A program made the translations under genes and the position numbers. This document shows, in pieces, positions 1 to 64,000 of a DNA stretch of 64,000 nt (position 1 is the stretch's first letter; every line of letters starts with the position of its first letter). Source of the DNA: Mycobacterium sp. Z3061. Lineage in GTDB: Bacteria; Actinomycetota; Actinomycetes; Mycobacteriales; Mycobacteriaceae. The notes below the pieces were generated by a model. It saw nothing but the letters and a program-made list of their open reading frames with translations, was not told where the DNA came from and searched no databases. The stretch is taken from positions 4,278,001 through 4,342,000 of the forward strand of contig NZ_CP134062.1 of the NCBI RefSeq assembly GCF_031583025.1, in the 5' to 3' direction.

Positions 1-481
1 ACAGCGACGCCCAGCACTGCGTGACGGCGTCGATCAAGTCTTCGCCACCGGTGATATTGGTCAGCGTCCGGTTCATCCCGGCGAATGATGCGTCGGCGCC
101 GTCCTCACCTGTTGCCGAAGAGCGAACAGCCACAACGCAGTTGGATCCCAACTTGGCATAGGAGTCGAGCAGCTGCGCGCGAACGTCGTCACTGACGCCC
201 GCCTTGCTCACCAGTTTCTGCATCCGCTGGCACAGCTCGGCCAACCGGGCGCTGTTGTCGACCTGCGCCAGCGCTTCGCGGTGCAGCGCGGCCAGTTCGG
301 CATCTACCTCGCCGGCCCGCATCGCCGCCTGGTAGCCGCCGCGCAGCAGGACGAACCCTGGTGGAACCGGCAGGCCGGCGGCGACCAGTTCGCCCATGTT
401 GGCGCCCTTACCACCGGCCTCCTCGGCGTCGGTCAAACGCAGCGCCGAGATATCGGCGACGTAGCTGTCGGTTGTGGTCAT
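1..481 (-). CDS. ppsA: Phosphoenolpyruvate synthase, N-terminal part (cut by window edge)
   Basis: Only the first about 160 codons are present; the gene runs off the left edge. The protein opens MTTTDSYVADISALRLTDAE and contains the PEP-synthase/PPDK N-terminal signatures GGKGANMGEL (about residues 23-32), PVPPGFV and VAVRSSATGED followed by DASFAG. These belong to the ATP-grasp nucleotide-binding domain; in this family the phosphohistidine and PEP-binding domains would follow. The enzyme converts pyruvate and ATP to PEP (gluconeogenic direction). Its ATG overlaps the stop of the upstream kinase gene (ATGA at 478-481), so it is probably the last or a late gene of the transcript starting at the universal stress gene at 2923. 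A pyruvate,phosphate dikinase-like protein without the rest of the sequence cannot be fully excluded. Confidence 0.85.
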   Translation of the reverse strand, partial: MTTTDSYVADISALRLTDAEEAGGKGANMGELVAAGLPVPPGFVLLRGGYQAAMRAGEVDAELAALHREALAQVDNSARLAELCQRMQKLVSKAGVSDDVRAQLLDSYAKLGSNCVVAVRSSATGEDGADASFAGMNRTLTNITGGEDLIDAVTQCWASL

Positions 482-2013
482 GCGCGTTCCTTTCGGTGCA
501 GAAGATTGACGTCGGTAACCTGGCGCCAGGCGTTACATGCCTGTGCCACCGAAGCTTTCAGCGGCTGAGAGGTGTCCAGCCGGACTGCTGACTCCCAGGC
601 GTCGCGGCGGGCAGCCAGTGCCGCGGCGATGTCCGGGGTGGCGTCGGAGTTTCCCGCCGCCCGCTGTTCGATTCGGCCGGCCGTCGTCTCCACCGGCACG
701 GCGCACATGATTTCCACTGCACACGAATGGGTTTCGGCGGCCATCCGGCGGGCCTGCGCGCGCAGACCCGGGTCCTGCCACGTTCCGTCGAGGATCACCG
801 ACTGCCCCTCACCCAGGTGAATGCGGGCCCGCCGCAATGCGGTTTCGTAGACGGCGGCGACATTGTCGGGGCTGTAGAGACCGGAGTCCAGCACGCCCGG
901 ACTCCCGGAAATGGCGCCCGAATCCCGCAGTTCCCGGCGTACATCGTCGGTGGAGATGACATGCGCGCCGACCTGTTCGGCGAGTCCCCGGGCCACGGTG
1001 GACTTCCCGCTGCCAGGGTTTCCGCCGATGAGTGCCAGCCGGACGGCTCCGGCGGCGAGGTGATCCGCGGCGATCTCGAGGTGCCGGGCGGCGTCGTCGG
1101 CCGACTCCGCCCTGCCCTGCAGGAACCGGACACAATCGACCTTGGCCCGTACTCCCGCGCGGTAAGCGATGTAGAAGTGCTGCAGCGAGGACGGCGCGTT
1201 GTCGCCGGTCAGCGCGACGTAGCGGGCCAGGAAGTAGTCGCCGAGGTCTTTGCGCCCCAGGAATTCCAGGTCCATGGCCAGGAAGGCGGCGTCGTCGATC
1301 CGGTCGAGATGACGCAGTTGGTCGTCGAATTCGAGGCAGTCCAGCAGTGCCGGGCGGCCTTCGACGAAGAAGATGTCGTCGGCGAGCAGGTCGCCGTGGC
1401 CGTCGACGATGTTGTCCTGGTCGATCCGGCTCGCGAACAGATGCCCCCGGCCGGCGATGTATTCCGCGGCAAGACGTTCGATACGGTCGATGACTTCCCG
1501 CGTCACACCGGGAATCGCGGTGAACTGGTGCAGTTCCTTGAGGTTGGCCCGCCAACGCTGGTCCACCGCGCCGGCCTCGCCCTGGGTGCTGATCAGCGGG
1601 CTGCGCTCGGCCCCCTCGTGGAACTCCGCCAACACGGCGGCGACAGCGTCCAGCAGGCTCTCGGCTGATTCGCCGGGCCCGGTGCCGGTGACCAGAAATG
1701 CCAGCCGATCCTGATCCCGATAGCGGCGCATGACCACGATCGGCTCATCGGCGCCTCCGGCCGGATCGGACAGATGGGCCACCCCCAGGTAGGCCTCGGG
1801 CGACAAGCGGCGGTTCAACTCGACCTCCCGCCGGCAGGCATGCTCGCGCTGCTCGGTGGTGCGAAAATCGACGAAATCGGTCAGCACCGGCTTTTTGGCC
1901 TTGTACGCCCGGTCTCCGGCCAGCACCACCACGCCAGTGTGCGTCTCCCGGACATCCAGAAACGGGGCTGTAGTGGCATCGGCTGACCGTTCGGCGGTGA
2001 TCGCAAACTCCAT
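478..2013 (-). CDS. APH-like / P-loop kinase two-domain protein (Rv2004c-type)
   Basis: 511 aa. Residues about 20-300 resemble an aminoglycoside-phosphotransferase/ABC1-like kinase fold with a catalytic-loop HGD at 206-208 and a metal-binding-like LLDCLEFDD at 223-231. Residues about 325-511 form a zeta-toxin/AAA-type P-loop kinase with Walker A GGNPGSGKS (330-338). The order and context (universal stress gene upstream, otsB1 divergent) match M. tuberculosis Rv2004c, a DosR-regulon gene whose substrate is unknown. The ATG at 2013 lies 4 bp after the stop of the stress-protein gene, and the stop overlaps the PEP synthase start, giving a three-gene operon. Substrate and reaction cannot be read from sequence. 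Confidence 0.9.
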   Translation of the reverse strand: MEFAITAERSADATTAPFLDVRETHTGVVVLAGDRAYKAKKPVLTDFVDFRTTEQREHACRREVELNRRLSPEAYLGVAHLSDPAGGADEPIVVMRRYRDQDRLAFLVTGTGPGESAESLLDAVAAVLAEFHEGAERSPLISTQGEAGAVDQRWRANLKELHQFTAIPGVTREVIDRIERLAAEYIAGRGHLFASRIDQDNIVDGHGDLLADDIFFVEGRPALLDCLEFDDQLRHLDRIDDAAFLAMDLEFLGRKDLGDYFLARYVALTGDNAPSSLQHFYIAYRAGVRAKVDCVRFLQGRAESADDAARHLEIAADHLAAGAVRLALIGGNPGSGKSTVARGLAEQVGAHVISTDDVRRELRDSGAISGSPGVLDSGLYSPDNVAAVYETALRRARIHLGEGQSVILDGTWQDPGLRAQARRMAAETHSCAVEIMCAVPVETTAGRIEQRAAGNSDATPDIAAALAARRDAWESAVRLDTSQPLKASVAQACNAWRQVTDVNLLHRKERA

Positions 2014-2017
2014 GACT

Positions 2018-2923
2018 TCAGACTGTCAGTCGACGGGACGGGGCCTGCACCGGTCGCGCGACGATAACGGGCGTGCTGGTGGAGTGCAGCACCGCGTTGC
2101 TGACCGACCCCAGCAGAATGGCGCCCACCGAGCCGCGGCCGTGGCTGCCCACCACCACGAGCTGCGCCGACTCCGCCTGCTCGATGAGCTGTCGGGCGGG
2201 CCGGTCACACACCACCACGCGGTGCACCGTCACATCCGGGAACTGCTCCTGCCATCCCGCCAGTCGCTCGGCCAGGATCAGATCCGCGTCCTCTTTGAAG
2301 ATCGTCCAGTCCAGGCCGGGCAGTTCGACCGCTTCGATGTCGCTCCACGCATGCACCGCTCTGAGCTCGGCCCCGCGCCGGGAGGCTTCTTCGAACGCGA
2401 TCGCCGTCGCCAGTTCGGACGCCGGCGACCCGTCGATCCCCACGACGACCGGGGCTCCCGTCCGGGTGTCTTCGTCGCGGATCACCGCCACGGGACAGTT
2501 CGCGCGTCGCACCACCGACGAGCTCACCGACCCGAGCAGTCCGCGCCCCAACGCCGAGCGCCCGTGGCTGCCCACCACCAGCATTTCCGCCTGCGCGGAC
2601 AGCTGAACCAGAGTCGGAACCGGTGGCGAGCACTTCAGTTCGGTGGAGATCGGCACCGGCCGGGTGGCTGCACCGACGATGTCTTCGGCCACCTTGACGG
2701 CGTGTTTGAGCACCCGCCGGCCGTCCTCATCCCGCCATATCCCCATGCCCATCGACAGCGGCATCTCCGGGTACATCGGGACGGCCGCGGCCACCATGTG
2801 AACCAGCGTCAGGGGAACGTGGCGCAGCGCCGCCTCATGCGCGGCCCACACCACCGCAGCGTTCGATGGTTCCGATCCGTCCACCGCGACGAGGATGCCG
2901 TGGCGGTCAGCCATCGCGTCCAT
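2018..2923 (-). CDS. Tandem-domain universal stress protein (Rv2005c-type)
   Basis: 301 aa with two UspA domains (about 8-150 and 158-292). Each keeps the ATP-binding signature G-2X-G-9X-G(S/T): GSHGRSALGRGLLGS at 118-132 and GSHGRGSVGAILLGS at 259-273, so both lobes probably bind ATP. Soluble, no signal peptide. First gene of the minus-strand operon with the kinase and PEP synthase. The start region (ATG at 2923, alternative at 2914) faces otsB1 across a 142-bp gap holding two DosR-box-like palindromes, consistent with dormancy induction of both directions. Position and architecture match Rv2005c. Confidence 0.93.
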   Translation of the reverse strand: MDAMADRHGILVAVDGSEPSNAAVVWAAHEAALRHVPLTLVHMVAAAVPMYPEMPLSMGMGIWRDEDGRRVLKHAVKVAEDIVGAATRPVPISTELKCSPPVPTLVQLSAQAEMLVVGSHGRSALGRGLLGSVSSSVVRRANCPVAVIRDEDTRTGAPVVVGIDGSPASELATAIAFEEASRRGAELRAVHAWSDIEAVELPGLDWTIFKEDADLILAERLAGWQEQFPDVTVHRVVVCDRPARQLIEQAESAQLVVVGSHGRGSVGAILLGSVSNAVLHSTSTPVIVARPVQAPSRRLTV

Positions 2924-2976
2924 TCCATTCTCCCTCCGTTACCGAAAACGCTATTGCGCGAACCGACCTGGGTCGT

Positions 2977-2991
2977 GGGGCTTTAGTCACC
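2977..2991. promoter_or_regulatory. Candidate DosR (DevR) box 1, usp/otsB1 divergent promoter
   Basis: GGGGCTTTAGTCACC matches 9 of the 12 fixed positions of the DosR consensus GGGACTTNNGNCCCT, counted by eye. It lies between the divergent usp and otsB1 genes, whose M. tuberculosis counterparts are DosR targets. Confidence 0.7.
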
Positions 2992-2998
2992 AAGTACA

Positions 2999-3013
2999 GG
3001 GACGTGCGACCTT
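2999..3013. promoter_or_regulatory. Candidate DosR box 2, usp/otsB1 divergent promoter
   Basis: GGGACGTGCGACCTT matches 10 of 12 fixed consensus positions and begins 22 bp after box 1, about two helical turns. This is the usual layout of paired DosR sites that bind cooperatively. Confidence 0.65.
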
Positions 3014-3065
3014 CATTGCCTTTTCGGCGGCCAAACGGGGGCCGCGCTGTGGCATCGTCACTGAC

Positions 3066-6000
3066 GTGACCGAATGGCCCGCGACCATTGACCGGCGCTA
3101 CCACGATGCAGTGATCCTCAGCCTCGACGGGTTAGTCTCCGCGGCCGTTTCCGGCGGCTTTCAGGCCTCCGATTCGACCGGACCGCTACTGCGCCGGTTA
3201 CGCGACGCCGGGATCGGCACGGCCGTCTACTCGACCAACCGTGGCGGGGCGCAACTGTCGGCCGGCATCATCGATCAACTGGTCGACGTCGACGCGGTCG
3301 AGCTCGCCGACGAGCAGGACTCGTCGGTGCTGACCCGGACCGCGGCCCGGCTCAAGGTCCGCCCGGACCGCTGCGCGGTCATCGAGCACGATCCCGCCGC
3401 GGTCGAAGACGCCTGCGCCGCGGGTTTCAGCCTGGTGATCGGGCTCGACCACGGCGGCGAGGAACTCACGGCGCACGGGGCCGACGCGGTCATCGCGGAC
3501 CTTGCCGAGATCTCGGTGCGCAACGTGGACGCGGTGATCTCGGCCATCACCGACGCCCTGCAGGTCTACAGCCAGCTCAAGGAACTCGTCACGGCCCGCC
3601 AGCCCGTGACGTTCGTCGACTTCGACGGCACCCTGGCCGACATCGTCGGCCAGCCGGATTCGGCGAAGCTGGTGCCCGGCGCCGCCGAAGCGTTGCGGGC
3701 ATTGAGCCGGCAGTGCCCGGTGGCGGTGATCAGCGGCCGGGACCTGGCCGACCTTCGCGACAAGGTCGACGTCGACGGGTTGTGGTTCGCCGGCAGTCAC
3801 GGCTTCGAACTCGTCGCACCCGACGGCACGCTGCACCAGAACACCGACGCCGCGGCGTCGATCGGCGTCTTGGTCCGTGCGGCAACACATTTGGCCGAAG
3901 AACTCAAAGACATCCCCGGCACCATCGTGGAACGCAAACGCTATGCGGTGGCCGTGCACTACCGCAACACCGATCCGCAGGCCGTCGATCAGGTGATCGC
4001 GGCGGTGCGCCGCCTCGGGCGTGCGACGGGGCTGCGCGTCACCACCGGACGAAAGTTGGTGGAGTTGCGCCCGAACGTCGCCTGGGACAAGGGCAGAGCC
4101 TTGCACTGGATCCTGGAACACCTGGCGGCGCAGGAGGATTCGGCATCCACCACCGCCCTGCCGATCTTCATCGGCGACGACATCAGCGACGAGGACGCGT
4201 TCGACGCGATTCGCTTCGACGGCATGGGCATCGCGGTTCGTCACCTCGAGGGTGGCGACCGGCCGTCGTCCGCGAGCTTCAGCCTCGAAAACCCGGCTGC
4301 AGTATCCGAATTCCTGCAACGACTGGCCGACGACCTGAAAGAGGAGTCGCAGGCTCCGCACGATGCGTGGGAACTCGTCTACGACCACTATGACCCGGCG
4401 AGCGAGCGGCTGCGCGAAACGCTGTGCACCGTGGGCAACGGCTACGTCGCCACCCGCGGCTGCGCCGCCGAAGCCACCGCGTCGCAGCACCATTACCCCG
4501 GCACCTACGCGACCGGCGTCTACAACATCCTCGCCGACCAGATCGCGGGCCGGACCATCGAGAACGAGAGCCTGGTCAACCTGCCCAATTGGCTGTCCCT
4601 CACCTTGCGCATCGACGGTGGACCCTGGTTCGACATCGACCAGGCCGAAATTCTGTCCTACCGGCAGGTGTTCGACCTACGCCATGCCACGCTGTCCCGA
4701 CGGGTCCGTTTCACCGACGGCGCAGGCCGGATCACGACACTGGAACAGCAGCGCTTCGCGTCGATGCACGATCCCCACCTGCTGGCCATGAAGACCACGG
4801 TCCACCCCGAGAACTGGTCCGGCACGGTCGAATTCGAGTCGCTGGTGGACGCCACCGTACGCAACACCATGGTGGAGCGCTACAAGCCGCTGTCCAGCGC
4901 GCACCTGTCCGAAGCGGTGATCGACGAGATCGCGCCCAACGGCGTGGTACTGCGCACCGAGACGTCGCAATCGCGCATCGCGATCGCGCTGGCCGCCCGC
5001 AGCAGTGCGTGGCACGGCGACACCCCGGCCGACGCACGCTCGGAGACCATCCGCGAGCACAATCGCGGCGGCCAACACATCGAAGTCGCGGTGTCGGCGG
5101 GCCGTCCGGTGACGCTGGAAAAGATCGTGACCATCTTCACCGGCCGGGACGCCGCCATCGCCGAACCGGTCGGCGCCGCGGCCGAAAGCCTGGACGCCGC
5201 CGGGCGTTACGACGAGCTGCACCAGGCGCACGCGCGGGCGTGGGCGAGGCTGTGGGAGCAGTGCAACATCGGCCTTTCCGACCGGGAAGGCGCGCTGCGG
5301 ATCCTGCGTCTGCATCTGGTGCACGTCCTGCAGACCCTCTCGCCGCATACCGCCGAACTCGACGCCGGCGTCCCGGCCCGGGGACTGCACGGCGAGGCCT
5401 ACCGCGGACATGTGTTCTGGGACGCACTTTTCATCTCCCCGGTGCTGAGCCTGCGGATGGCCAACGTGTCCCGCTCGTTGCTGCTGTACCGGTATCGGCG
5501 CCTCCCGGAAGCTCGCCGCGCGGCGCGCCGCGCCGGCCATCTGGGCGCCATGTTTCCGTGGCAGTCGGGCAGCGACGGACGTGAAGTGAGTCAGGAAGTC
5601 CATCTCAACCCGCAGTCGGGTCGCTGGCTTCCCGACGCCAGTGCCCGGGCACACCACGTCGGGCTCGCCGTCGCCTACAACACCTGGCAGAACTATCAGG
5701 TCAGCGGCGACCGCCAGTTCCTGGTGGACTACGGCACCGAGATGCTGGTCGAGATCGCGCGTTTCTGGGTGGGTCTGGCCAACTTCGACGCGAGCCTCGG
5801 CCGCTACACGATCCGCGGCATCATCGGGCCCGACGAGTTCCACTCCGGTTACCCGGGGCGGGAATACGACGGGATCGACAACAACGCTTACACCAACGTG
5901 ATGGCGGTCTGGGTCATCGTGCGGGCGATGGAGGCGCTGGACCTGTTGCCACTGCGCGACCGGCTCGAACTCGTCGCGAAGCTCGGCCTGACGACCCAGG

Positions 6001-6743
6001 AGCGGGAGCGCTGGGACCACGTGAGCCGTCGCATGTTCGTGCCGTTCCACGACGGCGTCATCAGTCAGTTCGAAGGCTATTCCGAACTGGCCGAGCTGGA
6101 TTGGGAGGGCTACCGCCGGCGGTACGACAATATCCAGCGACTCGACCGCATTCTCGAAGCCGAGAACGACAGCGTCAACAACTACAAAGCGTCCAAGCAG
6201 GCCGACGCGCTGATGTTGTTCTACCTGCTGTCATCCGAAGAGTTGCTCGGCCTGTTCGGCAGGCTCGGCTACCACTTCGCGCCCGCGCAGATTCCCAAGA
6301 CGGTCGACTACTACCTGGCCCGGACCTCCGACGGGTCGACATTGAGCGCGGTCGTGCACTCCTGGGTGCTGGCCCGCGCCAACCGCGCCAACGCCCTGGA
6401 GTACTTCCAGCAGGTGCTCGATTCCGACATCACCGACATCCAGGGCGGCACCACCGCCGAAGGGATCCACCTGGCGGCCATGGCGGGCAGCATCGATCTG
6501 CTGCAGCGGTGCTTCACCGGCCTGGAGACCCGGGACGACCGGCTGATCCTCAGCCCGCAGTGGCCGGAAGGCCTTGGGCCGATCGAGTTTCCGTTCGTGT
6601 ACCGGGGTCACCGCCTGCATCTGGAACTCAGCGGGCGCAGTGCGACACTGACCGCGGAATCCGGCGGTGCCGGGCCGATTGACGTCGAGTGCCGTGGCAG
6701 GATTCACCGGCTGCTGCCGGGCAGCACGATCGAGGTCGGCTAG
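3066..6743 (+). CDS. otsB1: Trehalose-6-phosphate phosphatase / GH65 glycoside hydrolase fusion (Rv2006-type)
   Basis: 1225 aa from GTG 3066. Three parts are visible. Residues about 8-165 are a HAD-like N-terminal domain whose motif I is degenerate (ILSLDGLV, no DxD). Residues about 175-430 are a trehalose-phosphatase HAD domain with VDFDGT (D185, D187), an ISGRDLADLR segment and GDD at 370-372. Residues about 440-1225 are a glycoside hydrolase family 65 domain with GLHGEAYRGHVFWD and the catalytic-acid motif GPDEFH (E924). M. tuberculosis OtsB1 is 1327 aa from memory; the roughly 100-residue shortfall is in the N-terminal HAD unit. The GTG was chosen because it precedes the conserved VTxxPxTIDRRYHDAVI start and leaves room for the two DosR boxes. 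Whether the degenerate HAD domain is active is unknown. Confidence 0.9.
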   Translation: MTEWPATIDRRYHDAVILSLDGLVSAAVSGGFQASDSTGPLLRRLRDAGIGTAVYSTNRGGAQLSAGIIDQLVDVDAVELADEQDSSVLTRTAARLKVRPDRCAVIEHDPAAVEDACAAGFSLVIGLDHGGEELTAHGADAVIADLAEISVRNVDAVISAITDALQVYSQLKELVTARQPVTFVDFDGTLADIVGQPDSAKLVPGAAEALRALSRQCPVAVISGRDLADLRDKVDVDGLWFAGSHGFELVAPDGTLHQNTDAAASIGVLVRAATHLAEELKDIPGTIVERKRYAVAVHYRNTDPQAVDQVIAAVRRLGRATGLRVTTGRKLVELRPNVAWDKGRALHWILEHLAAQEDSASTTALPIFIGDDISDEDAFDAIRFDGMGIAVRHLEGGDRPSSASFSLENPAAVSEFLQRLADDLKEESQAPHDAWELVYDHYDPASERLRETLCTVGNGYVATRGCAAEATASQHHYPGTYATGVYNILADQIAGRTIENESLVNLPNWLSLTLRIDGGPWFDIDQAEILSYRQVFDLRHATLSRRVRFTDGAGRITTLEQQRFASMHDPHLLAMKTTVHPENWSGTVEFESLVDATVRNTMVERYKPLSSAHLSEAVIDEIAPNGVVLRTETSQSRIAIALAARSSAWHGDTPADARSETIREHNRGGQHIEVAVSAGRPVTLEKIVTIFTGRDAAIAEPVGAAAESLDAAGRYDELHQAHARAWARLWEQCNIGLSDREGALRILRLHLVHVLQTLSPHTAELDAGVPARGLHGEAYRGHVFWDALFISPVLSLRMANVSRSLLLYRYRRLPEARRAARRAGHLGAMFPWQSGSDGREVSQEVHLNPQSGRWLPDASARAHHVGLAVAYNTWQNYQVSGDRQFLVDYGTEMLVEIARFWVGLANFDASLGRYTIRGIIGPDEFHSGYPGREYDGIDNNAYTNVMAVWVIVRAMEALDLLPLRDRLELVAKLGLTTQERERWDHVSRRMFVPFHDGVISQFEGYSELAELDWEGYRRRYDNIQRLDRILEAENDSVNNYKASKQADALMLFYLLSSEELLGLFGRLGYHFAPAQIPKTVDYYLARTSDGSTLSAVVHSWVLARANRANALEYFQQVLDSDITDIQGGTTAEGIHLAAMAGSIDLLQRCFTGLETRDDRLILSPQWPEGLGPIEFPFVYRGHRLHLELSGRSATLTAESGGAGPIDVECRGRIHRLLPGSTIEVG

Positions 6744-6747
6744 ACCT

Positions 6748-7521
6748 TTAGTGCCGGACCAGCAATACCGAGCAGTCCGGATACCCGAGGATCGGGTGGC
6801 AGTTCGGGGTGGCCAGGCCCGGCAGTTCAGCCGCCTCGGACTCGCCGACGATCGCGAGATCGATTGCCCGACTGTGATTCTCGTCTACTGCCCGGGCGCC
6901 GGTTCCGGACGCGACGATCTGGACCGGCACGTCGGGGTAGCGACGGACCCAGCTGTCCAGGCGGCGGTCGATCTGCCGCACGATCGCGTGCCGGCGTCGC
7001 CCTTCCTCCATCGCCAGCCGGACCACTTCGTCGTTGTCGGGGTCGTCGTTGAGGACGACGGCGATCACCCCCACCTGGGTGGGCGACCCGTCAGGGTTGG
7101 TGCGGATCACCGCGACCGGACAGTGCGCGTGGGTGACCAGCGCGGCCGCCGTCGGGCCCAGGAGCCCGTCAGCGGCCCAGCCGCGACGGGAGGTACCCAC
7201 ACACACCAGGGCCGCGTCCTGAGATGCGTTGATCAGGGCCTGTGCCGGGTCCCCGGAGCGGATGGCGGTCTCGATCTCGACCGGCTTTCCCTGGGCCTGC
7301 GCGGCGCTGAGTACTGCGCTTTCCGCCTGCGAAAGCACCATGTCGGCGCGTTCGAGCTCCCACTCGGAAGCCTGCCCCGCGTCCCCGCCGGCGATCACAT
7401 ACACCAGGCGAAGCGGCATCTGGCGGCTCAGCGCCTCGTCGATCGCCCACTTGGCCGCGTTGACCGCGGCTTGCGATCCGTTGACACCCACCACCACCGA
7501 CTTCGCGTCCAGCTGGTTCAT
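6748..7521 (-). CDS. Universal stress protein with one degenerate domain (Rv2028c-type)
   Basis: 257 aa. The first UspA domain (about 6-142) ends in a modified loop, VGTSRRGWAADGLLGPTA, that keeps several glycines. The second half (about 148-257) has lost the G-2X-G-9X-G loop and ends DCSVLLVRH, so at most one lobe is likely to bind ATP. It lies 25 bp downstream of pfkB on the same strand and ends 4 bp from the convergent otsB1 stop. The order erythromycin-esterase fusion, pfkB, usp copies Rv2030c-Rv2029c-Rv2028c, a DosR operon. No separate DosR box is visible before it, so it probably depends on the promoter upstream of 10652. Confidence 0.9.
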   Translation of the reverse strand: MNQLDAKSVVVGVNGSQAAVNAAKWAIDEALSRQMPLRLVYVIAGGDAGQASEWELERADMVLSQAESAVLSAAQAQGKPVEIETAIRSGDPAQALINASQDAALVCVGTSRRGWAADGLLGPTAAALVTHAHCPVAVIRTNPDGSPTQVGVIAVVLNDDPDNDEVVRLAMEEGRRRHAIVRQIDRRLDSWVRRYPDVPVQIVASGTGARAVDENHSRAIDLAIVGESEAAELPGLATPNCHPILGYPDCSVLLVRH

Positions 7522-7546
7522 GTCGGCTCCTGACTTTCGCTCACCA

Positions 7547-8590
7547 TCAATCTATGGCGCGGTCAGCCGTTTCTGCAGGGGTCGTTTGGCCTGAGTTTGC
7601 ACTGCCCTTCGTCCCCGGCGGACCGTCGCCCACCTCCACCGGCTCGCCGGTCAACTCGAAAAGCCGTTCCACGTCCGAGCGCTCGCATACCGCGGTTCCG
7701 GGCGTCAGCAGCATCGCCGCGCCGGCGGCGATCCCCAGGCGCACCGACTTGGCCAACGGCCACCCGCGGGTCAGACCGACGGCGATGGCCGCCACCATCG
7801 CGTCACCGGCACCCACGCCGCTGCCGGCCTCCATGGGCACCGCCGCAAAGCGCTGGCAGGTCTGCCGGGTGGCCAGCATCGCGCCCGACGAGCCCAACGA
7901 CACCACGACGACCTCCGCGCGGCCGCTGTCCACGAGTTCACGCGCGGCGACGATCTGTTCCGGCTCGGTGGCCAGTTCGCGCCCCACGCATTCGCGCAAC
8001 TCCCGCACGCTCGCCTTGAGCAGGAAGATCCCGGACGAGACACCGCGCAGTCCACCACCGGAGGTGTCCAGGACGAGCCGGGCGCCCACATCGCGCGCGA
8101 CGTCGGCCACCCGCTGATAGAAGTCGGCGGGAACGCCGGGCGGCAGGCTCCCGCTGGCCACCACGAAGTCGGCGGACCGCGCTGCCATCCGCAGCTCCTG
8201 CAGGCACCTGGCCTGTTCGGCCGGGGTCAGCACCGGTCCGGGCAAGACGAACCGGAACTGCCGTCCGGTGCTGGTCTCGTTGACGGTGAAGCTCTCCCGG
8301 GTGGCCCCGGCGATCGGGATCTCACCGAAGGGAACACCCGCATCGCTGAGCAATCTGGTCAACATTCCGCCGTGGGAGCCTCCCGCCGGCAGCACCGCGA
8401 ACGCCGACCCGCCGAGCACGTGGGCGATCCGCGCCACGTTCACACCGCCCCCACCCGGGTCGTAACGCGTTGCGCTGCAACGTAACTTGCTGGTGGGTTG
8501 CACCACCTCCACGCTGGTGGTGATGTCGAGCGCGGGATTCATCGTCAACGTGACGATCCGCGGTAGCCCCGGTGCGAAACCGGCGTGCAT
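7547..8590 (-). CDS. pfkB: PfkB-family sugar kinase (Rv2029c-type)
   Basis: 347 aa. It carries the two PfkB signatures: a glycine-rich N-terminal segment YDPGGGGVNVAR (43-54) and the C-terminal anion-hole/catalytic motif GSGVGAGDAMVAA with D263. Members phosphorylate fructose-6-phosphate, tagatose-6-phosphate or fructose-1-phosphate; the GGGGVN form resembles 6-phosphofructokinase/LacC types. ATG 8590 was preferred to upstream codons because the family start (PRIVTLTMNPALD) follows it directly and the upstream extension overlaps the previous gene. It lies 31 bp after the erythromycin-esterase fusion, within the Rv2030c-Rv2028c-like operon. Confidence 0.92.
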   Translation of the reverse strand: MHAGFAPGLPRIVTLTMNPALDITTSVEVVQPTSKLRCSATRYDPGGGGVNVARIAHVLGGSAFAVLPAGGSHGGMLTRLLSDAGVPFGEIPIAGATRESFTVNETSTGRQFRFVLPGPVLTPAEQARCLQELRMAARSADFVVASGSLPPGVPADFYQRVADVARDVGARLVLDTSGGGLRGVSSGIFLLKASVRELRECVGRELATEPEQIVAARELVDSGRAEVVVVSLGSSGAMLATRQTCQRFAAVPMEAGSGVGAGDAMVAAIAVGLTRGWPLAKSVRLGIAAGAAMLLTPGTAVCERSDVERLFELTGEPVEVGDGPPGTKGSANSGQTTPAETADRAID

Positions 8591-8621
8591 TGTGAACTCC
8601 GCTCGTCGGACTTTAGTGGGA

Positions 8622-10652
8622 CTAGAGACCGCTGGGATAGGTCTCCGGCGTCTCGCCGGCAATCCAGACGCTCGTCGTCTCGAGTGGCTCCAGCGCACGG
8701 GTGGTGTCGATGTGAATCATGGCATCGAACTGGTCGTCGGGCCGGACGTGGAAGTAGTGACTCTGCCGCTCGGTGGCGGGCTGGTAGATCACGCCGATGG
8801 CGCGGCCGAGTCGAACGGCCGACATCGGCTCGGCTGCCTTCTGGTTGATCCGCGAGGACACCAGGAAGGCGTCCTTGCCGCTCTGATGGAACAGGTCCTC
8901 GACGCTGCCGGGAAGCGCCGGCCGGACCACCTTGCGTTCGGCGATTCCGCCCCACTCGCTGGCGGCTGTGACCGTACCCGTGTAGGTGCTCAGGCCGATC
9001 AGGCGTGCCTCGCCGTGATACCGCTGCCGTGCCAGTTGCCCCAGCGTGAGCTGGCCGTCGGCCCACACCTCGGTGGCGGTGGCGTCACCGACATGGGAGT
9101 TGTGCGCCCACACCACGATTCGCGCGGGGTGACCATCGCCGTGCCGGTCCAGGTGGTTGAGCAGGGCTTCCAGGGTCTGCGCCATGTGCTTGTCCCGCAG
9201 GTTCCACGAGGAGACCCGGCCGCTGAACATCGAGCGGTAGTAGACCTCGGCGTCGCGGACCGTCTGCGCGTTCTGCTGGGCGTAGAACAGTTCGTCCTCC
9301 GCGAGCAGGCCGTCGGCGCGCAGATAGTCGAGCGCATTGCGCTGCAACTCGACCAACTGCTCGATCGCCTGGCGCTCACACTTGGGTCCCGCACCGAACG
9401 CCGCCTGGTAGCCGTATGCCTGTCCATCGTCGCCCGCGGGGTGGTCGAAGCACGCGTACCGGACCCGGGCCCGCGCCGCCGCCGCGGAATCCACCGTGTC
9501 GAGATAGCTGATCACCTCGTGCATCGATCGGTGCAGGGAGTACAGATCGAGCCCGTAGAACCCGGCCTGCCGCTGCGCGCGCTGGTTGTATGCGCGCAGC
9601 CAGTCCGCGAAGTCACGACAGACCGTGTTGCGCCACATCCATGCCGGGAAGCGCTCGAACCCGCTCAGCGCCGCCTCGGCCGTCGTGTCCTTGCCCAGGC
9701 CGCGGACGTAACGGTTCAGCCGGTAGGCGTCGGGCCAGTCGGCTTCGGCCGCAACGGCGCAGAAGCCCTTCTCCTCGATCAGCCACTTGGTGATCTCCGC
9801 ACGCGCCTCGTAGAACTCGTGGGTGCCGTGCGAACTCTCACCGATCAGGACGACGCGCGCGTCACCGATGACCTGCTCGAGGATCTCGCGCGGCGGAACG
9901 CCCTGCGGCGCATCGATCGCCACGTCGGCGATCATCTCGGCCGCTGTCGGTGCGGCCGGCTTGATCAGCGCAAGCCCCGTGGTGGGCTTGGCCAGCAGCT
10001 CGCGCACCTCTTCGTCGCTGACCTGACGGAAGTCCCAGAACGACTCCCCCACAGCGAGAAACGGTGTCGGCATCGAGGCGCAGACCACCTCGTCGACCAA
10101 GCCCTCGAACTCCCGGCAGGTCGATTCCGGGGCGGCGGGCACGGCGATCACGATGTGCGCCGGCTCGGCGTCGCGCAGAGCCTGTACGGCGGCGAACATG
10201 CTTGCGCCGGTGGCCAATCCGTCGTCGACGAGAATCACCGTCCGGCCGGTCACCTGCACCGGTGGGCGGCCCCCGCGGTAGGCGGCCTCGCGCCGGACCA
10301 GCTCGCGGCCCTCCCGCTCGACGATGTCGCGCAACTGCGCGGACGTGACGCGCAACCCGCGCAACACATCGTCGTTCACCACCACCCGGCCACCGCTGGC
10401 CAGCGCGCCGACGGCGAACTCTTCATGGCCGGGCGCGCCGAGCTTGCGCACGATGAAGGCGTCCAGCGGGGCACGCAGCGCCGCCGCCACCTCCCAGGCC
10501 ACCGGCAATCCCCCGCGGGCCAGGCCGAGGACGATCACGTCCGGGTTGTCGCGGTAGGCGCTCAGCAGGTTCGCCAGCACCTGGCCGGCTTCGCGGCGGT
10601 CGCGGAACACCCGCCGTGGTGCGGGCCGGCCGGCTTCGGCTGCACTAGTCAT
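8622..10652 (-). CDS. Phosphoribosyltransferase / erythromycin-esterase-like fusion (Rv2030c-type)
   Basis: 676 aa, bifunctional. Residues about 10-220 are a type I phosphoribosyltransferase with the PRPP loop [14 protein letters not shown] (139-152). Residues about 255-676 are an EreA/ChaN-type esterase domain with [15 protein letters not shown] (268-282) and a later [12 protein letters not shown] histidine motif. The natural substrates of both domains are unknown; antibiotic esterase activity should not be assumed from the fold name. It is first in an operon with pfkB and usp and preceded by a perfect DosR box at 10724-10738. M. tuberculosis Rv2030c (681 aa, as I recall) has the same architecture and lies next to hspX, which is missing here. 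Confidence 0.92.
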
Positions 10653-10723
10653 GACGCCCTCCTAGATTTCACATTGCCCCCAATAGCAATGCCTCATTCG
10701 ACCAATCCCCGGGTGTGGTCGGT

Positions 10724-10738
10724 AGGGACCGAAGTCCC
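10724..10738 (-). promoter_or_regulatory. DosR box, perfect consensus match
   Basis: Read on the minus strand this is GGGACTTCGGTCCCT, matching all 12 fixed positions of GGGACTTNNGNCCCT. It lies 72 bp upstream of the start at 10652 and faces the phosphoribosyltransferase-pfkB-usp operon. It is the best single evidence that this block is DosR-controlled. Confidence 0.88.
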
Positions 10739-10781
10739 GGCATGAGGTTGACATAGGCCATTTACTGAGCCGCTTTCCGCG

Positions 10782-11759
10782 TCAGTCGACGACCTCGAGC
10801 ACCTCATCCAGCGGACGCCGCGGGGTCGCCGCCGGGATCGGACCCGACGGTGAGATGCCGACCCGGATCAGAACCTGGGGAACGGCCGCGCGTCCACCGG
10901 TGAGCTCGCGAAGGATGTCACGACCGGGCTGTAGTTCCGTGGCGTGCGTGATCGGGCACGTCGCCAGGCCCGCCACAGTGCATTCCAGCAGCACCGCGGA
11001 GAGCGCTTCGCCACAGTTGAGCGCGTCGGCGCGGGTGTTGTCGGCCGTCGACAACAGCACGATCTTCGCCTGATCGTGTCTGCTGGCGTGATCGCTGTCG
11101 GCACCGGCGGGGAACTCCCGGTTCACACCGACTCCGCGCGCCTCGGCGCCAGTCACCAGAGCGGCTGGCGGTATACCGTCATATTCTCTGGAAGGCGCTG
11201 TCCACCAACTTAATTCGTTGTGATAGCTGTCGTCGTAGCGGCGCAGGGCCTCGCTGAGCCGGGTGGCCTCGGCCAGCCGGGGGCGCGCGTCGTCGCTCAG
11301 CACCTCCAGCCCCACCAGGTCCTGGTTCACACAGTTGCGCAGCAGCGGCTGCAGTGAAGGCCAGTCGTTGGGTGCGCGGAACGGGCGCCGGTCGGTGCGA
11401 CGGACGGTGATCGCCTCGGCGCGGTCGCGGCGGGCCCGGCCCACATATGCCATCGGCGTGAAGTCGGCCGAAACCAAATGATCGAGATTGTTCGGGTTCG
11501 GGAAGCGGTCGACGTGGGTGTCCCAGCCGACGGCGGCCATCGCCACCCGAAGATGGTCGAGGACGGCGCCACAGCTGAGGACGGCCTCCCGGCCGGAGGC
11601 GTCGGTCGAGCTCACCATGCGGGACGGGTCGACGAACAGGTCGACGGTCGCGCCCCTGACCACCCACCGCCACGGCTGGGTGTTGTGCAGCGAAGGAGCG
11701 TGGCACGCCAACTCCACTGCGTTCGTGATCACCGCAGTTTCGACCAGCGTTCGCGTCAT
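10782..11759 (-). CDS. acg: Acg-type nitroreductase-family protein (Rv2032-type)
   Basis: 325 aa from ATG 11759. It opens with the Acg signature ELACHAPSLHNTQPWRW, then a GREAVLSCGAVLDHLRVAM segment, a central RRTDRRPF motif and a C-terminal TPRRPLDEVLEV. It is a flavin nitroreductase-fold protein. M. tuberculosis Acg binds FMN tightly but lacks ordinary nitroreductase activity and is proposed to sequester flavin. The start was placed at 11759 because the homology begins there; an in-frame extension upstream is shadow sequence. Divergent from the acetyl-CoA synthetase operon across a gap with DosR-like sites. In M. tuberculosis acg is divergent from hspX rather than from acs. Confidence 0.9.
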   Translation of the reverse strand: MTRTLVETAVITNAVELACHAPSLHNTQPWRWVVRGATVDLFVDPSRMVSSTDASGREAVLSCGAVLDHLRVAMAAVGWDTHVDRFPNPNNLDHLVSADFTPMAYVGRARRDRAEAITVRRTDRRPFRAPNDWPSLQPLLRNCVNQDLVGLEVLSDDARPRLAEATRLSEALRRYDDSYHNELSWWTAPSREYDGIPPAALVTGAEARGVGVNREFPAGADSDHASRHDQAKIVLLSTADNTRADALNCGEALSAVLLECTVAGLATCPITHATELQPGRDILRELTGGRAAVPQVLIRVGISPSGPIPAATPRRPLDEVLEVVD

Positions 11760-11834
11760 CGCACCCACCTTTCCGCTCTGAGTACGACGTCTTGCATTCA
11801 TACGACCGTGCGCCATGCAGACACTCCGGTGCCA

Positions 11835-11849
11835 GGGTCCTTGGTCACC
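11835..11849. promoter_or_regulatory. Possible DosR box between acg and acs
   Basis: GGGTCCTTGGTCACC matches 8 of 12 fixed DosR-box positions and lies 76 bp upstream of acg. Placement in a divergent promoter next to an acg homologue supports it; the match alone is weak. Confidence 0.45.
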
Positions 11850-11898
11850 ATCGTCACGCCATAGGGCACGGGCAAACGACGTCCGGCCACGGTGATCA

Positions 11899-11913
11899 GT
11901 GACCTTGTCCCCT
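11899..11913. promoter_or_regulatory. Weak DosR-box-like palindrome upstream of acs
   Basis: GTGACCTTGTCCCCT matches 9 of 12 fixed positions but the central G is displaced. It lies 66 bp upstream of the acs start. Confidence 0.3.
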
Positions 11914-11978
11914 ATTGCGCCCGGTGTCTGCGCAAGAGGCTTTGAGGAGCCAGACCCCCTGGGGATGAGGACCCGCAC

Positions 11979-13756
<1,778 letters not shown>

Positions 13757-13760
<4 letters not shown>

Positions 13761-14731
13761 CGGAAAAAGACCTGACTCACGCGCTGTTATCAGACATGGT
13801 GCGGGTGCGCCGCATGGAAGAGAAGTGCGCGGAACTGTACAGCGCGGCCAAGATTCGCGGCTTTCTGCACCTCTACGTCGGTGAGGAGGCGGTGGCCGCG
13901 GGATCCCTGCGCGCACTGACCGACGATGACGCGGTGGTGGCGACCTACCGCGAGCATGCGCACGCACTGCTGCGCGGCATCCCGATGACCCGGATCATGG
14001 CCGAGATGTTCGGCAAGCAGGAGGGCTGCTCCCGTGGTCGCGGCGGATCGATGCATCTCTTCGACGCCTCCCGGCACTTCTACGGCGGCAACGCGATCGT
14101 TGCCGGTGGACTGCCGCTGGCGGTCGGCATCGCGCTCGCCGACGCCCAGCTGAAGCGCAAGCGCGTGACCGCGTGTTACTTCGGCGACGGAGCGGTCGCC
14201 GAGGGCGCCTTCCACGAGTCGTTGAACATGGCTGTGTTGTGGAACCTGCCGGTGTTGTTCCTCTGCGAGAACAACCTTTACGCGATGGGCACCGCACTGG
14301 ATCGGGCCCAGTCGCAGACCGACCTGACCGCGAAAGCGGCCGCCTACCGCGTCGATGCGCTGGCCGTTGACGGGATGGATGTCGAGGCGTGTTACGAAGC
14401 CGCCCGCAAAGGCGTCGAGCACGTGCGCAGCACCGGCGGCCCGTTCTTCATCGAATTCCGCACCTACCGGTTCCGCCCTCACTCGATGTTCGACCCCGAC
14501 TTGTACCGGACCAAGGCCGAAGTCGAGCATTGGCGCGAGCGAGACCCCATCGATCTGTTCGTGCAGCGACGTAAGGCCGACGGACTGCTGACCGACAACG
14601 ACGTCCGTGACATCGAGGAGTCGGCCGCCGCGGAGATCGCCGACGCGGTGGCCTACGCCGACGCGGGAACCCGGGAAGACGTAGCCGACCTGGCCCGTGA
14701 CGTGCTCACCCCGCTGGCGGCGGCCCGATGA
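13757..14731 (+). CDS. 2-oxoacid/acetoin dehydrogenase E1 alpha subunit
   Basis: 324 aa, GTG start overlapping the acs stop. It has the thiamine-diphosphate motif [20 protein letters not shown] from residue 143, with ENN closing the motif, and the active-site-region [11 protein letters not shown] and [11 protein letters not shown] segments typical of the alpha chain of heterotetrameric pyruvate or acetoin dehydrogenases. With the beta chain it decarboxylates the 2-oxo substrate (or cleaves acetoin) and acylates the E2 lipoyl group. Length suits acetoin/pyruvate E1alpha (about 320-330 aa) rather than branched-chain E1alpha (about 400 aa). No phosphorylation-loop insertion is seen. Confidence 0.92.
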
Positions 14732-15702
14732 AAACCACCTACCGCACCGCCGTTCACGACGCGATCCGCGACGCCCTGCGTGACGACTCGCGCGTGGTTC
14801 TGATGGGTGAGGATGTCGGGCGCTACGGCGGAACCTACGCGGCGTCCAAAGGGCTACTGGAAGAATTCGGCGAGGAACGGGTTCGGGACACCCCGCTGTC
14901 CGAACTCGGCTTCGTCGGCATCGGTATCGGCGCCGCCCTCAACGGGTTACGGCCGATCGTCGAGGTCATGACAGTGAACTTCAGCCTGCTGGCGCTCGAC
15001 CAGATCGTCAATACCGCGGCAGCGCTGCGGCATATGTCCGGCGGCCAGTTCTCGGTGCCGATCGTGGTGCGGATGGCCACCGGGGCCGGACGGCAACTCG
15101 CCGCGCAGCATTCGCACAGTCTCGAACCGTGGTACGCCCACATCCCGGGGATCAAGGTTCTGGCACCGGCGACGGTCGAGGACGCCTACGGCATGCTCGG
15201 ACCGGCGCTGGCCGACCCGGATCCGGTGATCATCTTCGAACACGTCCAGCTCTACAACACCTCCACCGATATCGACACGCTGGAGCCGACGGACATCAGC
15301 CGGGCAGCGGTACGCCGGGAAGGCGACGACGTCACGTTGATCGCGTACGGCGGATGCGTAGGCAAGGCACTGGACGCGGCCAACGAGCTGTCCCTGGCCG
15401 GAATCGACTGCGAGGTGGTGGATCTGCGGGTGCTGCGGCCGCTGGACACCGACACCATCCTGGAATCGGTCCGCAAGACTCACCGCGCCGTCGCCATCGA
15501 CGAGGCGTGGCGCAGCGGCAGCCTGGCGGGCGAGATCTCCGCGGTGATCATGGAGGGCGCCTTCTATGATCTGGACGCGCCGGTGGGCCGGGTGTGTAGC
15601 GAAGAGGTCCCGATCCCGTACGCGAAACACCTTGAGGAAGCTGCACTTCCGCAGCCGCACAAGATCGTCGCCGCCGTGCACGAACTGTTCGGGGATCGAT
15701 GA
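14728..15702 (+). CDS. 2-oxoacid/acetoin dehydrogenase E1 beta subunit
   Basis: 324 aa, ATG overlapping the E1 alpha stop (ATGA). It has the transketolase-like pyrimidine domain with [20 protein letters not shown] near the N terminus, [20 protein letters not shown], and the C-terminal transketolase domain with [15 protein letters not shown]. It pairs with the alpha chain in the alpha2beta2 decarboxylase. Stop-start overlaps on both sides indicate translational coupling with E1 alpha and E2. Confidence 0.92.
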
Positions 15703-16979
15703 TGATCGAGTTCAAAATGCCCGCGCTGGGCTCCGACATGGACGAAGGCACGCTGAACGAGTGGCTGGTCAAGCCGGGTGACAAGGTCACGCGCGGCCAG
15801 GTTGTCGCCGTCATCGAAACCACCAAGGCCGCGGTGGAGATCGAGTGCTGGCAGGAAGGCATCATCGACGAGTTGGTGGTCCCGGTCGGCGAAACAGTGG
15901 AAGTGGGGACGGTTCTGGCCACCTTGCTGGCGGCGGGCGAGACGGCCGCTGCGCCCGCCCCGACGACCGCCCCGGTGACCGCCCCGGTGGCCGCCGAGAA
16001 ACCGGAGAAGAAGGAACCCCGCAAACGCGCCGCGAAGGCACCGCGCAAGGCGCCCAAGCCGGCCGCGGCGGCGTCGCCGCCCGGGAGGCCGGCGCCGGCG
16101 CGACCGTCCGGGCCACAGCACCGCCGCTGGGTCTCCCCCGCCGCGCGGCGGCTGGCGGCCAACCTGAGCGTCGACCTCGACGGGGTCAGTGGCACCGGCC
16201 CAGGGGGCGCGGTGACCATCGTCGACGTCGAACACGCCGCCGCCACAAGGCAACCGGTCAAGAAGCCGGCACCGAAACCCGCCGGCGAACGCATGTCGAT
16301 GGCCGAGCGGGGCGCCGCGATGCGGCAGTCGATCGCGGCCGCCATGAGCAGGTCCAAGCGTGAGATACCGCACTACTACCTGGCCGACGAGATCCTGATG
16401 GACACCGCGCTGACCTGGCTCACCGCCCGAAATGCGCAGCGGCCCATCACCGAACGCGTGCTGCCGGCCGTCCTGCAACTCAAGGCCGTCGCGCTGGCCG
16501 CGCAGCGCTTCAAGGAGTTCAGCGGCTTCTGGCGGGAAGACGGCTTCCAGCCCGCGCCCGCTGTGCATGTCGGTGTCGCCATCTCGTTGCGCGGCGGCGG
16601 TCTGGTGGCACCCGCCATCCACGACGTGGCCGAGAAGAAGCTCGACGAGCTGATGAACGACCTCACCGACCTGGTAGCGCGGGCGCGCGCCGGGTCCCTG
16701 CGCAGCTCGGAGATGTCCGACCCCACCCTCACCGTCACCAACCTCGGCGATCAGGGCGTCGACACCGTGTTCGGGGTGATCTACCCGCCGCAGGTCGCCT
16801 TGGTCGGCTTCGGCAAGACCACGCAGAAGGTGTGCGTGATCGACGGCGGTATCCGCGTGGTCAATGCCGTACAGGGCACCCTGGCCGCCGACCACCGGGC
16901 CAGTGACGGACACCGCGGCGCGATGTTCCTGGCCGCGATCAACGAACTGCTGCAACAACCCGACGTACTGGAGAAGTGA
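15699..16979 (+). CDS. Dihydrolipoamide acyltransferase E2 component
   Basis: 426 aa. A single N-terminal lipoyl domain (about 1-80) carries the lipoylated lysine in [10 protein letters not shown] (K43). A long Ala/Pro/Lys-rich hinge (about 85-140) follows, then a peripheral-subunit-binding domain beginning [20 protein letters not shown], and the catalytic acetyltransferase domain (about 205-426) ending with the active-site motif DHRASDG. It accepts acyl groups from E1 and transfers them to CoA. The start overlaps the E1 beta stop; a second ATG is three bases downstream. No E3 (lipoamide dehydrogenase) gene follows, so E3 must be supplied from elsewhere. Confidence 0.92.
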
Positions 16980-16982
16980 AGA

Positions 16983-17243
16983 ATGACAATTAGCGAAGAC
17001 ACTCGCAGCGTGGTCCTGTCGGTCCTGACCACCATCGCGCCGGAAGTGGATGCCGACGACATCACCGATGACGACCTGCTGCGCGACCAGGTCGACCTGG
17101 ATTCGATGGACTGGCTGAACTTCCTGCTCGGCATCCACAAGCGGTTCAACGTCGACATACCGGAGTCCGACTACGCGTCGTTGCGCACCCTGTCAGACGT
17201 GGTCGGCTACGTCGAGACTCACGCGCCGGCCTCAGCGCGGTGA
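16983..17243 (+). CDS. Acyl carrier protein
   Basis: 86 aa acidic protein. The phosphopantetheine attachment motif is DLDSMDWLNF with S41, followed by a typical helix III ending SLRTLSDVVGYVETH. It starts 3 bp after the E2 stop and so is the last gene of the acs-E1-E1-E2 operon. An ACP in such an operon is unusual; it might accept an acyl group made by the complex or serve a nearby membrane-lipid enzyme, but nothing in the sequence shows which. Its last 25 bases overlap the 3' end of the opposite-strand gene. Confidence 0.88.
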   Translation: MTISEDTRSVVLSVLTTIAPEVDADDITDDDLLRDQVDLDSMDWLNFLLGIHKRFNVDIPESDYASLRTLSDVVGYVETHAPASAR

Positions 17244-18649
17244 TGCGCCGGCCGTAACCGGCGGCGCCGGGGTGCGAACTCCAGCGACAACAGCACCACC
17301 AGCGCGCTCGGAATGTGGTGCGTGCACAGCACCACATACCGACGCTCGTTGAGCGCGTGGAACTTTCGCAGGTAACGGTAGAGCGATTCCAGCCGGATCA
17401 GCGGGTCCAGAAGATGGATCAACCGATAGGCGAGGCGCTGCGGAAGAGTAGGGTGCGCCGCGTCGAATACTTCCGGGAACGCCGCGAAGGCCAGCGAAAG
17501 ACGCTGTGCATGATTGCTTTTCGCCGCAGCGATCATGTCCAAGCTGAGCCGCTCGTCGATCCCGTTGGGAGCGTCCGGCCGACGGTACGGCGCATCAAGG
17601 CTGATCTCCGAGCCGCCGGCAGCGCTCGCGTAGCGGTGAAAAGCGACCACCCGCCCGGCACTGTCGCGGGCGATAGCGAGCTTGACGCCGGGACAACGGC
17701 CCTGCAGCGCGCCGTCGAGGTTCATGCAGAACCCGCGCTCGGTGCGCACCCCGCCGTGCGAGGCGTAGAGCACCTCACTGAGTTCGGCGACCAGGCCGGC
17801 GTCCAGATCGCGTTCGTCGACGATCTCGGTTATGACACCGCGATTGTGGGTGCGCTGCACGGCCTGACGCACATTGCGGTACCGGCGACCGGCCAGGCTG
17901 AAGTGCCGGACGTCGACCACCACGTCGCGCCCGATCGGGACCGCCAGCATCGCCTGACCGATCAGTTCCCTGGTCCACAGACCAAGGTTTCGCTGCGCAC
18001 CCGCCAACACGACGATCCGCCAGCCGCGAGACCGGCACATGACAGCGAATTGGGTTGCCAATCGCTCGAATTGCGCGCTGTCGCCGATCGGATCACCGCT
18101 GACGACGGCGAACCCCAGCCGGGTGCGGTAGGCGATCGCCGCCGTGCCAGCGGCGTTGAAGTAATAGCTTTTCAGCGAATGCATCGCGAAGGGCGCCAAC
18201 GGATCGTTCGGTGTGGCATCGACCAGCGCCCACACCCGCTGCAGCAACTCCGGTTGCGGCTCAGCCGAAGTCGGCCACATCAGCGCCAGCCCGCTGGCCC
18301 CGACCAGCACATTGCCCCAGCCGCCGAAGTCCAGGAAGTGCGCGAAGATCCCGGCCGACAGCAGCGCCGCAGCGCCCACGGTGTGCCGCGGGGTGACCGG
18401 TCGCCCGACGAACACCCCGCGTGCGATCAGGACGACGGCGGCCAGCAGCGCGAGCGACCAGCCGAACCGGCCCACCGCATGCCAATTCGCGCCCGGGTGT
18501 TCGTGGACCGTCAATATCGTCAGCCAACTCAGCACGCAGGCCAGCAGCAGCGAACTGGCCAACCGCGCCGCCCGCCGGTCCGTCCGCAGGATGATGCGTT
18601 CGGACGCGAGCGCGGCGGTGGCACGACGACCGCGCTGCCTGACTTTCAT
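17219..18649 (-). CDS. MprF-like (DUF2156) membrane protein
   Basis: 476 aa. The N-terminal third has four to five hydrophobic segments (about 30-48, 63-82, 89-105, 110-125). Residues about 135-450 look like the DUF2156/GNAT-fold domain of phosphatidylglycerol lysyltransferases, with RLGFAVVSGDPIGD, SRGWRIVVLAG, a GRRYRNVRQAVQRTHNRG segment and LSLDMIAAAKSN. It is far shorter than full MprF because the large flippase domain is missing. A role in aminoacylating a membrane lipid or another acceptor is inferred from the fold only. ATG 18649 sits about 54-110 bp from a group of three DosR-like boxes. Convergent overlap with the ACP gene. Confidence 0.75.
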   Translation of the reverse strand: MKVRQRGRRATAALASERIILRTDRRAARLASSLLLACVLSWLTILTVHEHPGANWHAVGRFGWSLALLAAVVLIARGVFVGRPVTPRHTVGAAALLSAGIFAHFLDFGGWGNVLVGASGLALMWPTSAEPQPELLQRVWALVDATPNDPLAPFAMHSLKSYYFNAAGTAAIAYRTRLGFAVVSGDPIGDSAQFERLATQFAVMCRSRGWRIVVLAGAQRNLGLWTRELIGQAMLAVPIGRDVVVDVRHFSLAGRRYRNVRQAVQRTHNRGVITEIVDERDLDAGLVAELSEVLYASHGGVRTERGFCMNLDGALQGRCPGVKLAIARDSAGRVVAFHRYASAAGGSEISLDAPYRRPDAPNGIDERLSLDMIAAAKSNHAQRLSLAFAAFPEVFDAAHPTLPQRLAYRLIHLLDPLIRLESLYRYLRKFHALNERRYVVLCTHHIPSALVVLLSLEFAPRRRRLRPAHHRAEAGA

Positions 18650-18702
18650 TCCGTACTCCCTTACCCCTGGAGAACGCTAGCCGCCCGGGGAGTGCCGGTC
18701 GT

Positions 18703-18759
18703 GAGGCTTAAGTCACCAAGCTGGACGAATGTCCCGGTCGATTCAGGACTTCGGTCCCT
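18703..18759. promoter_or_regulatory. Cluster of three tandem DosR-like boxes
   Basis: Three palindromes lie side by side between divergent genes: 18703-18717 GAGGCTTAAGTCACC (8 of 12 consensus positions), 18722-18736 TGGACGAATGTCCCG (8 of 12, with GGAC/GTCC arms) and 18745-18759 AGGACTTCGGTCCCT (11 of 12). Starts are 19 and 23 bp apart, near two helical turns, so the sites face the same side of the helix. Multiple boxes at this spacing are characteristic of strongly induced DosR promoters. Confidence 0.78.
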
Positions 18760-18827
18760 CCCGCCGGGCCGGCCGAAGTGCTCAGATGGTGGTATGGAGA
18801 CGAGCGTCTCCAATCGGAGGTATTGCA

Positions 18828-19292
18828 ATGAGCACTTCACAGTTGCAGCCACGCACGCGCGAGTTCGCCCGCGTGCTCGGCCCCTTCTTCGCGATCATCG
18901 GCATCACGACGGTGGCACGTGGATCCGAAATGCGCACGCTGCTAACCGGTTTCGAGTCCAGCCCGGTGTGGTTCTGGGTGACCGGCGCGCTGGTCCTCAT
19001 CTGCGGCCTGATCACCGTGGGACTGCACCCGTACTGGCGGGGCGCGGCGGCCATCACCGTGTCGGTGCTGGGCTGGGCGATGACCTTGCGCGGAATGCTG
19101 TTGCTGGCTTTCCCGAAGGCCTTCAAGGCAGCGGCCGACGCGACGATCGGCATGGACGGCATGTGGATGACGGCAAGCGTCCTGCTCGCGGTGGCCGGCC
19201 TGTACCTGACCTACGTCGGGTGGCGCCCGGTTCCGGCAGCACCGGAGCCGAAAGCCGAAGCGGCGCCGCGGAATCTGCGACACGCGGCGTAA
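18828..19292 (+). CDS. Small four-helix membrane protein, unknown function
   Basis: 154 aa from ATG 18828, which has a GGAGG ribosome-binding site 8 bp upstream (18816-18820). An earlier in-frame ATG at 18729 would overlap the third DosR box and lacks such a site. Four hydrophobic stretches are visible (about 18-33, 47-66, 73-95, 110-130), each short-looped, with a charged Pro/Ala tail ending RNLRHAA. No family motif recognised. Its position downstream of three DosR-like boxes suggests hypoxia or NO induction. Convergent with the ATPase-hemerythrin gene, 6 bp between stops. Confidence 0.8.
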   Translation: MSTSQLQPRTREFARVLGPFFAIIGITTVARGSEMRTLLTGFESSPVWFWVTGALVLICGLITVGLHPYWRGAAAITVSVLGWAMTLRGMLLLAFPKAFKAAADATIGMDGMWMTASVLLAVAGLYLTYVGWRPVPAAPEPKAEAAPRNLRHAA

Positions 19293-19298
19293 GGCGAT

Positions 19299-21635
19299 TC
19301 ACTCCTCCGGAACGGAATCGTCCTCAGCGAGAGTGAAGTAATTCTCCTCCTCCTGGACGAAGTGCAGCCGCAGCAGGGTGTACAGCCCGTACAGGCACGC
19401 CAACAGGTCGTCGACCTGATCGGGCTGTATCGCGCCGGCCGCCTGCGCCTGGGCCAGGTGGGTGCCGATGCGATCGGCAAGTCGTTTGATCTCCGCATGG
19501 GTGCGGCTCATCGTGGCGGTCGCCTCGCTGCTGCCGAGTGGGCCGGCCAAAGCCGGGTACAGCTGGGTCTCTTCGGCCTCTTCGTGCGGCAGGATCCGGT
19601 CGACAAGCAGGGTGTGCACGGCGGCCAGAGACTCCAGCGGAAGCGCGTCCGTCCCGCTCGCCAGACGATTGGCGCTGTCGCGCAGCAGGCCGATGGTGTC
19701 CCGCAAGGCGTCGTGCTCAGCGGCGAAGCGGAGCAGCATTTGCTCGGTCTGCGCGTCCACCTGCACGTCGCTGGCCGGATTGCCGCGCAGGGCCCGCAGC
19801 GCATTGAGAATCACCGCGACGTCGATGCCCTCTTGCAACAGCGCACCCCCGGCCGGGGGCAGCCAGCCCAGCGCGGCGATCACCATCGCGATCAGCGACA
19901 GGCTCATGCCGACGACGGCACTCTGCACGGCTATGCGGCGCGACCAGCGGGCGATGTCCATCGCGTCGGCCAGCCGGTCCAGGCGGTCCGTGGTCAGCAC
20001 GATGTCGGCGGCCTCCGAGGACGCGGTGGCTCCCCGCGCGCCCATCGCCACGCCGACGGTGGCCGCGGCCAGTGCCGGCGCATCGTTGATCCCGTCGCCG
20101 ACCATCACCGTCACCGCGCGTTCGCTCTCCTCGCGTACGGCGGCGAATTTGTCCTCGGGCGTCTGGTCGGCACGGACCTCGTCCAGTCCCAGAATGTTGG
20201 CGACGTCGCGAGTGGGTTCGGCGCGGTCTCCGGTGAGCATGAGCAGCCGCTCGAGTCCGGCCTCGCGCAGCCGGCGCACCGTCCGCGGCGCGTGCCGGCG
20301 CAGCGGATCCCGCAGTAACACCGCTCCCGCAGCGGCGCCGTCGACGCTGATCCACGCGATCCCGGCTCCGTCCAGCCGGGCGCGACTGATCACCGATGTG
20401 GTCCATCCGCCGGCCAGCTCGCCGGCGGGCACCTTGCCGACCATCACGCGATGCCCGTCCACCGTCGCGGTCACACCCTGCCCCGGCTGCTCGACCATGT
20501 CAGCGGGTACTGACAGCTCCAGCTTCCTGCTCAGAGCCTCGGTGACGATGGCCTCGGCGAGCACGTGGGGAGAGAACTGATCCACCGAGGCGCTCAACCG
20601 CAGGATCTCGGCAGCGTCCCGCCCCGGTCCGGCCACCACGTCGACCACGGTCGGGCGTCCCATCGTCAGGGTGCCGGTCTTGTCCATCACCAGAGTCTTG
20701 GCGTGACCCAGGTTTTCCAGCGCTCCCCCACCCCGGATCACCACCCCGGCCCGCGAAGCCCGGGACAACCCCGAGACTATCGCCACCGGCGCGGCAAGCA
20801 GCAACGGACACGGGGTCGCCACGACCAGCACCGCGACGGCGCGCACCGCCGACCCACTGGCCAGCCACGCGGCACCGGCCACCACCAAGGTCAGGGGAAG
20901 GAACCAGACCGCGAAACGGTCGGCCAACCGGACGATGGGCGCGTTGAGCGCACCGGCCTGCTGCGCCAGCCGCACGATTCCCGCGTAGGTGCTGTCAGCG
21001 GCGGTGGCGCGGGCCTCGAACTCGAAAGCGTTGCCGGCGTTGACCACACCGCTGCGCACCGTTTCACCGGTCGCACGCTCGACCAGCTGCGGCTCACCGG
21101 TCAGCGCGGACTCGTCGAGGACGGCGACCTCGTCGGTGACCCGCCCGTCCACCGGCACCACCTCACCGGGCCCGACCACCAGCACGTCGCCGACCGCCAC
21201 CTCGGCCAGGTCGATCATGCTGATCTGCGTTCCGACCCGGCGCCGCGCGAAACGCGGCGCGCGGTCCAGCAGCGCCCTCAGGTCGCGAGTCGCCCGGCGC
21301 TCGGCCGCGGAGTCCAACGCCCGGCCGCCGGCGAACATCACCGCGATCAGCGCGCCGGCCAGATACTCGCGCACCCACAGCGTGCCGACCAGCGACAGCA
21401 CCGCGATGACGTCGACGCCGACACGGCCCCTGCGCAACGCCACCAAGACCCAGAACAGTGCCGGTCCGGTCGCGGCAATGGTGCCGGCGATCCAGCACGC
21501 GTCGGCGACAGTGTGCCAGCCCGCCAGCCAGGCGGCGCCGCCGAGCGCCAGGGCGCTGACGACGAACACGGTCAAGAGCGGCCCGAACACCAGGCGTAAG
21601 CGCGCTATCAGACTTGGCGCTGCAGTGCCATCCAC
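19299..21635 (-). CDS. P1B-type metal ATPase fused to a C-terminal hemerythrin domain
   Basis: 778 aa, GTG start. Membrane segments occur at about 14-40, 46-67, 73-103 and beyond. The A-domain has ALTGEP (177-182), the metal-site helix has TPCP (C276), the phosphorylation motif is DKTGTLT (D318), and MVGDGINDAPAL is present, all diagnostic of a heavy-metal P-type ATPase. No N-terminal HMA metal-binding domain exists. The last about 140 residues form a hemerythrin/HHE helical bundle with His/Glu ligands in AEHDALR, ILPHEEAEETQLYP, RTHAEI and LHFVQEEENYF. Hemerythrin domains bind di-iron and sense O2, NO or iron, so export may be gated by redox or iron; that is inference. Cargo is not assignable. 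Confidence 0.9.
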   Translation of the reverse strand: MDGTAAPSLIARLRLVFGPLLTVFVVSALALGGAAWLAGWHTVADACWIAGTIAATGPALFWVLVALRRGRVGVDVIAVLSLVGTLWVREYLAGALIAVMFAGGRALDSAAERRATRDLRALLDRAPRFARRRVGTQISMIDLAEVAVGDVLVVGPGEVVPVDGRVTDEVAVLDESALTGEPQLVERATGETVRSGVVNAGNAFEFEARATAADSTYAGIVRLAQQAGALNAPIVRLADRFAVWFLPLTLVVAGAAWLASGSAVRAVAVLVVATPCPLLLAAPVAIVSGLSRASRAGVVIRGGGALENLGHAKTLVMDKTGTLTMGRPTVVDVVAGPGRDAAEILRLSASVDQFSPHVLAEAIVTEALSRKLELSVPADMVEQPGQGVTATVDGHRVMVGKVPAGELAGGWTTSVISRARLDGAGIAWISVDGAAAGAVLLRDPLRRHAPRTVRRLREAGLERLLMLTGDRAEPTRDVANILGLDEVRADQTPEDKFAAVREESERAVTVMVGDGINDAPALAAATVGVAMGARGATASSEAADIVLTTDRLDRLADAMDIARWSRRIAVQSAVVGMSLSLIAMVIAALGWLPPAGGALLQEGIDVAVILNALRALRGNPASDVQVDAQTEQMLLRFAAEHDALRDTIGLLRDSANRLASGTDALPLESLAAVHTLLVDRILPHEEAEETQLYPALAGPLGSSEATATMSRTHAEIKRLADRIGTHLAQAQAAGAIQPDQVDDLLACLYGLYTLLRLHFVQEEENYFTLAEDDSVPEE

Positions 21636-21717
21636 CGGAATTTCCTAATGCTCACCCGTCGATTATTTACCCTCTGCGCGGCAAACCCTCTGCCGCTCAC
21701 CGTGTGGACGTGGCACA

Positions 21718-22599
21718 GTGAACGCCGTGTCCAACAGTGGTGAATCAGCCGAGCACAACCTGCGTGAAATCGACACTCCGGTAGGCACTTTGCGTTACTA
21801 CGACTCCGGCGGCACCGGACCGGTGGTGTTGTTCCTGCACGGATCGGGTCCCGGTGTCAGTGGCTGGCGCAACTTTCGTGGGGTGCTGCCGACGTTCGCC
21901 AGGCACTTCCGGTGCCTGATCCTGGAATTCCCCGGCTTCGGCGTCACCGACGACTTCGGCGGTCACCCGATGATCACCGCCCAGGGGGTCGTGGCGCCGT
22001 TCCTGGACGCACTCGGGGTGGCCCGCGTGCACATCGTCGGCAACTCGATGGGCGGCGGCGTCGGCATCAACTTCGCCATCCGTTACCCCGACCGCATCGA
22101 CCGGTTGGTCACGATCGGCGGCATCGGCACCAACACCTTCAGCCCCGGTCCGAGCGAGGGCATCCGGCTGCTGCAGGAGTTCACCGAGGACCCCACCCGG
22201 CAACGGCTGGTCGACTGGCTCAAGTCGATGGTCTACGACCAGTCGCTGGTCACCGAGGAACTGATCGAGGAGCGCTGGCAGTTGGCCACCGACCCCGAGA
22301 CGCTGGCCTCCGCCCGTCGCATGTACGGCAAGGCCGCGTACGCGGCGATGATCGCGGCGATGGGTGCGACCGACCGGCCGATGCCGTGGGCGGTCATGCA
22401 CAAGGTGGTCGCCCCCACGCTGCTGACGTGGGGGCGCGACGACCGGGTGAGCCCCCTGGACATGGCGATCATCCCGATGCGCACCATCCCCAACGCCGAA
22501 CTGCATGTGTTTCCCAACTGCGGTCACTGGGCGATGATCGAGGCGAAGGCGGCGTTCGAAAGCACCGTCCTGGCGTTTCTTTCGCGCCTTTCGAGCTAG
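21718..22599 (+). CDS. HsaD/BphD-like meta-cleavage product hydrolase
   Basis: 293 aa alpha/beta hydrolase, GTG start. Features of the C-C bond hydrolase family are clear: oxyanion-hole HGSGPGVSGW, nucleophile elbow GNSMGGG, acid in WGRDDRVSP and catalytic histidine in NCGHWAMIE. Such enzymes cleave vinylogous 1,5-diketones formed by extradiol dioxygenases; HsaD does this in cholesterol ring degradation. No extradiol dioxygenase is encoded in this window, so the substrate could be a different diketone or ester. Its stop overlaps by 3 bp the convergent SnoaL-like gene. Neighbours (Baeyer-Villiger oxygenase, HsaA-like hydroxylase) support a ring-degradation role. Confidence 0.85.
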   Translation: MNAVSNSGESAEHNLREIDTPVGTLRYYDSGGTGPVVLFLHGSGPGVSGWRNFRGVLPTFARHFRCLILEFPGFGVTDDFGGHPMITAQGVVAPFLDALGVARVHIVGNSMGGGVGINFAIRYPDRIDRLVTIGGIGTNTFSPGPSEGIRLLQEFTEDPTRQRLVDWLKSMVYDQSLVTEELIEERWQLATDPETLASARRMYGKAAYAAMIAAMGATDRPMPWAVMHKVVAPTLLTWGRDDRVSPLDMAIIPMRTIPNAELHVFPNCGHWAMIEAKAAFESTVLAFLSRLSS

Positions 22600-23060
22600 A
22601 GGTCCCGGATCAGCAAGGCGTGTGCCTCGGGGTTGCCGTCCAGCACGCGGCTGGTGCGGACGCTGATCCGCCACTGCCCGTCGATCCGCCGCAGCGCGAA
22701 ATGGTTTGCGGTAGCCCGCCATACGCGATAGCCGTCGCCGTCTCGCACCAGCACCAGCGACTCGCACACCGCCACTGCGGTGTCGCCGTCGACCGTCACC
22801 ACAGCCGGGCCCAGGAAGTGGCTGCACCCGTGCGCCACCATCTTCTGATGCGCCTTGGAGTCGACCATCGCGCGCACCTCGTCGCGGCTCTCCATGCGCA
22901 TCAGGTCGACGTCATAGACACCGTCTTCCGCCCACAGGCGCGCGGTCGCGCCGGAGTCACCGGCGTCGACCGCCGGGCCGTAGGAGGCGATCAGCCGGGC
23001 GATGTCGCGCTCGTCCTCCAGTCGTCGGATGCGGCCGAGCAGGTCTTCGATCCCGGTCAT
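22596..23060 (-). CDS. SnoaL/NTF2-like protein
   Basis: 154 aa, cone-shaped NTF2-like fold. It opens with the family pattern RIRRLEDERDIARLIASYGPAVDAGD, then LWAEDGVYDVD, and has a late RIDGQWRISVRTSRVLDG strand. SnoaL-like proteins are isomerases, dehydratases or hydroxylating partners for polyketide and steroid substrates; which applies is not visible. It is translationally coupled to the upstream monooxygenase (ATGA at 23057-23060), so it probably acts on that enzyme's substrate or product. Confidence 0.82.
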   Translation of the reverse strand: MTGIEDLLGRIRRLEDERDIARLIASYGPAVDAGDSGATARLWAEDGVYDVDLMRMESRDEVRAMVDSKAHQKMVAHGCSHFLGPAVVTVDGDTAVAVCESLVLVRDGDGYRVWRATANHFALRRIDGQWRISVRTSRVLDGNPEAHALLIRDL

Positions 23061-24673
23061 TTCGTACCGGGCTTCTTGACGAGCTCGAACCCTTTGTAGC
23101 CGGCGTCGGCGACCTCCGCGCAGATCTGGTTGTAGGTGGCGAAGCCGCCGATGAACAACATGAAACCCCTTGGCTTTCCGGGCACGTTGGCCCCCATGTA
23201 CCACGAGTTCGCCTTGGTGAACAGCGTCGCGTCGGCCAGTCGCGCACATTCCGCGCCCCAGCTGTCCACCGCTTCGGCGCCGGCTTCTATTGCGGAATAT
23301 CCGTGGCTGTCCAGGTATCCGATGGCGTCGGCGATCCAGTTCACCTGCGCTTCGGCGTGCAACACCATGTTGGCCAGGACGGCCGGCGCCCCAGGCCCCG
23401 ATATCACGAACAAATTGGGAAAGCCGTCGATGCCCAGGCCGAGGTAGCTGCGCGGCCCGCGCGCCCACCGGTCGCGCAGTCTGGCGCCGTCCCGCCCGAC
23501 GATGTCGATCTTGGCCAGCGCCCCGGTCAGTGCGTCGAAACCGGTTGCGAAAACGATCATGTCGAGGTCGTAGTGCTGTTCGGTGGTGTTGATGCCGCTG
23601 CGGTCCACCGATTCGATCGGGGTGGCACGCACACTCACCAGTGTCACGTTGGGTTGGTTGAAGGTCTGAAAGTAGTTGCTGTCGGTGCATATTCGCTTCG
23701 TCCCGATCGGGTGGTCGGTCGGGATCAGCAGGTCGGCAACCGCCGGGTCGCTGATGACCGCGCGAACCTTCCCCTCGTAGAACTCGCGGGCGGCTTCGTT
23801 GGCGGCCGGGTCGATGGTCTGGTCGGGAAACGTCTTGGAGTACAGCACTCCGCCCAGTTGCCAACGCTTTTCGAATGCGGCACGCCGCTCTTCAGCGCTG
23901 TGCTCCATGGCCGGCTTGGCCGCGGTGATGTGCGGTGATCCCCCACCGCTGCGCCACGACAGGCGGCGGCGCTCCGGGTAACCGCGCTTGATCTCGTCGA
24001 GTTCCTGCGCGGACAGCGGTCGGTTGCCGGCCGGGACGCTGAAATTCGGGGTGCGCTGGAAAACGGTCAGGTGCGCGGCCTGCTCGGCGATGATCGGAAT
24101 CGACTGAATGCCTGAGGATCCGGTGCCGATGACGGCGACCCGCTTACCGGTGAAGTCGACGGGGTCGTGCGGCCAGTGCGCGGTGTGGTAGATCTCACCC
24201 GCGAACGTGTCGAGTCCGGGGAACTGCGGCGTCATGGCATCCGACAGCGGGCCGGTCGCCATCACCACGAACCGCGTCGTGAGCTGGTTTCCGCTGTGGG
24301 TGCTGATGGTCCAGTTCAGCGCGTCCTCATCGAAGCTGGCCGAGATGACTCGGGTCTGGAACTCGATGTCGCGGCGCAGGTCGAGCTTGTCGGCAACCCA
24401 GTTCAGGTAGCGCAGGATTTCGGCCTGGGTCGCGTACTTCTCGGTCCAGTCCCACTCCTGCTGAAGCTCCTCAGAGAACGAATAGCAGTAGTCGACGCTC
24501 TCGACGTCGCAACGGGCGCCGGGATAGCGGTTGTAGTACCAGGTGCCGCCAAGCTCGGGGGCGGCCTCGATCACCCGGACCCGCAAGCCCTGGGCGCGAA
24601 GCTTGTGCAGGGCATACAGACCGGCGAAGCCGGCACCCACCACCACCACATCCGTCGCTTGCTCAGCACTCAC
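23057..24673 (-). CDS. Baeyer-Villiger flavin monooxygenase
   Basis: 538 aa from GTG 24673. It has the FAD Rossmann motif VVVGAGFAGLYALHKLR (10-26), the GGTWYYNRYPGARCDVES segment, the Baeyer-Villiger fingerprint FAGEIYHTAHWP (157-168, FxGxxxHxxxWP) and the NADPH motif VIGTGSSGIQ (181-190). It inserts oxygen next to a ketone, giving an ester or lactone. GTG 24673 was selected because the Rossmann strand begins about eight residues later; an ATG 56 bp further upstream would add an unrelated leader. It forms an operon with the SnoaL gene and is divergent from the HsaA-like hydroxylase. Substrate is probably cyclic or steroid ketones, inferred from context. Confidence 0.9.
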   Translation of the reverse strand: MSAEQATDVVVVGAGFAGLYALHKLRAQGLRVRVIEAAPELGGTWYYNRYPGARCDVESVDYCYSFSEELQQEWDWTEKYATQAEILRYLNWVADKLDLRRDIEFQTRVISASFDEDALNWTISTHSGNQLTTRFVVMATGPLSDAMTPQFPGLDTFAGEIYHTAHWPHDPVDFTGKRVAVIGTGSSGIQSIPIIAEQAAHLTVFQRTPNFSVPAGNRPLSAQELDEIKRGYPERRRLSWRSGGGSPHITAAKPAMEHSAEERRAAFEKRWQLGGVLYSKTFPDQTIDPAANEAAREFYEGKVRAVISDPAVADLLIPTDHPIGTKRICTDSNYFQTFNQPNVTLVSVRATPIESVDRSGINTTEQHYDLDMIVFATGFDALTGALAKIDIVGRDGARLRDRWARGPRSYLGLGIDGFPNLFVISGPGAPAVLANMVLHAEAQVNWIADAIGYLDSHGYSAIEAGAEAVDSWGAECARLADATLFTKANSWYMGANVPGKPRGFMLFIGGFATYNQICAEVADAGYKGFELVKKPGTK

Positions 24674-24802
24674 AAGGACCCACGTTAGGGCGTCTCGGCC
24701 ATCCGTCGATAGCAGAATCCCGGTCATCGGGCCGTAGGGGCGATTTTGAGCACCGACTGCGGTAGACCAGTAGACAGCCCCACAGAACGTTAGGACGACA
24801 GC

Positions 24803-25987
24803 ATGAGCGAGCGGGTACTCGACCGGGTCGTGGAGATGGCGGACCAACTGCGCGAGCAGGCGCCGGAGGCGGAGCGCATCGGCCGACTCACCGACGACAC
24901 GGTCAAGATGATGAAGGCGGCCGGGTTGATCCGCTTGCTGCAAACCAAGCAGTACCAGGGGTTCGAGGTGCACCCCCGGGAGTTCGCCGAGACGACGATG
25001 GCGACGGCGGCGCTGGACCCGGCCGCCGGCTGGATCGTCGGCGTGGTGGGTGTGCACCCGTACCAGTTGGCGTATGCGGACCCGAAGGTCGCCGCCGAGA
25101 TCTGGGCCGACGACGTCGACACCTGGATGGCCTCGCCCTACGCGCCGCAGGGTGTGGCCCGGCCGGTGGACGGTGGGTATGTCTTCAACGGCCGCTGGCA
25201 GTTCAGCTCGGGCACCGACCACTGCGACTGGATCATCCTTGGCGCGATGCTCGCTGACCCGCAGGGCGTGCCGCTGATGCCGCCCCAGATGCTGCACATG
25301 ATCCTGCCGCGCAAGGACTACGAGATCGTCGACGACTCGTGGAACGTGGTGGGCCTGCGCGGCACCGGCTCCAAGGACGTCATCGTCAAAGACGCGTTCG
25401 TGCCCACCTACCGGACCATGAACGCGACCAAGGTCATGGACGGCACCGCCCAGCGCGAGGCCGGCATGACCGAGCCGCTGTACCTGATGCCGTGGTCGAC
25501 GATGTTCCCGCTGGGCATCTCGGCGGCGACCATCGGGATTGCCGAGGGCGCGCTGGCCGCCCACCTGGACTACCAACGCGAGCGGGTCGGGGCCACCGGG
25601 ACCGCGATCAAGGACGACCCCTACGTCATGTACGCAATCGGGGAAGCCGCCGCCGACATCAATGCCGCCCGCCAGGAGCTCCTCGCCAACGCCGACCGGA
25701 TCTACGACATGGTCGCCGCCGGGAAGGAAGTGTCGTTCGCCGACCGTGCGGCCGGACGCCGCACCCAGGTGCGGGCGGTGTGGCGCGCGGTGTCGGCCGT
25801 TGACGAGATCTTCGCCCGGTCCGGCGGCAACGCCTCGCGGATGGACAAGCCGCTGCAGCGTTACTGGCGCGACGTGCACGTCGGTCAGATGCACGCGATC
25901 CATGTGCCCGGCTCCACCTACCATGCCGCCGCGCTGAGCTCATTCGGCGTCGAGCCTCCGATGGGTCCGCTGCGCGCACTGATCTAG
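24803..25987 (+). CDS. HsaA-like flavin-dependent hydroxylase (acyl-CoA dehydrogenase fold)
   Basis: 394 aa, ATG with AGGACG 10 bp upstream. The acyl-CoA-dehydrogenase-fold group D flavin monooxygenases are recognised by the N-terminal helical part (LTDDTVKMMKAAGLIRLLQTKQYQGFE), GRWQFSSGTDHCDWIILGAML, GLRGTGSKDVIVKDAFVP and the C-terminal DVHVGQMHAIHVPGSTYHAA. HsaA hydroxylates 3-HSA in cholesterol degradation using reduced flavin from a separate reductase; no reductase gene is adjacent. It could equally hydroxylate another phenol. Followed by a long perfect hairpin that separates it from the IclR gene. Confidence 0.85.
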   Translation: MSERVLDRVVEMADQLREQAPEAERIGRLTDDTVKMMKAAGLIRLLQTKQYQGFEVHPREFAETTMATAALDPAAGWIVGVVGVHPYQLAYADPKVAAEIWADDVDTWMASPYAPQGVARPVDGGYVFNGRWQFSSGTDHCDWIILGAMLADPQGVPLMPPQMLHMILPRKDYEIVDDSWNVVGLRGTGSKDVIVKDAFVPTYRTMNATKVMDGTAQREAGMTEPLYLMPWSTMFPLGISAATIGIAEGALAAHLDYQRERVGATGTAIKDDPYVMYAIGEAAADINAARQELLANADRIYDMVAAGKEVSFADRAAGRRTQVRAVWRAVSAVDEIFARSGGNASRMDKPLQRYWRDVHVGQMHAIHVPGSTYHAAALSSFGVEPPMGPLRALI

Positions 25988-26003
25988 GCAAGGCTACCCC
26001 CCG

Positions 26004-26061
26004 CGAGCAGACGCGAAATCGCACATTTCCCAGCGGAAATGTGCGATTTCGCGTCTGCTCG
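26004..26061. terminator. 27-bp perfect inverted repeat with 4-nt loop
   Basis: The left arm 26004-26030 is an exact reverse complement of 26035-26061, with loop CAGC. The arms hold GAGCAGACGCGAAATCGCAC. It lies 17 bp after the HsaA-like stop and 91 bp before the IclR start. There is no T-run, so it fits the U-tract-less hairpin terminators of mycobacteria or a dispersed palindromic repeat; I recall similar GAGCAGACGC hairpins at other mycobacterial gene ends but cannot verify this here. Confidence 0.75.
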
Positions 26062-26113
26062 GCAGGAGAGGTGAGTGACAGGGGCCACAGCGGTGTGATA
26101 CAAGTAGGCATAT

Positions 26114-26124
26114 TCCTATTAGGA
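26114..26124. promoter_or_regulatory. Possible IclR operator/promoter palindrome
   Basis: TCCTATTAGGA is a perfect 5-bp inverted repeat around one base in an AT-rich stretch (26109-26130), 28 bp upstream of the IclR start. Autoregulation is typical of the family; the assignment is tentative. Confidence 0.35.
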
Positions 26125-26151
26125 CTATATGCCGAGTGCCCGGGAGGATCC

Positions 26152-26952
26152 ATGACAGCCAGCGTCGACACCACCACCCCCAGCGCCGTCATCGACCGCA
26201 TTTCTCTTGTCCTCGACGCGTTCGACGGACCGGGACGGCTCACGCTCGCGCAGATCGTGCGACGCACCGGCCTGCCCCGGTCTTCGGCACACCGGATGCT
26301 CGAACGGCTGGTACAACTGCGTTGGCTGCGCCGCAGCGGCCGAGACTATGAGCTGGGCATGCGCCTGGTCGAGCTGGGATCGCTAGCCGTCCACCAGGAC
26401 CGCCTGGTGCGTGCCGCCAAGCCGCTCCTGGGCGAATTGCACCGTGCCACCGGACTTGTCGTGCACCTTGCGGTGCTCGATGGCTCAGACGTGGTCTACC
26501 TGGACAAGATCGGTGACCGGGTCTGCAATGGGCTTCCGACCCGCGTCGGCGGCCGTCAACCCGCGCACTGCACCGCGGTGGGCAAGGCCATACTCGCGTA
26601 CCGCGACGACGCTTCCCAGGTCGATCTGGGTGTCCGCAAGACCAGGTACTCGATCTCCACCAGTTCGCGGTTGGCGGCCGAACTGGCGAAGGTGCGCGCG
26701 CACGGTGTCGCGTTCGAGCGAGAGGAGTCGCTGCTCGGGTTCGGTTGTGTCGCAGCACCTATCGGTGATGCCGGCGAAGCCGTCGCTGCCGTCTCGGTAT
26801 GCGGCCCGATGAATCGCATGCGATTCGACCAACGGCTGACGGCGCCGGTACGCATGACCGCGATGGGCATCTGGCGCAACCTCGAGGGCGACTCAGTGGC
26901 GCCGACGTTGCAGCCGTTGCGTCCGCTGCGCCCCGCACTGCAGTACGCGTGA
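26152..26952 (+). CDS. IclR-family transcriptional regulator
   Basis: 266 aa from ATG 26152, preceded by GGAGGA. Residues about 10-75 are a winged helix-turn-helix (LTLAQIVRRTGLPRSSAHRMLERLVQLRWL). Residues about 85-255 are the IclR effector domain with GLVVHLAVLDGSDVVYLDKI, PAHCTAVGKAILAY and GVAFEREESLLGFGCVAAPI. It probably controls its own transcript with the downstream esterase and perhaps the flanking hydroxylase and monooxygenase genes. The effector is unknown; IclR members often bind aromatic or steroid intermediates. Confidence 0.92.
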   Translation: MTASVDTTTPSAVIDRISLVLDAFDGPGRLTLAQIVRRTGLPRSSAHRMLERLVQLRWLRRSGRDYELGMRLVELGSLAVHQDRLVRAAKPLLGELHRATGLVVHLAVLDGSDVVYLDKIGDRVCNGLPTRVGGRQPAHCTAVGKAILAYRDDASQVDLGVRKTRYSISTSSRLAAELAKVRAHGVAFEREESLLGFGCVAAPIGDAGEAVAAVSVCGPMNRMRFDQRLTAPVRMTAMGIWRNLEGDSVAPTLQPLRPLRPALQYA

Positions 26953-27869
26953 AGCTCGACCCTCAGGTCGCGGCGCTGCTCGACACACTGGACGCCGGTT
27001 TCCCTCCGGTGCACACGATGACGGGTGCGCAGGCGCGGGCGGTCATCCGTTCCCGACTGGTGCTGCCGGATGAGCCGGAACCGGTCGCTGAAATTCTCGA
27101 CGAGGTGGTTCCCGGACCCGGTGGGGATATTCCGGTGCGCATCTATCGGCCTGCCGGTGACGACGTGCCCGTCCTGATCTATGCGCACGGCGGTGGGTTC
27201 GTGTTCTGCGATCTGGACAGCCACGACGGATTGTGCCGCAGCATCGCGAATTTGATTCCAGCCGTGGTGGTTTCGGTGGGGTATCGGCTGGCGCCCGAAC
27301 ATCCGTGGCCGGCGGCGGCCGAGGATGTGTATGCGATTGCCGGTGTGGCGGCGAACGGGACCTTTGGCGGAGATCCGGGCCGGCTCGTGGTCGGAGGTGA
27401 CAGCGCGGGTGGGAACCTGGCCGCGGTGACCGCCTTGATGTCGCGTGATCGCGGTGGCCCTGAGCTGGCGGCACAATTGTTGATCTATCCCGTCATCGCG
27501 GCTGACTTCGACACCCAGTCCTACCGCCTGTTCGGCCGTGGCTTTTACAACCCGAAGCCGGCCATGCAGTGGTACTGGGACCAGTACGTGCCGACCGTCG
27601 CCGATCGGGTGCACCCGTACGTCGCGCCGGTGCACGGCGATCTACGCGGACTGCCGCCGGCCGTGTTGCTGATCGCCGGTCATGATCCGCTGCGGGATGA
27701 GGCACTTGCCTACGCTGCGCGGCTCGAATCGGCCGGAGTCTCGGTGACGCGGATTTACCTGGAGGGCGCGATACACGGCTTCATGTCCATTCCGACGCTG
27801 GATATCGCGCGCGAAGCGCGGGAGCGGGTGTGCGCACAGCTGGCGGCGGTGGTCGGTTCGGCTGGATGA
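26949..27869 (+). CDS. HSL-family (LipI/LipU-type) esterase
   Basis: 306 aa from GTG 26949, overlapping the IclR stop (GTGA). Hormone-sensitive-lipase family marks: oxyanion motif AHGGGFVFCD, YRLAPEHPWPAAAED, nucleophile GGDSAGGN, acid AGHDPLRDEA and histidine GAIHGFMSI. No signal peptide, so a cytosolic carboxylesterase. Coupled to the IclR regulator; an attractive but unproven role is hydrolysing the ester made by the nearby Baeyer-Villiger oxygenase. Confidence 0.9.
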   Translation: MKLDPQVAALLDTLDAGFPPVHTMTGAQARAVIRSRLVLPDEPEPVAEILDEVVPGPGGDIPVRIYRPAGDDVPVLIYAHGGGFVFCDLDSHDGLCRSIANLIPAVVVSVGYRLAPEHPWPAAAEDVYAIAGVAANGTFGGDPGRLVVGGDSAGGNLAAVTALMSRDRGGPELAAQLLIYPVIAADFDTQSYRLFGRGFYNPKPAMQWYWDQYVPTVADRVHPYVAPVHGDLRGLPPAVLLIAGHDPLRDEALAYAARLESAGVSVTRIYLEGAIHGFMSIPTLDIAREARERVCAQLAAVVGSAG

Positions 27870-27882
27870 TCTGCGTTGCTGT

Positions 27883-28352
27883 GGGTTAGGCCGTCGCGCA
27901 ACCTGAGCTGGGCGGCACCAGTCCGGCGTGAGCGTGCATAGAATGCCGCCGACACGCTCGCAGCGCGCTTCTGCTATGGCCGAAATAAGCCGCTGCTGAG
28001 CGGGTTAGGCGGTTGCGCAACGTCAGCTGGGCGGCACCAGTCCGTGGAAAGTGATATCGCCGGTGATCTCAACACGTTTCGGGCGTGAGCGTGCATAGAA
28101 TGCCGCCGGCACGCTCGCAGCGCGCTTCTGCTATGGCCGAAATAAGCCGCTGCTGAGCGGGTTAGGCGGTTGCGCAACGTCAGCTGGGCGGCACCAGTCC
28201 GTGGAAAGTGATATCGCCGGTGATATCAACACGTTTCGGGCGTGAGCGTGCATAGAATGCCGCCGGCACGCCGGGCGTGATGGAATTCTGTGCACGCTCA
28301 TAGCGTATTTCTGCTGTGGGCGAAATACGCCGCTGCTGAGCGGGTTTGGCGC
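27883..28352. repeat. 157-bp direct tandem repeat array upstream of a DUF222/HNH gene
   Basis: The anchor GGGTTAGGC recurs at 27883, 28002 and 28159, and GGCGTGAGCGTGCATAGAATG at 27925, 28082 and 28239; the period between the last two of each is exactly 157 bp. The first unit lacks a 38-bp block starting GTGGAAAGTGATATCGCCGG, giving a 119-bp step. The two full units are almost identical (a single CTC/ATC difference seen). A fourth, diverged copy (28292-28352) runs to near the gene start. This fills the whole 519-bp gap 27870-28388; I see no gene in it. Confidence 0.9.
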
Positions 28353-28388
28353 GAAAAGTTGTCAGTGCCCTTTCCTAAAATTGCGGGC

Positions 28389-29708
28389 ATGGCATCGAGT
28401 ACGCGTGAGGAGATCATCGAGGTCTTCAACGCACTCGACGCTGCCGCTGATCGCCTGTGCGACTTGACGTTCGACGCGCTCACCACCCCAGAGTTCCTGC
28501 GCGGCATGGAGCGCCTGGAAAAGGTGCACCGCCGCTTGCGCACACCCCAGCACGCGCTGATCAACCACCTCAAAACCCAAGCCAGCGAGGAAGAACTCGG
28601 CGGCAAACTCCCCGCCGCACTCGCCGAGCGGCTGCGCATCACCAAAGCCGACGCCAACCGCCGCATCGCCGAAGCCGACGACCTCGGCGAACGACGGGCG
28701 TTGACAGGCGAACCATTAGGACCACTGTTGGGCGCGACCGCCGCCGCCCAACGCGAAGGTCTGATCGGTGACGCGCACATCAAAGTGATCCGCGACTTCA
28801 TCGCCCACCTGCCCAGCACGGTGGATGTAGGGACCTGGGAAGCCGCCGAAAAAGACCTCGCCGGCAAAGCGTGTGACTTCCGCCCCGACCAAGTCGCCAA
28901 ATACGCCCACGAACTCATGGCCCTGCTGCACCCCGACGGCGACTACACCGAAGAAGAACGCGCCCGCAAACGCGGCCTCATCCTGGGCCCCCAACAGTAC
29001 GACGGCATGTCGCGCATCAGCGGATTGATCACCCCCGAACTACGGGCACTGCTCGAAGCCGCCTGGGCCAAACTCGCCGCCCCCGGCGCTGGCGTCCCGG
29101 ACGGGGACACCGACAGCCGCAGCCAACCCCAACGCAACCACGACGCCACGGTCACCGCGATCCGAGAACTCTTCGCCTCCGGCGAGCTGGGCACCCACAA
29201 CGGCCTACCGGTCTCCATCATCGTCACCACCACCCTCAAAGACCTCGAGGCCGGCACCGGTAGGGCCCGCACCGGCGGCGGCACCCGCATCCCGCTGCCC
29301 ACCCTGATCGGCTGGGCCGCCACCTCGCACCACTATCTGGCGGTCTTCGACGGCGCCAAGCCGCTGGCGCTGTTCCACGCCAAGCGCTTCGCGAACCTGG
29401 CTCAGCGAATGATGTTGCTGGCCAAGGACGGTGGCTGCACCCGCCCCGGCTGCGACACCCCCGGCTACCACGCCGAGGTCCATCACGTCAGCGGCTGGAC
29501 GAACACCTATGTCACCGACATCCACGACCTCACCCTGGCCTGCGGCATCGATAACCGCCTCGCCGAAAAAGGCTGGACCACCCGCAAGAACGCCAAAAGC
29601 GACACCGAGTGGCTACCGCCCGCCCATCTGGATCACGGCCAACCGCGAATAAACACGTTCCACCATCCGGAGAAACTGTTCGCCCCCGATGACGACGAAC
29701 CCGATTGA
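28389..29708 (+). CDS. 13E12-type DUF222/HNH endonuclease-domain protein
   Basis: 439 aa from ATG 28389. The helical DUF222 region covers about 10-330. The C-terminal HNH module includes [21 protein letters not shown], then [19 protein letters not shown], with paired Cys and His-His residues. It belongs to the REP13E12 protein family that is multicopy in M. tuberculosis and associated with phage attachment sites. Upstream in-frame ATG codons fall in the repeat array and were rejected. Cellular role unknown; nuclease activity is only suggested by the HNH core. Confidence 0.88.
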
Positions 29709-29779
29709 CGTCGCCACCCATGGACGCGGACTTCACCCGCGCGACTACCCGCTGGCGCGGACTCCCTACAGTGGCCTGC

Positions 29780-30556
29780 ATGAGCAATCCTCTGGAAATC
29801 AGCGGTGCCGGACCGATCCAGACGTGGACGATCAACCTGCCGAGCGTCGGGAACGCGATCACCGGCAAGGACGTCATCGCGGCATTCGAAGACGCGGTCG
29901 ACGGCGCCAACGCTGACACCGCAATCCGCGCCGTTATCTTGACCGGCGAGGGCAAGATCTTCTCGGCCGGCGGCAACGTCAAAGAGATGGCCGACCAGTC
30001 CGGCATGTTCGGCCTGAGCGCACTCGACCAGCGCTACGCCTACATCGACGGCATCCAGCGGATCCCGCGCGCACTGTCACGACTCGAAGTCCCGTTGATC
30101 GCTGCCGTCAACGGCGCCGCCATCGGCGCCGGATGCGACCTGGCCATGATGTGTGATATCCGAATCGCCTCGGAGCGTGCATCTTTCGCCGAAAGCTTCG
30201 TGCAACTCGGGCTCATCCCCGGCGACGGCGGCACCTGGTTTCTGCAGCGGATCGTCGGCTACCAGCGCGCCGCCGAGATGACCCTCACCGGCGACCGGGT
30301 CGACGCCACAACGGCTCTTGAGTGGGGTCTGGTCAGCCGCGTGGTGCCGCACGACGAGCTTCTCGCCGCAGCAGAGGAACTCGCCGAACGCATCGCCAAG
30401 AACCCGTCACACGCCTTGCGGATGGCCAAGCGGCTGCTGCAGGAATCGCGCACCGGCTCGCTGGAGTCGACATTGGGGATGGCCGCGGCCATGCAGCCGC
30501 TTGCCCACCGCGACCCGGAGCACGAGCAGCGCATCGCCAAGTGGCGGACGACCTGA
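29780..30556 (+). CDS. Enoyl-CoA hydratase/isomerase
   Basis: 258 aa crotonase-fold protein from ATG 29780. It has the oxyanion-hole segments KIFSAGGNVKEMA and NGAAIGAGCDLAMMCD, and LGLIPGDGGTWFLQRIVG; catalytic acidic residues are recognisable around FAESFVQLGLIPG. It hydrates or isomerises enoyl-CoA esters in beta-oxidation or steroid catabolism. It starts an operon with two acyl-CoA dehydrogenase genes: the TGA at 30554-30556 shares one base with the following ATG. Confidence 0.9.
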   Translation: MSNPLEISGAGPIQTWTINLPSVGNAITGKDVIAAFEDAVDGANADTAIRAVILTGEGKIFSAGGNVKEMADQSGMFGLSALDQRYAYIDGIQRIPRALSRLEVPLIAAVNGAAIGAGCDLAMMCDIRIASERASFAESFVQLGLIPGDGGTWFLQRIVGYQRAAEMTLTGDRVDATTALEWGLVSRVVPHDELLAAAEELAERIAKNPSHALRMAKRLLQESRTGSLESTLGMAAAMQPLAHRDPEHEQRIAKWRTT

Positions 30557-31695
30557 TGGCCGCGCCACGACTGGTCCCGCCCGCCGGAATCGAAGACGAG
30601 GCGACCGGCGCGCTCCGCGACGAGGTCCGCACGTTCGTCGCCGAACAACTCGCCGCGGGCGCCTTCACACCGTCCGTCGACGCCTGGCTGTCGCGGTGGG
30701 ACGAGAAGTTCACCGCGGCGCTGGCGGCGCAAGGTTGGCTGGGCATGACCGTGCCGGTCGAGTACGGCGGACACGGCCGGTCCTTCCTGGAGCGCTTCGT
30801 CGTCACCGAGGAACTGCTGGCCGCCGGTGCGCCGGTGGCCGCGCACTGGATCGCCGACCGCCAGATCGTGCCGTCGTTGCTCAAGTACGGCACCGAGACT
30901 CAGAAGCAACACTTCCTCCCACGAATTGTGCGCGGCGAATGCTTCTTCGCGATCGGCATGAGCGAACCGGACTCCGGCTCCGACCTGGCCAGCGTGCGCA
31001 CCCGGGCCGAGCGCGTCGACGGTGGCTGGTCACTGTCCGGCACCAAGGTCTGGACCTCCGGCGCCCACCTCGCGCACGCCTTCATCGCGCTGGCCCGCAC
31101 GGCTCCGGTGGACGCGCAGCACCGGCACGCCGGCCTGAGCCAGTTCCTCGTCGACCTGCACGGGCCCGGCATCCAGATCCGGCCGATCATCTCGATGAAC
31201 GGCGCGCACCACTTCAACGAGGTGATCTTCGACGGGGCGTTCGTGCCCGACGGCATGGTGTTCGGCGAGATCGGCGACGGCTGGCGACAGGTGACGTCGG
31301 AACTCGCGTTCGAACGCAGCGGCCCCGAGCGGTTCCTGTCCACCTTCGTCCTGCTGGCTGCCTGCGCCGACCGGATGGCGGCCAACGCCATCCCCCGCGA
31401 CCCCAACCTGGGCCGACTGGTAGCACGCGTCGCCGGCCTGCATCACATGTCCACCGCGGTAGCCGGGGCACTGGAACGGCACGAAGCCGCGGATGTCCCC
31501 GCCGCCGTGGTCAAGGTTCTGGGCACCACCACCGAGGGCGACATCGCCGAGTTCGCGGACATGCAGGACTCCCCCGACTCGATCTTTGCCGAGCTGGTTC
31601 GCACTGCCCTCGATCAGCGGCCGGGCTTCACCCTGCGCGGCGGCACCAACGAGGTACTGCGCGGAGTCATGGCGCGTGGATTGGGCATGCGATGA
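30556..31695 (+). CDS. Acyl-CoA dehydrogenase, first subunit of a pair
   Basis: 379 aa. Classic motifs: GWLGMTVPVEYGGHGRS, FFAIGMSEPDSGSDLASVRTRAE (FAD/substrate site), GTKVWTSGAHLAHAFIALART and C-terminal FTLRGGTNEVLRGVMARGLG. Overlapping co-transcription with a second, shorter dehydrogenase-like gene is the hallmark of the alpha2beta2 acyl-CoA dehydrogenases of actinobacterial steroid degradation (FadE28-FadE29 and relatives). By that analogy it would oxidise a steroid-derived CoA thioester; the substrate is not visible. Confidence 0.9.
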   Translation: MAAPRLVPPAGIEDEATGALRDEVRTFVAEQLAAGAFTPSVDAWLSRWDEKFTAALAAQGWLGMTVPVEYGGHGRSFLERFVVTEELLAAGAPVAAHWIADRQIVPSLLKYGTETQKQHFLPRIVRGECFFAIGMSEPDSGSDLASVRTRAERVDGGWSLSGTKVWTSGAHLAHAFIALARTAPVDAQHRHAGLSQFLVDLHGPGIQIRPIISMNGAHHFNEVIFDGAFVPDGMVFGEIGDGWRQVTSELAFERSGPERFLSTFVLLAACADRMAANAIPRDPNLGRLVARVAGLHHMSTAVAGALERHEAADVPAAVVKVLGTTTEGDIAEFADMQDSPDSIFAELVRTALDQRPGFTLRGGTNEVLRGVMARGLGMR

Positions 31696-32699
31696 AGTCC
31701 GGACCGGCCGTGGATGCCGACCTCGTCGAGATGATGGACGCCGTCTTCGCGGAGCACCGCGAGAAGCAATCCCCCAGGGCCGATCTTTGGCAGCAGCTCG
31801 GTGAGCTCGGGTTGGTGCGGCTCACCGGTGCCGAAGAGCAGGGCGGCAGCGGCGCCGGATGGTTCGAGGCCGCGGAGCTACTCGCCGCCGCCGCCCGGCA
31901 CGGGGTACGAATCCCGTTGGCCGAGCACGATTTATTGGCCTGCTGGCTGCTGGAAGCCGCCGGGGTGCCGGTCGACGATGCGGTACGTACGGTGTGCATG
32001 CTCGACAAGCACGGACACGCGACCGACGCGCCCTGGGCTTCCGCGGCCGAGCGCGTAGTACTGGTCTGGCGGGCCGAGGGCGGATTCCGTGTCGCCGACG
32101 TCGCGGCCGGGGACGTCACAATCACCCCGGGTGCCAACATGATCGACGAGCCGCGCGACGCGGTGAGCGCCGACCTCGCCGCCCTGCAAGGCACACCAGT
32201 CACCCTGGCCCTGATCAACCAGCTGAGGCTGAAGTCAGGATTGGTGCGATCGATCCAGGTGTGCGCCGTGCTGGACCGGATCCTGCAGTTGTGCATCGAG
32301 CATGTGAGCTCCCGCATCCAGTTCGGCCGCCCACTGGCGAAATTCCAGGCGGTGCAGAACTTGATCTCCGATGTCGCCGCCGAGGCCGCCCTCGCGCGGG
32401 CGGCCACCGAAGCGGCACTCACCCTCGGAGTCACCAGCCAATGGTCGGCTGACAATCTGGAATTCCTTGTCGCCGTTTCTCGTTCCTGCGCCGGACACGC
32501 GACGTCGGTGGTGGTGCGGAATGCCCATCAGGTGCACGGCGCGATCGGCACCACCCGTGAGCATCGGCTGCACGAGTTCACCCGTGCCGCGCTGGCCTGG
32601 CGTTCGGAGTTCGGTTCCCTGCGGTACTGGGACGAGAAGGTGACGGACTCGGCCCTGTATGCCAGTGCTGGCGGACTGTGGGGTCTGATCACCGGTTAG
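31692..32699 (+). CDS. Acyl-CoA dehydrogenase, second (shorter) subunit
   Basis: 335 aa, ATG overlapping the previous stop (ATGA). The C-terminal helical domain is well preserved (SSRIQFGRPLAKFQAVQNLISD, VVRNAHQVHGAIGTTREHRLHEFTR). The N-terminal and middle beta domain are compact and lack the EPDSGSD-type FAD loop of its partner. This asymmetry is expected if it forms a heterotetramer with the preceding protein and the flavin sites are shared. Confidence 0.88.
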   Translation: MKSGPAVDADLVEMMDAVFAEHREKQSPRADLWQQLGELGLVRLTGAEEQGGSGAGWFEAAELLAAAARHGVRIPLAEHDLLACWLLEAAGVPVDDAVRTVCMLDKHGHATDAPWASAAERVVLVWRAEGGFRVADVAAGDVTITPGANMIDEPRDAVSADLAALQGTPVTLALINQLRLKSGLVRSIQVCAVLDRILQLCIEHVSSRIQFGRPLAKFQAVQNLISDVAAEAALARAATEAALTLGVTSQWSADNLEFLVAVSRSCAGHATSVVVRNAHQVHGAIGTTREHRLHEFTRAALAWRSEFGSLRYWDEKVTDSALYASAGGLWGLITG

Positions 32700-32701
32700 G
32701 G

Positions 32702-32769
32702 ACGTGATATCGCATGCGCTATCACGTTTTAACCGGCATCATGCCTCGCATTCCCGGTGCCTGAGTGAC
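32702..32769. repeat. Dispersed intergenic repeat, copy A
   Basis: A 68-bp segment opening with an inverted repeat ACGTGATA...TATCACGT (32702-32727) and continuing with a conserved TGCCTCGCATT core. It aligns without gaps to 51267-51334 at roughly three quarters identity by eye. It fills the gap between the dehydrogenase stop and the convergent SDR, where the hairpin could act as a bidirectional terminator. Confidence 0.75.
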
Positions 32770-32784
32770 GAGTGTGATGTCTGA

Positions 32785-33582
32785 CTACCTGATGACGACC
32801 GTGCTCGGCTCACGCGGAACACCAAGGTGGCGATGCGACGGCGGCCGACGCCCACCCTCATCGGTGATCCCGTAGCGCTCGGCCAGTTCGGCACCGATGA
32901 ACGTCTGGCCGCTCAGTTCGGGCAACGCCGGATCGTGGAACAGCGCGTCGATCAAAATGCCGGTGAATTCCGGTGTTTCGGCATGCTCGGCGGTCTTTGC
33001 CAGCGCCTCGGGATTACCGGCGAATGCACCGCGCAGCTTCTCGGTCAGCAGGATGCCCATCCAGATCGATGCCGTCGCAACTCCGGTGCCCCGGAAGTCC
33101 ACGGCCATGTCGGCGGCCATCTTGTCGACCCCTGCCTTCTGCGCCCCGTAGGCCGCACCGTGCATGTAGCACACAGATCCCGGGGAGGAAGTGAAGGCGA
33201 TCAAGCCCCGCCCGCCGGCCACCAGCAATGGAGCCGCGTACCACGATGCGACGTAAGACGAGCGCAACCCCACATCCAGCACATCCACCAGCGCAAGCGG
33301 CTTCTGCCAGAATGGCTTTGGGTTGACCAGTTCATCAGATACGACGGCGGCGTTGTTGACCAGCAAATCCAGCCGGCCTTCAGCGGTGCCCACCCGCTCG
33401 AAAAGCCCCGCCACGGCGTCGTCGTCGGCGTGGTCCACCCGAACCGCGACGCCACCCGGCGGCGCCTCGGAGATACTGCGAGCGGTCGCGTACACCCGCC
33501 ATCCCTTGGCGGCCAATGCGGCGGCGATGCCACGTCCGGCACCGCGGCTTGCTCCCGTCACCACCGCAACTCGACCGCTCAT
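32785..33582 (-). CDS. Short-chain dehydrogenase/reductase
   Basis: 265 aa classical SDR. Cofactor motif TGASRGAGRG (9-18), structural NNAA, catalytic serine region FTSSPGSVCYMHGAAYGAQKAG with Y-x3-K. An Arg at the end of strand beta2 (YATARSIS) hints at NADPH preference. It probably oxidises or reduces a hydroxyl/keto group on a steroid or fatty acyl intermediate. Follows the epimerase-like gene by 4 bp in the same operon. Confidence 0.88.
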   Translation of the reverse strand: MSGRVAVVTGASRGAGRGIAAALAAKGWRVYATARSISEAPPGGVAVRVDHADDDAVAGLFERVGTAEGRLDLLVNNAAVVSDELVNPKPFWQKPLALVDVLDVGLRSSYVASWYAAPLLVAGGRGLIAFTSSPGSVCYMHGAAYGAQKAGVDKMAADMAVDFRGTGVATASIWMGILLTEKLRGAFAGNPEALAKTAEHAETPEFTGILIDALFHDPALPELSGQTFIGAELAERYGITDEGGRRPPSHRHLGVPREPSTVVIR

Positions 33583-33586
33583 GCGG

Positions 33587-34570
33587 TCAGACTAGTGGCT
33601 GGGCAAACGTCGCCACGATCGCGTCCCGAGCCGACCGCCAGGTGAGCCCGAGATCCCGCAGCGTCTCGGAATCGTCGGTCGGTACCGCGGCGGTGATCAG
33701 TTGCGCTGCTTCATAACTGAAGCCGCTGCCCAGCGGCAGCACCGACGCGGCAAGATCGGACATCCTGCCCACCAGACGAAACGCACTGGGACTCAGCGGA
33801 ATCCGCCGGACACTCCGTCCACTGCCGCGCTCGATCGCCGCGATCATGTCGTCGAACGTCAGCAACTGGCCGCCACACAGGTAACGCTTCGGACCCCGCC
33901 CCGGCCGCATCAACCGTTCATGCACATCGGCGACATCGCGGACATCGATCATCATCATCCCCGCATGCGCGACCTTGGGCGCTACCCCGAACCGGACGAT
34001 GGTGCCCCAGCCCTGCTCGGTGATGCCCGGCGCGGTGTACATCGCCGGTCCGACGACACTGGACGGATAGGTGACCACGACCGGAGCGCCATCGCGCTGC
34101 AGCCGCCGCGCCACCCGGTCGGCGTAGGACTTGGTGCGCGCGTAGGCGGATTTGCCCTGTGCGGTGGGGGAATCGGGACCGATCACCGGCCCGGGCGGCG
34201 GAAACAGCGCACTGTAGCTGGACAGCAACACCACCGGGTCCAGCCCGAGCGTGACAGCGCGCAGCATGATCCGTTCGCCGGCATAGGCGTTGATATCCCA
34301 CATCAACTGCTCATGGCGGTCGTCGGTCCCTACCACCCCGGCGCCGTGGATGACCGCGTCGCACCCGTCCAACAGCCCGTCGGGAACCTCCGGTGCACGC
34401 AGGTCCCCGCGCAGCACCGACACCTCCCCGACCGACTGCAACCGGTGCAGCAGCAGGTCGTTGGACCAGCCGGGCTCGGCCAGTAGCTGCACGGTGTGGC
34501 CCGCGGCCAGCAACGCGTGCACGATATGGGCGCCGACATAGCCGGTGCCGCCGGTCACCGCGATTCGCAT
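33587..34570 (-). CDS. NAD-dependent epimerase/3-beta-HSD-like extended SDR
   Basis: 327 aa from ATG 34570. Extended-SDR Rossmann motif TGGTGYVGAHIV (7-18), DAVIHGAGVVG, and catalytic YARTKSYADRV (Y-x3-K). The 3-beta-hydroxysteroid dehydrogenase branch fits both the motifs and the steroid-gene neighbours, though dihydroflavonol-reductase-type activity is equally possible. Located 11 bp after the 90-aa protein and 4 bp before the next SDR. Confidence 0.85.
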   Translation of the reverse strand: MRIAVTGGTGYVGAHIVHALLAAGHTVQLLAEPGWSNDLLLHRLQSVGEVSVLRGDLRAPEVPDGLLDGCDAVIHGAGVVGTDDRHEQLMWDINAYAGERIMLRAVTLGLDPVVLLSSYSALFPPPGPVIGPDSPTAQGKSAYARTKSYADRVARRLQRDGAPVVVTYPSSVVGPAMYTAPGITEQGWGTIVRFGVAPKVAHAGMMMIDVRDVADVHERLMRPGRGPKRYLCGGQLLTFDDMIAAIERGSGRSVRRIPLSPSAFRLVGRMSDLAASVLPLGSGFSYEAAQLITAAVPTDDSETLRDLGLTWRSARDAIVATFAQPLV

Positions 34571-34581
34571 CGCCAGCAACC

Positions 34582-34854
34582 CTAACCGGTGTCTACGACG
34601 GCCAGTCTTCCGGCCGCCACGGCGGCCTCGATGGACTCACGCAACGCCGAACACGCCAGGAACAACCCCCGGTGCTGATCCGCGAGAGCCTGCGCACGTT
34701 CCAGGCATGACGTGCTGGCCCGGGCGTTCCACTGCACGCTGGTCTGGTTCCAGCTGCTCTTGCGGACCAACACCTGCCCACCACACCGATGACAGTCCAC
34801 TGGCGCCATCGGCATGTCCGCAAGACGGTTGTCGGCCCGCTCGGCCCGGCTCAT
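34582..34854 (-). CDS. Small CxxC protein, KshA-linked
   Basis: 90 aa from ATG 34854, overlapping the Rieske oxygenase stop (ATGA). A single CHRCGG knuckle near residue 21 and further lone cysteines (SCLERA, FLACSAL) suggest metal or redox binding; there is no complete ferredoxin motif. Translational coupling to the oxygenase suggests an accessory role such as assembly or electron transfer. Not a recognised family to me. Confidence 0.75.
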   Translation of the reverse strand: MSRAERADNRLADMPMAPVDCHRCGGQVLVRKSSWNQTSVQWNARASTSCLERAQALADQHRGLFLACSALRESIEAAVAAGRLAVVDTG

Positions 34855-35993
34855 GACACCGAGGCCGCTTTCGCCGCCATGTTCGCCTCGATCTGCTTCA
34901 TCCACGCCTGATAGGGCCTACTGGTGTCCAGTTCGAACTCGAAGCGGTCCACCATGTCTGGCTGCACGTCGCCGACGTCGACGTAGAACTGGTCATACCA
35001 GCGCCGAAGTTGGTAGACCGGCCCGTCCTCCTCGACCAGCAGCGGATTGTCGATACGGGCCTTGTGCCGCCAGATCTGGACGTCCTGCTCGAAGCCCAGC
35101 TTGACGTAGTCGCCGAGCCGGGTGGCGGCTTTGACGGCCTCCTCGGCGGGCAGGCTCTTCGATTTCCTGACGATGATGCCATATTGCAGCACAAAGGAAT
35201 TGGCATCGATCGGATAGTGACAGTTGATGAGGACCGTCTGCTGGTCGCCGGCCGCATAATGGTAGGTCAGGTCGTCGATCATGAACGACGGGCCGAAGTA
35301 CGACGCGACCGAGGTGGTGCCGAGCATCTTCGCACCCTCGCTGCCCATGTCGGGCCGGCCCTCACCGTTCATGTACTGCGTGGCGACATGCCCTTCGAAG
35401 ATGTTCTTGAAGTAGGTGGGCAGCGACCCGTGGATGTAGAAGAAGTGCGCCATGTCAACGACGTTGTCGATGATCTCGCGGCAGTTGCTCTCGACAACCG
35501 TGGTGTACCAGTGCCAGTCGGTCCACTCGTCGCTGGCGACGCCCTCGATGCGCGGGATGGTGACCTCCGGCGGCGGCGGGTTGTGTTCGGGGTCATTCCA
35601 GACGAACAACATGCCGTCCTGGTCCAGCGTGGTCCACGTCGCGGTACGCGCCAGCCGCGGCATGCGCTTGGCATAGGGCACCTTTGTGCAGCGGCCGTCA
35701 CCGCCCCAGCGCCAGTCGTGAAACGGGCACGCGATCGCGTCGCCCTTGACCTCACCCTTCGTCAGGTCCCCGCCCATGTGGCGGCAGTACCCGTCGAGCA
35801 CATTGATCTTGCCGTCCCCGCTGCGGAAGACGACGAGTTTCTGACCGAATGCGTTGACCGCGTGTGGTTTACCGTCGCCGAAGTCGCTGATCAGGCCCAG
35901 GCAGTGCCAGCCGCGGGCGAACCTGGCCGGCGCGGCCTGTGCCTCGATGAACCGAATTTCCCCGGCCTCGGATTGCGTCCCCATACCGACCAT
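34851..35993 (-). CDS. kshA: 3-ketosteroid-9-alpha-hydroxylase oxygenase component (KshA-type)
   Basis: 380 aa Rieske non-heme iron oxygenase. The [2Fe-2S] ligands are C70-R-H72 and C89-PF-H92. The mononuclear iron site is in NVVDMAHFFYIHG (D180, H183, H188 by KshA analogy). KshA with the reductase KshB 9-alpha-hydroxylates 4-androstenedione-type substrates, so that together with KstD ring B opens. No kshB is nearby. Divergent from the KstD-like gene across 93 bp. Mycobacteria often have several KshA paralogues of different side-chain preference; which type this is cannot be decided. Confidence 0.92.
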   Translation of the reverse strand: MVGMGTQSEAGEIRFIEAQAAPARFARGWHCLGLISDFGDGKPHAVNAFGQKLVVFRSGDGKINVLDGYCRHMGGDLTKGEVKGDAIACPFHDWRWGGDGRCTKVPYAKRMPRLARTATWTTLDQDGMLFVWNDPEHNPPPPEVTIPRIEGVASDEWTDWHWYTTVVESNCREIIDNVVDMAHFFYIHGSLPTYFKNIFEGHVATQYMNGEGRPDMGSEGAKMLGTTSVASYFGPSFMIDDLTYHYAAGDQQTVLINCHYPIDANSFVLQYGIIVRKSKSLPAEEAVKAATRLGDYVKLGFEQDVQIWRHKARIDNPLLVEEDGPVYQLRRWYDQFYVDVGDVQPDMVDRFEFELDTSRPYQAWMKQIEANMAAKAASVS

Positions 35994-36086
35994 TGAACGC
36001 TTCTCCCACCGCCCGTGCCCTCAACCGTTCCACTGACCAGGAGAAGTATTCCGCGACGGTGCCGCACCGGCCTACCGTTATCAGGC

Positions 36087-37784
36087 GTGAGCCAGCACAG
36101 CACCACGATCCCGTCGGGTCTGCCCGTCATCGACACAAGCGTCGACCTACTGGTGGTCGGCTCGGGCACCGGGCTGGCGGCGGCATTGGCCGCACGGGAG
36201 CTTGGGCTCTCGGTGCTGATCGTGGAGAAGTCGTCTTACGTCGGCGGGTCCACCGCCCGCTCCGGCGGCGCCCTGTGGTTGCCCGCCGGTCCGGTGTTGC
36301 GCGAGGCCGCTGCGGGCGACTCACCGGCCAGGGCCGCCACTTACCTGGACGCGGTGGTCGCGGGGTCGGCGCCGCCGCAGCGATCGGCCGGGTTCGTTCA
36401 GAACCTGTCGGCGACGGTCGAGATGTTGCGCCGCACCACACCGTTGCGGTTCTTCTGGGCCCGTGAGTACTCCGATTACCACCCGGAGGAGCCTGGTGGT
36501 AGCGCGGACGGCCGTACCTGTGAGTGCTATCCGTTCGACACCGCGAAGCTCGGTGAGTACCGCAGCCGGTTGCGGCCCGGTGTGCTGGAAGCCGCGTTCG
36601 CCATCCCGACGACGGGTGCCGACTATCGCTGGATGAATTTGGTCGCCCGGGTACCGCGCAAGGGAATTCCGACGTTCGCCAAACGCATCGCCCAGGGGGC
36701 CGGCGGGTTACTGATCGGACGGCTCTACGCAGCGGGCGGGCAGGGCCTGACCGCGGGCCTGTTCGCCGGTGTGCTGCAAGCCCGCATCCCGATATGGACC
36801 GACACCACGCTGCGGCATTTGGTGATTGACGGCGACCGGGTGACCGGCGCGGTGGTCGAACACGCCGGCCACGACGTGACCGTGACGGCGCGCCGCGGGG
36901 TGGTGCTGGCCACCGGCGGCTTCGACCACAGCATGGATATGCGGTGGAAGTTCCAGTCGGAGTCGCTGGGTGCCAACCTGAGCCTGGGTGCCGACTCCAA
37001 CACCGGCGACGGGATCCGGGTGGGCCAGGAGGCCGGGGCCGACATCGGTCTGATGGATCAGGCGTGGTGGTTCCCGGCCATCGCCCCGTTGCCCGGCAAG
37101 CCGCCCGCGGTGATGCTGGCCGAACGTTCACTGCCGGGCTCGCTGATCGTCAACCAGCATGGTCGCCGGTTCGCCAACGAGGCTTCCGATTACATGACGT
37201 TCGGTCAGCGACTGCTGGAGCTGGAGCGGTCCGGCAACGCCGTCGAGGCGATGTGGATCATCTTCGACCAGCAGTACCGTAATAGCTATGTCTTTGGCGC
37301 AGAACTATTTCCGCGGATGCGGGTACCGCAGGCCTGGTATGCGGCCGGCATCGCCGCCCGCGCCGACAACCTGCCGGATCTGGGCGCGCAGATCGGCGTT
37401 CCGGTGTCAGAATTCACGCAGACGATGACGCGGTTCAACGACAACGCCGCTGCCGGAATCGATCCCGAGTTTCGGCGGGGGCGCAGCGCCTATGACCGGT
37501 ACTACGGCGACCCCACCGTCAAGCCCAATCCCAACCTGCGCCCGTTGCTCAACGGACCCTTCTATGCGGTGCGGATGGTGCTCAGCGACCTGGGGACCTG
37601 CGGCGGGCTGCGGGCCGACGAGCGGGCCCGGGTGTTGCGCGAAGACGGCAGCGTCATCGCCGGGCTCTATGCCGTCGGAAACACGGCGGCCAATGCGTTC
37701 GGTACGACCTACCCGGGCGCGGGCGCGACGATCGCGCAGGGCCTGGTGTACGGGTACATTGCGGCGCACGACGCGGCGAGCTAG
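36087..37784 (+). CDS. kstD: 3-ketosteroid delta-1-dehydrogenase-like flavoprotein (KstD-type)
   Basis: 565 aa from GTG 36087. FAD-binding motif LLVVGSGTGLAAALAARELG with EK closing beta2, SYVGGSTARSGGALWLP, and the conserved C-terminal block FYAVRM...DLGTCGGLRADERARVL, GLYAVGNTAANAFGTTYPGAGATIAQG. Length matches KstD (about 560 aa). It would introduce the C1-C2 double bond of 3-ketosteroids using a quinone or other acceptor. A related 3-keto-4-alkene dehydrogenase (KsdD/KstD3) role is possible. Ends 3 bp from the convergent PadR gene. Confidence 0.88.
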   Translation: MSQHSTTIPSGLPVIDTSVDLLVVGSGTGLAAALAARELGLSVLIVEKSSYVGGSTARSGGALWLPAGPVLREAAAGDSPARAATYLDAVVAGSAPPQRSAGFVQNLSATVEMLRRTTPLRFFWAREYSDYHPEEPGGSADGRTCECYPFDTAKLGEYRSRLRPGVLEAAFAIPTTGADYRWMNLVARVPRKGIPTFAKRIAQGAGGLLIGRLYAAGGQGLTAGLFAGVLQARIPIWTDTTLRHLVIDGDRVTGAVVEHAGHDVTVTARRGVVLATGGFDHSMDMRWKFQSESLGANLSLGADSNTGDGIRVGQEAGADIGLMDQAWWFPAIAPLPGKPPAVMLAERSLPGSLIVNQHGRRFANEASDYMTFGQRLLELERSGNAVEAMWIIFDQQYRNSYVFGAELFPRMRVPQAWYAAGIAARADNLPDLGAQIGVPVSEFTQTMTRFNDNAAAGIDPEFRRGRSAYDRYYGDPTVKPNPNLRPLLNGPFYAVRMVLSDLGTCGGLRADERARVLREDGSVIAGLYAVGNTAANAFGTTYPGAGATIAQGLVYGYIAAHDAAS

Positions 37785-37787
37785 TCA

Positions 37788-38459
37788 CTAGGTCGTGCGT
37801 TTGGCCTCGATCTGCCTCTCCACCTCACGCCAGTAACCCGGGGCGGGGCGCGGCTTGCCGAAACTTCCCTTGCCGGCCTTCGCGAGGATCGCGTCGGTCT
37901 CGTCGATCTCTTTCATCAGTTCCAGGGCGAACTCGCGTTCGGCGGCGTAATGCTTTGCGGCCCAACGCAGGGCGATCACCGAGTACGCCCAGCCCGGCTC
38001 GGCCTCGGCACCCTCGGCGTCCTCCACCGCCTTGCGGTGCCGGGCCTCGACGTACGCCACGTATTCCTGTAGTAGCTCCTTGAGCCGGGCCGGGTTGCTG
38101 AGATGGCCGAACGTGATCCGCAGCAGCATGCTGTGCTTGAGCACCGGCGGATCCAGGGGCGCGTTGTTGGTCCAGTCAATGATTGCGGCCATGCCGGCCT
38201 CGGTGATCCTGTAGAGCCGGCGGCTGCGGGTGCCTTCGTCGCGTTCCACGCGCGAGGTCACCAGCCCGAGGCCCTCCAGCTTCTTCAGCTCGGTGTAGAT
38301 CTGGCTGTAGGACGGACTCCAGTAGTAGAGGTCGACGCTCCAGTCGATCCATTTCTTGAGGTCGTAGCCGGAGACTTCCTCTTCGTAGGACATCATTCCG
38401 AGCAACGCCCAACTGGTGGCAGCGAGTGCCGACTTCACCTTGTCGCTGGGCGGGTTCAC
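37788..38459 (-). CDS. PadR-family transcriptional regulator
   Basis: 223 aa, GTG start. An N-terminal winged helix (SWALLGMMSYEEEVSGYDLKKWI... YSQIYTELKKLEGLGLVTSRVE, RLYRITEAG) is followed by the C-terminal PadR/vir-like helical dimerisation region (about 105-200). PadR proteins repress detoxification or phenolic/steroid genes in response to ligands. Convergent to the KstD-like gene and divergent from the thioesterase, so it may control either. Confidence 0.9.
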   Translation of the reverse strand: MNPPSDKVKSALAATSWALLGMMSYEEEVSGYDLKKWIDWSVDLYYWSPSYSQIYTELKKLEGLGLVTSRVERDEGTRSRRLYRITEAGMAAIIDWTNNAPLDPPVLKHSMLLRITFGHLSNPARLKELLQEYVAYVEARHRKAVEDAEGAEAEPGWAYSVIALRWAAKHYAAEREFALELMKEIDETDAILAKAGKGSFGKPRPAPGYWREVERQIEAKRTT

Positions 38460-38536
38460 GCCGCCAGATTAACAACCCGCAGGTCGGAGTTGACTGATGA
38501 CGGACCGCTCAATGGGACATCGGTGACTGCTCTAGG

Positions 38537-39154
38537 GTGACGGACATGGTGGATTCGTTTGAGTCGATGACTGATTCGTTGCCGGTGTACGAGTCGCTGG
38601 CGGCGTCGGTGCGGCGGTTGATCGACGCGACGATACGCACCGAGGTGGACCACGAGGTCATCGCCGCCGCGGCCGCCAAGATCGACGGTGTCACAGCGGA
38701 ACTCAGCGCCGAATTGATGCCCGGCACGTTCGGCCAACGCGGAATCGATGACGGTCAGGGCATTGCCTCAGGGAATGTCGTTGTCGGCGTTCGCAATCCG
38801 TCAGCTCCCCCGCTGGTGGTTCACCATGAGGACGACGGATCGGTGTGGACGGAGTTCATTCTCGGCGCCGCGTTCGAAGGTCCCATGGGCCACGTGCACG
38901 GCGGTGTCTCGGCAATGATCCTCGATCACATACTCGGAGCCACCGCGCACCGGCCCGGCCGGCCGGCCTACACCGGAACGTTGACGTTGCGGTACCACCA
39001 ACGAACCCCGCTGCTGGAGCCGTTGCGGGCGGACGCGTGGGTGGACCGGGTGGAGGGCGTCAAGACGTTTGCGGTCGGTCAGATCAGCGGCGCCGCGGGC
39101 GTCATGGTGTCCGCCGAAGGCATCTTCATTCATCCGCGGAATCTGAGCGGCTGA
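38537..39154 (+). CDS. Hotdog-fold thioesterase (PaaI-like)
   Basis: 205 aa (GTG 38537; ATG 38546 also possible). The hotdog helix motif GHVHGGVSAMILDHILG occupies about 116-132, followed by GTLTLRYHQRTPLLEPLRADAWV. An extra N-terminal helical region of about 90 residues precedes it. It hydrolyses acyl-CoA esters, plausibly releasing CoA during sterol or fatty acid breakdown. Separate from the PadR gene by a 77-bp divergent gap. Confidence 0.88.
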   Translation: MTDMVDSFESMTDSLPVYESLAASVRRLIDATIRTEVDHEVIAAAAAKIDGVTAELSAELMPGTFGQRGIDDGQGIASGNVVVGVRNPSAPPLVVHHEDDGSVWTEFILGAAFEGPMGHVHGGVSAMILDHILGATAHRPGRPAYTGTLTLRYHQRTPLLEPLRADAWVDRVEGVKTFAVGQISGAAGVMVSAEGIFIHPRNLSG

Positions 39155-39180
39155 GCGGGCAGCGGCCCTATGATCCGTCG

Positions 39181-39693
39181 ATGACGAAGATGATCGGGCT
39201 GCTGGCCGTCCTCGCAACCTGCTGGTTGACGGCATGCGGGTCCCCACAAGCCGCACCGGCCACCTCCTCCGGCACCTCCGCCAAGCCGGCCACTCCCATG
39301 GTGTCCGCCACCAAGCCCGCCGCGCCGACACCACCGTCCACCACGCCGTCCACCAGTGCGCCGGACTGCGTCGGGCTCTCCATCTGCCCGCCCCCGCCAC
39401 CGGACGCCGACGGGAACCCGGCGTGCTTCTACTCCGATGGCTGGCAGGCCATCTCCTCGGGCACCGGCATCGAGGTCTGGTATTTCCATGAGCCGCAGAA
39501 CATGTCGACGCCGGACCAGGTCACCGCGGTGGTCCGCAAGAAGGACGGCAGCACCGAAACCCAGGTCGCCGCAATCGAAGCCGGCCAGCAAGTGCACCGA
39601 TTCGAGTTCCCGGCAATCGACAAGTCCACCGTCGCCGAAGTGCTGTTCGACAGCAGCAGCGGCCGCTGCTTCGTGGTCGGTCCGGGGAGTTAA
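39181..39693 (+). CDS. Putative secreted lipoprotein
   Basis: 170 aa. An N-terminal signal (MTKMIGLLAVLATCW) ends in the lipobox LTAC with the lipidated cysteine near residue 19. A Thr/Ser/Pro/Ala-rich linker (about 20-62) leads to a small domain starting PDCVGLSICPPPPPDADG and containing four further cysteines that could form two disulfides. No catalytic motif. Probably anchored to the outer leaflet of the plasma membrane; function unknown. Confidence 0.82.
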   Translation: MTKMIGLLAVLATCWLTACGSPQAAPATSSGTSAKPATPMVSATKPAAPTPPSTTPSTSAPDCVGLSICPPPPPDADGNPACFYSDGWQAISSGTGIEVWYFHEPQNMSTPDQVTAVVRKKDGSTETQVAAIEAGQQVHRFEFPAIDKSTVAEVLFDSSSGRCFVVGPGS

Positions 39694-40472
39694 GGCCGCT
39701 TACCGTACTCGAGCACCGCTGCTCCGGCGGCGGGCGCGCCTCTGGCGACCACGACCGGCATCGACGTCGATGCGTTGGTGCACAGGATGGTGTGGACCAC
39801 CTCGACGAGGTCCTCGACCGGCATCAGCTTGCCCGGCATACAGCCGCGCGACACCCACAACGGATATGCCTGCATCGCCAGGTCGCGGTCCCACCCGGCG
39901 TTCATCCCCGTCTGCGCGTCACCTTCGCCGCCCGCGCACTCGCCGACGATCAGATTGGTGAAGCCGATGCCGGGATGCTCGGCCCGCCACGCCTCGACCA
40001 GCCGTTCCAGCGCCGCCTTGCTGACCCCGTAGGCGCCCAGACCGGGCCAGGGCGGCCCAAACGTACCGGCGTCGGACGACAGGTAGATCACCTTGCCGCC
40101 TGACGCTGACAGATGCGGCACCGCCGCCGCCGTCGCCAGCGACGCCCCGATGACGTTCGTGTCGAAGATGCGCCGCCAGGTCTGGGCATCGGTCTCGGCC
40201 AGCGGGACCAGCGGACTGATCGCGGGTGAATATACGAGGTTGTCGATACCGCCCAGCGCTTTGGCGGCCGCGTCGATGCCGGACCGGGCCGACGACTGGT
40301 CGGTGACGTCGCACTCGATGGCGAACGCGCCCGGTCCCGCTTCCTGCGCGGCAGCCTCGATCCGCTCGCGACGCCGAGCGAGCAGCGCAACCTGGTCTCC
40401 GCGCCGGGCCAAGCCGACACCGATGCAGCGTCCCAGCCCGCTCGAGGCTCCAATCACCACTGTTCTTGCCAT
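39690..40472 (-). CDS. Short-chain dehydrogenase/reductase
   Basis: 260 aa from ATG 40472. Cofactor motif IGASSGLGRCIG near the N terminus, with ARRR after strand beta2 favouring NADP(H). Catalytic segment VIYLSSDAGTFGPPWPGLGAYGVSKAALE with Y-x3-K. Substrate unknown. Its stop overlaps the convergent lipoprotein stop by 3-4 bp. Confidence 0.87.
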   Translation of the reverse strand: MARTVVIGASSGLGRCIGVGLARRGDQVALLARRRERIEAAAQEAGPGAFAIECDVTDQSSARSGIDAAAKALGGIDNLVYSPAISPLVPLAETDAQTWRRIFDTNVIGASLATAAAVPHLSASGGKVIYLSSDAGTFGPPWPGLGAYGVSKAALERLVEAWRAEHPGIGFTNLIVGECAGGEGDAQTGMNAGWDRDLAMQAYPLWVSRGCMPGKLMPVEDLVEVVHTILCTNASTSMPVVVARGAPAAGAAVLEYGKRP

Positions 40473-40560
40473 AGCGACCTCCGCCGCCGAGCATGTCACA
40501 CCACCGGAACCCGATGAGAACGGGGTTACCGGTTATGGAGCATGCCATTGTTCAACGGAC

Positions 40561-41346
40561 TCAGCGGCGAGCCTGTTCGAACAGTCCGGGATCGTGCGCG
40601 CACACGATGGTCAATCCGGGTTCGCCACGCTCGTAGAGTTCGGCCAGCCGCTCCTGGTTGTCGCGCAGTTGCCTGCGATCGAAGGCGAACATCCCTTCGT
40701 AGGTGCGCAGCATCAACGGCACACCCGACCCGTCCAGAGTCCCGGAATGGTAGAAGGCGTCCCCGCAGTGCAGCACCCACCGCTCACCGGCCTGCTCACC
40801 GGTTTGGACGGCGACCGCGGCGTGCCCGCGGGTGTGCCCGGGCATGGGCACCAGCACCACACCTTCGCCGATCGCGTCGAGAGGTTCGGCGCAGGCGAAC
40901 CCGCGCCAGGACTCGCCCGCCGCGTCGTGCTCGACCAGCTTGGGCCCGTGCGCCCACTGCACACTGCGGTACCGGAGCCGTTCCCGCAGCGAAGGGGCAT
41001 GCACGGCGCCACGCGCCTCGGCCGCAGTCACGTGCACCTCCGCGTCGGGAAAGTCCGCGAGTCCGCCGATGTGGTCAAAATCGAAGTGGGTCAACACGAT
41101 ATGACGCACGTCGGAAGGCTGGAATCCCAGTTCCGAGATCTGATGCACGGCCGTTTCGCTCGTCTGGAACACCGGCCGGATGGCATGGCGAAACAGCCCG
41201 ACCCGACCGGGATCGCGGCAGTCCTGCACGCCGAAGCCGGTGTCCACCAGGGCAAGTGCGTTGTCCAGCTCCAGCAGCAGAACGTGGCACACCATGCGGG
41301 CCCCCGGCGTGTTCATGGTGCCGCAGTTGAGATGGTGAACCTTCAT
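40561..41346 (-). CDS. Metallo-beta-lactamase-fold hydrolase
   Basis: 261 aa from ATG 41346. Zinc motif HFDFDHIGG (HxxxDH type), later PMPGHTRGH and CGDAFYH supply the remaining histidine and bridging aspartate; IVCAHD near the end gives the last histidine. The layout resembles lactonases of the AiiA/AttM group, fitting hydrolysis of a lactone, though other esters are possible. Overlaps the upstream VOC gene (ATGA), so the two are probably co-translated. Confidence 0.87.
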
Positions 41347-41858
41347 CCGAGCACCCGGATCGGTTCTGCGCCATCCCATTCGGCGGCTACCTCCCGGACG
41401 TAGGCGAACAGGTGCCCCTTGGGCCCACTGATGTCACTGATCTCGATCACGGTGCCCTGCTCCTGCTCGGTGTCCAGATAGGCGAACCGGCCGCCGATGT
41501 CACCTTCCTGGCCCACCGTGTAGCCGGCCGTCAGGACACGGTCGTACAGGGCCTGGTAGTCGGTGGTCCAGTAGGCGATGTGTTGAGCCCCCTCCCGGCC
41601 GGAATCGAGGAAGTCCTTGTACATCGACGGCGCGTCGTTGCGTTGCTGGATCAGTTCGAGCTGGAGGTCCCCCGAGTTGGCCAGGGCCACACTCATTCTC
41701 AGGTCGGAATCCGTTCCGCGATAGCGGAAGTACTCCGGCATGACGTTCTCGATGTAGAACCACGGACCCACGCCGTGCCGAATCCAGCGGTCCATGGCGG
41801 CCTGGATGTCGCGCACCACATAGCCAAGCTGGTTGACACTGCCGAATATTCGGCTCAC
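41343..41858 (-). CDS. Vicinal oxygen chelate (glyoxalase/dioxygenase-fold) protein
   Basis: 171 aa, GTG 41858. VOC fold marks: [22 protein letters not shown] at the N terminus with paired beta-alpha-beta-beta-beta units, [21 protein letters not shown] in the second unit and [11 protein letters not shown]. Possible metal ligands are the histidine in AQHIAY and the glutamate in VIEISD. It may be an isomerase, epimerase or dioxygenase; activity not assigned. Coupled to the MBL hydrolase. Confidence 0.8.
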
Positions 41859-41936
41859 AGGCTGCCCCTTCGTCGGGTCGACCCACGAAGTTCTACCACG
41901 GCCGCACGCCGGGCAGGGCCCGTATACGGTGGGCCT

Positions 41937-42905
41937 ATGAAATACGTTCAGGTCGAGGGTGTCGGCCAGGTCAGTCGCATCGGCCTGGGCACGTGGCAGT
42001 TCGGCTCGCGAGAGTGGGGTTACGGGGACAACTACGCCTCCGGTGCCGCACGCGACATCGTGCAGCGCGCCCGCGCCCTCGGCGTCACCCTGTTCGACAC
42101 CGCGGAGGTGTACGGCCTGGGCAAGAGCGAACGGATCCTGGGCGAAGCGCTGGGCGATGAGCGCGCCGAGGTGGCGGTCGCCAGCAAGATCTTCCCGGTC
42201 GCACCATTCCCGGCGATCATCAAGCAGCGCGAACGTGCCAGCGCGCGGCGTCTGCAACTGGAGCGCATTCCGCTGTACCAGGTCCACCAGCCCAATCCGG
42301 TGGTCCCCGACTCGGTGATCATGCCCGGTATGCGTGATCTGCTCGACGAAGGAAAGATCGGCGCCGCGGGTGTCTCGAACTACTCGTTGTCGCGGTGGCA
42401 GCAGGCCGATGCCGCGCTCGGGCGCCCAGTCATCAGTAACCAGGTGCACTTCTCGCTGGCTCACCCGCGCGCTCTGGACCACATGGTTCCTTTCGCCGAA
42501 CGCGAGAACCGCATCGTGATCGCCTACAGCCCCCTGGCTCAGGGCCTGCTGGGCGGCAAGTACGGCGTCGACAACCGTCCGGGCGGAGTTCGCGCGGTCA
42601 ACCCGCTGTTCGGCACCGAAAACCTGCGCCGCATCGAACCGCTGCTTCAAACGCTGCGGGACGTCGCGGCCGACGTCGGCGCCCAGCCCGCACAGGTGGC
42701 GCTGGCCTGGTTGATCAGCCTGCCGGGCGTGGTCGCCATACCCGGCGCGTCCAGCGTGGAACAGTTGGAATTCAACGTGGCGGCAGCCGACGTCGAGTTG
42801 CCCACCGAGTCCCGCGACGCGCTCACCGCAGCGGCACGCGCGTTCAAGCCGGCGTCCACCGGACGCTTCCTCACCGACCTGGTACGCGAGAAACTCGGCC
42901 GATAG
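41937..42905 (+). CDS. Aldo/keto reductase (Rv2298-type)
   Basis: 322 aa from ATG 41937. AKR motifs: GLGTWQFGSREWGYGD, FDTAEVYGLGKSERILGEAL (catalytic Asp and Tyr), VASKIFPV (catalytic Lys), YQVHQPNP and the C-terminal IPGASSVEQLEFNVAA cofactor segment. An NADPH-dependent carbonyl reductase. In M. tuberculosis a similar gene, Rv2298, neighbours htpG (Rv2299c), and the same pairing occurs here. Confidence 0.92.
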   Translation: MKYVQVEGVGQVSRIGLGTWQFGSREWGYGDNYASGAARDIVQRARALGVTLFDTAEVYGLGKSERILGEALGDERAEVAVASKIFPVAPFPAIIKQRERASARRLQLERIPLYQVHQPNPVVPDSVIMPGMRDLLDEGKIGAAGVSNYSLSRWQQADAALGRPVISNQVHFSLAHPRALDHMVPFAERENRIVIAYSPLAQGLLGGKYGVDNRPGGVRAVNPLFGTENLRRIEPLLQTLRDVAADVGAQPAQVALAWLISLPGVVAIPGASSVEQLEFNVAAADVELPTESRDALTAAARAFKPASTGRFLTDLVREKLGR

Positions 42906-42906
42906 G

Positions 42907-43122
42907 TCAGCGGGAGACGCGGCGGCGGCTCAACGGGGCGGTGAAGCCGCCGGTGTCGTCGAAGCCGGCCCATTGCCCGTCGTCGCACACTTCCATACGC
43001 CATCCCAGCTGATAGCGGCCGGAAACCGTATCAGCAAACCACCGGTGCGCGTCCTCGGCACTGTCGAAATTCCTGGTCGCGACGATCACACCGTGCGGAT
43101 CGATGGCCCGAAACACAGTCAT
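42907..43122 (-). CDS. Small hypothetical protein
   Basis: 71 aa from ATG 43122. Sequence MTVFRAIDPHGVIVATRNFD with a SAEDAHRWFADT helix and a W-rich strand (LGWRMEVCDDGQWAGFDD) looks like one compact alpha/beta unit. No family recognised. It ends one base after the aldo/keto reductase stop. Codon pattern is consistent with a real gene but there is no further support. Confidence 0.5.
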   Translation of the reverse strand: MTVFRAIDPHGVIVATRNFDSAEDAHRWFADTVSGRYQLGWRMEVCDDGQWAGFDDTGGFTAPLSRRRVSR

Positions 43123-43195
43123 GAGACGCGGATATCCGTTCCGGCCGGCTTTCAATCGCCGATCCCGCACCTGATCCGGACAGCGACACTGAACG

Positions 43196-43228
43196 TGCGC
43201 ACACGACACGCCGCGGCCCGTGTGCGCA
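43196..43228. terminator. Hairpin downstream of htpG
   Basis: TGCGCACACG (43196-43205) pairs with CGTGTGCGCA (43219-43228), a 10-bp stem with a 13-nt loop, starting 31 bp beyond the htpG stop. No T-tract follows on the minus strand, as is common in mycobacteria. Confidence 0.5.
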
Positions 43229-43259
43229 GCGTCAGTTTCGCGGCAGGCGTGTCGGCGAC

Positions 43260-45197
43260 CTACACGGTACGCGTCAGCCGGTCGGCCAACAGCCCGGCAA
43301 AGCGCGCCGGGTCGTCCAGCGAACCACCCTCGGCCAGCAGGGCTATGCCGTAGAGCAATTCGGCCGTCTCGGCGACCGAGGTGTCGTCCGGGCGGTCGGC
43401 ATGAGCCTGCCGCAGACCGGTGACCAGCGGGTGGTTCGGATTGAGTTCCAGGGTCCGTTTGCCGACCGGAACGTCCTGCCCGGACGCCTGGTACAGGCGG
43501 GCCAGAGCGGGGGTGATGCCGAAGGCGTCGGTGATCAGGCAGGCCGGCGAGTCAGTCAGCCGGGTGGACAACCGCACTTCCTTGACGTGTTCGCTCAAGG
43601 TCTCCTTGAGCCAGGTGAGCAGGTCGGCGAACTCTTTCTGCTGCTCTTCGCGCTCCGCCTCCGAGGTCTCTTCGTCGGAGTCCAGATCCACTTCACCCTT
43701 GGCCACCGACTGCAACTGCTTGCCGTCGAACTCGTTGACCACGCCCACCCAGACCTCGTCGACCGGGTCGGTGAGCAGCAGCACCTCGTAACCCTTGGCC
43801 TTGAACGCCTCCAGGTGCGGCGACTTCTCCAGGAGCTGACGGGAAGCACCAGTGGCGTAGAAGATCTGCGTCTGGCCTTCCTTCATCCGCTCGACGTACT
43901 GGGCCAGAGTGGTGGGTTCCTCCTCGCTGTGGGTGGAGGCGAACGAGGAGATGGACAGCAGGGCTTCCTGGTTGTCGAAGTCCGACATCAGGCCCTCCTT
44001 GAGGACCTTGCCGAACTGTGTCCAGAAGGTGCGGTAATCGTCCGGCCGCTCCGCCTGGATCTCCTTGATCGTCGACAACACCTTTTTGGTCAGCCGCCGG
44101 CGGATCGCGTTGATCTGCCGGTCCTTCTGCAAGATCTCGCGGGAAACGTTGAGCGACAAGTCTTGCGCGTCGACGACACCCTTGACGAAGCGCAGATAGA
44201 CCGGCATCAGCTCTTCGCAGTCGGCCATGATGAAGACGCGCTTGACGTAGAGCTGCACGCCGACTTTGGCGTCCTGGTTGAACAGGTCGAAGGGCGCCTG
44301 CGACGGGAGGAACAGCAGCGCCTGGTATTCGAAGGTGCCTTCGGCCTTCATCGCAATGACCTCGAGCGGGTCGTCCCAGGCATGCGCGATGTGCTTGTAG
44401 AACTCCTTGTACTCCTCCTCGGAGACCTCGTCCTTCGGCCTGGCCCACAGGGCCTTCATCGAGTTGAGGGTTTCGGTCTCGATGACGACTTCTTCGTTGG
44501 TCTCCTCGGAGCCTTCTTCTACCGGGACCTGGATGTGTCGCTCCACCTCCATGCGGATGGGCCACGCGATGAAGTCCGAATACTGCTTGACCAGGCTCTT
44601 GAGCTTCCACTCCGAGGTGTAGTCGTGCAGTTCGTCCTCGGCGTCCTCGGGCTTGAGGTGCAGGGTGACCGACGTGCCCTGTGGGGCACCCTCGACCGCT
44701 TCGATCGTGTAGGTGCCCTCGCCGCTGGATTCCCACCTGGTGGCTTCGCTCTCGCCGGCCTTGCGGGTCAGCAGTTCGACCTTGTCGGCCACCATGAACG
44801 ACGAGTAGAAGCCGATGCCGAACTGGCCGATGAGTTCCTCGGACGCTTGAGCGTCCTTGGCGTCCTTGAGTTGTTTGCGCAACTCCGCGGTGCCTGACTT
44901 GGCCAGCGTCCCAATCAGATCCACCACCTCGGCGCGCGTCATGCCGATCCCGTTGTCGCGGATGGTGAGCGTTCTGGCTTCCTTGTCAATCTCGAGTTCG
45001 ATGTGCAGGTCGGACGTGTCCACCTCGAGCTCTTTGTTGCGGAGCGCCTCGATGCGCAGCTTGTCCAGCGCGTCGGAGGCGTTGGAGATCAGCTCCCGAA
45101 GGAACGAGTCCTTGTTGGAGTAGACCGAATGGACCATCAAATCCAGCAGTTGCCGGGCTTCTGCCTGGAATTCCAGCTGCTCGACCTGCGCGTTCAT
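43260..45197 (-). CDS. htpG: Chaperone HtpG (Hsp90)
   Basis: 645 aa. N-terminal GHKL ATPase domain with ELISNASDALDKLR, DNGIGMT, GQFGIGFYSSFMVAD and GTSVTLHL; middle domain with FEYQALLFLPSQAPFD and RVFIMADCEELMPVYLRFVKGVVD; C-terminal dimerisation domain ending near NPNHPLVTGL. Full length for bacterial HtpG. Monocistronic as far as visible, with AGGAGG ahead of the ATG at 45197. It is the counterpart of Rv2299c. Confidence 0.97.
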   Translation of the reverse strand: MNAQVEQLEFQAEARQLLDLMVHSVYSNKDSFLRELISNASDALDKLRIEALRNKELEVDTSDLHIELEIDKEARTLTIRDNGIGMTRAEVVDLIGTLAKSGTAELRKQLKDAKDAQASEELIGQFGIGFYSSFMVADKVELLTRKAGESEATRWESSGEGTYTIEAVEGAPQGTSVTLHLKPEDAEDELHDYTSEWKLKSLVKQYSDFIAWPIRMEVERHIQVPVEEGSEETNEEVVIETETLNSMKALWARPKDEVSEEEYKEFYKHIAHAWDDPLEVIAMKAEGTFEYQALLFLPSQAPFDLFNQDAKVGVQLYVKRVFIMADCEELMPVYLRFVKGVVDAQDLSLNVSREILQKDRQINAIRRRLTKKVLSTIKEIQAERPDDYRTFWTQFGKVLKEGLMSDFDNQEALLSISSFASTHSEEEPTTLAQYVERMKEGQTQIFYATGASRQLLEKSPHLEAFKAKGYEVLLLTDPVDEVWVGVVNEFDGKQLQSVAKGEVDLDSDEETSEAEREEQQKEFADLLTWLKETLSEHVKEVRLSTRLTDSPACLITDAFGITPALARLYQASGQDVPVGKRTLELNPNHPLVTGLRQAHADRPDDTSVAETAELLYGIALLAEGGSLDDPARFAGLLADRLTRTV

Positions 45198-45362
45198 GAG
45201 ATTCCTCCTGAGACGTACTCGGCCCGTGCAAGGGCGACCGGTCCTGAATTTAGCGAGACGGGAATCTGCCGTGATCCGCGGGTATGGGATGTGACGGGGT
45301 GGTTTCGGCGGAGCGCCCGATAGCTAGCCTGGTGTCGTATCCCGCGCGCCGAAGGAAATGCC

Positions 45363-45722
45363 ATGGCTTCCGGAATGTCCGACTCGGCATTCGTCCGGAC
45401 CGTCAACACTCTGGCCGTCGCGTTCATCAATGCGCCGGTAATCGGGGGCGTGGTTCGCCGCGGTCTTGTCGTGATCCGCTACGAGGGCCGCCGCTCGGGC
45501 AAGACATTCGAAATACCGGTGGGCTACCGCCGCCGGGCGGGCGGCGTGCTGATCAATGTGGCCGCACCGAAGGGAAAGTCGTGGTGGCGCAATTTCCTCG
45601 GGTCCGGCCGGCCGATCACGCTGCTGAATTTCGGCGGCACCGACCGCGCCGGCCACGCCGTGGCACACCGCGACGCGCGGGGCCGGGAGTCTTCCGCTGA
45701 GGCTCCCCCGCCGGGGGGATGA
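45363..45722 (+). CDS. DUF385/deazaflavin-nitroreductase-like small protein
   Basis: 119 aa. Residues about 20-95 resemble the split-barrel of F420-dependent DDN-like proteins (VVIRYEGRRSGKTFEIPVGYRRRAGGVLINVA, KSWWRNFLGSGRPITLLNFGG). The C terminus becomes Pro/Gly-rich and seems shorter than the 140-150 aa family norm, so cofactor binding is uncertain. Divergent from htpG and followed 58 bp later by the HAD phosphatase. Confidence 0.65.
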   Translation: MASGMSDSAFVRTVNTLAVAFINAPVIGGVVRRGLVVIRYEGRRSGKTFEIPVGYRRRAGGVLINVAAPKGKSWWRNFLGSGRPITLLNFGGTDRAGHAVAHRDARGRESSAEAPPPGG

Positions 45723-45780
45723 TTTGGCGTGCGATTGCGCCGTAGAGTCTCGGAATTGTCCGGGACGTCGGGAGAAACAG

Positions 45781-46620
45781 GTGACACTGGCCGCCCTGCA
45801 CGACTGCCTCTTGCTGGATCTCGACGGCACGCTGTTCCGGGGTTCGCGACCGATCGCCGGCGCCGTCGAGGCACTCTCCGGCCTGACCTCGCGCGCGTTG
45901 TTTCTGACCAATAACGCATCGCGCAGCGCTGTCCAGGTTGCAGATCATCTGTGCCGGTTGGGGTTTGCCGCAGACGCCGACGACGTCATCACCAGTGGCC
46001 AGTGCGCCGCAGAGGCTTTGGGCAATGAATTGAATTCTGGCGCAGCGGTTCTGGTAGTCGGCTCAGAGGCGTTGGCCGCCGAGGTGGCCGGGATCGGCCT
46101 GCGACCGGTACGTCGGTGGGCCGACGATCCGGTCGCCGTCGTGCAGGGGTTCTCCCCGGACATCTGCTGGAACGACCTTGCCGAGGCGGCGCTGGCGATC
46201 CGCGCCGGCACACCCTGGGTGGCGACCAACCCGGATCTCACGTTGCCCTCCGAGCGCGGCCTCGTCCCCGGAAACGGCTCGCTGATCGCGGCGTTGTGTG
46301 CGGCTACCGGCCGCACCCCGCGCGTGGTCGGGAAACCGTATACACCGATCTTCCGGAACGCGCTCTCACGGGGTGACTTTCACCGGCCGTTGGTGGTCGG
46401 CGACCGGTTGGACACCGACATCGCCGGCGCCAACTCGGCCGGGCTGCCCAGCCTGCTGGTGCTCAGCGGAGTGACGACGGCGGCCGAGGCATTGGCCGCG
46501 CCGCCCGCGCAACGACCGACCTACGTCGCGCCGGACCTCAGCGGAATCAACGCAGACAGCGACTCACTGCGGGTCGAGCGTGTCGCCTGGGCGGCCACGA
46601 ATGACCGGGCGACAACCTAG
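45781..46620 (+). CDS. HAD-superfamily (NagD/pNPPase-type) phosphatase
   Basis: 279 aa from GTG 45781. HAD motifs in order: LLDLDGTLF (nucleophile Asp), LFLTNNASR (motif II), VVGKPYTPIF (motif III Lys) and VVGDRLDTDIAGANSAGLPSLLV (motif IV). The large C2b cap between them assigns it to the NagD/phosphoglycolate-phosphatase-like group; hydrolysis of a small sugar phosphate or 2-phosphoglycolate is plausible. Part of its cap is duplicated in decayed form at 48517-48690. Confidence 0.88.
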   Translation: MTLAALHDCLLLDLDGTLFRGSRPIAGAVEALSGLTSRALFLTNNASRSAVQVADHLCRLGFAADADDVITSGQCAAEALGNELNSGAAVLVVGSEALAAEVAGIGLRPVRRWADDPVAVVQGFSPDICWNDLAEAALAIRAGTPWVATNPDLTLPSERGLVPGNGSLIAALCAATGRTPRVVGKPYTPIFRNALSRGDFHRPLVVGDRLDTDIAGANSAGLPSLLVLSGVTTAAEALAAPPAQRPTYVAPDLSGINADSDSLRVERVAWAATNDRATT

Positions 46621-46684
46621 CGGTCAGCTTGGCTGGCCGCTACTCCGGCTCGCACGCGAAAACGACTGCCAGCCTCCCGGTTTA

Positions 46685-47776
46685 TCAGCACGCCTTCGCC
46701 TCAACAAGACTGAACGGCGAAGCGGTCGGAATCACCCGTGTCATCCTGAATCCAGCCCTCGCGAGCAACGCACTGTACTCCTCCGCACTGCGTTCGCGGC
46801 TGCCATCTATACCCAATAGCATTTCGAGATCAGCCCACTTGCCGACGAAGTCGCGGTTGTGCTCCGGTATCACGAGTTCGACCAGGACAACGGTGCAGTC
46901 CGCACCGCACGCGGTACGCAGGTTGCGCAAGATAGCCTCAGCCTTCTCATCGGGCCAGTCGTGAATGATGTTCTTCAGGACGTACAGGTTGGCCCCTGCG
47001 GGGATTCCATCGAAGAACGACCCTGTCTCGATGCGAACCCGCTCTGCCACACCCAGTTTCCGCAGCAGTGGAAGCGCCCCGGCGGCAACGTCTGGGATTT
47101 CCAGCAGCACACCGCGAGCGGTCGGCGCAGCCGCCAGGATTGCGGCCAGCAAGCGGCCGTGTCCGCCGCCGACATCCATGATCGTTTGGTATGGGGTGAA
47201 GTCATAGGCGGCAACCATGGGGCACTCCGCCATCTCCGAAATACTGGTCATGGCACCGTTGAAAAGCTCTGCCAGATAGGGGTCGTCGCCGAGGTAATCG
47301 AAGAATTCCTTGCCGCGAAGGCGTGGAATGCTCGCCCTGCCGGTTCTGATCGACTCCGCAAGCATGCTCCAGTGCTCGCGATGCTGCGGCGATCCGTAGA
47401 ACTTCGCTGCCGCAGCCATCGACCCCGGAGCGTCTGTCCGCAGCGTGTCTGCGAGAGGCGTGAGGCCGTAGGCGCCATCTCGGTGCCTACGAAATATGCC
47501 ACGACCTTCCAGCGCCCGCAGAAGTCGGCTTACCGCGTCGGGGTCGCCACCAACCTTTGCAGCAAGATCGTCGGGCTTAAGCGGCCCCGCTGCGAGCGCG
47601 TCCGCGATACCCAGTTCGGCGGCTGCTTCTATCGCCTGCGAGACCCAGCCCGCCAGAATGAGCTCAATCATGACGACTGGGGGTGGCGCAAGTCGCTGAT
47701 GGAAGCGATAGACGCTGTACCGCAGGCGGTCAACCAGTTTCACCAACCGAACCGGTGGTACGCGCGTGGTTTGCAT
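46685..47776 (-). CDS. SAM-dependent O-methyltransferase
   Basis: 363 aa. An N-terminal winged-helix dimerisation domain (SQAIEAAAELGIADALAAGPLKPDDLAAKVG, RLLRALEGRGIFRR) precedes the Rossmann methyltransferase domain with SAM motif MDVGGGHGRLLAAIL (about 199-213), LLEIPDV and KNIIHDWPDEKA (catalytic His region). It belongs with plant/actinobacterial small-molecule O-methyltransferases. AGGAGG (47786-47791) precedes ATG 47776. Divergent from a TetR gene with shared repeats, a typical repressor-controlled pair. Confidence 0.92.
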   Translation of the reverse strand: MQTTRVPPVRLVKLVDRLRYSVYRFHQRLAPPPVVMIELILAGWVSQAIEAAAELGIADALAAGPLKPDDLAAKVGGDPDAVSRLLRALEGRGIFRRHRDGAYGLTPLADTLRTDAPGSMAAAAKFYGSPQHREHWSMLAESIRTGRASIPRLRGKEFFDYLGDDPYLAELFNGAMTSISEMAECPMVAAYDFTPYQTIMDVGGGHGRLLAAILAAAPTARGVLLEIPDVAAGALPLLRKLGVAERVRIETGSFFDGIPAGANLYVLKNIIHDWPDEKAEAILRNLRTACGADCTVVLVELVIPEHNRDFVGKWADLEMLLGIDGSRERSAEEYSALLARAGFRMTRVIPTASPFSLVEAKAC

Positions 47777-47808
47777 GGCGCTTAACCTCCTGTAGTAATA
47801 TTTAGACG

Positions 47809-47840
47809 GAGTTAACTATATTGAATAGAGTCAACTATAT
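47809..47840. promoter_or_regulatory. Candidate TetR operator: 13-bp direct repeats
   Basis: GAGTTAACTATAT (47809-47821) and GAGTCAACTATAT (47828-47840) differ at one base and start 19 bp apart; GTTAACT and AGTCAAC also form an imperfect inverted repeat. They occupy the AT-rich centre of the divergent methyltransferase/TetR gap and would overlap the promoter. Confidence 0.6.
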
Positions 47841-47850
47841 GGAAGTTGGG

Positions 47851-48504
47851 ATGCGGGTGTCAACGCCTGAACGCGAATCGCGGCGAACATATGACAACAG
47901 CCGTCGGCAGGCCGATGCCGAGTCTCGTCAACGCCGGATCGTCACGGCGGGGACGGCTCTCTTCGTGGAAAAGGGTTTCGCCGCGACGTCTATCGACCAG
48001 ATCGCGCAAGCTGCAGGCGTCTCGCCGCAAACGGTCTACGCGGCATTCGGATCGAAGGCCGGTGTGCTCTCGAAGGCAATCGACGTCGCAGTCCTGGGTG
48101 ACTACGGGCCCGAAACGTTGGTTGATCGAATGCCGCCGCTCCCCGATATGTCCAGCGTGCCGAAGAGCATGTTCTTCGCGACCGCAGCGCACTTCGCCCG
48201 GGAGCTGCACGAACGGGTGGCACCGTTGATACAGGTGATGCTGCAGGCGGGCCTCGACGAACTGCGCATGAGGGTGACTCACGAGATACGCGCTGACTGT
48301 GCGTCATGGGTGGAGCAACTGGGGCCGGCACTGCGCCCGAGCCTGACCAAAGACGACGCTGCCGACATCCTGGTCACCATCATGGCGCCCTACCTGTTTT
48401 CCCTGATTACCGTTGATTTGGGACGGTCACCAGACCAATACGAGAAGTGGCTGGCCGACGCCCTGGCCCGCATGTTGCTGAGGCCGGAACTATTGTCGGA
48501 GTAG
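47851..48504 (+). CDS. TetR-family transcriptional regulator
   Basis: 217 aa from ATG 47851, which has GGAAG 5 bp upstream. Upstream in-frame TTG 47821 and ATG 47839 lie inside the putative operator. The HTH spans about 25-70 (RRIVTAGTALFVEKGFAATSIDQIAQAAGVSPQTVYAAFGSKAGVL in part), and the ligand-binding helices follow to the C terminus. Expected to repress itself and the divergent methyltransferase. Inducer unknown. Confidence 0.9.
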   Translation: MRVSTPERESRRTYDNSRRQADAESRQRRIVTAGTALFVEKGFAATSIDQIAQAAGVSPQTVYAAFGSKAGVLSKAIDVAVLGDYGPETLVDRMPPLPDMSSVPKSMFFATAAHFARELHERVAPLIQVMLQAGLDELRMRVTHEIRADCASWVEQLGPALRPSLTKDDAADILVTIMAPYLFSLITVDLGRSPDQYEKWLADALARMLLRPELLSE

Positions 48505-48516
48505 ATTTTTCACCGT

Positions 48517-48690
48517 TGGGTGGCAACCAACCTCGATGTCAGGCTACCCACCGAGCGCGGTCTGGTCCCCGGAAACGGCTCACTCGTAGCGGCGTTGCGC
48601 GCGGCGAACGGTCACACACCGCGCATCGGCTGCAGGCCTTTGCGCCGATCTCTTCCGGAACACCCTGGCGCGGAGTGATTTTCAGGCTGC
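48517..48690 (+). pseudogene. Decayed fragment of a HAD phosphatase gene
   Basis: Translating from 48517 gives WVATNLDVRLPTERGLVPGN and then GSLVAALRAANGHTPRIG, nearly the same as residues of the intact phosphatase encoded at 46219-46335. After PRI the frame is lost by small indels, although nucleotide similarity continues (CCGATC..TTCCGGAAC, GGGGTGA-like block) to about 48690. Neither a start nor the catalytic motif I is present, so this is a non-functional remnant of a duplicate or paralogue. Confidence 0.85.
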
Positions 48691-49059
48691 GGGTCGAGGG
48701 CCTGAACGTGTCACCAACCGGCTGACGGCTGCAGCCAGTGCGAGCGGATCACGCCCCGGTCCCACCGTAGCGTCGGCTCTCGACATCAGGGCCAACCAGG
48801 CATCGGCGGCGCGAGCTACCACCAGCAGAATCGGTGGGCAGGCGCCGATCCGGTCCTTGAGTTGCCGAGCGACATCGACGCCGCCGGCCGGTGTGGCGTC
48901 ACCGTCGAGGATCACCAGGTCGACGCCCCCGATAGTCATGCGCGCCAGCAGCGCCGGATGCGACTCCACGAATTCCAGGCGCGTTGTGCTGCCGAGAGAA
49001 CCGACGACGTAGCGGCGCAGGCTGTTGTCGTCGCTGTACACCACGGCACGCACGGTCAC
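48682..49059 (-). CDS. Receiver-domain-like protein (atypical response regulator)
   Basis: 125 aa from GTG 49059 (GTG 49053 alternative). The fold pattern of a CheY receiver is visible: YSDDNSLRR acidic pair, VDLVILDGDATPAGG with the candidate phospho-acceptor Asp, and ILLVVARAADAW. The usual Lys near the end is replaced in VGPGRDPLA, and there is no output domain, so canonical phosphorelay is doubtful. M. tuberculosis Rv3143 is a similar stand-alone receiver near the nuo genes. Its 3' end overlaps the HAD remnant by about 9 bp. Confidence 0.65.
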   Translation of the reverse strand: MTVRAVVYSDDNSLRRYVVGSLGSTTRLEFVESHPALLARMTIGGVDLVILDGDATPAGGVDVARQLKDRIGACPPILLVVARAADAWLALMSRADATVGPGRDPLALAAAVSRLVTRSGPRPAA

Positions 49060-49205
49060 GGGAGTGACATTAGGGCAGCTTCGGTGTGCCCGGCAGAGGA
49101 CGCGCGCGGATACCCCCAGCGGACCACCCAACCGGGGGATGAGCTGTGGGCGCCCCGATCAGACCATGTGACGAGGTCTTCTGCTGCCCATTGGAGGTAC
49201 CGCGC

Positions 49206-50279
49206 ATGCTCACCCACCACACGACGCTGGTGAAGTTCCTCATCGAGGAGCGACGCCGTCACCCCGATGCCAGCGGTGAACTGAACTCGTTGATCCTCGA
49301 CGTTGCCCTGGCCTGCAAGGCCATCTCGACCCGGGTGGCCCAGGGCGAGCTCGGTGGCGTGCTGGGCGCCGCTGACGTGGTGAATGTGCAGGGCGAAGTG
49401 CAGCAGAAGCTCGACGTGCTGGCCAACGACTACTTCCTGCGGGCCACCGAATGGGGCGGGCAGGTGGCCGGGATGGCCTCCGAAGAGCTGGCCGAGCCCT
49501 ACCAACTGCCGGCGCACTACCCGCGCGGAAAGTACCTGCTGATCTTCGACCCGCTCGATGGCTCGTCCAACATCGACGTGAATGTCTCAGTGGGAAGTAT
49601 CTTTTCGATTCTGCGTGCTCCCGAGCCGGGTGTCGACCCGGCCGTCGAGGACTTTCTGCAGCCCGGCTCACAGCAGGTGTGTGCGGGTTATGCGATCTAC
49701 GGCCCGTCGACCATGCTGGTGCTCACGGTGGGCACCGGCGTGCACGCGTTCACGTTGGACCCGGCGCTGGGTGAATTCATTCTGACCCGTGCTGACATCC
49801 GGATTCCGAGCACGACTGGCGAATTCGCGATAAACGCGTCGAACCGGCGGTTCTGGGAGCCGGCGGTGCAGCGTTACATCGACGAATGCCTGGCGGGCCG
49901 CACGGGGCCGCGTGGCAAGGACTTCAACATGCGCTGGGTCGCATCGCTGGTCGCCGAGACGCATCGGATCCTGACCCGCGGCGGGGTGTTCCTCTACCCG
50001 CGCGACGCCAAGGACCCGGCCAAGCCGGGACGCCTGCGACTGCTGTACGAGGCCAACCCCATCGCGTTTCTGGTCGAGCAGGCCGGCGGCCTGGCCAGCA
50101 CGGGGCGTGCGCGGCTGATGGACGTGGTTCCGACCGGATTGCATCAGCGGGTGCCGTTGATATTCGGCGCGGCCGACGAGGTCGAGCTGATCGAGGAATA
50201 CCACCGCAAAGACTATGTCCGGCCGTCCAGCTCGCCGCTGTACGGCGTGCGGGGCCTATACCGCGTCGTGGCCGGCTGA
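49206..50279 (+). CDS. fbp: Class I fructose-1,6-bisphosphatase
   Basis: 357 aa from ATG 49206 with GGAGG 8 bp upstream. Class I signatures: metal-site EEL (ASEELAEP), [10 protein letters not shown], and the sugar-binding region [48 protein letters not shown]. It converts fructose-1,6-bisphosphate to fructose-6-phosphate. Mycobacteria normally rely on the class II enzyme GlpX for gluconeogenesis, so an additional class I enzyme 20 bp ahead of a phosphoribulokinase gene points to a Calvin-cycle operon. Confidence 0.95.
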
Positions 50280-50298
50280 GCCGGAAGGAGTACAGCAC

Positions 50299-51186
50299 AT
50301 GTCACGCCTGCACCCGATCATTTCCGTCACCGGCTCTTCGGGAGCCGGAACCACCTCCGTCATGCGGACTTTCGACCAGATCTTCCGCCGGGAAGACATC
50401 AATGTGGCGTTCGTCGAGGGCGACAGCTTTCACCGGTATGACCGGGTGGCGATGAAGGCGGCGATCGCCGACGCCCATGCCCGCGGTGACCATACCTTCA
50501 GCCACTTCGGACCGGAGGCGAATCTCTTCGAGGAGTTGCAGGACCTCTTTGCGACCTACGGTGAGACCGGAACCGGCAAGGTGCGCCGCTACCTGCACGA
50601 CGAGAAGGAAGCCGAGCCGTTCGGGCAGCAGCCCGGCACCTTCACCCCGTGGGAAGAGATCCCCGAGGACACCGACATGTTGTTCTATGAGGGACTGCAC
50701 GGCGCGATCGTCACCGACGAGGTCGATGTCGCCGCACATGCCGACCTGCGGATCGGCGTGGTGCCGGTGATCAACCTGGAGTGGATCCAGAAGTTGCACC
50801 GCGACAAGGTGTCCCGCGGCTACACCTCTGAGGCGGTGACCGACACCATCCTGCGCCGGATGCCCGACTACGTGAACTACATGTGCACCCAGTTCTCGCA
50901 CACCGACGTCAACTTTCAGCGGGTGCCGGTGGTGGACACGTCCAACCCGTTCATCGCCCGGTCCATCCCGACCGCCGACGAATCGATGCTGATCATCCGC
51001 TTTCGCGACCCCCACGGTATCGATTTTCCGTATCTGCTTGCCATGCTTCATGATTCGTTCATGTCACGCCCCAACACCATCGTGTGCCCGGGCGGCAAGA
51101 TGGATCTGGCCATGCAGCTGATCTTCACCCCGATGGTGTTGCGGCTGCTCGAGCGTCGCCGGGCGCTGTTGGCGGCGGCGCGCTAG
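50299..51186 (+). CDS. prk: Phosphoribulokinase (class I)
   Basis: 295 aa from ATG 50299, with GGAAGGAG upstream. P-loop TGSSGAGTTSV (11-21), the ribulose-5-phosphate site VEGDSFHRYDR (39-49), GPEANLFEELQDLF, and HGAIVTDEVD. Length and HRYDR match the roughly 290-aa octameric proteobacterial-type enzyme. It phosphorylates ribulose-5-phosphate to ribulose-1,5-bisphosphate, whose main known use is RuBisCO. It follows fbp by 19 bp; no RuBisCO genes lie in this window. Confidence 0.95.
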   Translation: MSRLHPIISVTGSSGAGTTSVMRTFDQIFRREDINVAFVEGDSFHRYDRVAMKAAIADAHARGDHTFSHFGPEANLFEELQDLFATYGETGTGKVRRYLHDEKEAEPFGQQPGTFTPWEEIPEDTDMLFYEGLHGAIVTDEVDVAAHADLRIGVVPVINLEWIQKLHRDKVSRGYTSEAVTDTILRRMPDYVNYMCTQFSHTDVNFQRVPVVDTSNPFIARSIPTADESMLIIRFRDPHGIDFPYLLAMLHDSFMSRPNTIVCPGGKMDLAMQLIFTPMVLRLLERRRALLAAAR

Positions 51187-51266
51187 CACTGGCGGGGGTC
51201 GGCGCGGCGCTGTCAGTCACATCAGTCACAGCCGTCCCTGCCGGAGTCGACCCACTCTGTTACGAA

Positions 51267-51334
51267 ACGTGATAGCGCATCCGATATCACGTTTCTGACG
51301 GCATTGTGCCTCGCATTTCCGATACTGAAGTGAC
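51267..51334. repeat. Dispersed intergenic repeat, copy B
   Basis: Gapless match to 32702-32769: inverted repeat ACGTGATA...TATCACGT (51267-51292) then a TGCCTCGCATT core. It separates the convergent phosphoribulokinase and nuoM-like genes. Confidence 0.75.
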
Positions 51335-51350
51335 GGATGTGACTATGCGG

Positions 51351-52802
51351 CTACTTGCCGGCGACCACGTGTGCGATCGCCGGGTCGATCACATCCAGCG
51401 CCGGCTTCGGGTACACCCCCAGCACGATCAGCATCGCCAGCAACGGCACCACGACACTGAGCTCCCGGGGCACCAGGTCGCGCACCGCGTCTCTCCTGGG
51501 GCCCGTCATGATCCGCTGGTAGAGCCAGAGAATGTAGACCGCGGACAGGACCAGTCCGGTCGCGGCCAGCACGGCGACAACCGGATAGCGGCTGAAAGTG
51601 CCGATGAGCACCAGCAATTCGCTGACAAACGGCGCCAGGCCGGGCAGCGCCAGCGACGCCATGCCGGCGACCAGGAAGGTCCCGGCCAGCACCGGCGCGA
51701 CCTGCTGCACCCCGCCATAGTCGGCGATCAGCCGGGTTCCCCGGCGTGACACCAGGAACCCGGCGATGAGGAACAGCGCGGCGGTGGCCAGCCCGTGATT
51801 GACCATGTAGAGCGTGGCGCCGGACTGGCCTTGGCTCGTCATCGCGAAGATGCCCAGCACGATGAAGCCGAAGTGGCTTATCGAGGTGTAGGCGATCACG
51901 CGCATGATGTCGCTCTGCCCGATCGCCACCAGGGCGCCGTAGATGATTGCGACCACGGCCAGCGCGATCACGAACGGCCGGAACAGGACCGCGCTGTCGG
52001 GAAAGAGTCGCACGCAGTACCGCAGCATCCCGAACGTGCCGATCTTGTCGACGACGGCCATCATCAGCACTGCGGTCACCGGCGTCGACTCCGCGGCCAC
52101 CGCGGGCAGCCAGGTGTGCAGCGGCCACAGCGGCGCCTTGACGGCGAACGCGAGCAGGAACCCGAGAAACAGCAGATGCACGACGTCCGGATCGGCCGTC
52201 ATGTCACCCGACGACATCCCGGCGGCGATGGCGCGCGAATCGAACGTTCCGAAGATCAGATTCAGACCGATCAACGCGACCAGCATCAACAGTCCACCGG
52301 AAAGGTTGTACAGCAGGAACTTCAGCGCCGCCCGCGGCGCCCCGGCTCCCCCGTACCGGCCGATGAGGAAGTACATCGGAATCAGCATGGCCTCGAAGAA
52401 CACGAAGAAAAGCAGCACATCCAACGCCACCAGAGCGACCAGCATCATCGACTCGACGACCAGCATCAGCGCCAGGTAGCCGCTGGGCCGGCCGGCGTCA
52501 TTCCAGCCGGCAAGCAGCAGCAGGGGCATCAGGACAGTTGTCAACAAGATGAGCACCAGTGCGACGCCGTCGATCCCGACGGTGTAGCCGGCATCGAATG
52601 ACCTTATCCAGGACTGATTTTCGACGAACTGGTACTGCGGGTCCGCCGGATCGAAACCCGCCACCAGCACACCCACGATCACCAGTACCCCGGCCGAGAC
52701 GCCGAGGGCGGTGCACTTGGCAGCCAGCGGCCGGCCGGCGGGCACCGCCGCCACCATCATCGCTCCGGCCAGCGGCGCCAACCATAATGCGGTCAAGATC
52801 AT
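51351..52802 (-). CDS. NuoM/MrpD-type proton-translocating antiporter-like subunit
   Basis: 483 aa, about 13-14 hydrophobic segments. The complex I NuoM residues for proton transfer are present: glutamate in [14 protein letters not shown], lysine in [14 protein letters not shown], and the [15 protein letters not shown] segment. PE/PF01059-type amino-terminal part is short compared with mycobacterial NuoM (about 550 aa). It overlaps NuoL by ATGA and is the last gene of the minus-strand set that begins with hucM. No other complex I peripheral subunit (NuoB-G, I) or NuoH, A, J, N is present nearby, so it is not part of a standard nuo operon. Confidence 0.9.
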
Positions 52803-54667
52803 GCCGAACCCACCAACGCGACGCTCAGCAGCAACGCGGCCGCTCCGAAGAAGACCGTCAACGCGTACGACCGGGCGAACCCGGTCTGCATCCGCCGGAC
52901 ACCGGTCGAGGCCGTACCGATCAGCCGGGCTACGCCCTCCACGACACCGTCGATGCCCGCCCGGTCCACCTCGACCATCGCCCGCGACAGGCGCAGGCCC
53001 GGCCGCATGAACGCCGCCTCGTTGACGCTATCGCCGAACAGGTCATGGCGCGCGGCGATCACCGCGCCCGAGGCCCATTCCGAAGCGATCCTCCGCACCG
53101 GCCGGGCGACGTAGGTACGGACGGCGACCAGGATGCCGGCGACCACCACGGTCAGGGTCAGCGCGGTTAGCGCCCCTCCGGACATGGCGTGCTGTGGCTC
53201 CGCGGCGTCGGTGGGGTTCGTGACGGGTTGCAGCCAGCGTTGCAAGGTGCCACCCACGGCCAGTGCCGCCCCGCCGCCCAGCGAACCGAGGGCCAACACC
53301 AGCATCGGCGCGGTCATGACGGCCGGGGCTTCGTGCGGATGAGCGCCGGGCTGCCAACGCTTTTCACCGAAGAAGGTCATGACCATGACCCGGGTCATGT
53401 AGAAGGCGGTGATGCCGGCGCCGACCAGTGTCACCGCGCCGAGCGCCCAATGGGTGGCGAAGGCGGCCTCGATGATGGCGTCTTTGGAAAAGAAGCCGGC
53501 GAATGGCGGCACCCCGATGATCGCCAGATAGCCGAGCCCGAAGGTCGCGAACGTGATCGGCATGGCCGTGCGCAGACCGCCGTAGCGGCGCATGTCGGTC
53601 TCGTCGTTCATGCCGTGCATCACCGATCCGGCCCCCAGGAACAGTCCGGCTTTGAAGAACCCGTGCGTCAACAGGTGCATGATCGCCACTGCATATCCCG
53701 CCGGCCCCAGGCCGGCGGCCAGCACCATGTAGCCAATCTGCGACATTGTCGATGCGGCCAGGGCCTTCTTGATGTCGTCCTTGGCGCAGCCGATGATTGC
53801 TCCGACCAGCAGGGTGACCGCCCCGACGACCACCACCGCCGTCCGTGCGGTGGGCGACTGGTTGAACAACGGGCCGGAACGCACGATCAGATACACCCCG
53901 GCGGTGACCATGGTGGCCGCGTGGATCAGCGCGCTGACCGGAGTGGGGCCCTCCATCGCGTCGCCGAGCCAGGACTGCAGGGGCACCTGCGCGCTCTTGC
54001 CGCAGGCGGCCAGCAACAGGGCCAAACCGATTGCGGTCACCGTGGCCTCGGACTCTCCCGGTGCACGGGGGAAAACCCCTGCGTAGGAGAGCGTTCCAAG
54101 TTGGGTGAACATGATCATCAGGGCCAGCGCCAGTCCGACGTCGCCTACCCGGTTGACGATGAAAGCCTTCTTGGCCGCGGTCGCGGCCGCAGGCTTGTGT
54201 GACCAGAAACCGATCAGCAGATAGGACGCCAAACCCACGCCCTCCCAGCCGAAGTACAACCCGAGATAGTTGTCGGCCAGCACCAGCAGCAGCATCGCGG
54301 CCACGAACAGGTTGAGGTAGCCGAAGAAACGACGGCGTCCGGGGTCCTTGCACATATAGCCGATCGAGTACACGTGGATCAATGCGCCCACACCGGTGAT
54401 CAACAACACGAAACACGCGCTCAGGGCGTCGAGCTGCAGCCCGAAGTCGACCTGCAGCGAGGGCACCCAGGTGAACAGCGTTTCGTGCATGACCCGGTCG
54501 GGCGCCGCGCGCCGCGACAGGTCGACGAAAAGTATTGCGCCGCAGCAGAAAGAGGCCGCGACCATCGCACATGCCAGCAGATGTCCCCATGCGTCGACAC
54601 ATCGCCCACCCAGTAACAGCACCGCCGCACCGGCGAGCGGCAGCGCGATCAACCACCACACGGCCAC
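52799..54667 (-). CDS. NuoL/MrpA-type proton-translocating antiporter-like subunit
   Basis: 622 aa from GTG 54667 (GTG 54661 alternative). NuoL core: [106 protein letters not shown]. The key glutamate (GWEG) and lysines are kept. The C-terminal part includes the lateral-helix region and a last TM. Starts 5 bp after the short NuoK-like ORF. Expected to move protons or Na+ across the plasma membrane when coupled to a redox module; the partner is not defined. Confidence 0.92.
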
Positions 54668-54672
54668 CGCGC

Positions 54673-54780
54673 TCAGTCCCTCAGTTTGGCGAAGACGGCG
54701 ATGGCCAACTCGACCAGCACCTCGCACCCGTACGCGCCGGCGATGGCCACCACGACCATGATCACAACGGAGAAGTTCAC
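54673..54780 (-). CDS. Short membrane ORF resembling the C-terminal helix of NuoK
   Basis: 35 codons from GTG 54780: [20 protein letters not shown] then [15 protein letters not shown]. The CE-x4-LAI-x3-F pattern mimics the last transmembrane helix of NuoK (AAAE-x4-LAL). An in-frame stop lies shortly upstream, so the first two NuoK helices are absent. It ends 5 bp before nuoL, exactly where nuoK sits in complex I operons. Either a decayed nuoK or a genuine one-helix subunit. Confidence 0.4.
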
Positions 54781-54856
54781 ACCGGATAGCCTGCGCGATG
54801 CGATGGATCGCCTTCACCCCGATTCGGGGGAATTGCAAGGTGAATGGGATACGGGC

Positions 54857-55690
54857 TCAGCCCAATCCCACCAGGCCCGGATCAAACGTCGCCCGCGCTG
54901 TCACCGAAGTGGCGGCCGCCGCAACCACGACGCCGGCGTCGGCTTCATGGCCTTTGGGGAAGACGATTTCGGCGCTGTCCGGCCCGTCGCGGTGCGCCAT
55001 CAGCCAGTCGTAGAGCAGCCAGTCCACCGCACAGGTGACGGCCAGCGGGTCGGCCTCCGCGCGCTGCGCCGACGCGACGACCGACCGCAAAGCTTCCAGA
55101 TGCTCCTTGCGGGCGGCATCCTTGTTCACCCCCGAGCTGTCGAACATGAGCATCGACAGCGTCAGCGGAAAACGTTGTCCCGCTTCGGTTCGCACCACCC
55201 ACCGGCCACCCAGCCAGGGGCGGTCCGGATCCACCTGCTGCAGCTCGCCGAATCCGCCCACCACGCCGAGTGTCGGCTCGTCGAGTTGGCCGTCAAGGGG
55301 CGCCGGGCCCAGCAGGCCGAGCGGCTGGCGGGCGCAGATGGAGAACAGGGCGGCCGTCCCGATGATCTTCCCGGCCCGCAGGTCAGGCGCCACACCGGTC
55401 GATTCGATGGCCGCGGCGTACTCGAAGCACAGCCGGTCCAGGGTGCGGTGCAGGTCGACCAGATCGTCGCGCTCGTCAGCGTCCGCGGGACCTCTGCCGC
55501 CGCCCAGTATCTCGCCGAACCGCTCCGCGGCGATGATCAACGCGTCATCGAGGGCTTCCAGGTGGGTGGCGACCAGCCTGTCGGGCTCGTCGTCCCCGAC
55601 CACCAAGGCCTGCAGGGACGTGCGCCTGCCGGCCGGAGTGGCCCAGAAGAACCCGATCTGGCCGTCGGACTGGACGATTCGCGGTCTCAC
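54857..55690 (-). CDS. Unknown protein of the hydrogenase operon
   Basis: 277 aa, GTG start overlapping the NHL gene stop (GTGA). No transmembrane segment or cysteine-rich motif. Conserved-looking features: QVDPDRPWLGGRWVVRTEAGQRFPLTLSMLMFDS, and a long helical region DDALIIAAERFGEIL. One short GC hairpin (54817-54829) follows its stop. I do not recognise a family; coupling suggests it serves the hydrogenase or links it to the downstream NuoL/M-like genes. Confidence 0.75.
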   Translation of the reverse strand: MRPRIVQSDGQIGFFWATPAGRRTSLQALVVGDDEPDRLVATHLEALDDALIIAAERFGEILGGGRGPADADERDDLVDLHRTLDRLCFEYAAAIESTGVAPDLRAGKIIGTAALFSICARQPLGLLGPAPLDGQLDEPTLGVVGGFGELQQVDPDRPWLGGRWVVRTEAGQRFPLTLSMLMFDSSGVNKDAARKEHLEALRSVVASAQRAEADPLAVTCAVDWLLYDWLMAHRDGPDSAEIVFPKGHEADAGVVVAAAATSVTARATFDPGLVGLG

Positions 55691-56865
55691 CGTCGCCGCC
55701 AGATCACGACGCGGTTGTTGCCGGAGTCCGCGATCGCCAGCCGGTCACCGTGCAATGACAGACCGTAGGGCCAGCACAGCGTGTCGCGCTGCACCGACGT
55801 CCAGCGGTTCTCACCGTTGGCGCCGAATCCCGGCTGGGCGAGAACGTGATCGGCCCCACGTCCATCATCAGGAACATTGTCCCACAACAGGATTCGGTTG
55901 TTGGCCGTGTCGGCGACGGCCAGCCGGCCGTCGGCCAGGCCGATCGCATAGGGGAACCGGAACCGGTCACCGGTGTGGGGACCGTACGGCCATTCCTCCG
56001 CACTCGTGAAATCCGGTTGCCCAAGCAGGATGTCGGCGGGGCGGTCAATGTCGGGTGCGGGCGACCACCCCAGGATGCGGTGGTTTCCGGCGTCCGCGAT
56101 CAACAGCAGATCCTCGCGTCCCGCGATGTCATGTGGCCAGCGGAAGCTGGCGGGACCGGGCACCGCTCCCCTGTTCTCCTCGCGGTGGGACGCACTCGGC
56201 TGGCCCAGCACCACATCGGCCGACCGGCCCGGAGAGGGAATCCCGTTGCGCCAACCGAGCACCCGTCGATTGCCGGTGTCGGCGACCCAGAAGGTGTCGC
56301 CGATGATCGCGATGCCGAACGGCCAGTAGAAGGACGAGGCGGAGCATTCGGTGCCGGCATTGGGCTCCACGGCGGACGCGTCGGCTTGCCCGAGGACGAC
56401 GTCCGGTGCGACGTCGTTGGCCTGCGGGACGCTGTCCCAGATCAGGATTCGATGGTGCCAGGCATCGGCGACGATGAGCCGCCCGTCGTGGACCAGCACG
56501 CCGGTGGGCAGGTTCATGCCGCGTTCGGGTCCCCGGCCGCCGGCCGCCCTGCCTTCGGTCTCACCGTCCGGTTGGCCCAGCACCACATCGGCCGGTTGCT
56601 CGTCGTCGGAGGGGATTCCGTGCCATATCAGCACGCGGTGATTGCCGGAGTCCGCAACCACCAGGTGCTCGTCGCCCAGGAACACACCGCGAGGTGAATA
56701 CATCCACGCCATCGTGGGCTTGGCCGCCGGAAGGCTCAGGCCGCCGGGTGCGGGTGCGCCCAGCCACACCTCCGGTGACCACCCGCCGGTGAGGTCGGTG
56801 GTGGCGACGGGATCAACGCGCGGTGGTAGTGCGGCGATATTGTGCCGGACGGTGTAGCGGCTCAT
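55687..56865 (-). CDS. NHL-repeat beta-propeller protein
   Basis: 392 aa built of about six repeats, each ending in a form of VADSGNHRVLIW (for example LVVADSGNHRVLIW, LIVADAWHHRILIW, FWVADTGNRRVLGW, LLIADAGNHRILGW, LAVADTANNRILLW, LAIADSGNNRVVIW) and separated by DVVLGQPD-type strands. No signal peptide, hence cytoplasmic. Propellers of this kind act as protein-binding scaffolds. The start overlaps the NifU-Rieske stop by 4 bp; NHL genes accompany group 2a hydrogenases in mycobacteria, as I recall. Confidence 0.88.
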   Translation of the reverse strand: MSRYTVRHNIAALPPRVDPVATTDLTGGWSPEVWLGAPAPGGLSLPAAKPTMAWMYSPRGVFLGDEHLVVADSGNHRVLIWHGIPSDDEQPADVVLGQPDGETEGRAAGGRGPERGMNLPTGVLVHDGRLIVADAWHHRILIWDSVPQANDVAPDVVLGQADASAVEPNAGTECSASSFYWPFGIAIIGDTFWVADTGNRRVLGWRNGIPSPGRSADVVLGQPSASHREENRGAVPGPASFRWPHDIAGREDLLLIADAGNHRILGWSPAPDIDRPADILLGQPDFTSAEEWPYGPHTGDRFRFPYAIGLADGRLAVADTANNRILLWDNVPDDGRGADHVLAQPGFGANGENRWTSVQRDTLCWPYGLSLHGDRLAIADSGNNRVVIWRRR

Positions 56866-57731
56866 CCGCGCACTCGGACCCAGACGTCTCCGTTGTCAAT
56901 CCGTAGCGGCAGTTGCTCGAGCTGCGCCCCGGGCGCGCTGAGGCATTCTCCCGAGGAGGCGTCGTAGCAGAAACCGTGCCACGGGCAGGTGAGGGTGCCG
57001 TTGTCCAGGTCGAGGATCGCATTGTCCAAAGGCATTGCCTCATGGGCACATTCATTGCGGTAAGCCGACAGCCGGTGCTCGACGCTGATCACCAGAACGT
57101 CCGCACTCTCGCCGGCGTCGGTGGTAAGGCTGCGCACGGTCAGGTCGCCGTCGGCCACGTCGGCCGCCGGTCCCAGCCTGGCCCAGCCGTCCCGGGCCGG
57201 ACCGATGCGCAGCGCCTCCAGCGGGATCAGCGTCGGTGACGGCTCATTGGGCAGCACCTCGACGGCGGTGATCGATGGCACGCCCTCGACCAGTGCCTCC
57301 TGCACCAGGTTGCGCAGTGTCACCGATGACATCGAGCAGGCGTTGCAGGCTCCTTCCAGCCGCACGTATGCCGTACCGTCCTCGACGCGAACCAGGGTGA
57401 CATCGCCTCCGTGGCTTTGCAGTTGGGGGCGCACGCCGACCAGCACCCGGTTGGCGTGGGTGACCGGGTCCGGCCGGATGATCTCGTGCAACGACAGCAG
57501 CAGGTGCACCACCGGGTCGTCCACCAACTCGAACAGCACCGCCCGCGCCCCGTCGTCCTCACGCATCCGGCGCACGATGGTCACCAGACCGGCGCGGTGC
57601 ACCGCTTCCAGCGCGGACTTCAGCTCCTCGGCGACGGCGCGGGCTTTGGGGTCGAGGTCGGCCAGAGCCGCGACCGCGTCGTCGACCCGTTTGGCCAGTT
57701 CCTCCAGGCCGGGTTCGAACACGGTGGTCAT
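56862..57731 (-). CDS. hucE: NifU-like / Rieske fusion protein, hydrogenase-associated
   Basis: 289 aa. A helical N-terminal region (about 1-85), then a NifU C-terminal-type scaffold domain with C129-x2-C132 (GACNACSMSS), and a Rieske [2Fe-2S] domain with C228-x-H230 and C249-x2-H252 (CAHEAMP, CPWHGFCYD). It could insert Fe-S clusters or carry electrons from the hydrogenase to the respiratory chain. I associate this architecture with the product called HucE, an assignment from memory. Overlaps the TPR gene stop and NHL gene start, both by 4 bp. Confidence 0.85.
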   Translation of the reverse strand: MTTVFEPGLEELAKRVDDAVAALADLDPKARAVAEELKSALEAVHRAGLVTIVRRMREDDGARAVLFELVDDPVVHLLLSLHEIIRPDPVTHANRVLVGVRPQLQSHGGDVTLVRVEDGTAYVRLEGACNACSMSSVTLRNLVQEALVEGVPSITAVEVLPNEPSPTLIPLEALRIGPARDGWARLGPAADVADGDLTVRSLTTDAGESADVLVISVEHRLSAYRNECAHEAMPLDNAILDLDNGTLTCPWHGFCYDASSGECLSAPGAQLEQLPLRIDNGDVWVRVRG

Positions 57732-58969
57732 CGTGTATCCCCGGTGCGCGACAGCGCGACCTGTCGGGCGATCTCGTCCAGCACGCCGCGCACGGCCCGC
57801 ACGGAGTCGTCGTCCTGCTGTTCCTCGAACAGGAACCGGGCCTCATACAGCTTGGCCTTGGCCTGGTCGAAGATTCCCAGGTGAGCCAGCGCGTTGCCCT
57901 GGTTCGCCAACACCCTGGCCCGGCCCATCGGGTCGGTCTCCCGGCCCCGTGCGGCGAGCACGCCTTCGTAGAGTTCCACTGCCTCCATGAGGTTTTCGGC
58001 CTGGTGCTTCGACGGCGTGTAGACCAGGGAGTTGGCCAGATTCAGTTGAACGCTGGCCCACTGCTCGGGATACTGCTCGCGGGTGTAGACCTTCAGGGCG
58101 GAGCGCAGCGATTGTGCCGCCACACCGAGGCGCAGTTGTCCGGAGGCCTCCACCATCGGCATGGTGAGGTAGGCGGTCGCGAGGTTGGCGTGCGCAGAGG
58201 CCCACAGCAGCGGCGCCTCTTCCCGCAGCACCAACTGCAGCGTGGAGTGATAGTGCGGAATCGCCTGGGCGAGCAGGCCCGGATTGTCCTGGGCGCGTTC
58301 GTGAATGATCCCTGCGACGGTGAGGTGCAGCTCGGCGCGCGCGACACGCAGGCCCTCGGCGCCGTCGAGAAGCCGTAGCGCCCGCTCGAGATGCTGTTGG
58401 GCCGACGGGTCGCGGAGGTCGCGGCAGATCGATCCGGCCGCCGCGATCATCGTGCCCTCCAGACACCGCGACACCGTCGCGGCGGCCTCCGCGGCGCGCT
58501 CCAGCAGCGCCCGGGCCTTCAGCGGATTGTCCTCGGCCAGAGCCTGACTCGCCTGCGCGGACAGGGTGACGGCGGCCAGTTCACCGGTGGTCCCGTCGGC
58601 GTCGGGCGGGGTGTCCCGGTGACCGACGGTGAACAGCACCAGGTCGACCAGCACTCCGAACTCCCCCAGGTCAGCGCGCAACGTGTCGGTGTCGACGCCC
58701 TCGGGGCGCAGCACGAACCGGTTGTAGCGGGAGACAGGATCGTCGTCGGTGAGGTTTTCCAGTGCGGCGTCGACGTCGCCGGCATGCGCAAGCTCAAGCG
58801 CGCGAAGGTCTTCCGGCCACACCTCCGGCTCATTACCGTCCAGCAGCGCTGCTCGCACATCGTCGGCACCCGGCGGAACCAAGAGATAGCCCAGCGGCAG
58901 CGGGAAGGCGCCGAGCGGTTGCGGCCGGGTAGCGAGCGCTCCCCGGGCCAGTTCAGGCGCTGTGGTCAT
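57728..58969 (-). CDS. TPR-repeat protein of the hydrogenase operon
   Basis: 413 aa from ATG 58969; a GTG two codons earlier is also possible. The C-terminal two thirds are paired helices of TPR type (for example SAHANLATAYLTMPMVEAS, ASVQLNLANSLVYTPSKHQA, RARVLANQGNALAHLGIFDQA). The N-terminal about 100 residues contain PLGAFPLPLGYLLVPPGADDV and match no motif I know. A likely scaffold or maturation factor. It lies 5 bp after the 94-aa gene. Confidence 0.85.
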   Translation of the reverse strand: MTTAPELARGALATRPQPLGAFPLPLGYLLVPPGADDVRAALLDGNEPEVWPEDLRALELAHAGDVDAALENLTDDDPVSRYNRFVLRPEGVDTDTLRADLGEFGVLVDLVLFTVGHRDTPPDADGTTGELAAVTLSAQASQALAEDNPLKARALLERAAEAAATVSRCLEGTMIAAAGSICRDLRDPSAQQHLERALRLLDGAEGLRVARAELHLTVAGIIHERAQDNPGLLAQAIPHYHSTLQLVLREEAPLLWASAHANLATAYLTMPMVEASGQLRLGVAAQSLRSALKVYTREQYPEQWASVQLNLANSLVYTPSKHQAENLMEAVELYEGVLAARGRETDPMGRARVLANQGNALAHLGIFDQAKAKLYEARFLFEEQQDDDSVRAVRGVLDEIARQVALSRTGDTR

Positions 58970-58974
58970 GACGT

Positions 58975-59259
58975 TCACCCATTGATCGGTCCTCGGATAT
59001 TGCGCTCGGCGGCGCGCTTGATCAGGCTCGCCGAGATCTCGGCGCGCCGCTTGGTGTGGTGGGTCTCGATGCGCCGGCGAACCACTCCATCGGCGAACAC
59101 CACGACGATTTCCACGGCCCACCGGCCGTGGTCCTCCACGACTACGGTCTGAACGTCCAGCGCCTCGTCGGCCGCGCTGTCGGCGCGCACCACCGTCGGC
59201 GGGCGCTCCGGCTCCTCCTGTTGCCCCCCCACGGTCGGACGCTCAGCCATCAGAATCAC
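58975..59259 (-). CDS. Small hydrogenase-operon protein
   Basis: 94 aa from GTG 59259 (ATG 59250 alternative), the GTG overlapping the protease stop. Acidic N terminus, then a single compact beta-rich segment VQTVVVEDHGRWAVEIVVVFADGVVRRRIETHHTKRRAE and an amphipathic helix ISASLIKRAAERN. No cysteines. Function unknown; tight coupling to the protease and TPR genes suggests a maturation or assembly factor. Confidence 0.75.
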   Translation of the reverse strand: MILMAERPTVGGQQEEPERPPTVVRADSAADEALDVQTVVVEDHGRWAVEIVVVFADGVVRRRIETHHTKRRAEISASLIKRAAERNIRGPING

Positions 59260-60116
59260 CCCGGCGGCTCCGGCGCGTCACGCAGTTCTTCACCCAAGGG
59301 AATCCGCAGCGACTTCTGTGCATCGTCCCAGAATGCACCAGTCACGCCGACCCTGCCTTCGATCACTTCGCGGATGAGCAGCGAGCGGTCGCCGGCGGGG
59401 TTGCGCTGTTTGAGCAGCAATCCGCCGCTGCGCGGGCCCCGCAGCGGGATCAACCAGAGATCACCGTCGCGGACCACGGCGACCACCGCGTCGGACGGAA
59501 ACCGGCTGGCGGCCAGCGACGCGTCCAGACGCAGGTAGCCGTCGGCGGTGAACTCGACGGTGACGGAAGTGTCGGGTACCGGCCGCAGGTCGGCGAGATA
59601 CTCGGCCTCGATCCGGTCGATGACGAGTTCCATTGCCGCCTCCACTGATTCGGACAGCTCGGCGCCGAGTTCCACGCCGGCGACCTCGATCAGGTAGACG
59701 GATATGTCCGTCGGACAGTCGTCGCCCAGCGCCCAGCGGGCGAAGGCGATGGCGTGATCCCACCGGAACGAGTGGGTGTGCAGGCCCTGCAGGGGCGGCA
59801 GGTCCGCCAGTTCTTCGCCGGGCACCTTGAAGACGGTGCCGGGCGCCGAGCCGGTGGCCGCGGCGTCGACGATCACCACTCGCCGGGCGCCGCGCATCTG
59901 GAATGCCACATCCATGCCCGCGGTGCCGCCGTCGACCAGCTTCGCCCCGTCCGGAACCCCGCGCTCCCACAAGTGCCGGACCAGCACCGGCCCGACGCCG
60001 TCGTCACCGCGCAGCAGGTTCCCGCAGCCGACCACCAGGACGTCATACCCGGGCGGGGCCAGGTCCTGGGTGTCGTCGGGGGCGCCTAGTCCGCAGTCGT
60101 AAGCAGTCAGGATCAC
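59256..60116 (-). CDS. hucD: Hydrogenase maturation endopeptidase with C-terminal extension
   Basis: 286 aa from GTG 60116, overlapping the hucL stop (GTGA). Residues about 24-165 are a HyaD/HybD-family protease: GCGNLLRGDDG (30-40, with nickel-binding acidic residues), VDGGTAGMD, and GLHTHSFRWDHA (His ligand). It would cut the 19-residue C-terminal tail of the large subunit after H516. Residues about 170-286 form an extra domain (VEFTADGYLRLDASLAASRFP, DGDLWLIPLRGPRSGGLLLKQ) not found in ordinary 150-165-aa proteases. Name by position and family. Confidence 0.88.
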   Translation of the reverse strand: MILTAYDCGLGAPDDTQDLAPPGYDVLVVGCGNLLRGDDGVGPVLVRHLWERGVPDGAKLVDGGTAGMDVAFQMRGARRVVIVDAAATGSAPGTVFKVPGEELADLPPLQGLHTHSFRWDHAIAFARWALGDDCPTDISVYLIEVAGVELGAELSESVEAAMELVIDRIEAEYLADLRPVPDTSVTVEFTADGYLRLDASLAASRFPSDAVVAVVRDGDLWLIPLRGPRSGGLLLKQRNPAGDRSLLIREVIEGRVGVTGAFWDDAQKSLRIPLGEELRDAPEPPG

Positions 60117-61720
60117 ACCATCCCGTTGATGACGAACTTGGACAGTTCTCGTCCAGTCTTGCCGTCGTAGGCGTGCACGGTGCACACCAGGCACGAGTCG
60201 AAGCTGCGCGCCACGTGACCGAGTTCCACCGGGTCCTCCGGGTCGACGATCGGCGAGCCCACCAGAGCGCTCTCGATCGGGCCGAGCACCTGCGAGCTGT
60301 CCCGCGGCCCGATGTTCCAGGCCGTCGGTGTCACCACCTGGTAGTTCTTGATCTTGTTGTCTTCCAGCACAATCCAGTCCGACAGCGCACCGCGGGCAGC
60401 CTCGGTGGAACCGAAACCCATGCCCTCGGCGTGCTCGACGGGCTTGGAGTAGAAGCTCTCCTTGAGGTTCAGCTGGTCCAGCCACTCACGGGTCCACTTG
60501 TAGTACTTCGGCCCTTCGTGCATGCGGGCGAGCTGGCGGACCATGACGCTGGGCCCGATCTTGTTGTACATGTCGACGAACAGCGGGTCGTTGTCCTGGT
60601 GCGCGGCGGCGTTGGGGCCGCCGGCGGCCATCCGGCGTGCCAGCGGGCCGGCCTCCAGAGGGAGGTTGCCCAGGTCGCCGACCGCGTAGCGGGGAGATTT
60701 GGCCCAGCTGTACTTGCCTTGCTTGCGGCCCTGTTCAGGGTCGATCGGGATGGTCTCGCCTTCGAACGGGTGCAGCGGCCGGCTGCCCTCGTAGAACGAG
60801 TGCGTGACGTCCTCGCGGACGTTGGCCTGGTCGAACTCGTGCCACTGACCTTTGGCGTACACGCCGGACCGGCCGATCAGCGCGGCGTTGCGCCCGGCGA
60901 TGGTGGGGTTCTCATACAGCGAGGGGTCGAAGTAGGTGCCGGTGGAGATGTAGTTGCCCACGCCGGCGCCGTACTTGTCCAGGCCGACGTCCAGGCAGTA
61001 GCGGATGAAAAACCCGCAGTCGCTGTTGTACTGCGACTCGTTCTCGTCCACCCAGGCCAGCACGTCCTCCCAGGTCTTGTTCTCCAGCCAGCGGTCGATG
61101 CTGCAGCCCAGCCAGCGGCCCTCCAGCCAGTTGTCCTTCCAGTGCTCGAGAATCGAGATGGAGCGGGTGACGTCGGACAGCGTGGGCGCGCACATCACCC
61201 CGCCGGGCACCATGAAGCTGGAGTGCGGCCACTGGCCGCCGAAGATCGCATAAACTTCGACGGGCTTGTTCGAAAGCACGACGCCCGGTTGATAACTCGT
61301 GCCGACATAGGGAGCGAAGCGGCGCACCGCCTCGTCGTACAGCTTGGACTTGGCGTAGTTCTTGTTGGTCAGGTCGATGGCGAACAGCGCGTAGAAGTAA
61401 CGCGGAATGGACTGCAGCGTTTCGCACGCCTGACAGATGTTGCGCACCAGGGTTGCGTTGGGCGGCATGTGCGTTCGCCATGCGGTGTCCAGCGCGTACG
61501 CAGATTTGTACAGGTGGCTGCCACCGCAGATGCCGCAGATGCGCGGACAGACGATGAGGCCGGCCTGCGGGTCCTTGCCCCGCAGAATGATTTCGAAGCC
61601 GCGGAACATCGCCGCCTCGGTCCAGGCCGAGGTGACGACACCGTCTTCGACGGTGACGCGGACGTCGAGGTCTCCCTCGACACGGCCCAGCGGGCTGACA
61701 TACAGGTCGAGCGCGGTCAT
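60113..61720 (-). CDS. hucL: [NiFe]-hydrogenase large subunit, group 2a (Huc type)
   Basis: 535 aa from ATG 61720 with GGGAGG upstream. Nickel-iron ligands: R-I-C62-G-I-C65-GGSH near the N terminus and D508-S-C510-LV-C513-TV-H516 near the C terminus. A 19-residue tail (AYDGKTGRELSKFVINGMV) follows H516 and is the expected cleavage peptide. Other conserved segments: MPPNATLVRNICQACE and PHSSFMVPGGV. The catalytic subunit oxidises H2 to protons. Similarity to M. smegmatis HucL (MSMEG_2263), an oxygen-insensitive enzyme able to use atmospheric H2, is from memory. Confidence 0.94.
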   Translation of the reverse strand: MTALDLYVSPLGRVEGDLDVRVTVEDGVVTSAWTEAAMFRGFEIILRGKDPQAGLIVCPRICGICGGSHLYKSAYALDTAWRTHMPPNATLVRNICQACETLQSIPRYFYALFAIDLTNKNYAKSKLYDEAVRRFAPYVGTSYQPGVVLSNKPVEVYAIFGGQWPHSSFMVPGGVMCAPTLSDVTRSISILEHWKDNWLEGRWLGCSIDRWLENKTWEDVLAWVDENESQYNSDCGFFIRYCLDVGLDKYGAGVGNYISTGTYFDPSLYENPTIAGRNAALIGRSGVYAKGQWHEFDQANVREDVTHSFYEGSRPLHPFEGETIPIDPEQGRKQGKYSWAKSPRYAVGDLGNLPLEAGPLARRMAAGGPNAAAHQDNDPLFVDMYNKIGPSVMVRQLARMHEGPKYYKWTREWLDQLNLKESFYSKPVEHAEGMGFGSTEAARGALSDWIVLEDNKIKNYQVVTPTAWNIGPRDSSQVLGPIESALVGSPIVDPEDPVELGHVARSFDSCLVCTVHAYDGKTGRELSKFVINGMV

Positions 61721-61772
61721 GAATCCTCCCAAATGATTTCGTGCACTACCAGGGCTGTTGGCGTGCTGGTCG

Positions 61773-62744
61773 TCAGACCACGAACATGTCTTCCTTGGAC
61801 CATTGCGGGGCCGCGATCCGGGCGGCCGCGGCGTGTGCCATGTAGGTGAGGTGGTCCGAACCCTCGGGCACTTCCTTGGGGATCATGCCGCTGACCTTCT
61901 GGGTCTTGAACACGGTTCCCGGCGCCAGGTCGAAGTGCGGGAACTCCGGTTCGGTGCAGCCCAGGCAGGGCATGCCGGCCCGGGTCTTCGAGGACTGGCG
62001 GTTCCACAAGATGCGGTTGCACGGCGAGTGGGTCATCGGCCCGCGGCAGCCGAACTCGTAGAACAGGCAACCGGTGCGGGTGCCCTCGCCGAACGACATC
62101 GTGGACTGCTTGTACTCGAAGAATTGGACTCGGGTGCAACCGGTTTGGGTAAACGTCTTGAAGAACGTCTCGGGCCGGTGCAGTTCGTCGAGGGTGATGT
62201 CGCCGGCCCGGCCGGTGGCCAGCGCGACGATGATCTGAGTGATCCAGTCCGGGTGGGCGGGGCAACCCGGGATGTTGATCACCGGCAGGCCCATCTTGGA
62301 CCGGAAGTCCGGGCCCAGGAACCCGCCCTTCTCCCGCTTGTGGAACTGCAGGCCCGTGGACGCCGACGGGTTGGGTTCCATGGCCGGGATGCCGCCGAAG
62401 CAGGCGCAGTCACCGATGGCCACCACGATCTGGGCCGCGGCGGCCAGGTCGGTGACCCAGTCCTTCATCGCGCGGTCGGCGAACATGTCCATCCGGCCGG
62501 TGCCGTTGGGCGCCTCGATGACGGTGCCCTCGAACACGAAGATGTCCAGCGGACGTTCGCCTTTGGCGCAGTCCCAGAACACCTTCTGAGCGTTCTTCCC
62601 GAGTTCGAGGCCCAGCGACGGGTGCCATAACAGATCGAGCCCGAAATCGACGATCAGATCGACGACATTGGGCTCTTCGGCATTGAGGAATGACATGGTA
62701 TTGCCACTACACGCGCCGCCCTGAAACCATAAAACGGAAGCCAT
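61773..62744 (-). CDS. hucS: [NiFe]-hydrogenase small subunit, group 2a (Huc type)
   Basis: 323 aa. It opens FQGGACSGNTMSFLNA with the proximal-cluster cysteine, and has AIGDCACFGGIPA, INIPGCPAHPDW, and the C-terminal cluster-binding cysteines TGCLFYEFGCRGPMTHSPCN and GMPCLGC. No Tat signal peptide, as expected for cytoplasmic group 2a enzymes. It carries electrons from the Ni-Fe centre through three Fe-S clusters. Almost every motif agrees with what I remember of HucS (MSMEG_2262). A 52-bp spacer separates it from hucL. Confidence 0.94.
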   Translation of the reverse strand: MASVLWFQGGACSGNTMSFLNAEEPNVVDLIVDFGLDLLWHPSLGLELGKNAQKVFWDCAKGERPLDIFVFEGTVIEAPNGTGRMDMFADRAMKDWVTDLAAAAQIVVAIGDCACFGGIPAMEPNPSASTGLQFHKREKGGFLGPDFRSKMGLPVINIPGCPAHPDWITQIIVALATGRAGDITLDELHRPETFFKTFTQTGCTRVQFFEYKQSTMSFGEGTRTGCLFYEFGCRGPMTHSPCNRILWNRQSSKTRAGMPCLGCTEPEFPHFDLAPGTVFKTQKVSGMIPKEVPEGSDHLTYMAHAAAARIAAPQWSKEDMFVV

Positions 62745-62809
62745 AGGAACTCCTCTCGAATTGCGGCCGAGGGCGCGACCACGTTGATATTGGGCTGGAA
62801 AGTATTTTT

Positions 62810-63361
62810 TTATTTAGGCAATTGCCGGCCGAATGCCCGGGCTACCTGAATCAGGAATCCCAGGCCCCGGTTGATGTCTTTGTCCTTGCTGACCCGCCAC
62901 AGCCCGAACAGGCCCTTGGGGCCGCCCGGGTATGCGGCCGCCGCCGCCTTGCCTTCGACGAGCGCCTCCCCCAACTCGGCGAGGACATCGGCGGCCTGCG
63001 GGTCGACCAGCGGTGAATTGAGGATCTTGTTCAGCGTGGGCGCAGCGGCCACCAGCGCCGACGCCAGCGAGGCCAGAGTCGCCGCCAGCGCCTGCACGTC
63101 CACCGACCCCAACTCGGCCTTGACCTGGTCGAAGCCCGGCACGGTCAACGAGGCACCCCGGATCTCCCCGACGGCCGAGGCCACCGACTCGCTGATCTGG
63201 TCACCGCGTCGCACGAACCCGTCGAGGCCGGTCACCAGGATCGCCAACAGGTCGGCGTGGTCCAGCAGGCTGTTGAGCGACGCGGCGATCGCGGGGTCGT
63301 CAAGCCGGTCGCGCAGCTGGTCGCCCGGCGACAAGGCGACAACCTGACCGTTTGCCGACAT
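62810..63361 (-). CDS. hucM: HucM-type membrane-linking stalk protein
   Basis: 183 aa. Alternating helices rich in Ala/Leu (NSLLDHADLLAILVTGLDGFVRRGD, VDVQALAATLASLASALVAAAPTLNKIL) then a Gly/Pro hinge (PGGPKGLFGLWRV) and a basic amphipathic end (GLGFLIQVARAFGRQLPK). It belongs to the DUF1641-like group. In M. smegmatis HucM tetramerises into a tube that joins the Huc oligomer to the membrane and menaquinone. First gene of the operon with GGGAACCTCC-derived GGAGG before ATG 63361. A 65-bp AT-rich spacer follows. Confidence 0.85.
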   Translation of the reverse strand: MSANGQVVALSPGDQLRDRLDDPAIAASLNSLLDHADLLAILVTGLDGFVRRGDQISESVASAVGEIRGASLTVPGFDQVKAELGSVDVQALAATLASLASALVAAAPTLNKILNSPLVDPQAADVLAELGEALVEGKAAAAAYPGGPKGLFGLWRVSKDKDINRGLGFLIQVARAFGRQLPK

Positions 63362-63375
63362 GGGAACCTCCTAAG

Positions 63376-63403
63376 CGAATCGAGAGGGCTGCGTCCCGAT
63401 TCG
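63376..63403. promoter_or_regulatory. Inverted repeat at the huc promoter
   Basis: CGAATCG (63376-63382) and CGATTCG (63397-63403) form a perfect 7-bp inverted repeat separated by 14 bp, 15 bp upstream of hucM and within the 259-bp divergent gap to the AraC-type gene. A likely regulator binding site. A DosR-like sequence GGGACTGTGGCCTCG (63407-63421, 9 of 12 positions) adjoins it. The rest of the gap (63422-63620) shows no gene that I can support. Confidence 0.45.
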
Positions 63404-63620
63404 ACAGGGACTGTGGCCTCGATCACAAACTAGCCGCCGCTTCGGACTGTGCCTATCGCTTTCGCGCAGCAGCTGTCAGGATTGCGAACAGTTAAGCGCG
63501 TTGGCGCGCGCTGGCCGACCGAGAGGCTTGCATGATCGCCACCGATTCTTTAGTGAACGCCTCACGTTCACGGTGGCCACTGCCAGGGGATTTACCTGCC
63601 GGTTACCGGGGTTCGAAGCG

Positions 63621-64000
63621 ATGTCGCGGCTGACCCGACTCGGGTACATCGACGTCCGCCGGACCGCTCATCCGGTGCGCCGCAAGGTGCGCTCGCGCGG
63701 TGTCCCGCCGGCCTTGGCGGACAACGAGATCTTCTATACGGAAAACCCGACCGAGGCCGTGCGGCTGATGGCCAAGGCGTTGGCCCCGCTGTCTTTGCAT
63801 GTGGGTCCCGAGGACGTCGAGGGGTTTGCTGCGACGATGCACGGCGTGCGGCTACGCAACGTCAGCATGCTGTACCTCGACGTCCATGTGGCCGCGACCG
63901 TCGACATCCCGGCGTTGGGTCAGTACTTCGGCGTGCACATGCCGATGAACGGCCGCGCCCTGGTCGACCATCGTGGGCACAGCTTCGAGTCCAACACCAT
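63621..64000 (+). CDS. AraC-family regulator, N-terminal part (cut by window edge)
   Basis: At least 126 codons from ATG 63621 (GTG 63573 is in frame upstream); the gene runs off the right edge. The visible part reads MSRLTRLGYIDVRRTAHPVR, then LRNVSMLYLDVHVAATVDIPALGQYFGVHMPMNGRALVDHRGH, which is the sensory AraC-binding-like domain (AraC_binding_2) of regulators such as the RipA/VirS group. The C-terminal HTH lies outside. Divergent from hucM, so a candidate regulator of the hydrogenase operon. Confidence 0.65.
   Translation, partial: MSRLTRLGYIDVRRTAHPVRRKVRSRGVPPALADNEIFYTENPTEAVRLMAKALAPLSLHVGPEDVEGFAATMHGVRLRNVSMLYLDVHVAATVDIPALGQYFGVHMPMNGRALVDHRGHSFESNT

Follow-up and report, generated by a model that had tools for sequence, protein, structure and literature searches.

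The genes for two antiporter-like complex I subunits that end the huc hydrogenase gene run of Mycobacterium sp. Z3061 are almost certainly the remnant of a second complex I operon (nuo2), and the locus has a history of reduction. Because relatives carry the operon at the same spot, the genes are read as what a deletion left there; the description of nuoL and nuoM in the earlier note as "appended" to huc was abandoned. Taken as a whole, the locus could be a reduced H2/CO2 island in which the retained proteins, NuoL2 and NuoM2, serve as alternative distal pumps on the ordinary complex I, a reading on which our judgement is about evenly balanced. The analysis covered a stretch of 64,000 nucleotides, hereafter called the window, and the corresponding loci of related genomes.

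An unbroken minus-strand run (63361-51351) comprises the huc operon, a 35-codon NuoK-like ORF, nuoL and nuoM (Table 1). The gene coordinates given earlier were reproduced, as were the gaps of 76 bp between x277 and the NuoK-like ORF and 65 bp between hucM and hucS. The order hucM-hucS-hucL, accompanied by HucE and the NHL-repeat protein, identifies a Huc (group 2a hydrogenase) operon, and HucL scored 1108-1110 bits against entries 7utd/7uus. Maturation and NHL-repeat genes are common among group 2a operons, according to excerpts of PMC7784904. The M. smegmatis huc operon, MSMEG_2261-2270 in the excerpted PMC6883350, shares hucM, S, L and HucE with the window, whereas the huc genes of the window adjoin nuo and Calvin-cycle genes. 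The term nuo gave no match in the excerpts of the huc literature that were queried, and no description of a huc-linked nuo operon in mycobacteria was recognised in excerpts drawn largely from non-subscription journals. An AAA gene (labelled cbbX in this analysis), cbbS and cbbL follow 1.7-4.5 kb past the window end.

Table 1. Features of the hydrogenase, nuo2 remnant and Calvin-cycle region, in window coordinates.
Feature	Position	Strand	Basis or remark
Fructose-bisphosphatase	49146..50279	+	PF00316 + PF18913
Phosphoribulokinase, convergent neighbour	50215..51186	+	PF00485
nuoM2, antiporter-like M subunit of huc-linked second complex I	51351..52802	-	
nuoL2, antiporter-like L subunit of huc-linked second complex I	52799..54667	-	GTG start at 54667
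nuoK', 35-codon NuoK remnant (last transmembrane helix)	54673..54780	-	homologue matches and alignment
Palindrome CCCCGAWTCGGGG, probably a control element inherited from nuo2	54817..54829	.	conserved in compact loci
x277 (277-aa ORF), conserved huc-linked protein, borders nuo2	54857..55690	-	no Pfam/NCBIfam match
NHL-repeat protein of huc operons	55687..56865	-	PF01436
hucE, NifU + Rieske domains	56862..57731	-	PF01106 + PF00355
TPR-like huc accessory protein	57728..58975	-	no Pfam or NCBIfam match; label assigned in this analysis
94-aa ORF, kept across huc loci	58975..59259	-	no Pfam match
Hydrogenase maturation protease	59256..60110	-	PF01750; TIGR00072 over cut-off
hucL, [NiFe] hydrogenase large subunit	60113..61720	-	PF00374; 1110 bits to 7uus chain A
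hucS, hydrogenase small subunit	61773..62744	-	PF01058 + PF14720
hucM, Huc membrane-associated subunit	62810..63361	-	DUF1641; 147 bits to 7uus chain Q
AraC-type regulator, start only	63501..64000	+	continues past window end

Judged by their sequences, NuoL2 and NuoM2 are complex I subunits and not Mrp, Dab or group 4 hydrogenase parts. Both exceeded the curated subfamily and equivalog cut-offs of the NCBIfam complex I models (NuoL: NF005141 774.5 against 556, TIGR01974 739 against 407.5; NuoM: NF004500 703.7 against 550, TIGR01972 522.4 against 263.8). NuoL2 scored 907 bits to complex I chain 8e9g_L, whereas the best MrpA reached 218 and DabB2 123; NuoM2 scored 672 bits to chain 8e9g_M, whereas the best MrpD reached 108. 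The best PDB match (8e9g-8e9i) is M. smegmatis complex I. Like the NuoL and NuoM of complex I, the pair is near full length, belongs to the same subfamilies, retains most charged residues and keeps the L-M order; it differs in lacking genes for A-J, N and the greater part of K alongside it, in adjoining huc and Calvin-cycle genes, and in the separate clade of NuoM2. A canonical 14-subunit complex I is also encoded in the genome as open frames, named here from order and sequence. Identity to this genome's own NuoL and NuoM was 66% for NuoL2 and 62% for NuoM2, and trees placed NuoM2 inside the nuo2 clade and compact NuoL2 outside any cluster with canonical NuoL, the genome's own included (the NuoL tree was built without G144, whose sequence was too short), so the pair did not arise by recent random copying of the main nuo operon. 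The 35-aa ORF corresponds only to the last transmembrane helix of NuoK (99 aa); its counterpart in G031 gave a 44% match to NuoK and that in G047 retains a NuoK-like tail in the alignment, whereas the ORF of the window, too short for that NuoK search to return, was assigned by alignment.

Several related mycobacteria have a 14-gene nuo2 operon at the same site, between huc and Calvin-cycle genes, with nuoA-N after x277 and before the phosphoribulokinase and fructose-bisphosphatase genes. All 14 genes are unbroken in G004, G012, G125 and G033 (in G033, hucL is on a separate contig), and G009 and G056 gave 14 nuo subunit matches, some of them split; the window holds only L, M and the NuoK piece. 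Forty-two genomes of the genus carried huc and 41 were annotated, the region of G127 being left out. x277 was present in 35 of the 41, as seen in the stretches fetched around huc, and absent from those fetched for G013, G039, G096, G032, G111 and G008. The search of huc loci for adjacent nuoL and nuoM that had been proposed returned the compact arrangement in 6 of the 41 genomes, that of the window counted; a set of 80 named x277 loci contained it eight times, three of these being contigs already counted. The resulting 11 distinct loci (M. gordonae, M. intermedium, M. ahvazicum, M. palustre, M. sherrisii and others), together with the NCBIfam scores, confirm that the NuoL/NuoM homologues and the NuoK-like piece are real and huc-linked, and not by chance. 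The NuoK-piece ORF was found in 10 of the 11, M. intermedium having lost it as well, and in Mycobacterium sp. SM1 nuo2 is down to nuoF and fragments. A quick huc tree, from which 10 of 83 loci were dropped (protein missing or cut off), joined the 11 compact loci in one clade (SH-aLRT 97), presumably of slow growers, while the nuo2 loci were scattered, a distribution that probably reflects one old gain and many losses rather than several gains. RuBisCO was present in all 18 genomes with a complete, partly seen or compact nuo2, and none of the 21 annotated regions from huc-positive genomes lacking RuBisCO showed nuo2 or linked L/M. M. gordonae is reported to grow autotrophically on H2; no paper on this growth came up in the literature search.

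The 76 bp gap contains a palindrome whose exact 13-mer, CCCCGAWTCGGGG, occurs at a single place in the genome. It lies upstream of the remnant in all 11 compact loci (eight exact, three with one mismatch), and 12 of the 13 loci tested have its pattern, CCCC-N5-GGGG, upstream of nuoA2, compared with 0.59 expected from shuffles that preserve base composition only, with locus kinship uncorrected and G033 left out of the set (L197 is the same contig). The same pattern was seen before hucM in 0/14, nuoF in 1/12 (0.36 expected), nuoH in 0/12, hucE in 0/18, PRK in 0/6, FBPase in 0/4 and cbbL in 0/1; the 3/10 cases before nuoL were compact loci, judged by distances. Upstream of this genome's canonical nuoA it was absent. 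A sigma-70 promoter scan of 51000-64000 returned none, and a terminator scan gave three sites compared with 4.9 in shuffles, with none in the 54857-54667 gap. The gap did not fold as RNA with any clear advantage over shuffles (z -0.48), so the palindrome is read as a DNA control element and not as a terminator. Since it was kept before the remnant, nuoK'LM could be transcribed from a promoter of its own and is not necessarily the tail of the huc operon. The uninterrupted set of the earlier note thus holds as a minus-strand run, but with this element in the gap a single transcription unit is not required; the counter-evidence named there, a strong terminator and a separate promoter at this place, is partly supplied by the conserved element, in which no consensus promoter or terminator was found.

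Both proteins are still under purifying selection and look useful to the cell. Over seven pairs, dN/dS was 0.135-0.207 for NuoL2 and 0.060-0.185 for NuoM2, with pairs reaching a dS of about 1.1; the frames are open in six genomes, and matches in the other five compact loci cover more than 80% of both proteins. Across 22 complete-operon copies, 45 charged or His sites of NuoL and 26 of NuoM are invariant; all six compact copies retain 39 and 24 of these, respectively. In NuoL2 and NuoM2 most of the conserved charged positions along the proton path are thereby preserved, the known Glu/Lys positions in helices 5, 7, 8 and 12 having been placed by eye in the alignment from remembered motifs. Given the dN/dS values and these residues, the pair is read as still working. 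The extended C-terminus of NuoL, which runs along M and N in complex I, is likewise retained in NuoL2. Relative to the canonical counterpart in each genome, fewer invariant sites are kept (NuoL 259 against 290 of 296; NuoM 182 against 206 of 213) and change is higher, by 2.1-fold for NuoL2 and 2.4-fold for NuoM2, synonymous divergence being higher also. In the closest pair, dN/dS of NuoL2 was 0.207, compared with 0.047 for the canonical copy. When NuoM2 was divided into 40-column blocks in search of conservation lost on one part, a general excess of change was seen.

A course of events can be proposed in which an island supporting growth with H2 and CO2 would have consisted of RuBisCO, huc, a dedicated nuo2 and the phosphoribulokinase and fructose-bisphosphatase genes, the window being its reduced form. 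In the complete form, Huc would hand H2 electrons to menaquinone, and nuo2 would probably be reversed by the proton-motive force, supplying NADH for the Calvin cycle. In the ancestor of the compact clade, a deletion almost certainly took nuoA through most of nuoK, with nuoN lost too, and fused the nuo2 control element to the last nuoK helix, nuoL and nuoM. Once the island is switched on, NuoL2 and NuoM2 would attach to the ordinary complex I, whose genes lie elsewhere in the genome, and form a hybrid enzyme. Docking of the pair as alternative distal pump subunits is the favoured function, if a little short of an even prospect, and the distal NuoL/NuoM would presumably be swapped during H2-driven CO2 fixation, as happens with NdhD3/F3 in cyanobacteria. 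More tentatively, and with doubt outweighing confidence, two versions of complex I may arise from a common core by exchange of the distal pair, which would be placed under the nuo2-derived element for reverse running when Huc-derived H2 electrons fuel CO2 fixation, with the 35-54-residue NuoK helix as a microprotein of the hybrid. Precedent comes from cyanobacteria, in which the NDH-1M core pairs with different NdhD/NdhF (PMC9283085, in excerpt).

Were NuoL2 and NuoM2 to act alone, they could form a two-subunit proton or cation antiporter, or a proton leak, and so keep the proton-motive force in balance while H2 is oxidised. The retained channel residues and a locus devoid of any other remaining nuo2 subunit fit such a device, and Mrp and DAB systems do employ NuoL homologues independently of complex I, with DabB2 likened to NuoL in excerpts of PMC13144422. 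We consider it unlikely, as the sequences resemble complex I far more than Mrp or Dab chains, NuoL2 has kept its extended C-terminus, and neither DabA nor another Mrp-type gene is among the scanned neighbours. It is slightly less likely again that the pair is a relic in slow decay, transcribed even now but of little function: the higher protein change, the fewer invariant sites, the fragments in SM1 and the absence of nuo2 from the 21 regions without RuBisCO all agree with decay, but low dN/dS across such divergence, open frames, coverage in the other compact loci and a palindrome within one mismatch in every compact locus argue against it.

Binding of NuoL2 and NuoM2 to Huc or HucE, by which H2 oxidation itself would pump protons, had been raised in the earlier note and is very improbable. 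The large and small subunits of Huc are distant relatives of NuoD and NuoB, and huc linkage in 11 compact loci would suit such a pump. However, the locus has no NuoH, A, J or N, nor NuoB or D, to couple redox to antiporter subunits, Huc stands without linked L/M in the 21 RuBisCO-negative regions, and huc and L/M are set apart by a distinct conserved element. In addition, excerpts of PMC10017518 describe Huc as reducing menaquinone inside its own scaffold.

Several known systems were compared with the locus. An Mrp antiporter, in which MrpA/MrpD would have C, E, F and G as neighbours, was rejected on scores far under those of complex I and on scanned neighbours that are huc and Calvin-cycle genes. 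The DAB2 (DabA-DabB) carbon pump likewise has a NuoL-like membrane protein in a chemolithoautotroph; the single DabA match of this genome is at G000:C1:6317312-6319714 and not beside NuoL2, and the Mrp/DAB-like device of the earlier note was dropped. A group 4 energy-converting hydrogenase was rejected because the ten proteins of the run include no NuoH-, C- or I-like families and the hydrogenase is of Huc type. As in cyanobacterial NDH-1L/NDH-1MS, extra M- and L-type copies tied to carbon fixation occur beside one complete core. The comparison with NDH-1MS survives for the distal subunit swap but not for CO2 hydration, as ChpXY/Cup (PF10216) gave 0/1 in this genome and matched only in the control, Synechococcus elongatus.

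A single mycobacterial island brings the Calvin cycle together with a second complex I and an atmospheric-H2-type hydrogenase, and suggests a possible route from H2 to NADH via a hydrogenase that feeds menaquinone only. The reduced locus, with only two antiporter-like pump subunits kept, is a natural experiment and makes exchange of the distal pumps of complex I testable outside cyanobacteria. Such a swap is not forced, as the canonical operon encodes its own NuoL and NuoM. Further points against a hybrid are the greater change and fewer invariant sites relative to canonical copies, the decay of nuo2 in places (M. intermedium, Mycobacterium sp. SM1) and the separation of compact NuoL2 from canonical NuoL. 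In several nuo2 genomes NuoL2 clusters with the genome's own canonical NuoL, as expected from gene conversion, which hints that the two are interchangeable.

The earlier note described a minus-strand run from huc, the group 2a hydrogenase operon, into nuoL and nuoM; the gene set is real and its positions were confirmed. Judged by sequence, the hydrogenase is Huc: HucL scored 1108-1110 bits against 7utd and 7uus, and HucM 147 bits against the Huc membrane-associated subunit of 7uus. The NuoL and NuoM products passed curated complex I cut-offs, and their closest solved relatives were complex I chains (8e9g_L, 907 bits; 8e9g_M, 672 bits). NuoL scored 218 bits against the best MrpA and 123 bits against DabB2, and NuoM 108 bits against the best MrpD. 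Identity to the canonical copies of the same genome was 66% for NuoL and 62% for NuoM; the canonical nuo operon, elsewhere in that genome, has open frames for 14 subunits, assigned from gene order and sequence. Far from huc, a NuoL-like gene adjoins a DabA match, an arrangement resembling the DAB inorganic carbon pump. The neighbourhood of huc, including an AAA protein taken for CbbX, was read as a gene island for CO2 fixation driven by H2.

Features of the huc-nuo locus and two matches elsewhere
Feature	Position	Strand	Remark
x277 (277-aa protein without family)	ends 54857		boundary to nuo genes
nuoK' (NuoK remnant)	54673..54780	-	35 codons; 76 bp gap to x277
nuoL2	52799..54667	-	
nuoM2	51351..52802	-	
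Phosphoribulokinase, fructose-bisphosphatase	downstream of nuoM2	convergent	
AraC-type and LysR-type regulators, AAA protein, RuBisCO small and large subunits	beyond huc		partly outside window
Class I aldolase, histidine kinase and its response regulator, transketolase	beyond huc, on the same side		
NuoL-like gene and DabA match	G000:C1:6316056-6319714		window's own genome
RuBisCO match	G139:C60:12397-13320		genome without hucL match

Across the 148 genomes of the genus set, hucL was matched in 42 (1e-50) and RuBisCO in 21, of which 20 also had hucL. The single RuBisCO-bearing genome lacking a hucL match, G139, is a 3.4 Mb assembly in about 360 contigs. The huc region was fetched and annotated for 41 of the 42 hucL-positive genomes. 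A second, huc-linked complex I operon (nuo2) was found whole, in part or as a remnant in 19 of the 20 genomes with both huc and RuBisCO; in the twentieth (G041) the contigs break at the site, giving no verdict. All of nuoA-N were matched after x277 in G004, G009, G012, G125 and G056, and in G033 they sit on the x277-bearing contig, with hucL on a different one. Elsewhere nuo2 lay on the far side of the phosphoribulokinase and fructose-bisphosphatase genes, cut by the fetched range or contig (G013, G039, G096, G144), or was seen at a contig end as part of nuoA (G043) or the end of nuoM with nuoN (G109). Some nuo2 genes were split into two tblastn pieces in G009 (M. litorale F4), G056, G039 and G096, through either decay or sequencing error; in G009 and G056 the splits resemble frame breaks. 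Near RuBisCO, Mycobacterium sp. SM1 (G083, L231) retains nuoF with pieces of nuoE and nuoA; decay there has reached another end point. The compact form, nuoL and nuoM with or without nuoK', occurred in the window's genome (G000), G006, G047, G120, G110 and G031. Two NuoL matches (1e-150) were seen in at least 15 of the 148 whole genomes, every one with huc and RuBisCO, among the best 8 candidates scored per genome, where cut genes can escape. No nuo2 was found in 21 annotated regions, some of them short contigs, from the 22 genomes with huc and no RuBisCO; one of these genomes, G090, has a distant NuoE/F/G-like set.

Named x277 loci (80 kept of 86 relatives found) included eight compact ones, in M. 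gordonae CTRI 14-8773 and DSM 44160, the metagenome genome AWTP1-6, M. intermedium, M. ahvazicum, M. palustre, M. sherrisii and Mycobacterium sp. E1747, which with the window, G110 and G031 gave 11 distinct compact loci. At eleven other named loci, M. litorale F4 and M. komossense among them, x277 is followed by nuo2, either cut or complete within the flank covered (partial nuoA alone at two). In a quick HucE+NHL+x277 tree of 73 of the 83 loci, all 11 compact loci formed one clade (SH-aLRT 97) and the eleven nuo2 loci were scattered, requiring 7 changes. From this combination nuo2 was read as ancestral and lost many times, with the compact form arising in one reduction event, although the scattered loci may instead stem from several gains.

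The reading that the window pair arose by reduction of nuo2 and inherited its control element is well supported by comparison with relatives. There nuoK terminates just a few bases short of nuoL, and in the window the 35-codon frame stands in its place; the counterpart of this frame matches NuoK at 44% in G031 and has a NuoK-like end in G047. Such a frame (35-54 codons) precedes nuoL in 10 of the 11 compact loci; M. intermedium has lost it, and an in-frame nuoL GTG lies at its former start. A nuoN match was absent from all 11 loci. The 76 bp gap contains CCCCGAATCGGGG (minus-strand reading). The pattern CCCCGAWTCGGGG occurs once in the window's genome and was kept in all 11 compact loci at no more than one mismatch (exact in 8). 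CCCC-N5-GGGG lay between x277 and nuoA2 at 12 of 13 loci tested, against 0.59 expected from composition shuffles, compared with 0/14 within 200 bases upstream of hucM and, among the other controls, 1/12 for nuoF. A flank reading approximately ATCACCTGG..TATC is common to many compact and nuo2 loci, and at nuoA2 loci GTAGACAT or a close form, resembling a -10 box, usually comes next; a search for a consensus sigma-70 site found none. Hence the deletion probably placed nuoK'LM directly behind the control region of nuo2, and transcription of nuoL/M may be separate from that of huc.

In the NuoM tree, one clade (98/89) held 14 of the 16 NuoM2 copies; those of G004 and G009, the latter with a seemingly broken frame, fell outside. 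In the NuoL tree, compact NuoL2 formed a separate clade (100/100), and, among the complete loci, NuoL2 of G012, G056, G009, G004 and G013 paired with canonical NuoL of the same genome (starred support), as did those of G039 and G096 more weakly, the pattern expected from repeated gene conversion confined to nuoL. Over seven pairs (NG86), dN/dS was 0.135-0.207 for NuoL2 against 0.047-0.175 for canonical NuoL from the same genomes, and 0.060-0.185 for NuoM2 against 0.017-0.169. Amino-acid changes by column, summed over alignment blocks, were 305 against 145 (NuoL) and 220 against 90 (NuoM), and synonymous divergence too was greater in the nuo2 pair. Sites invariant in 22 complete-operon copies were kept in all six compact copies at 254 of 290 positions (NuoL) and 180 of 206 (NuoM); for charged or histidine sites alone the counts were 39 of 45 and 24 of 26. 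To gauge what a normal copy retains, sites invariant in a further 16 copies were scored: the canonical proteins of these six genomes kept 290 of 296 and the compact ones 259 of 296 (NuoL), with 206 and 182 of 213 for NuoM. NuoL2 and NuoM2 are thus under selection, looser than that on canonical copies. What is shown comprises the open frames, selection on them, their linkage with huc and RuBisCO, and a NuoK remnant. Overall, the locus represents a huc-linked complex I in reduced form, with its two distal pump subunits still selected.

Intact nuo2 would move electrons in reverse, taking them from menaquinol to NAD+, and the NuoL2/NuoM2 pair would dock on the canonical complex I core. In published work, the cyanobacterial NDH-1M core, which takes different NdhD/NdhF, offers a precedent (PMC9283085); Huc delivers to menaquinone, used by the bcc-aa3 oxidase (PMC10017518); the M. 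smegmatis huc operon is MSMEG_2261-2270 (PMC6883350); hucS, hucE and maturation factors are described in group 2a operons, along with NHL proteins (PMC7784904); and RuBisCO together with [NiFe] hydrogenase is already known in Mycobacteriales (PMC12999727). The term nuo had no match in the available portions of PMC10017518, PMC6883350, PMC7784904 and PMC13098282. Other genes follow x277 at two named loci. At that of M. arenosum (L158), the huc operon is followed by NuoE/F/G-like matches and by another, distant match to a hydrogenase large subunit (32% across 19% of the query), which perhaps represent an NAD-linked hydrogenase; at that of M. palauense (L154), the opposite strand carries distant NuoB/C/D/L-like matches, perhaps a group 4 hydrogenase set.
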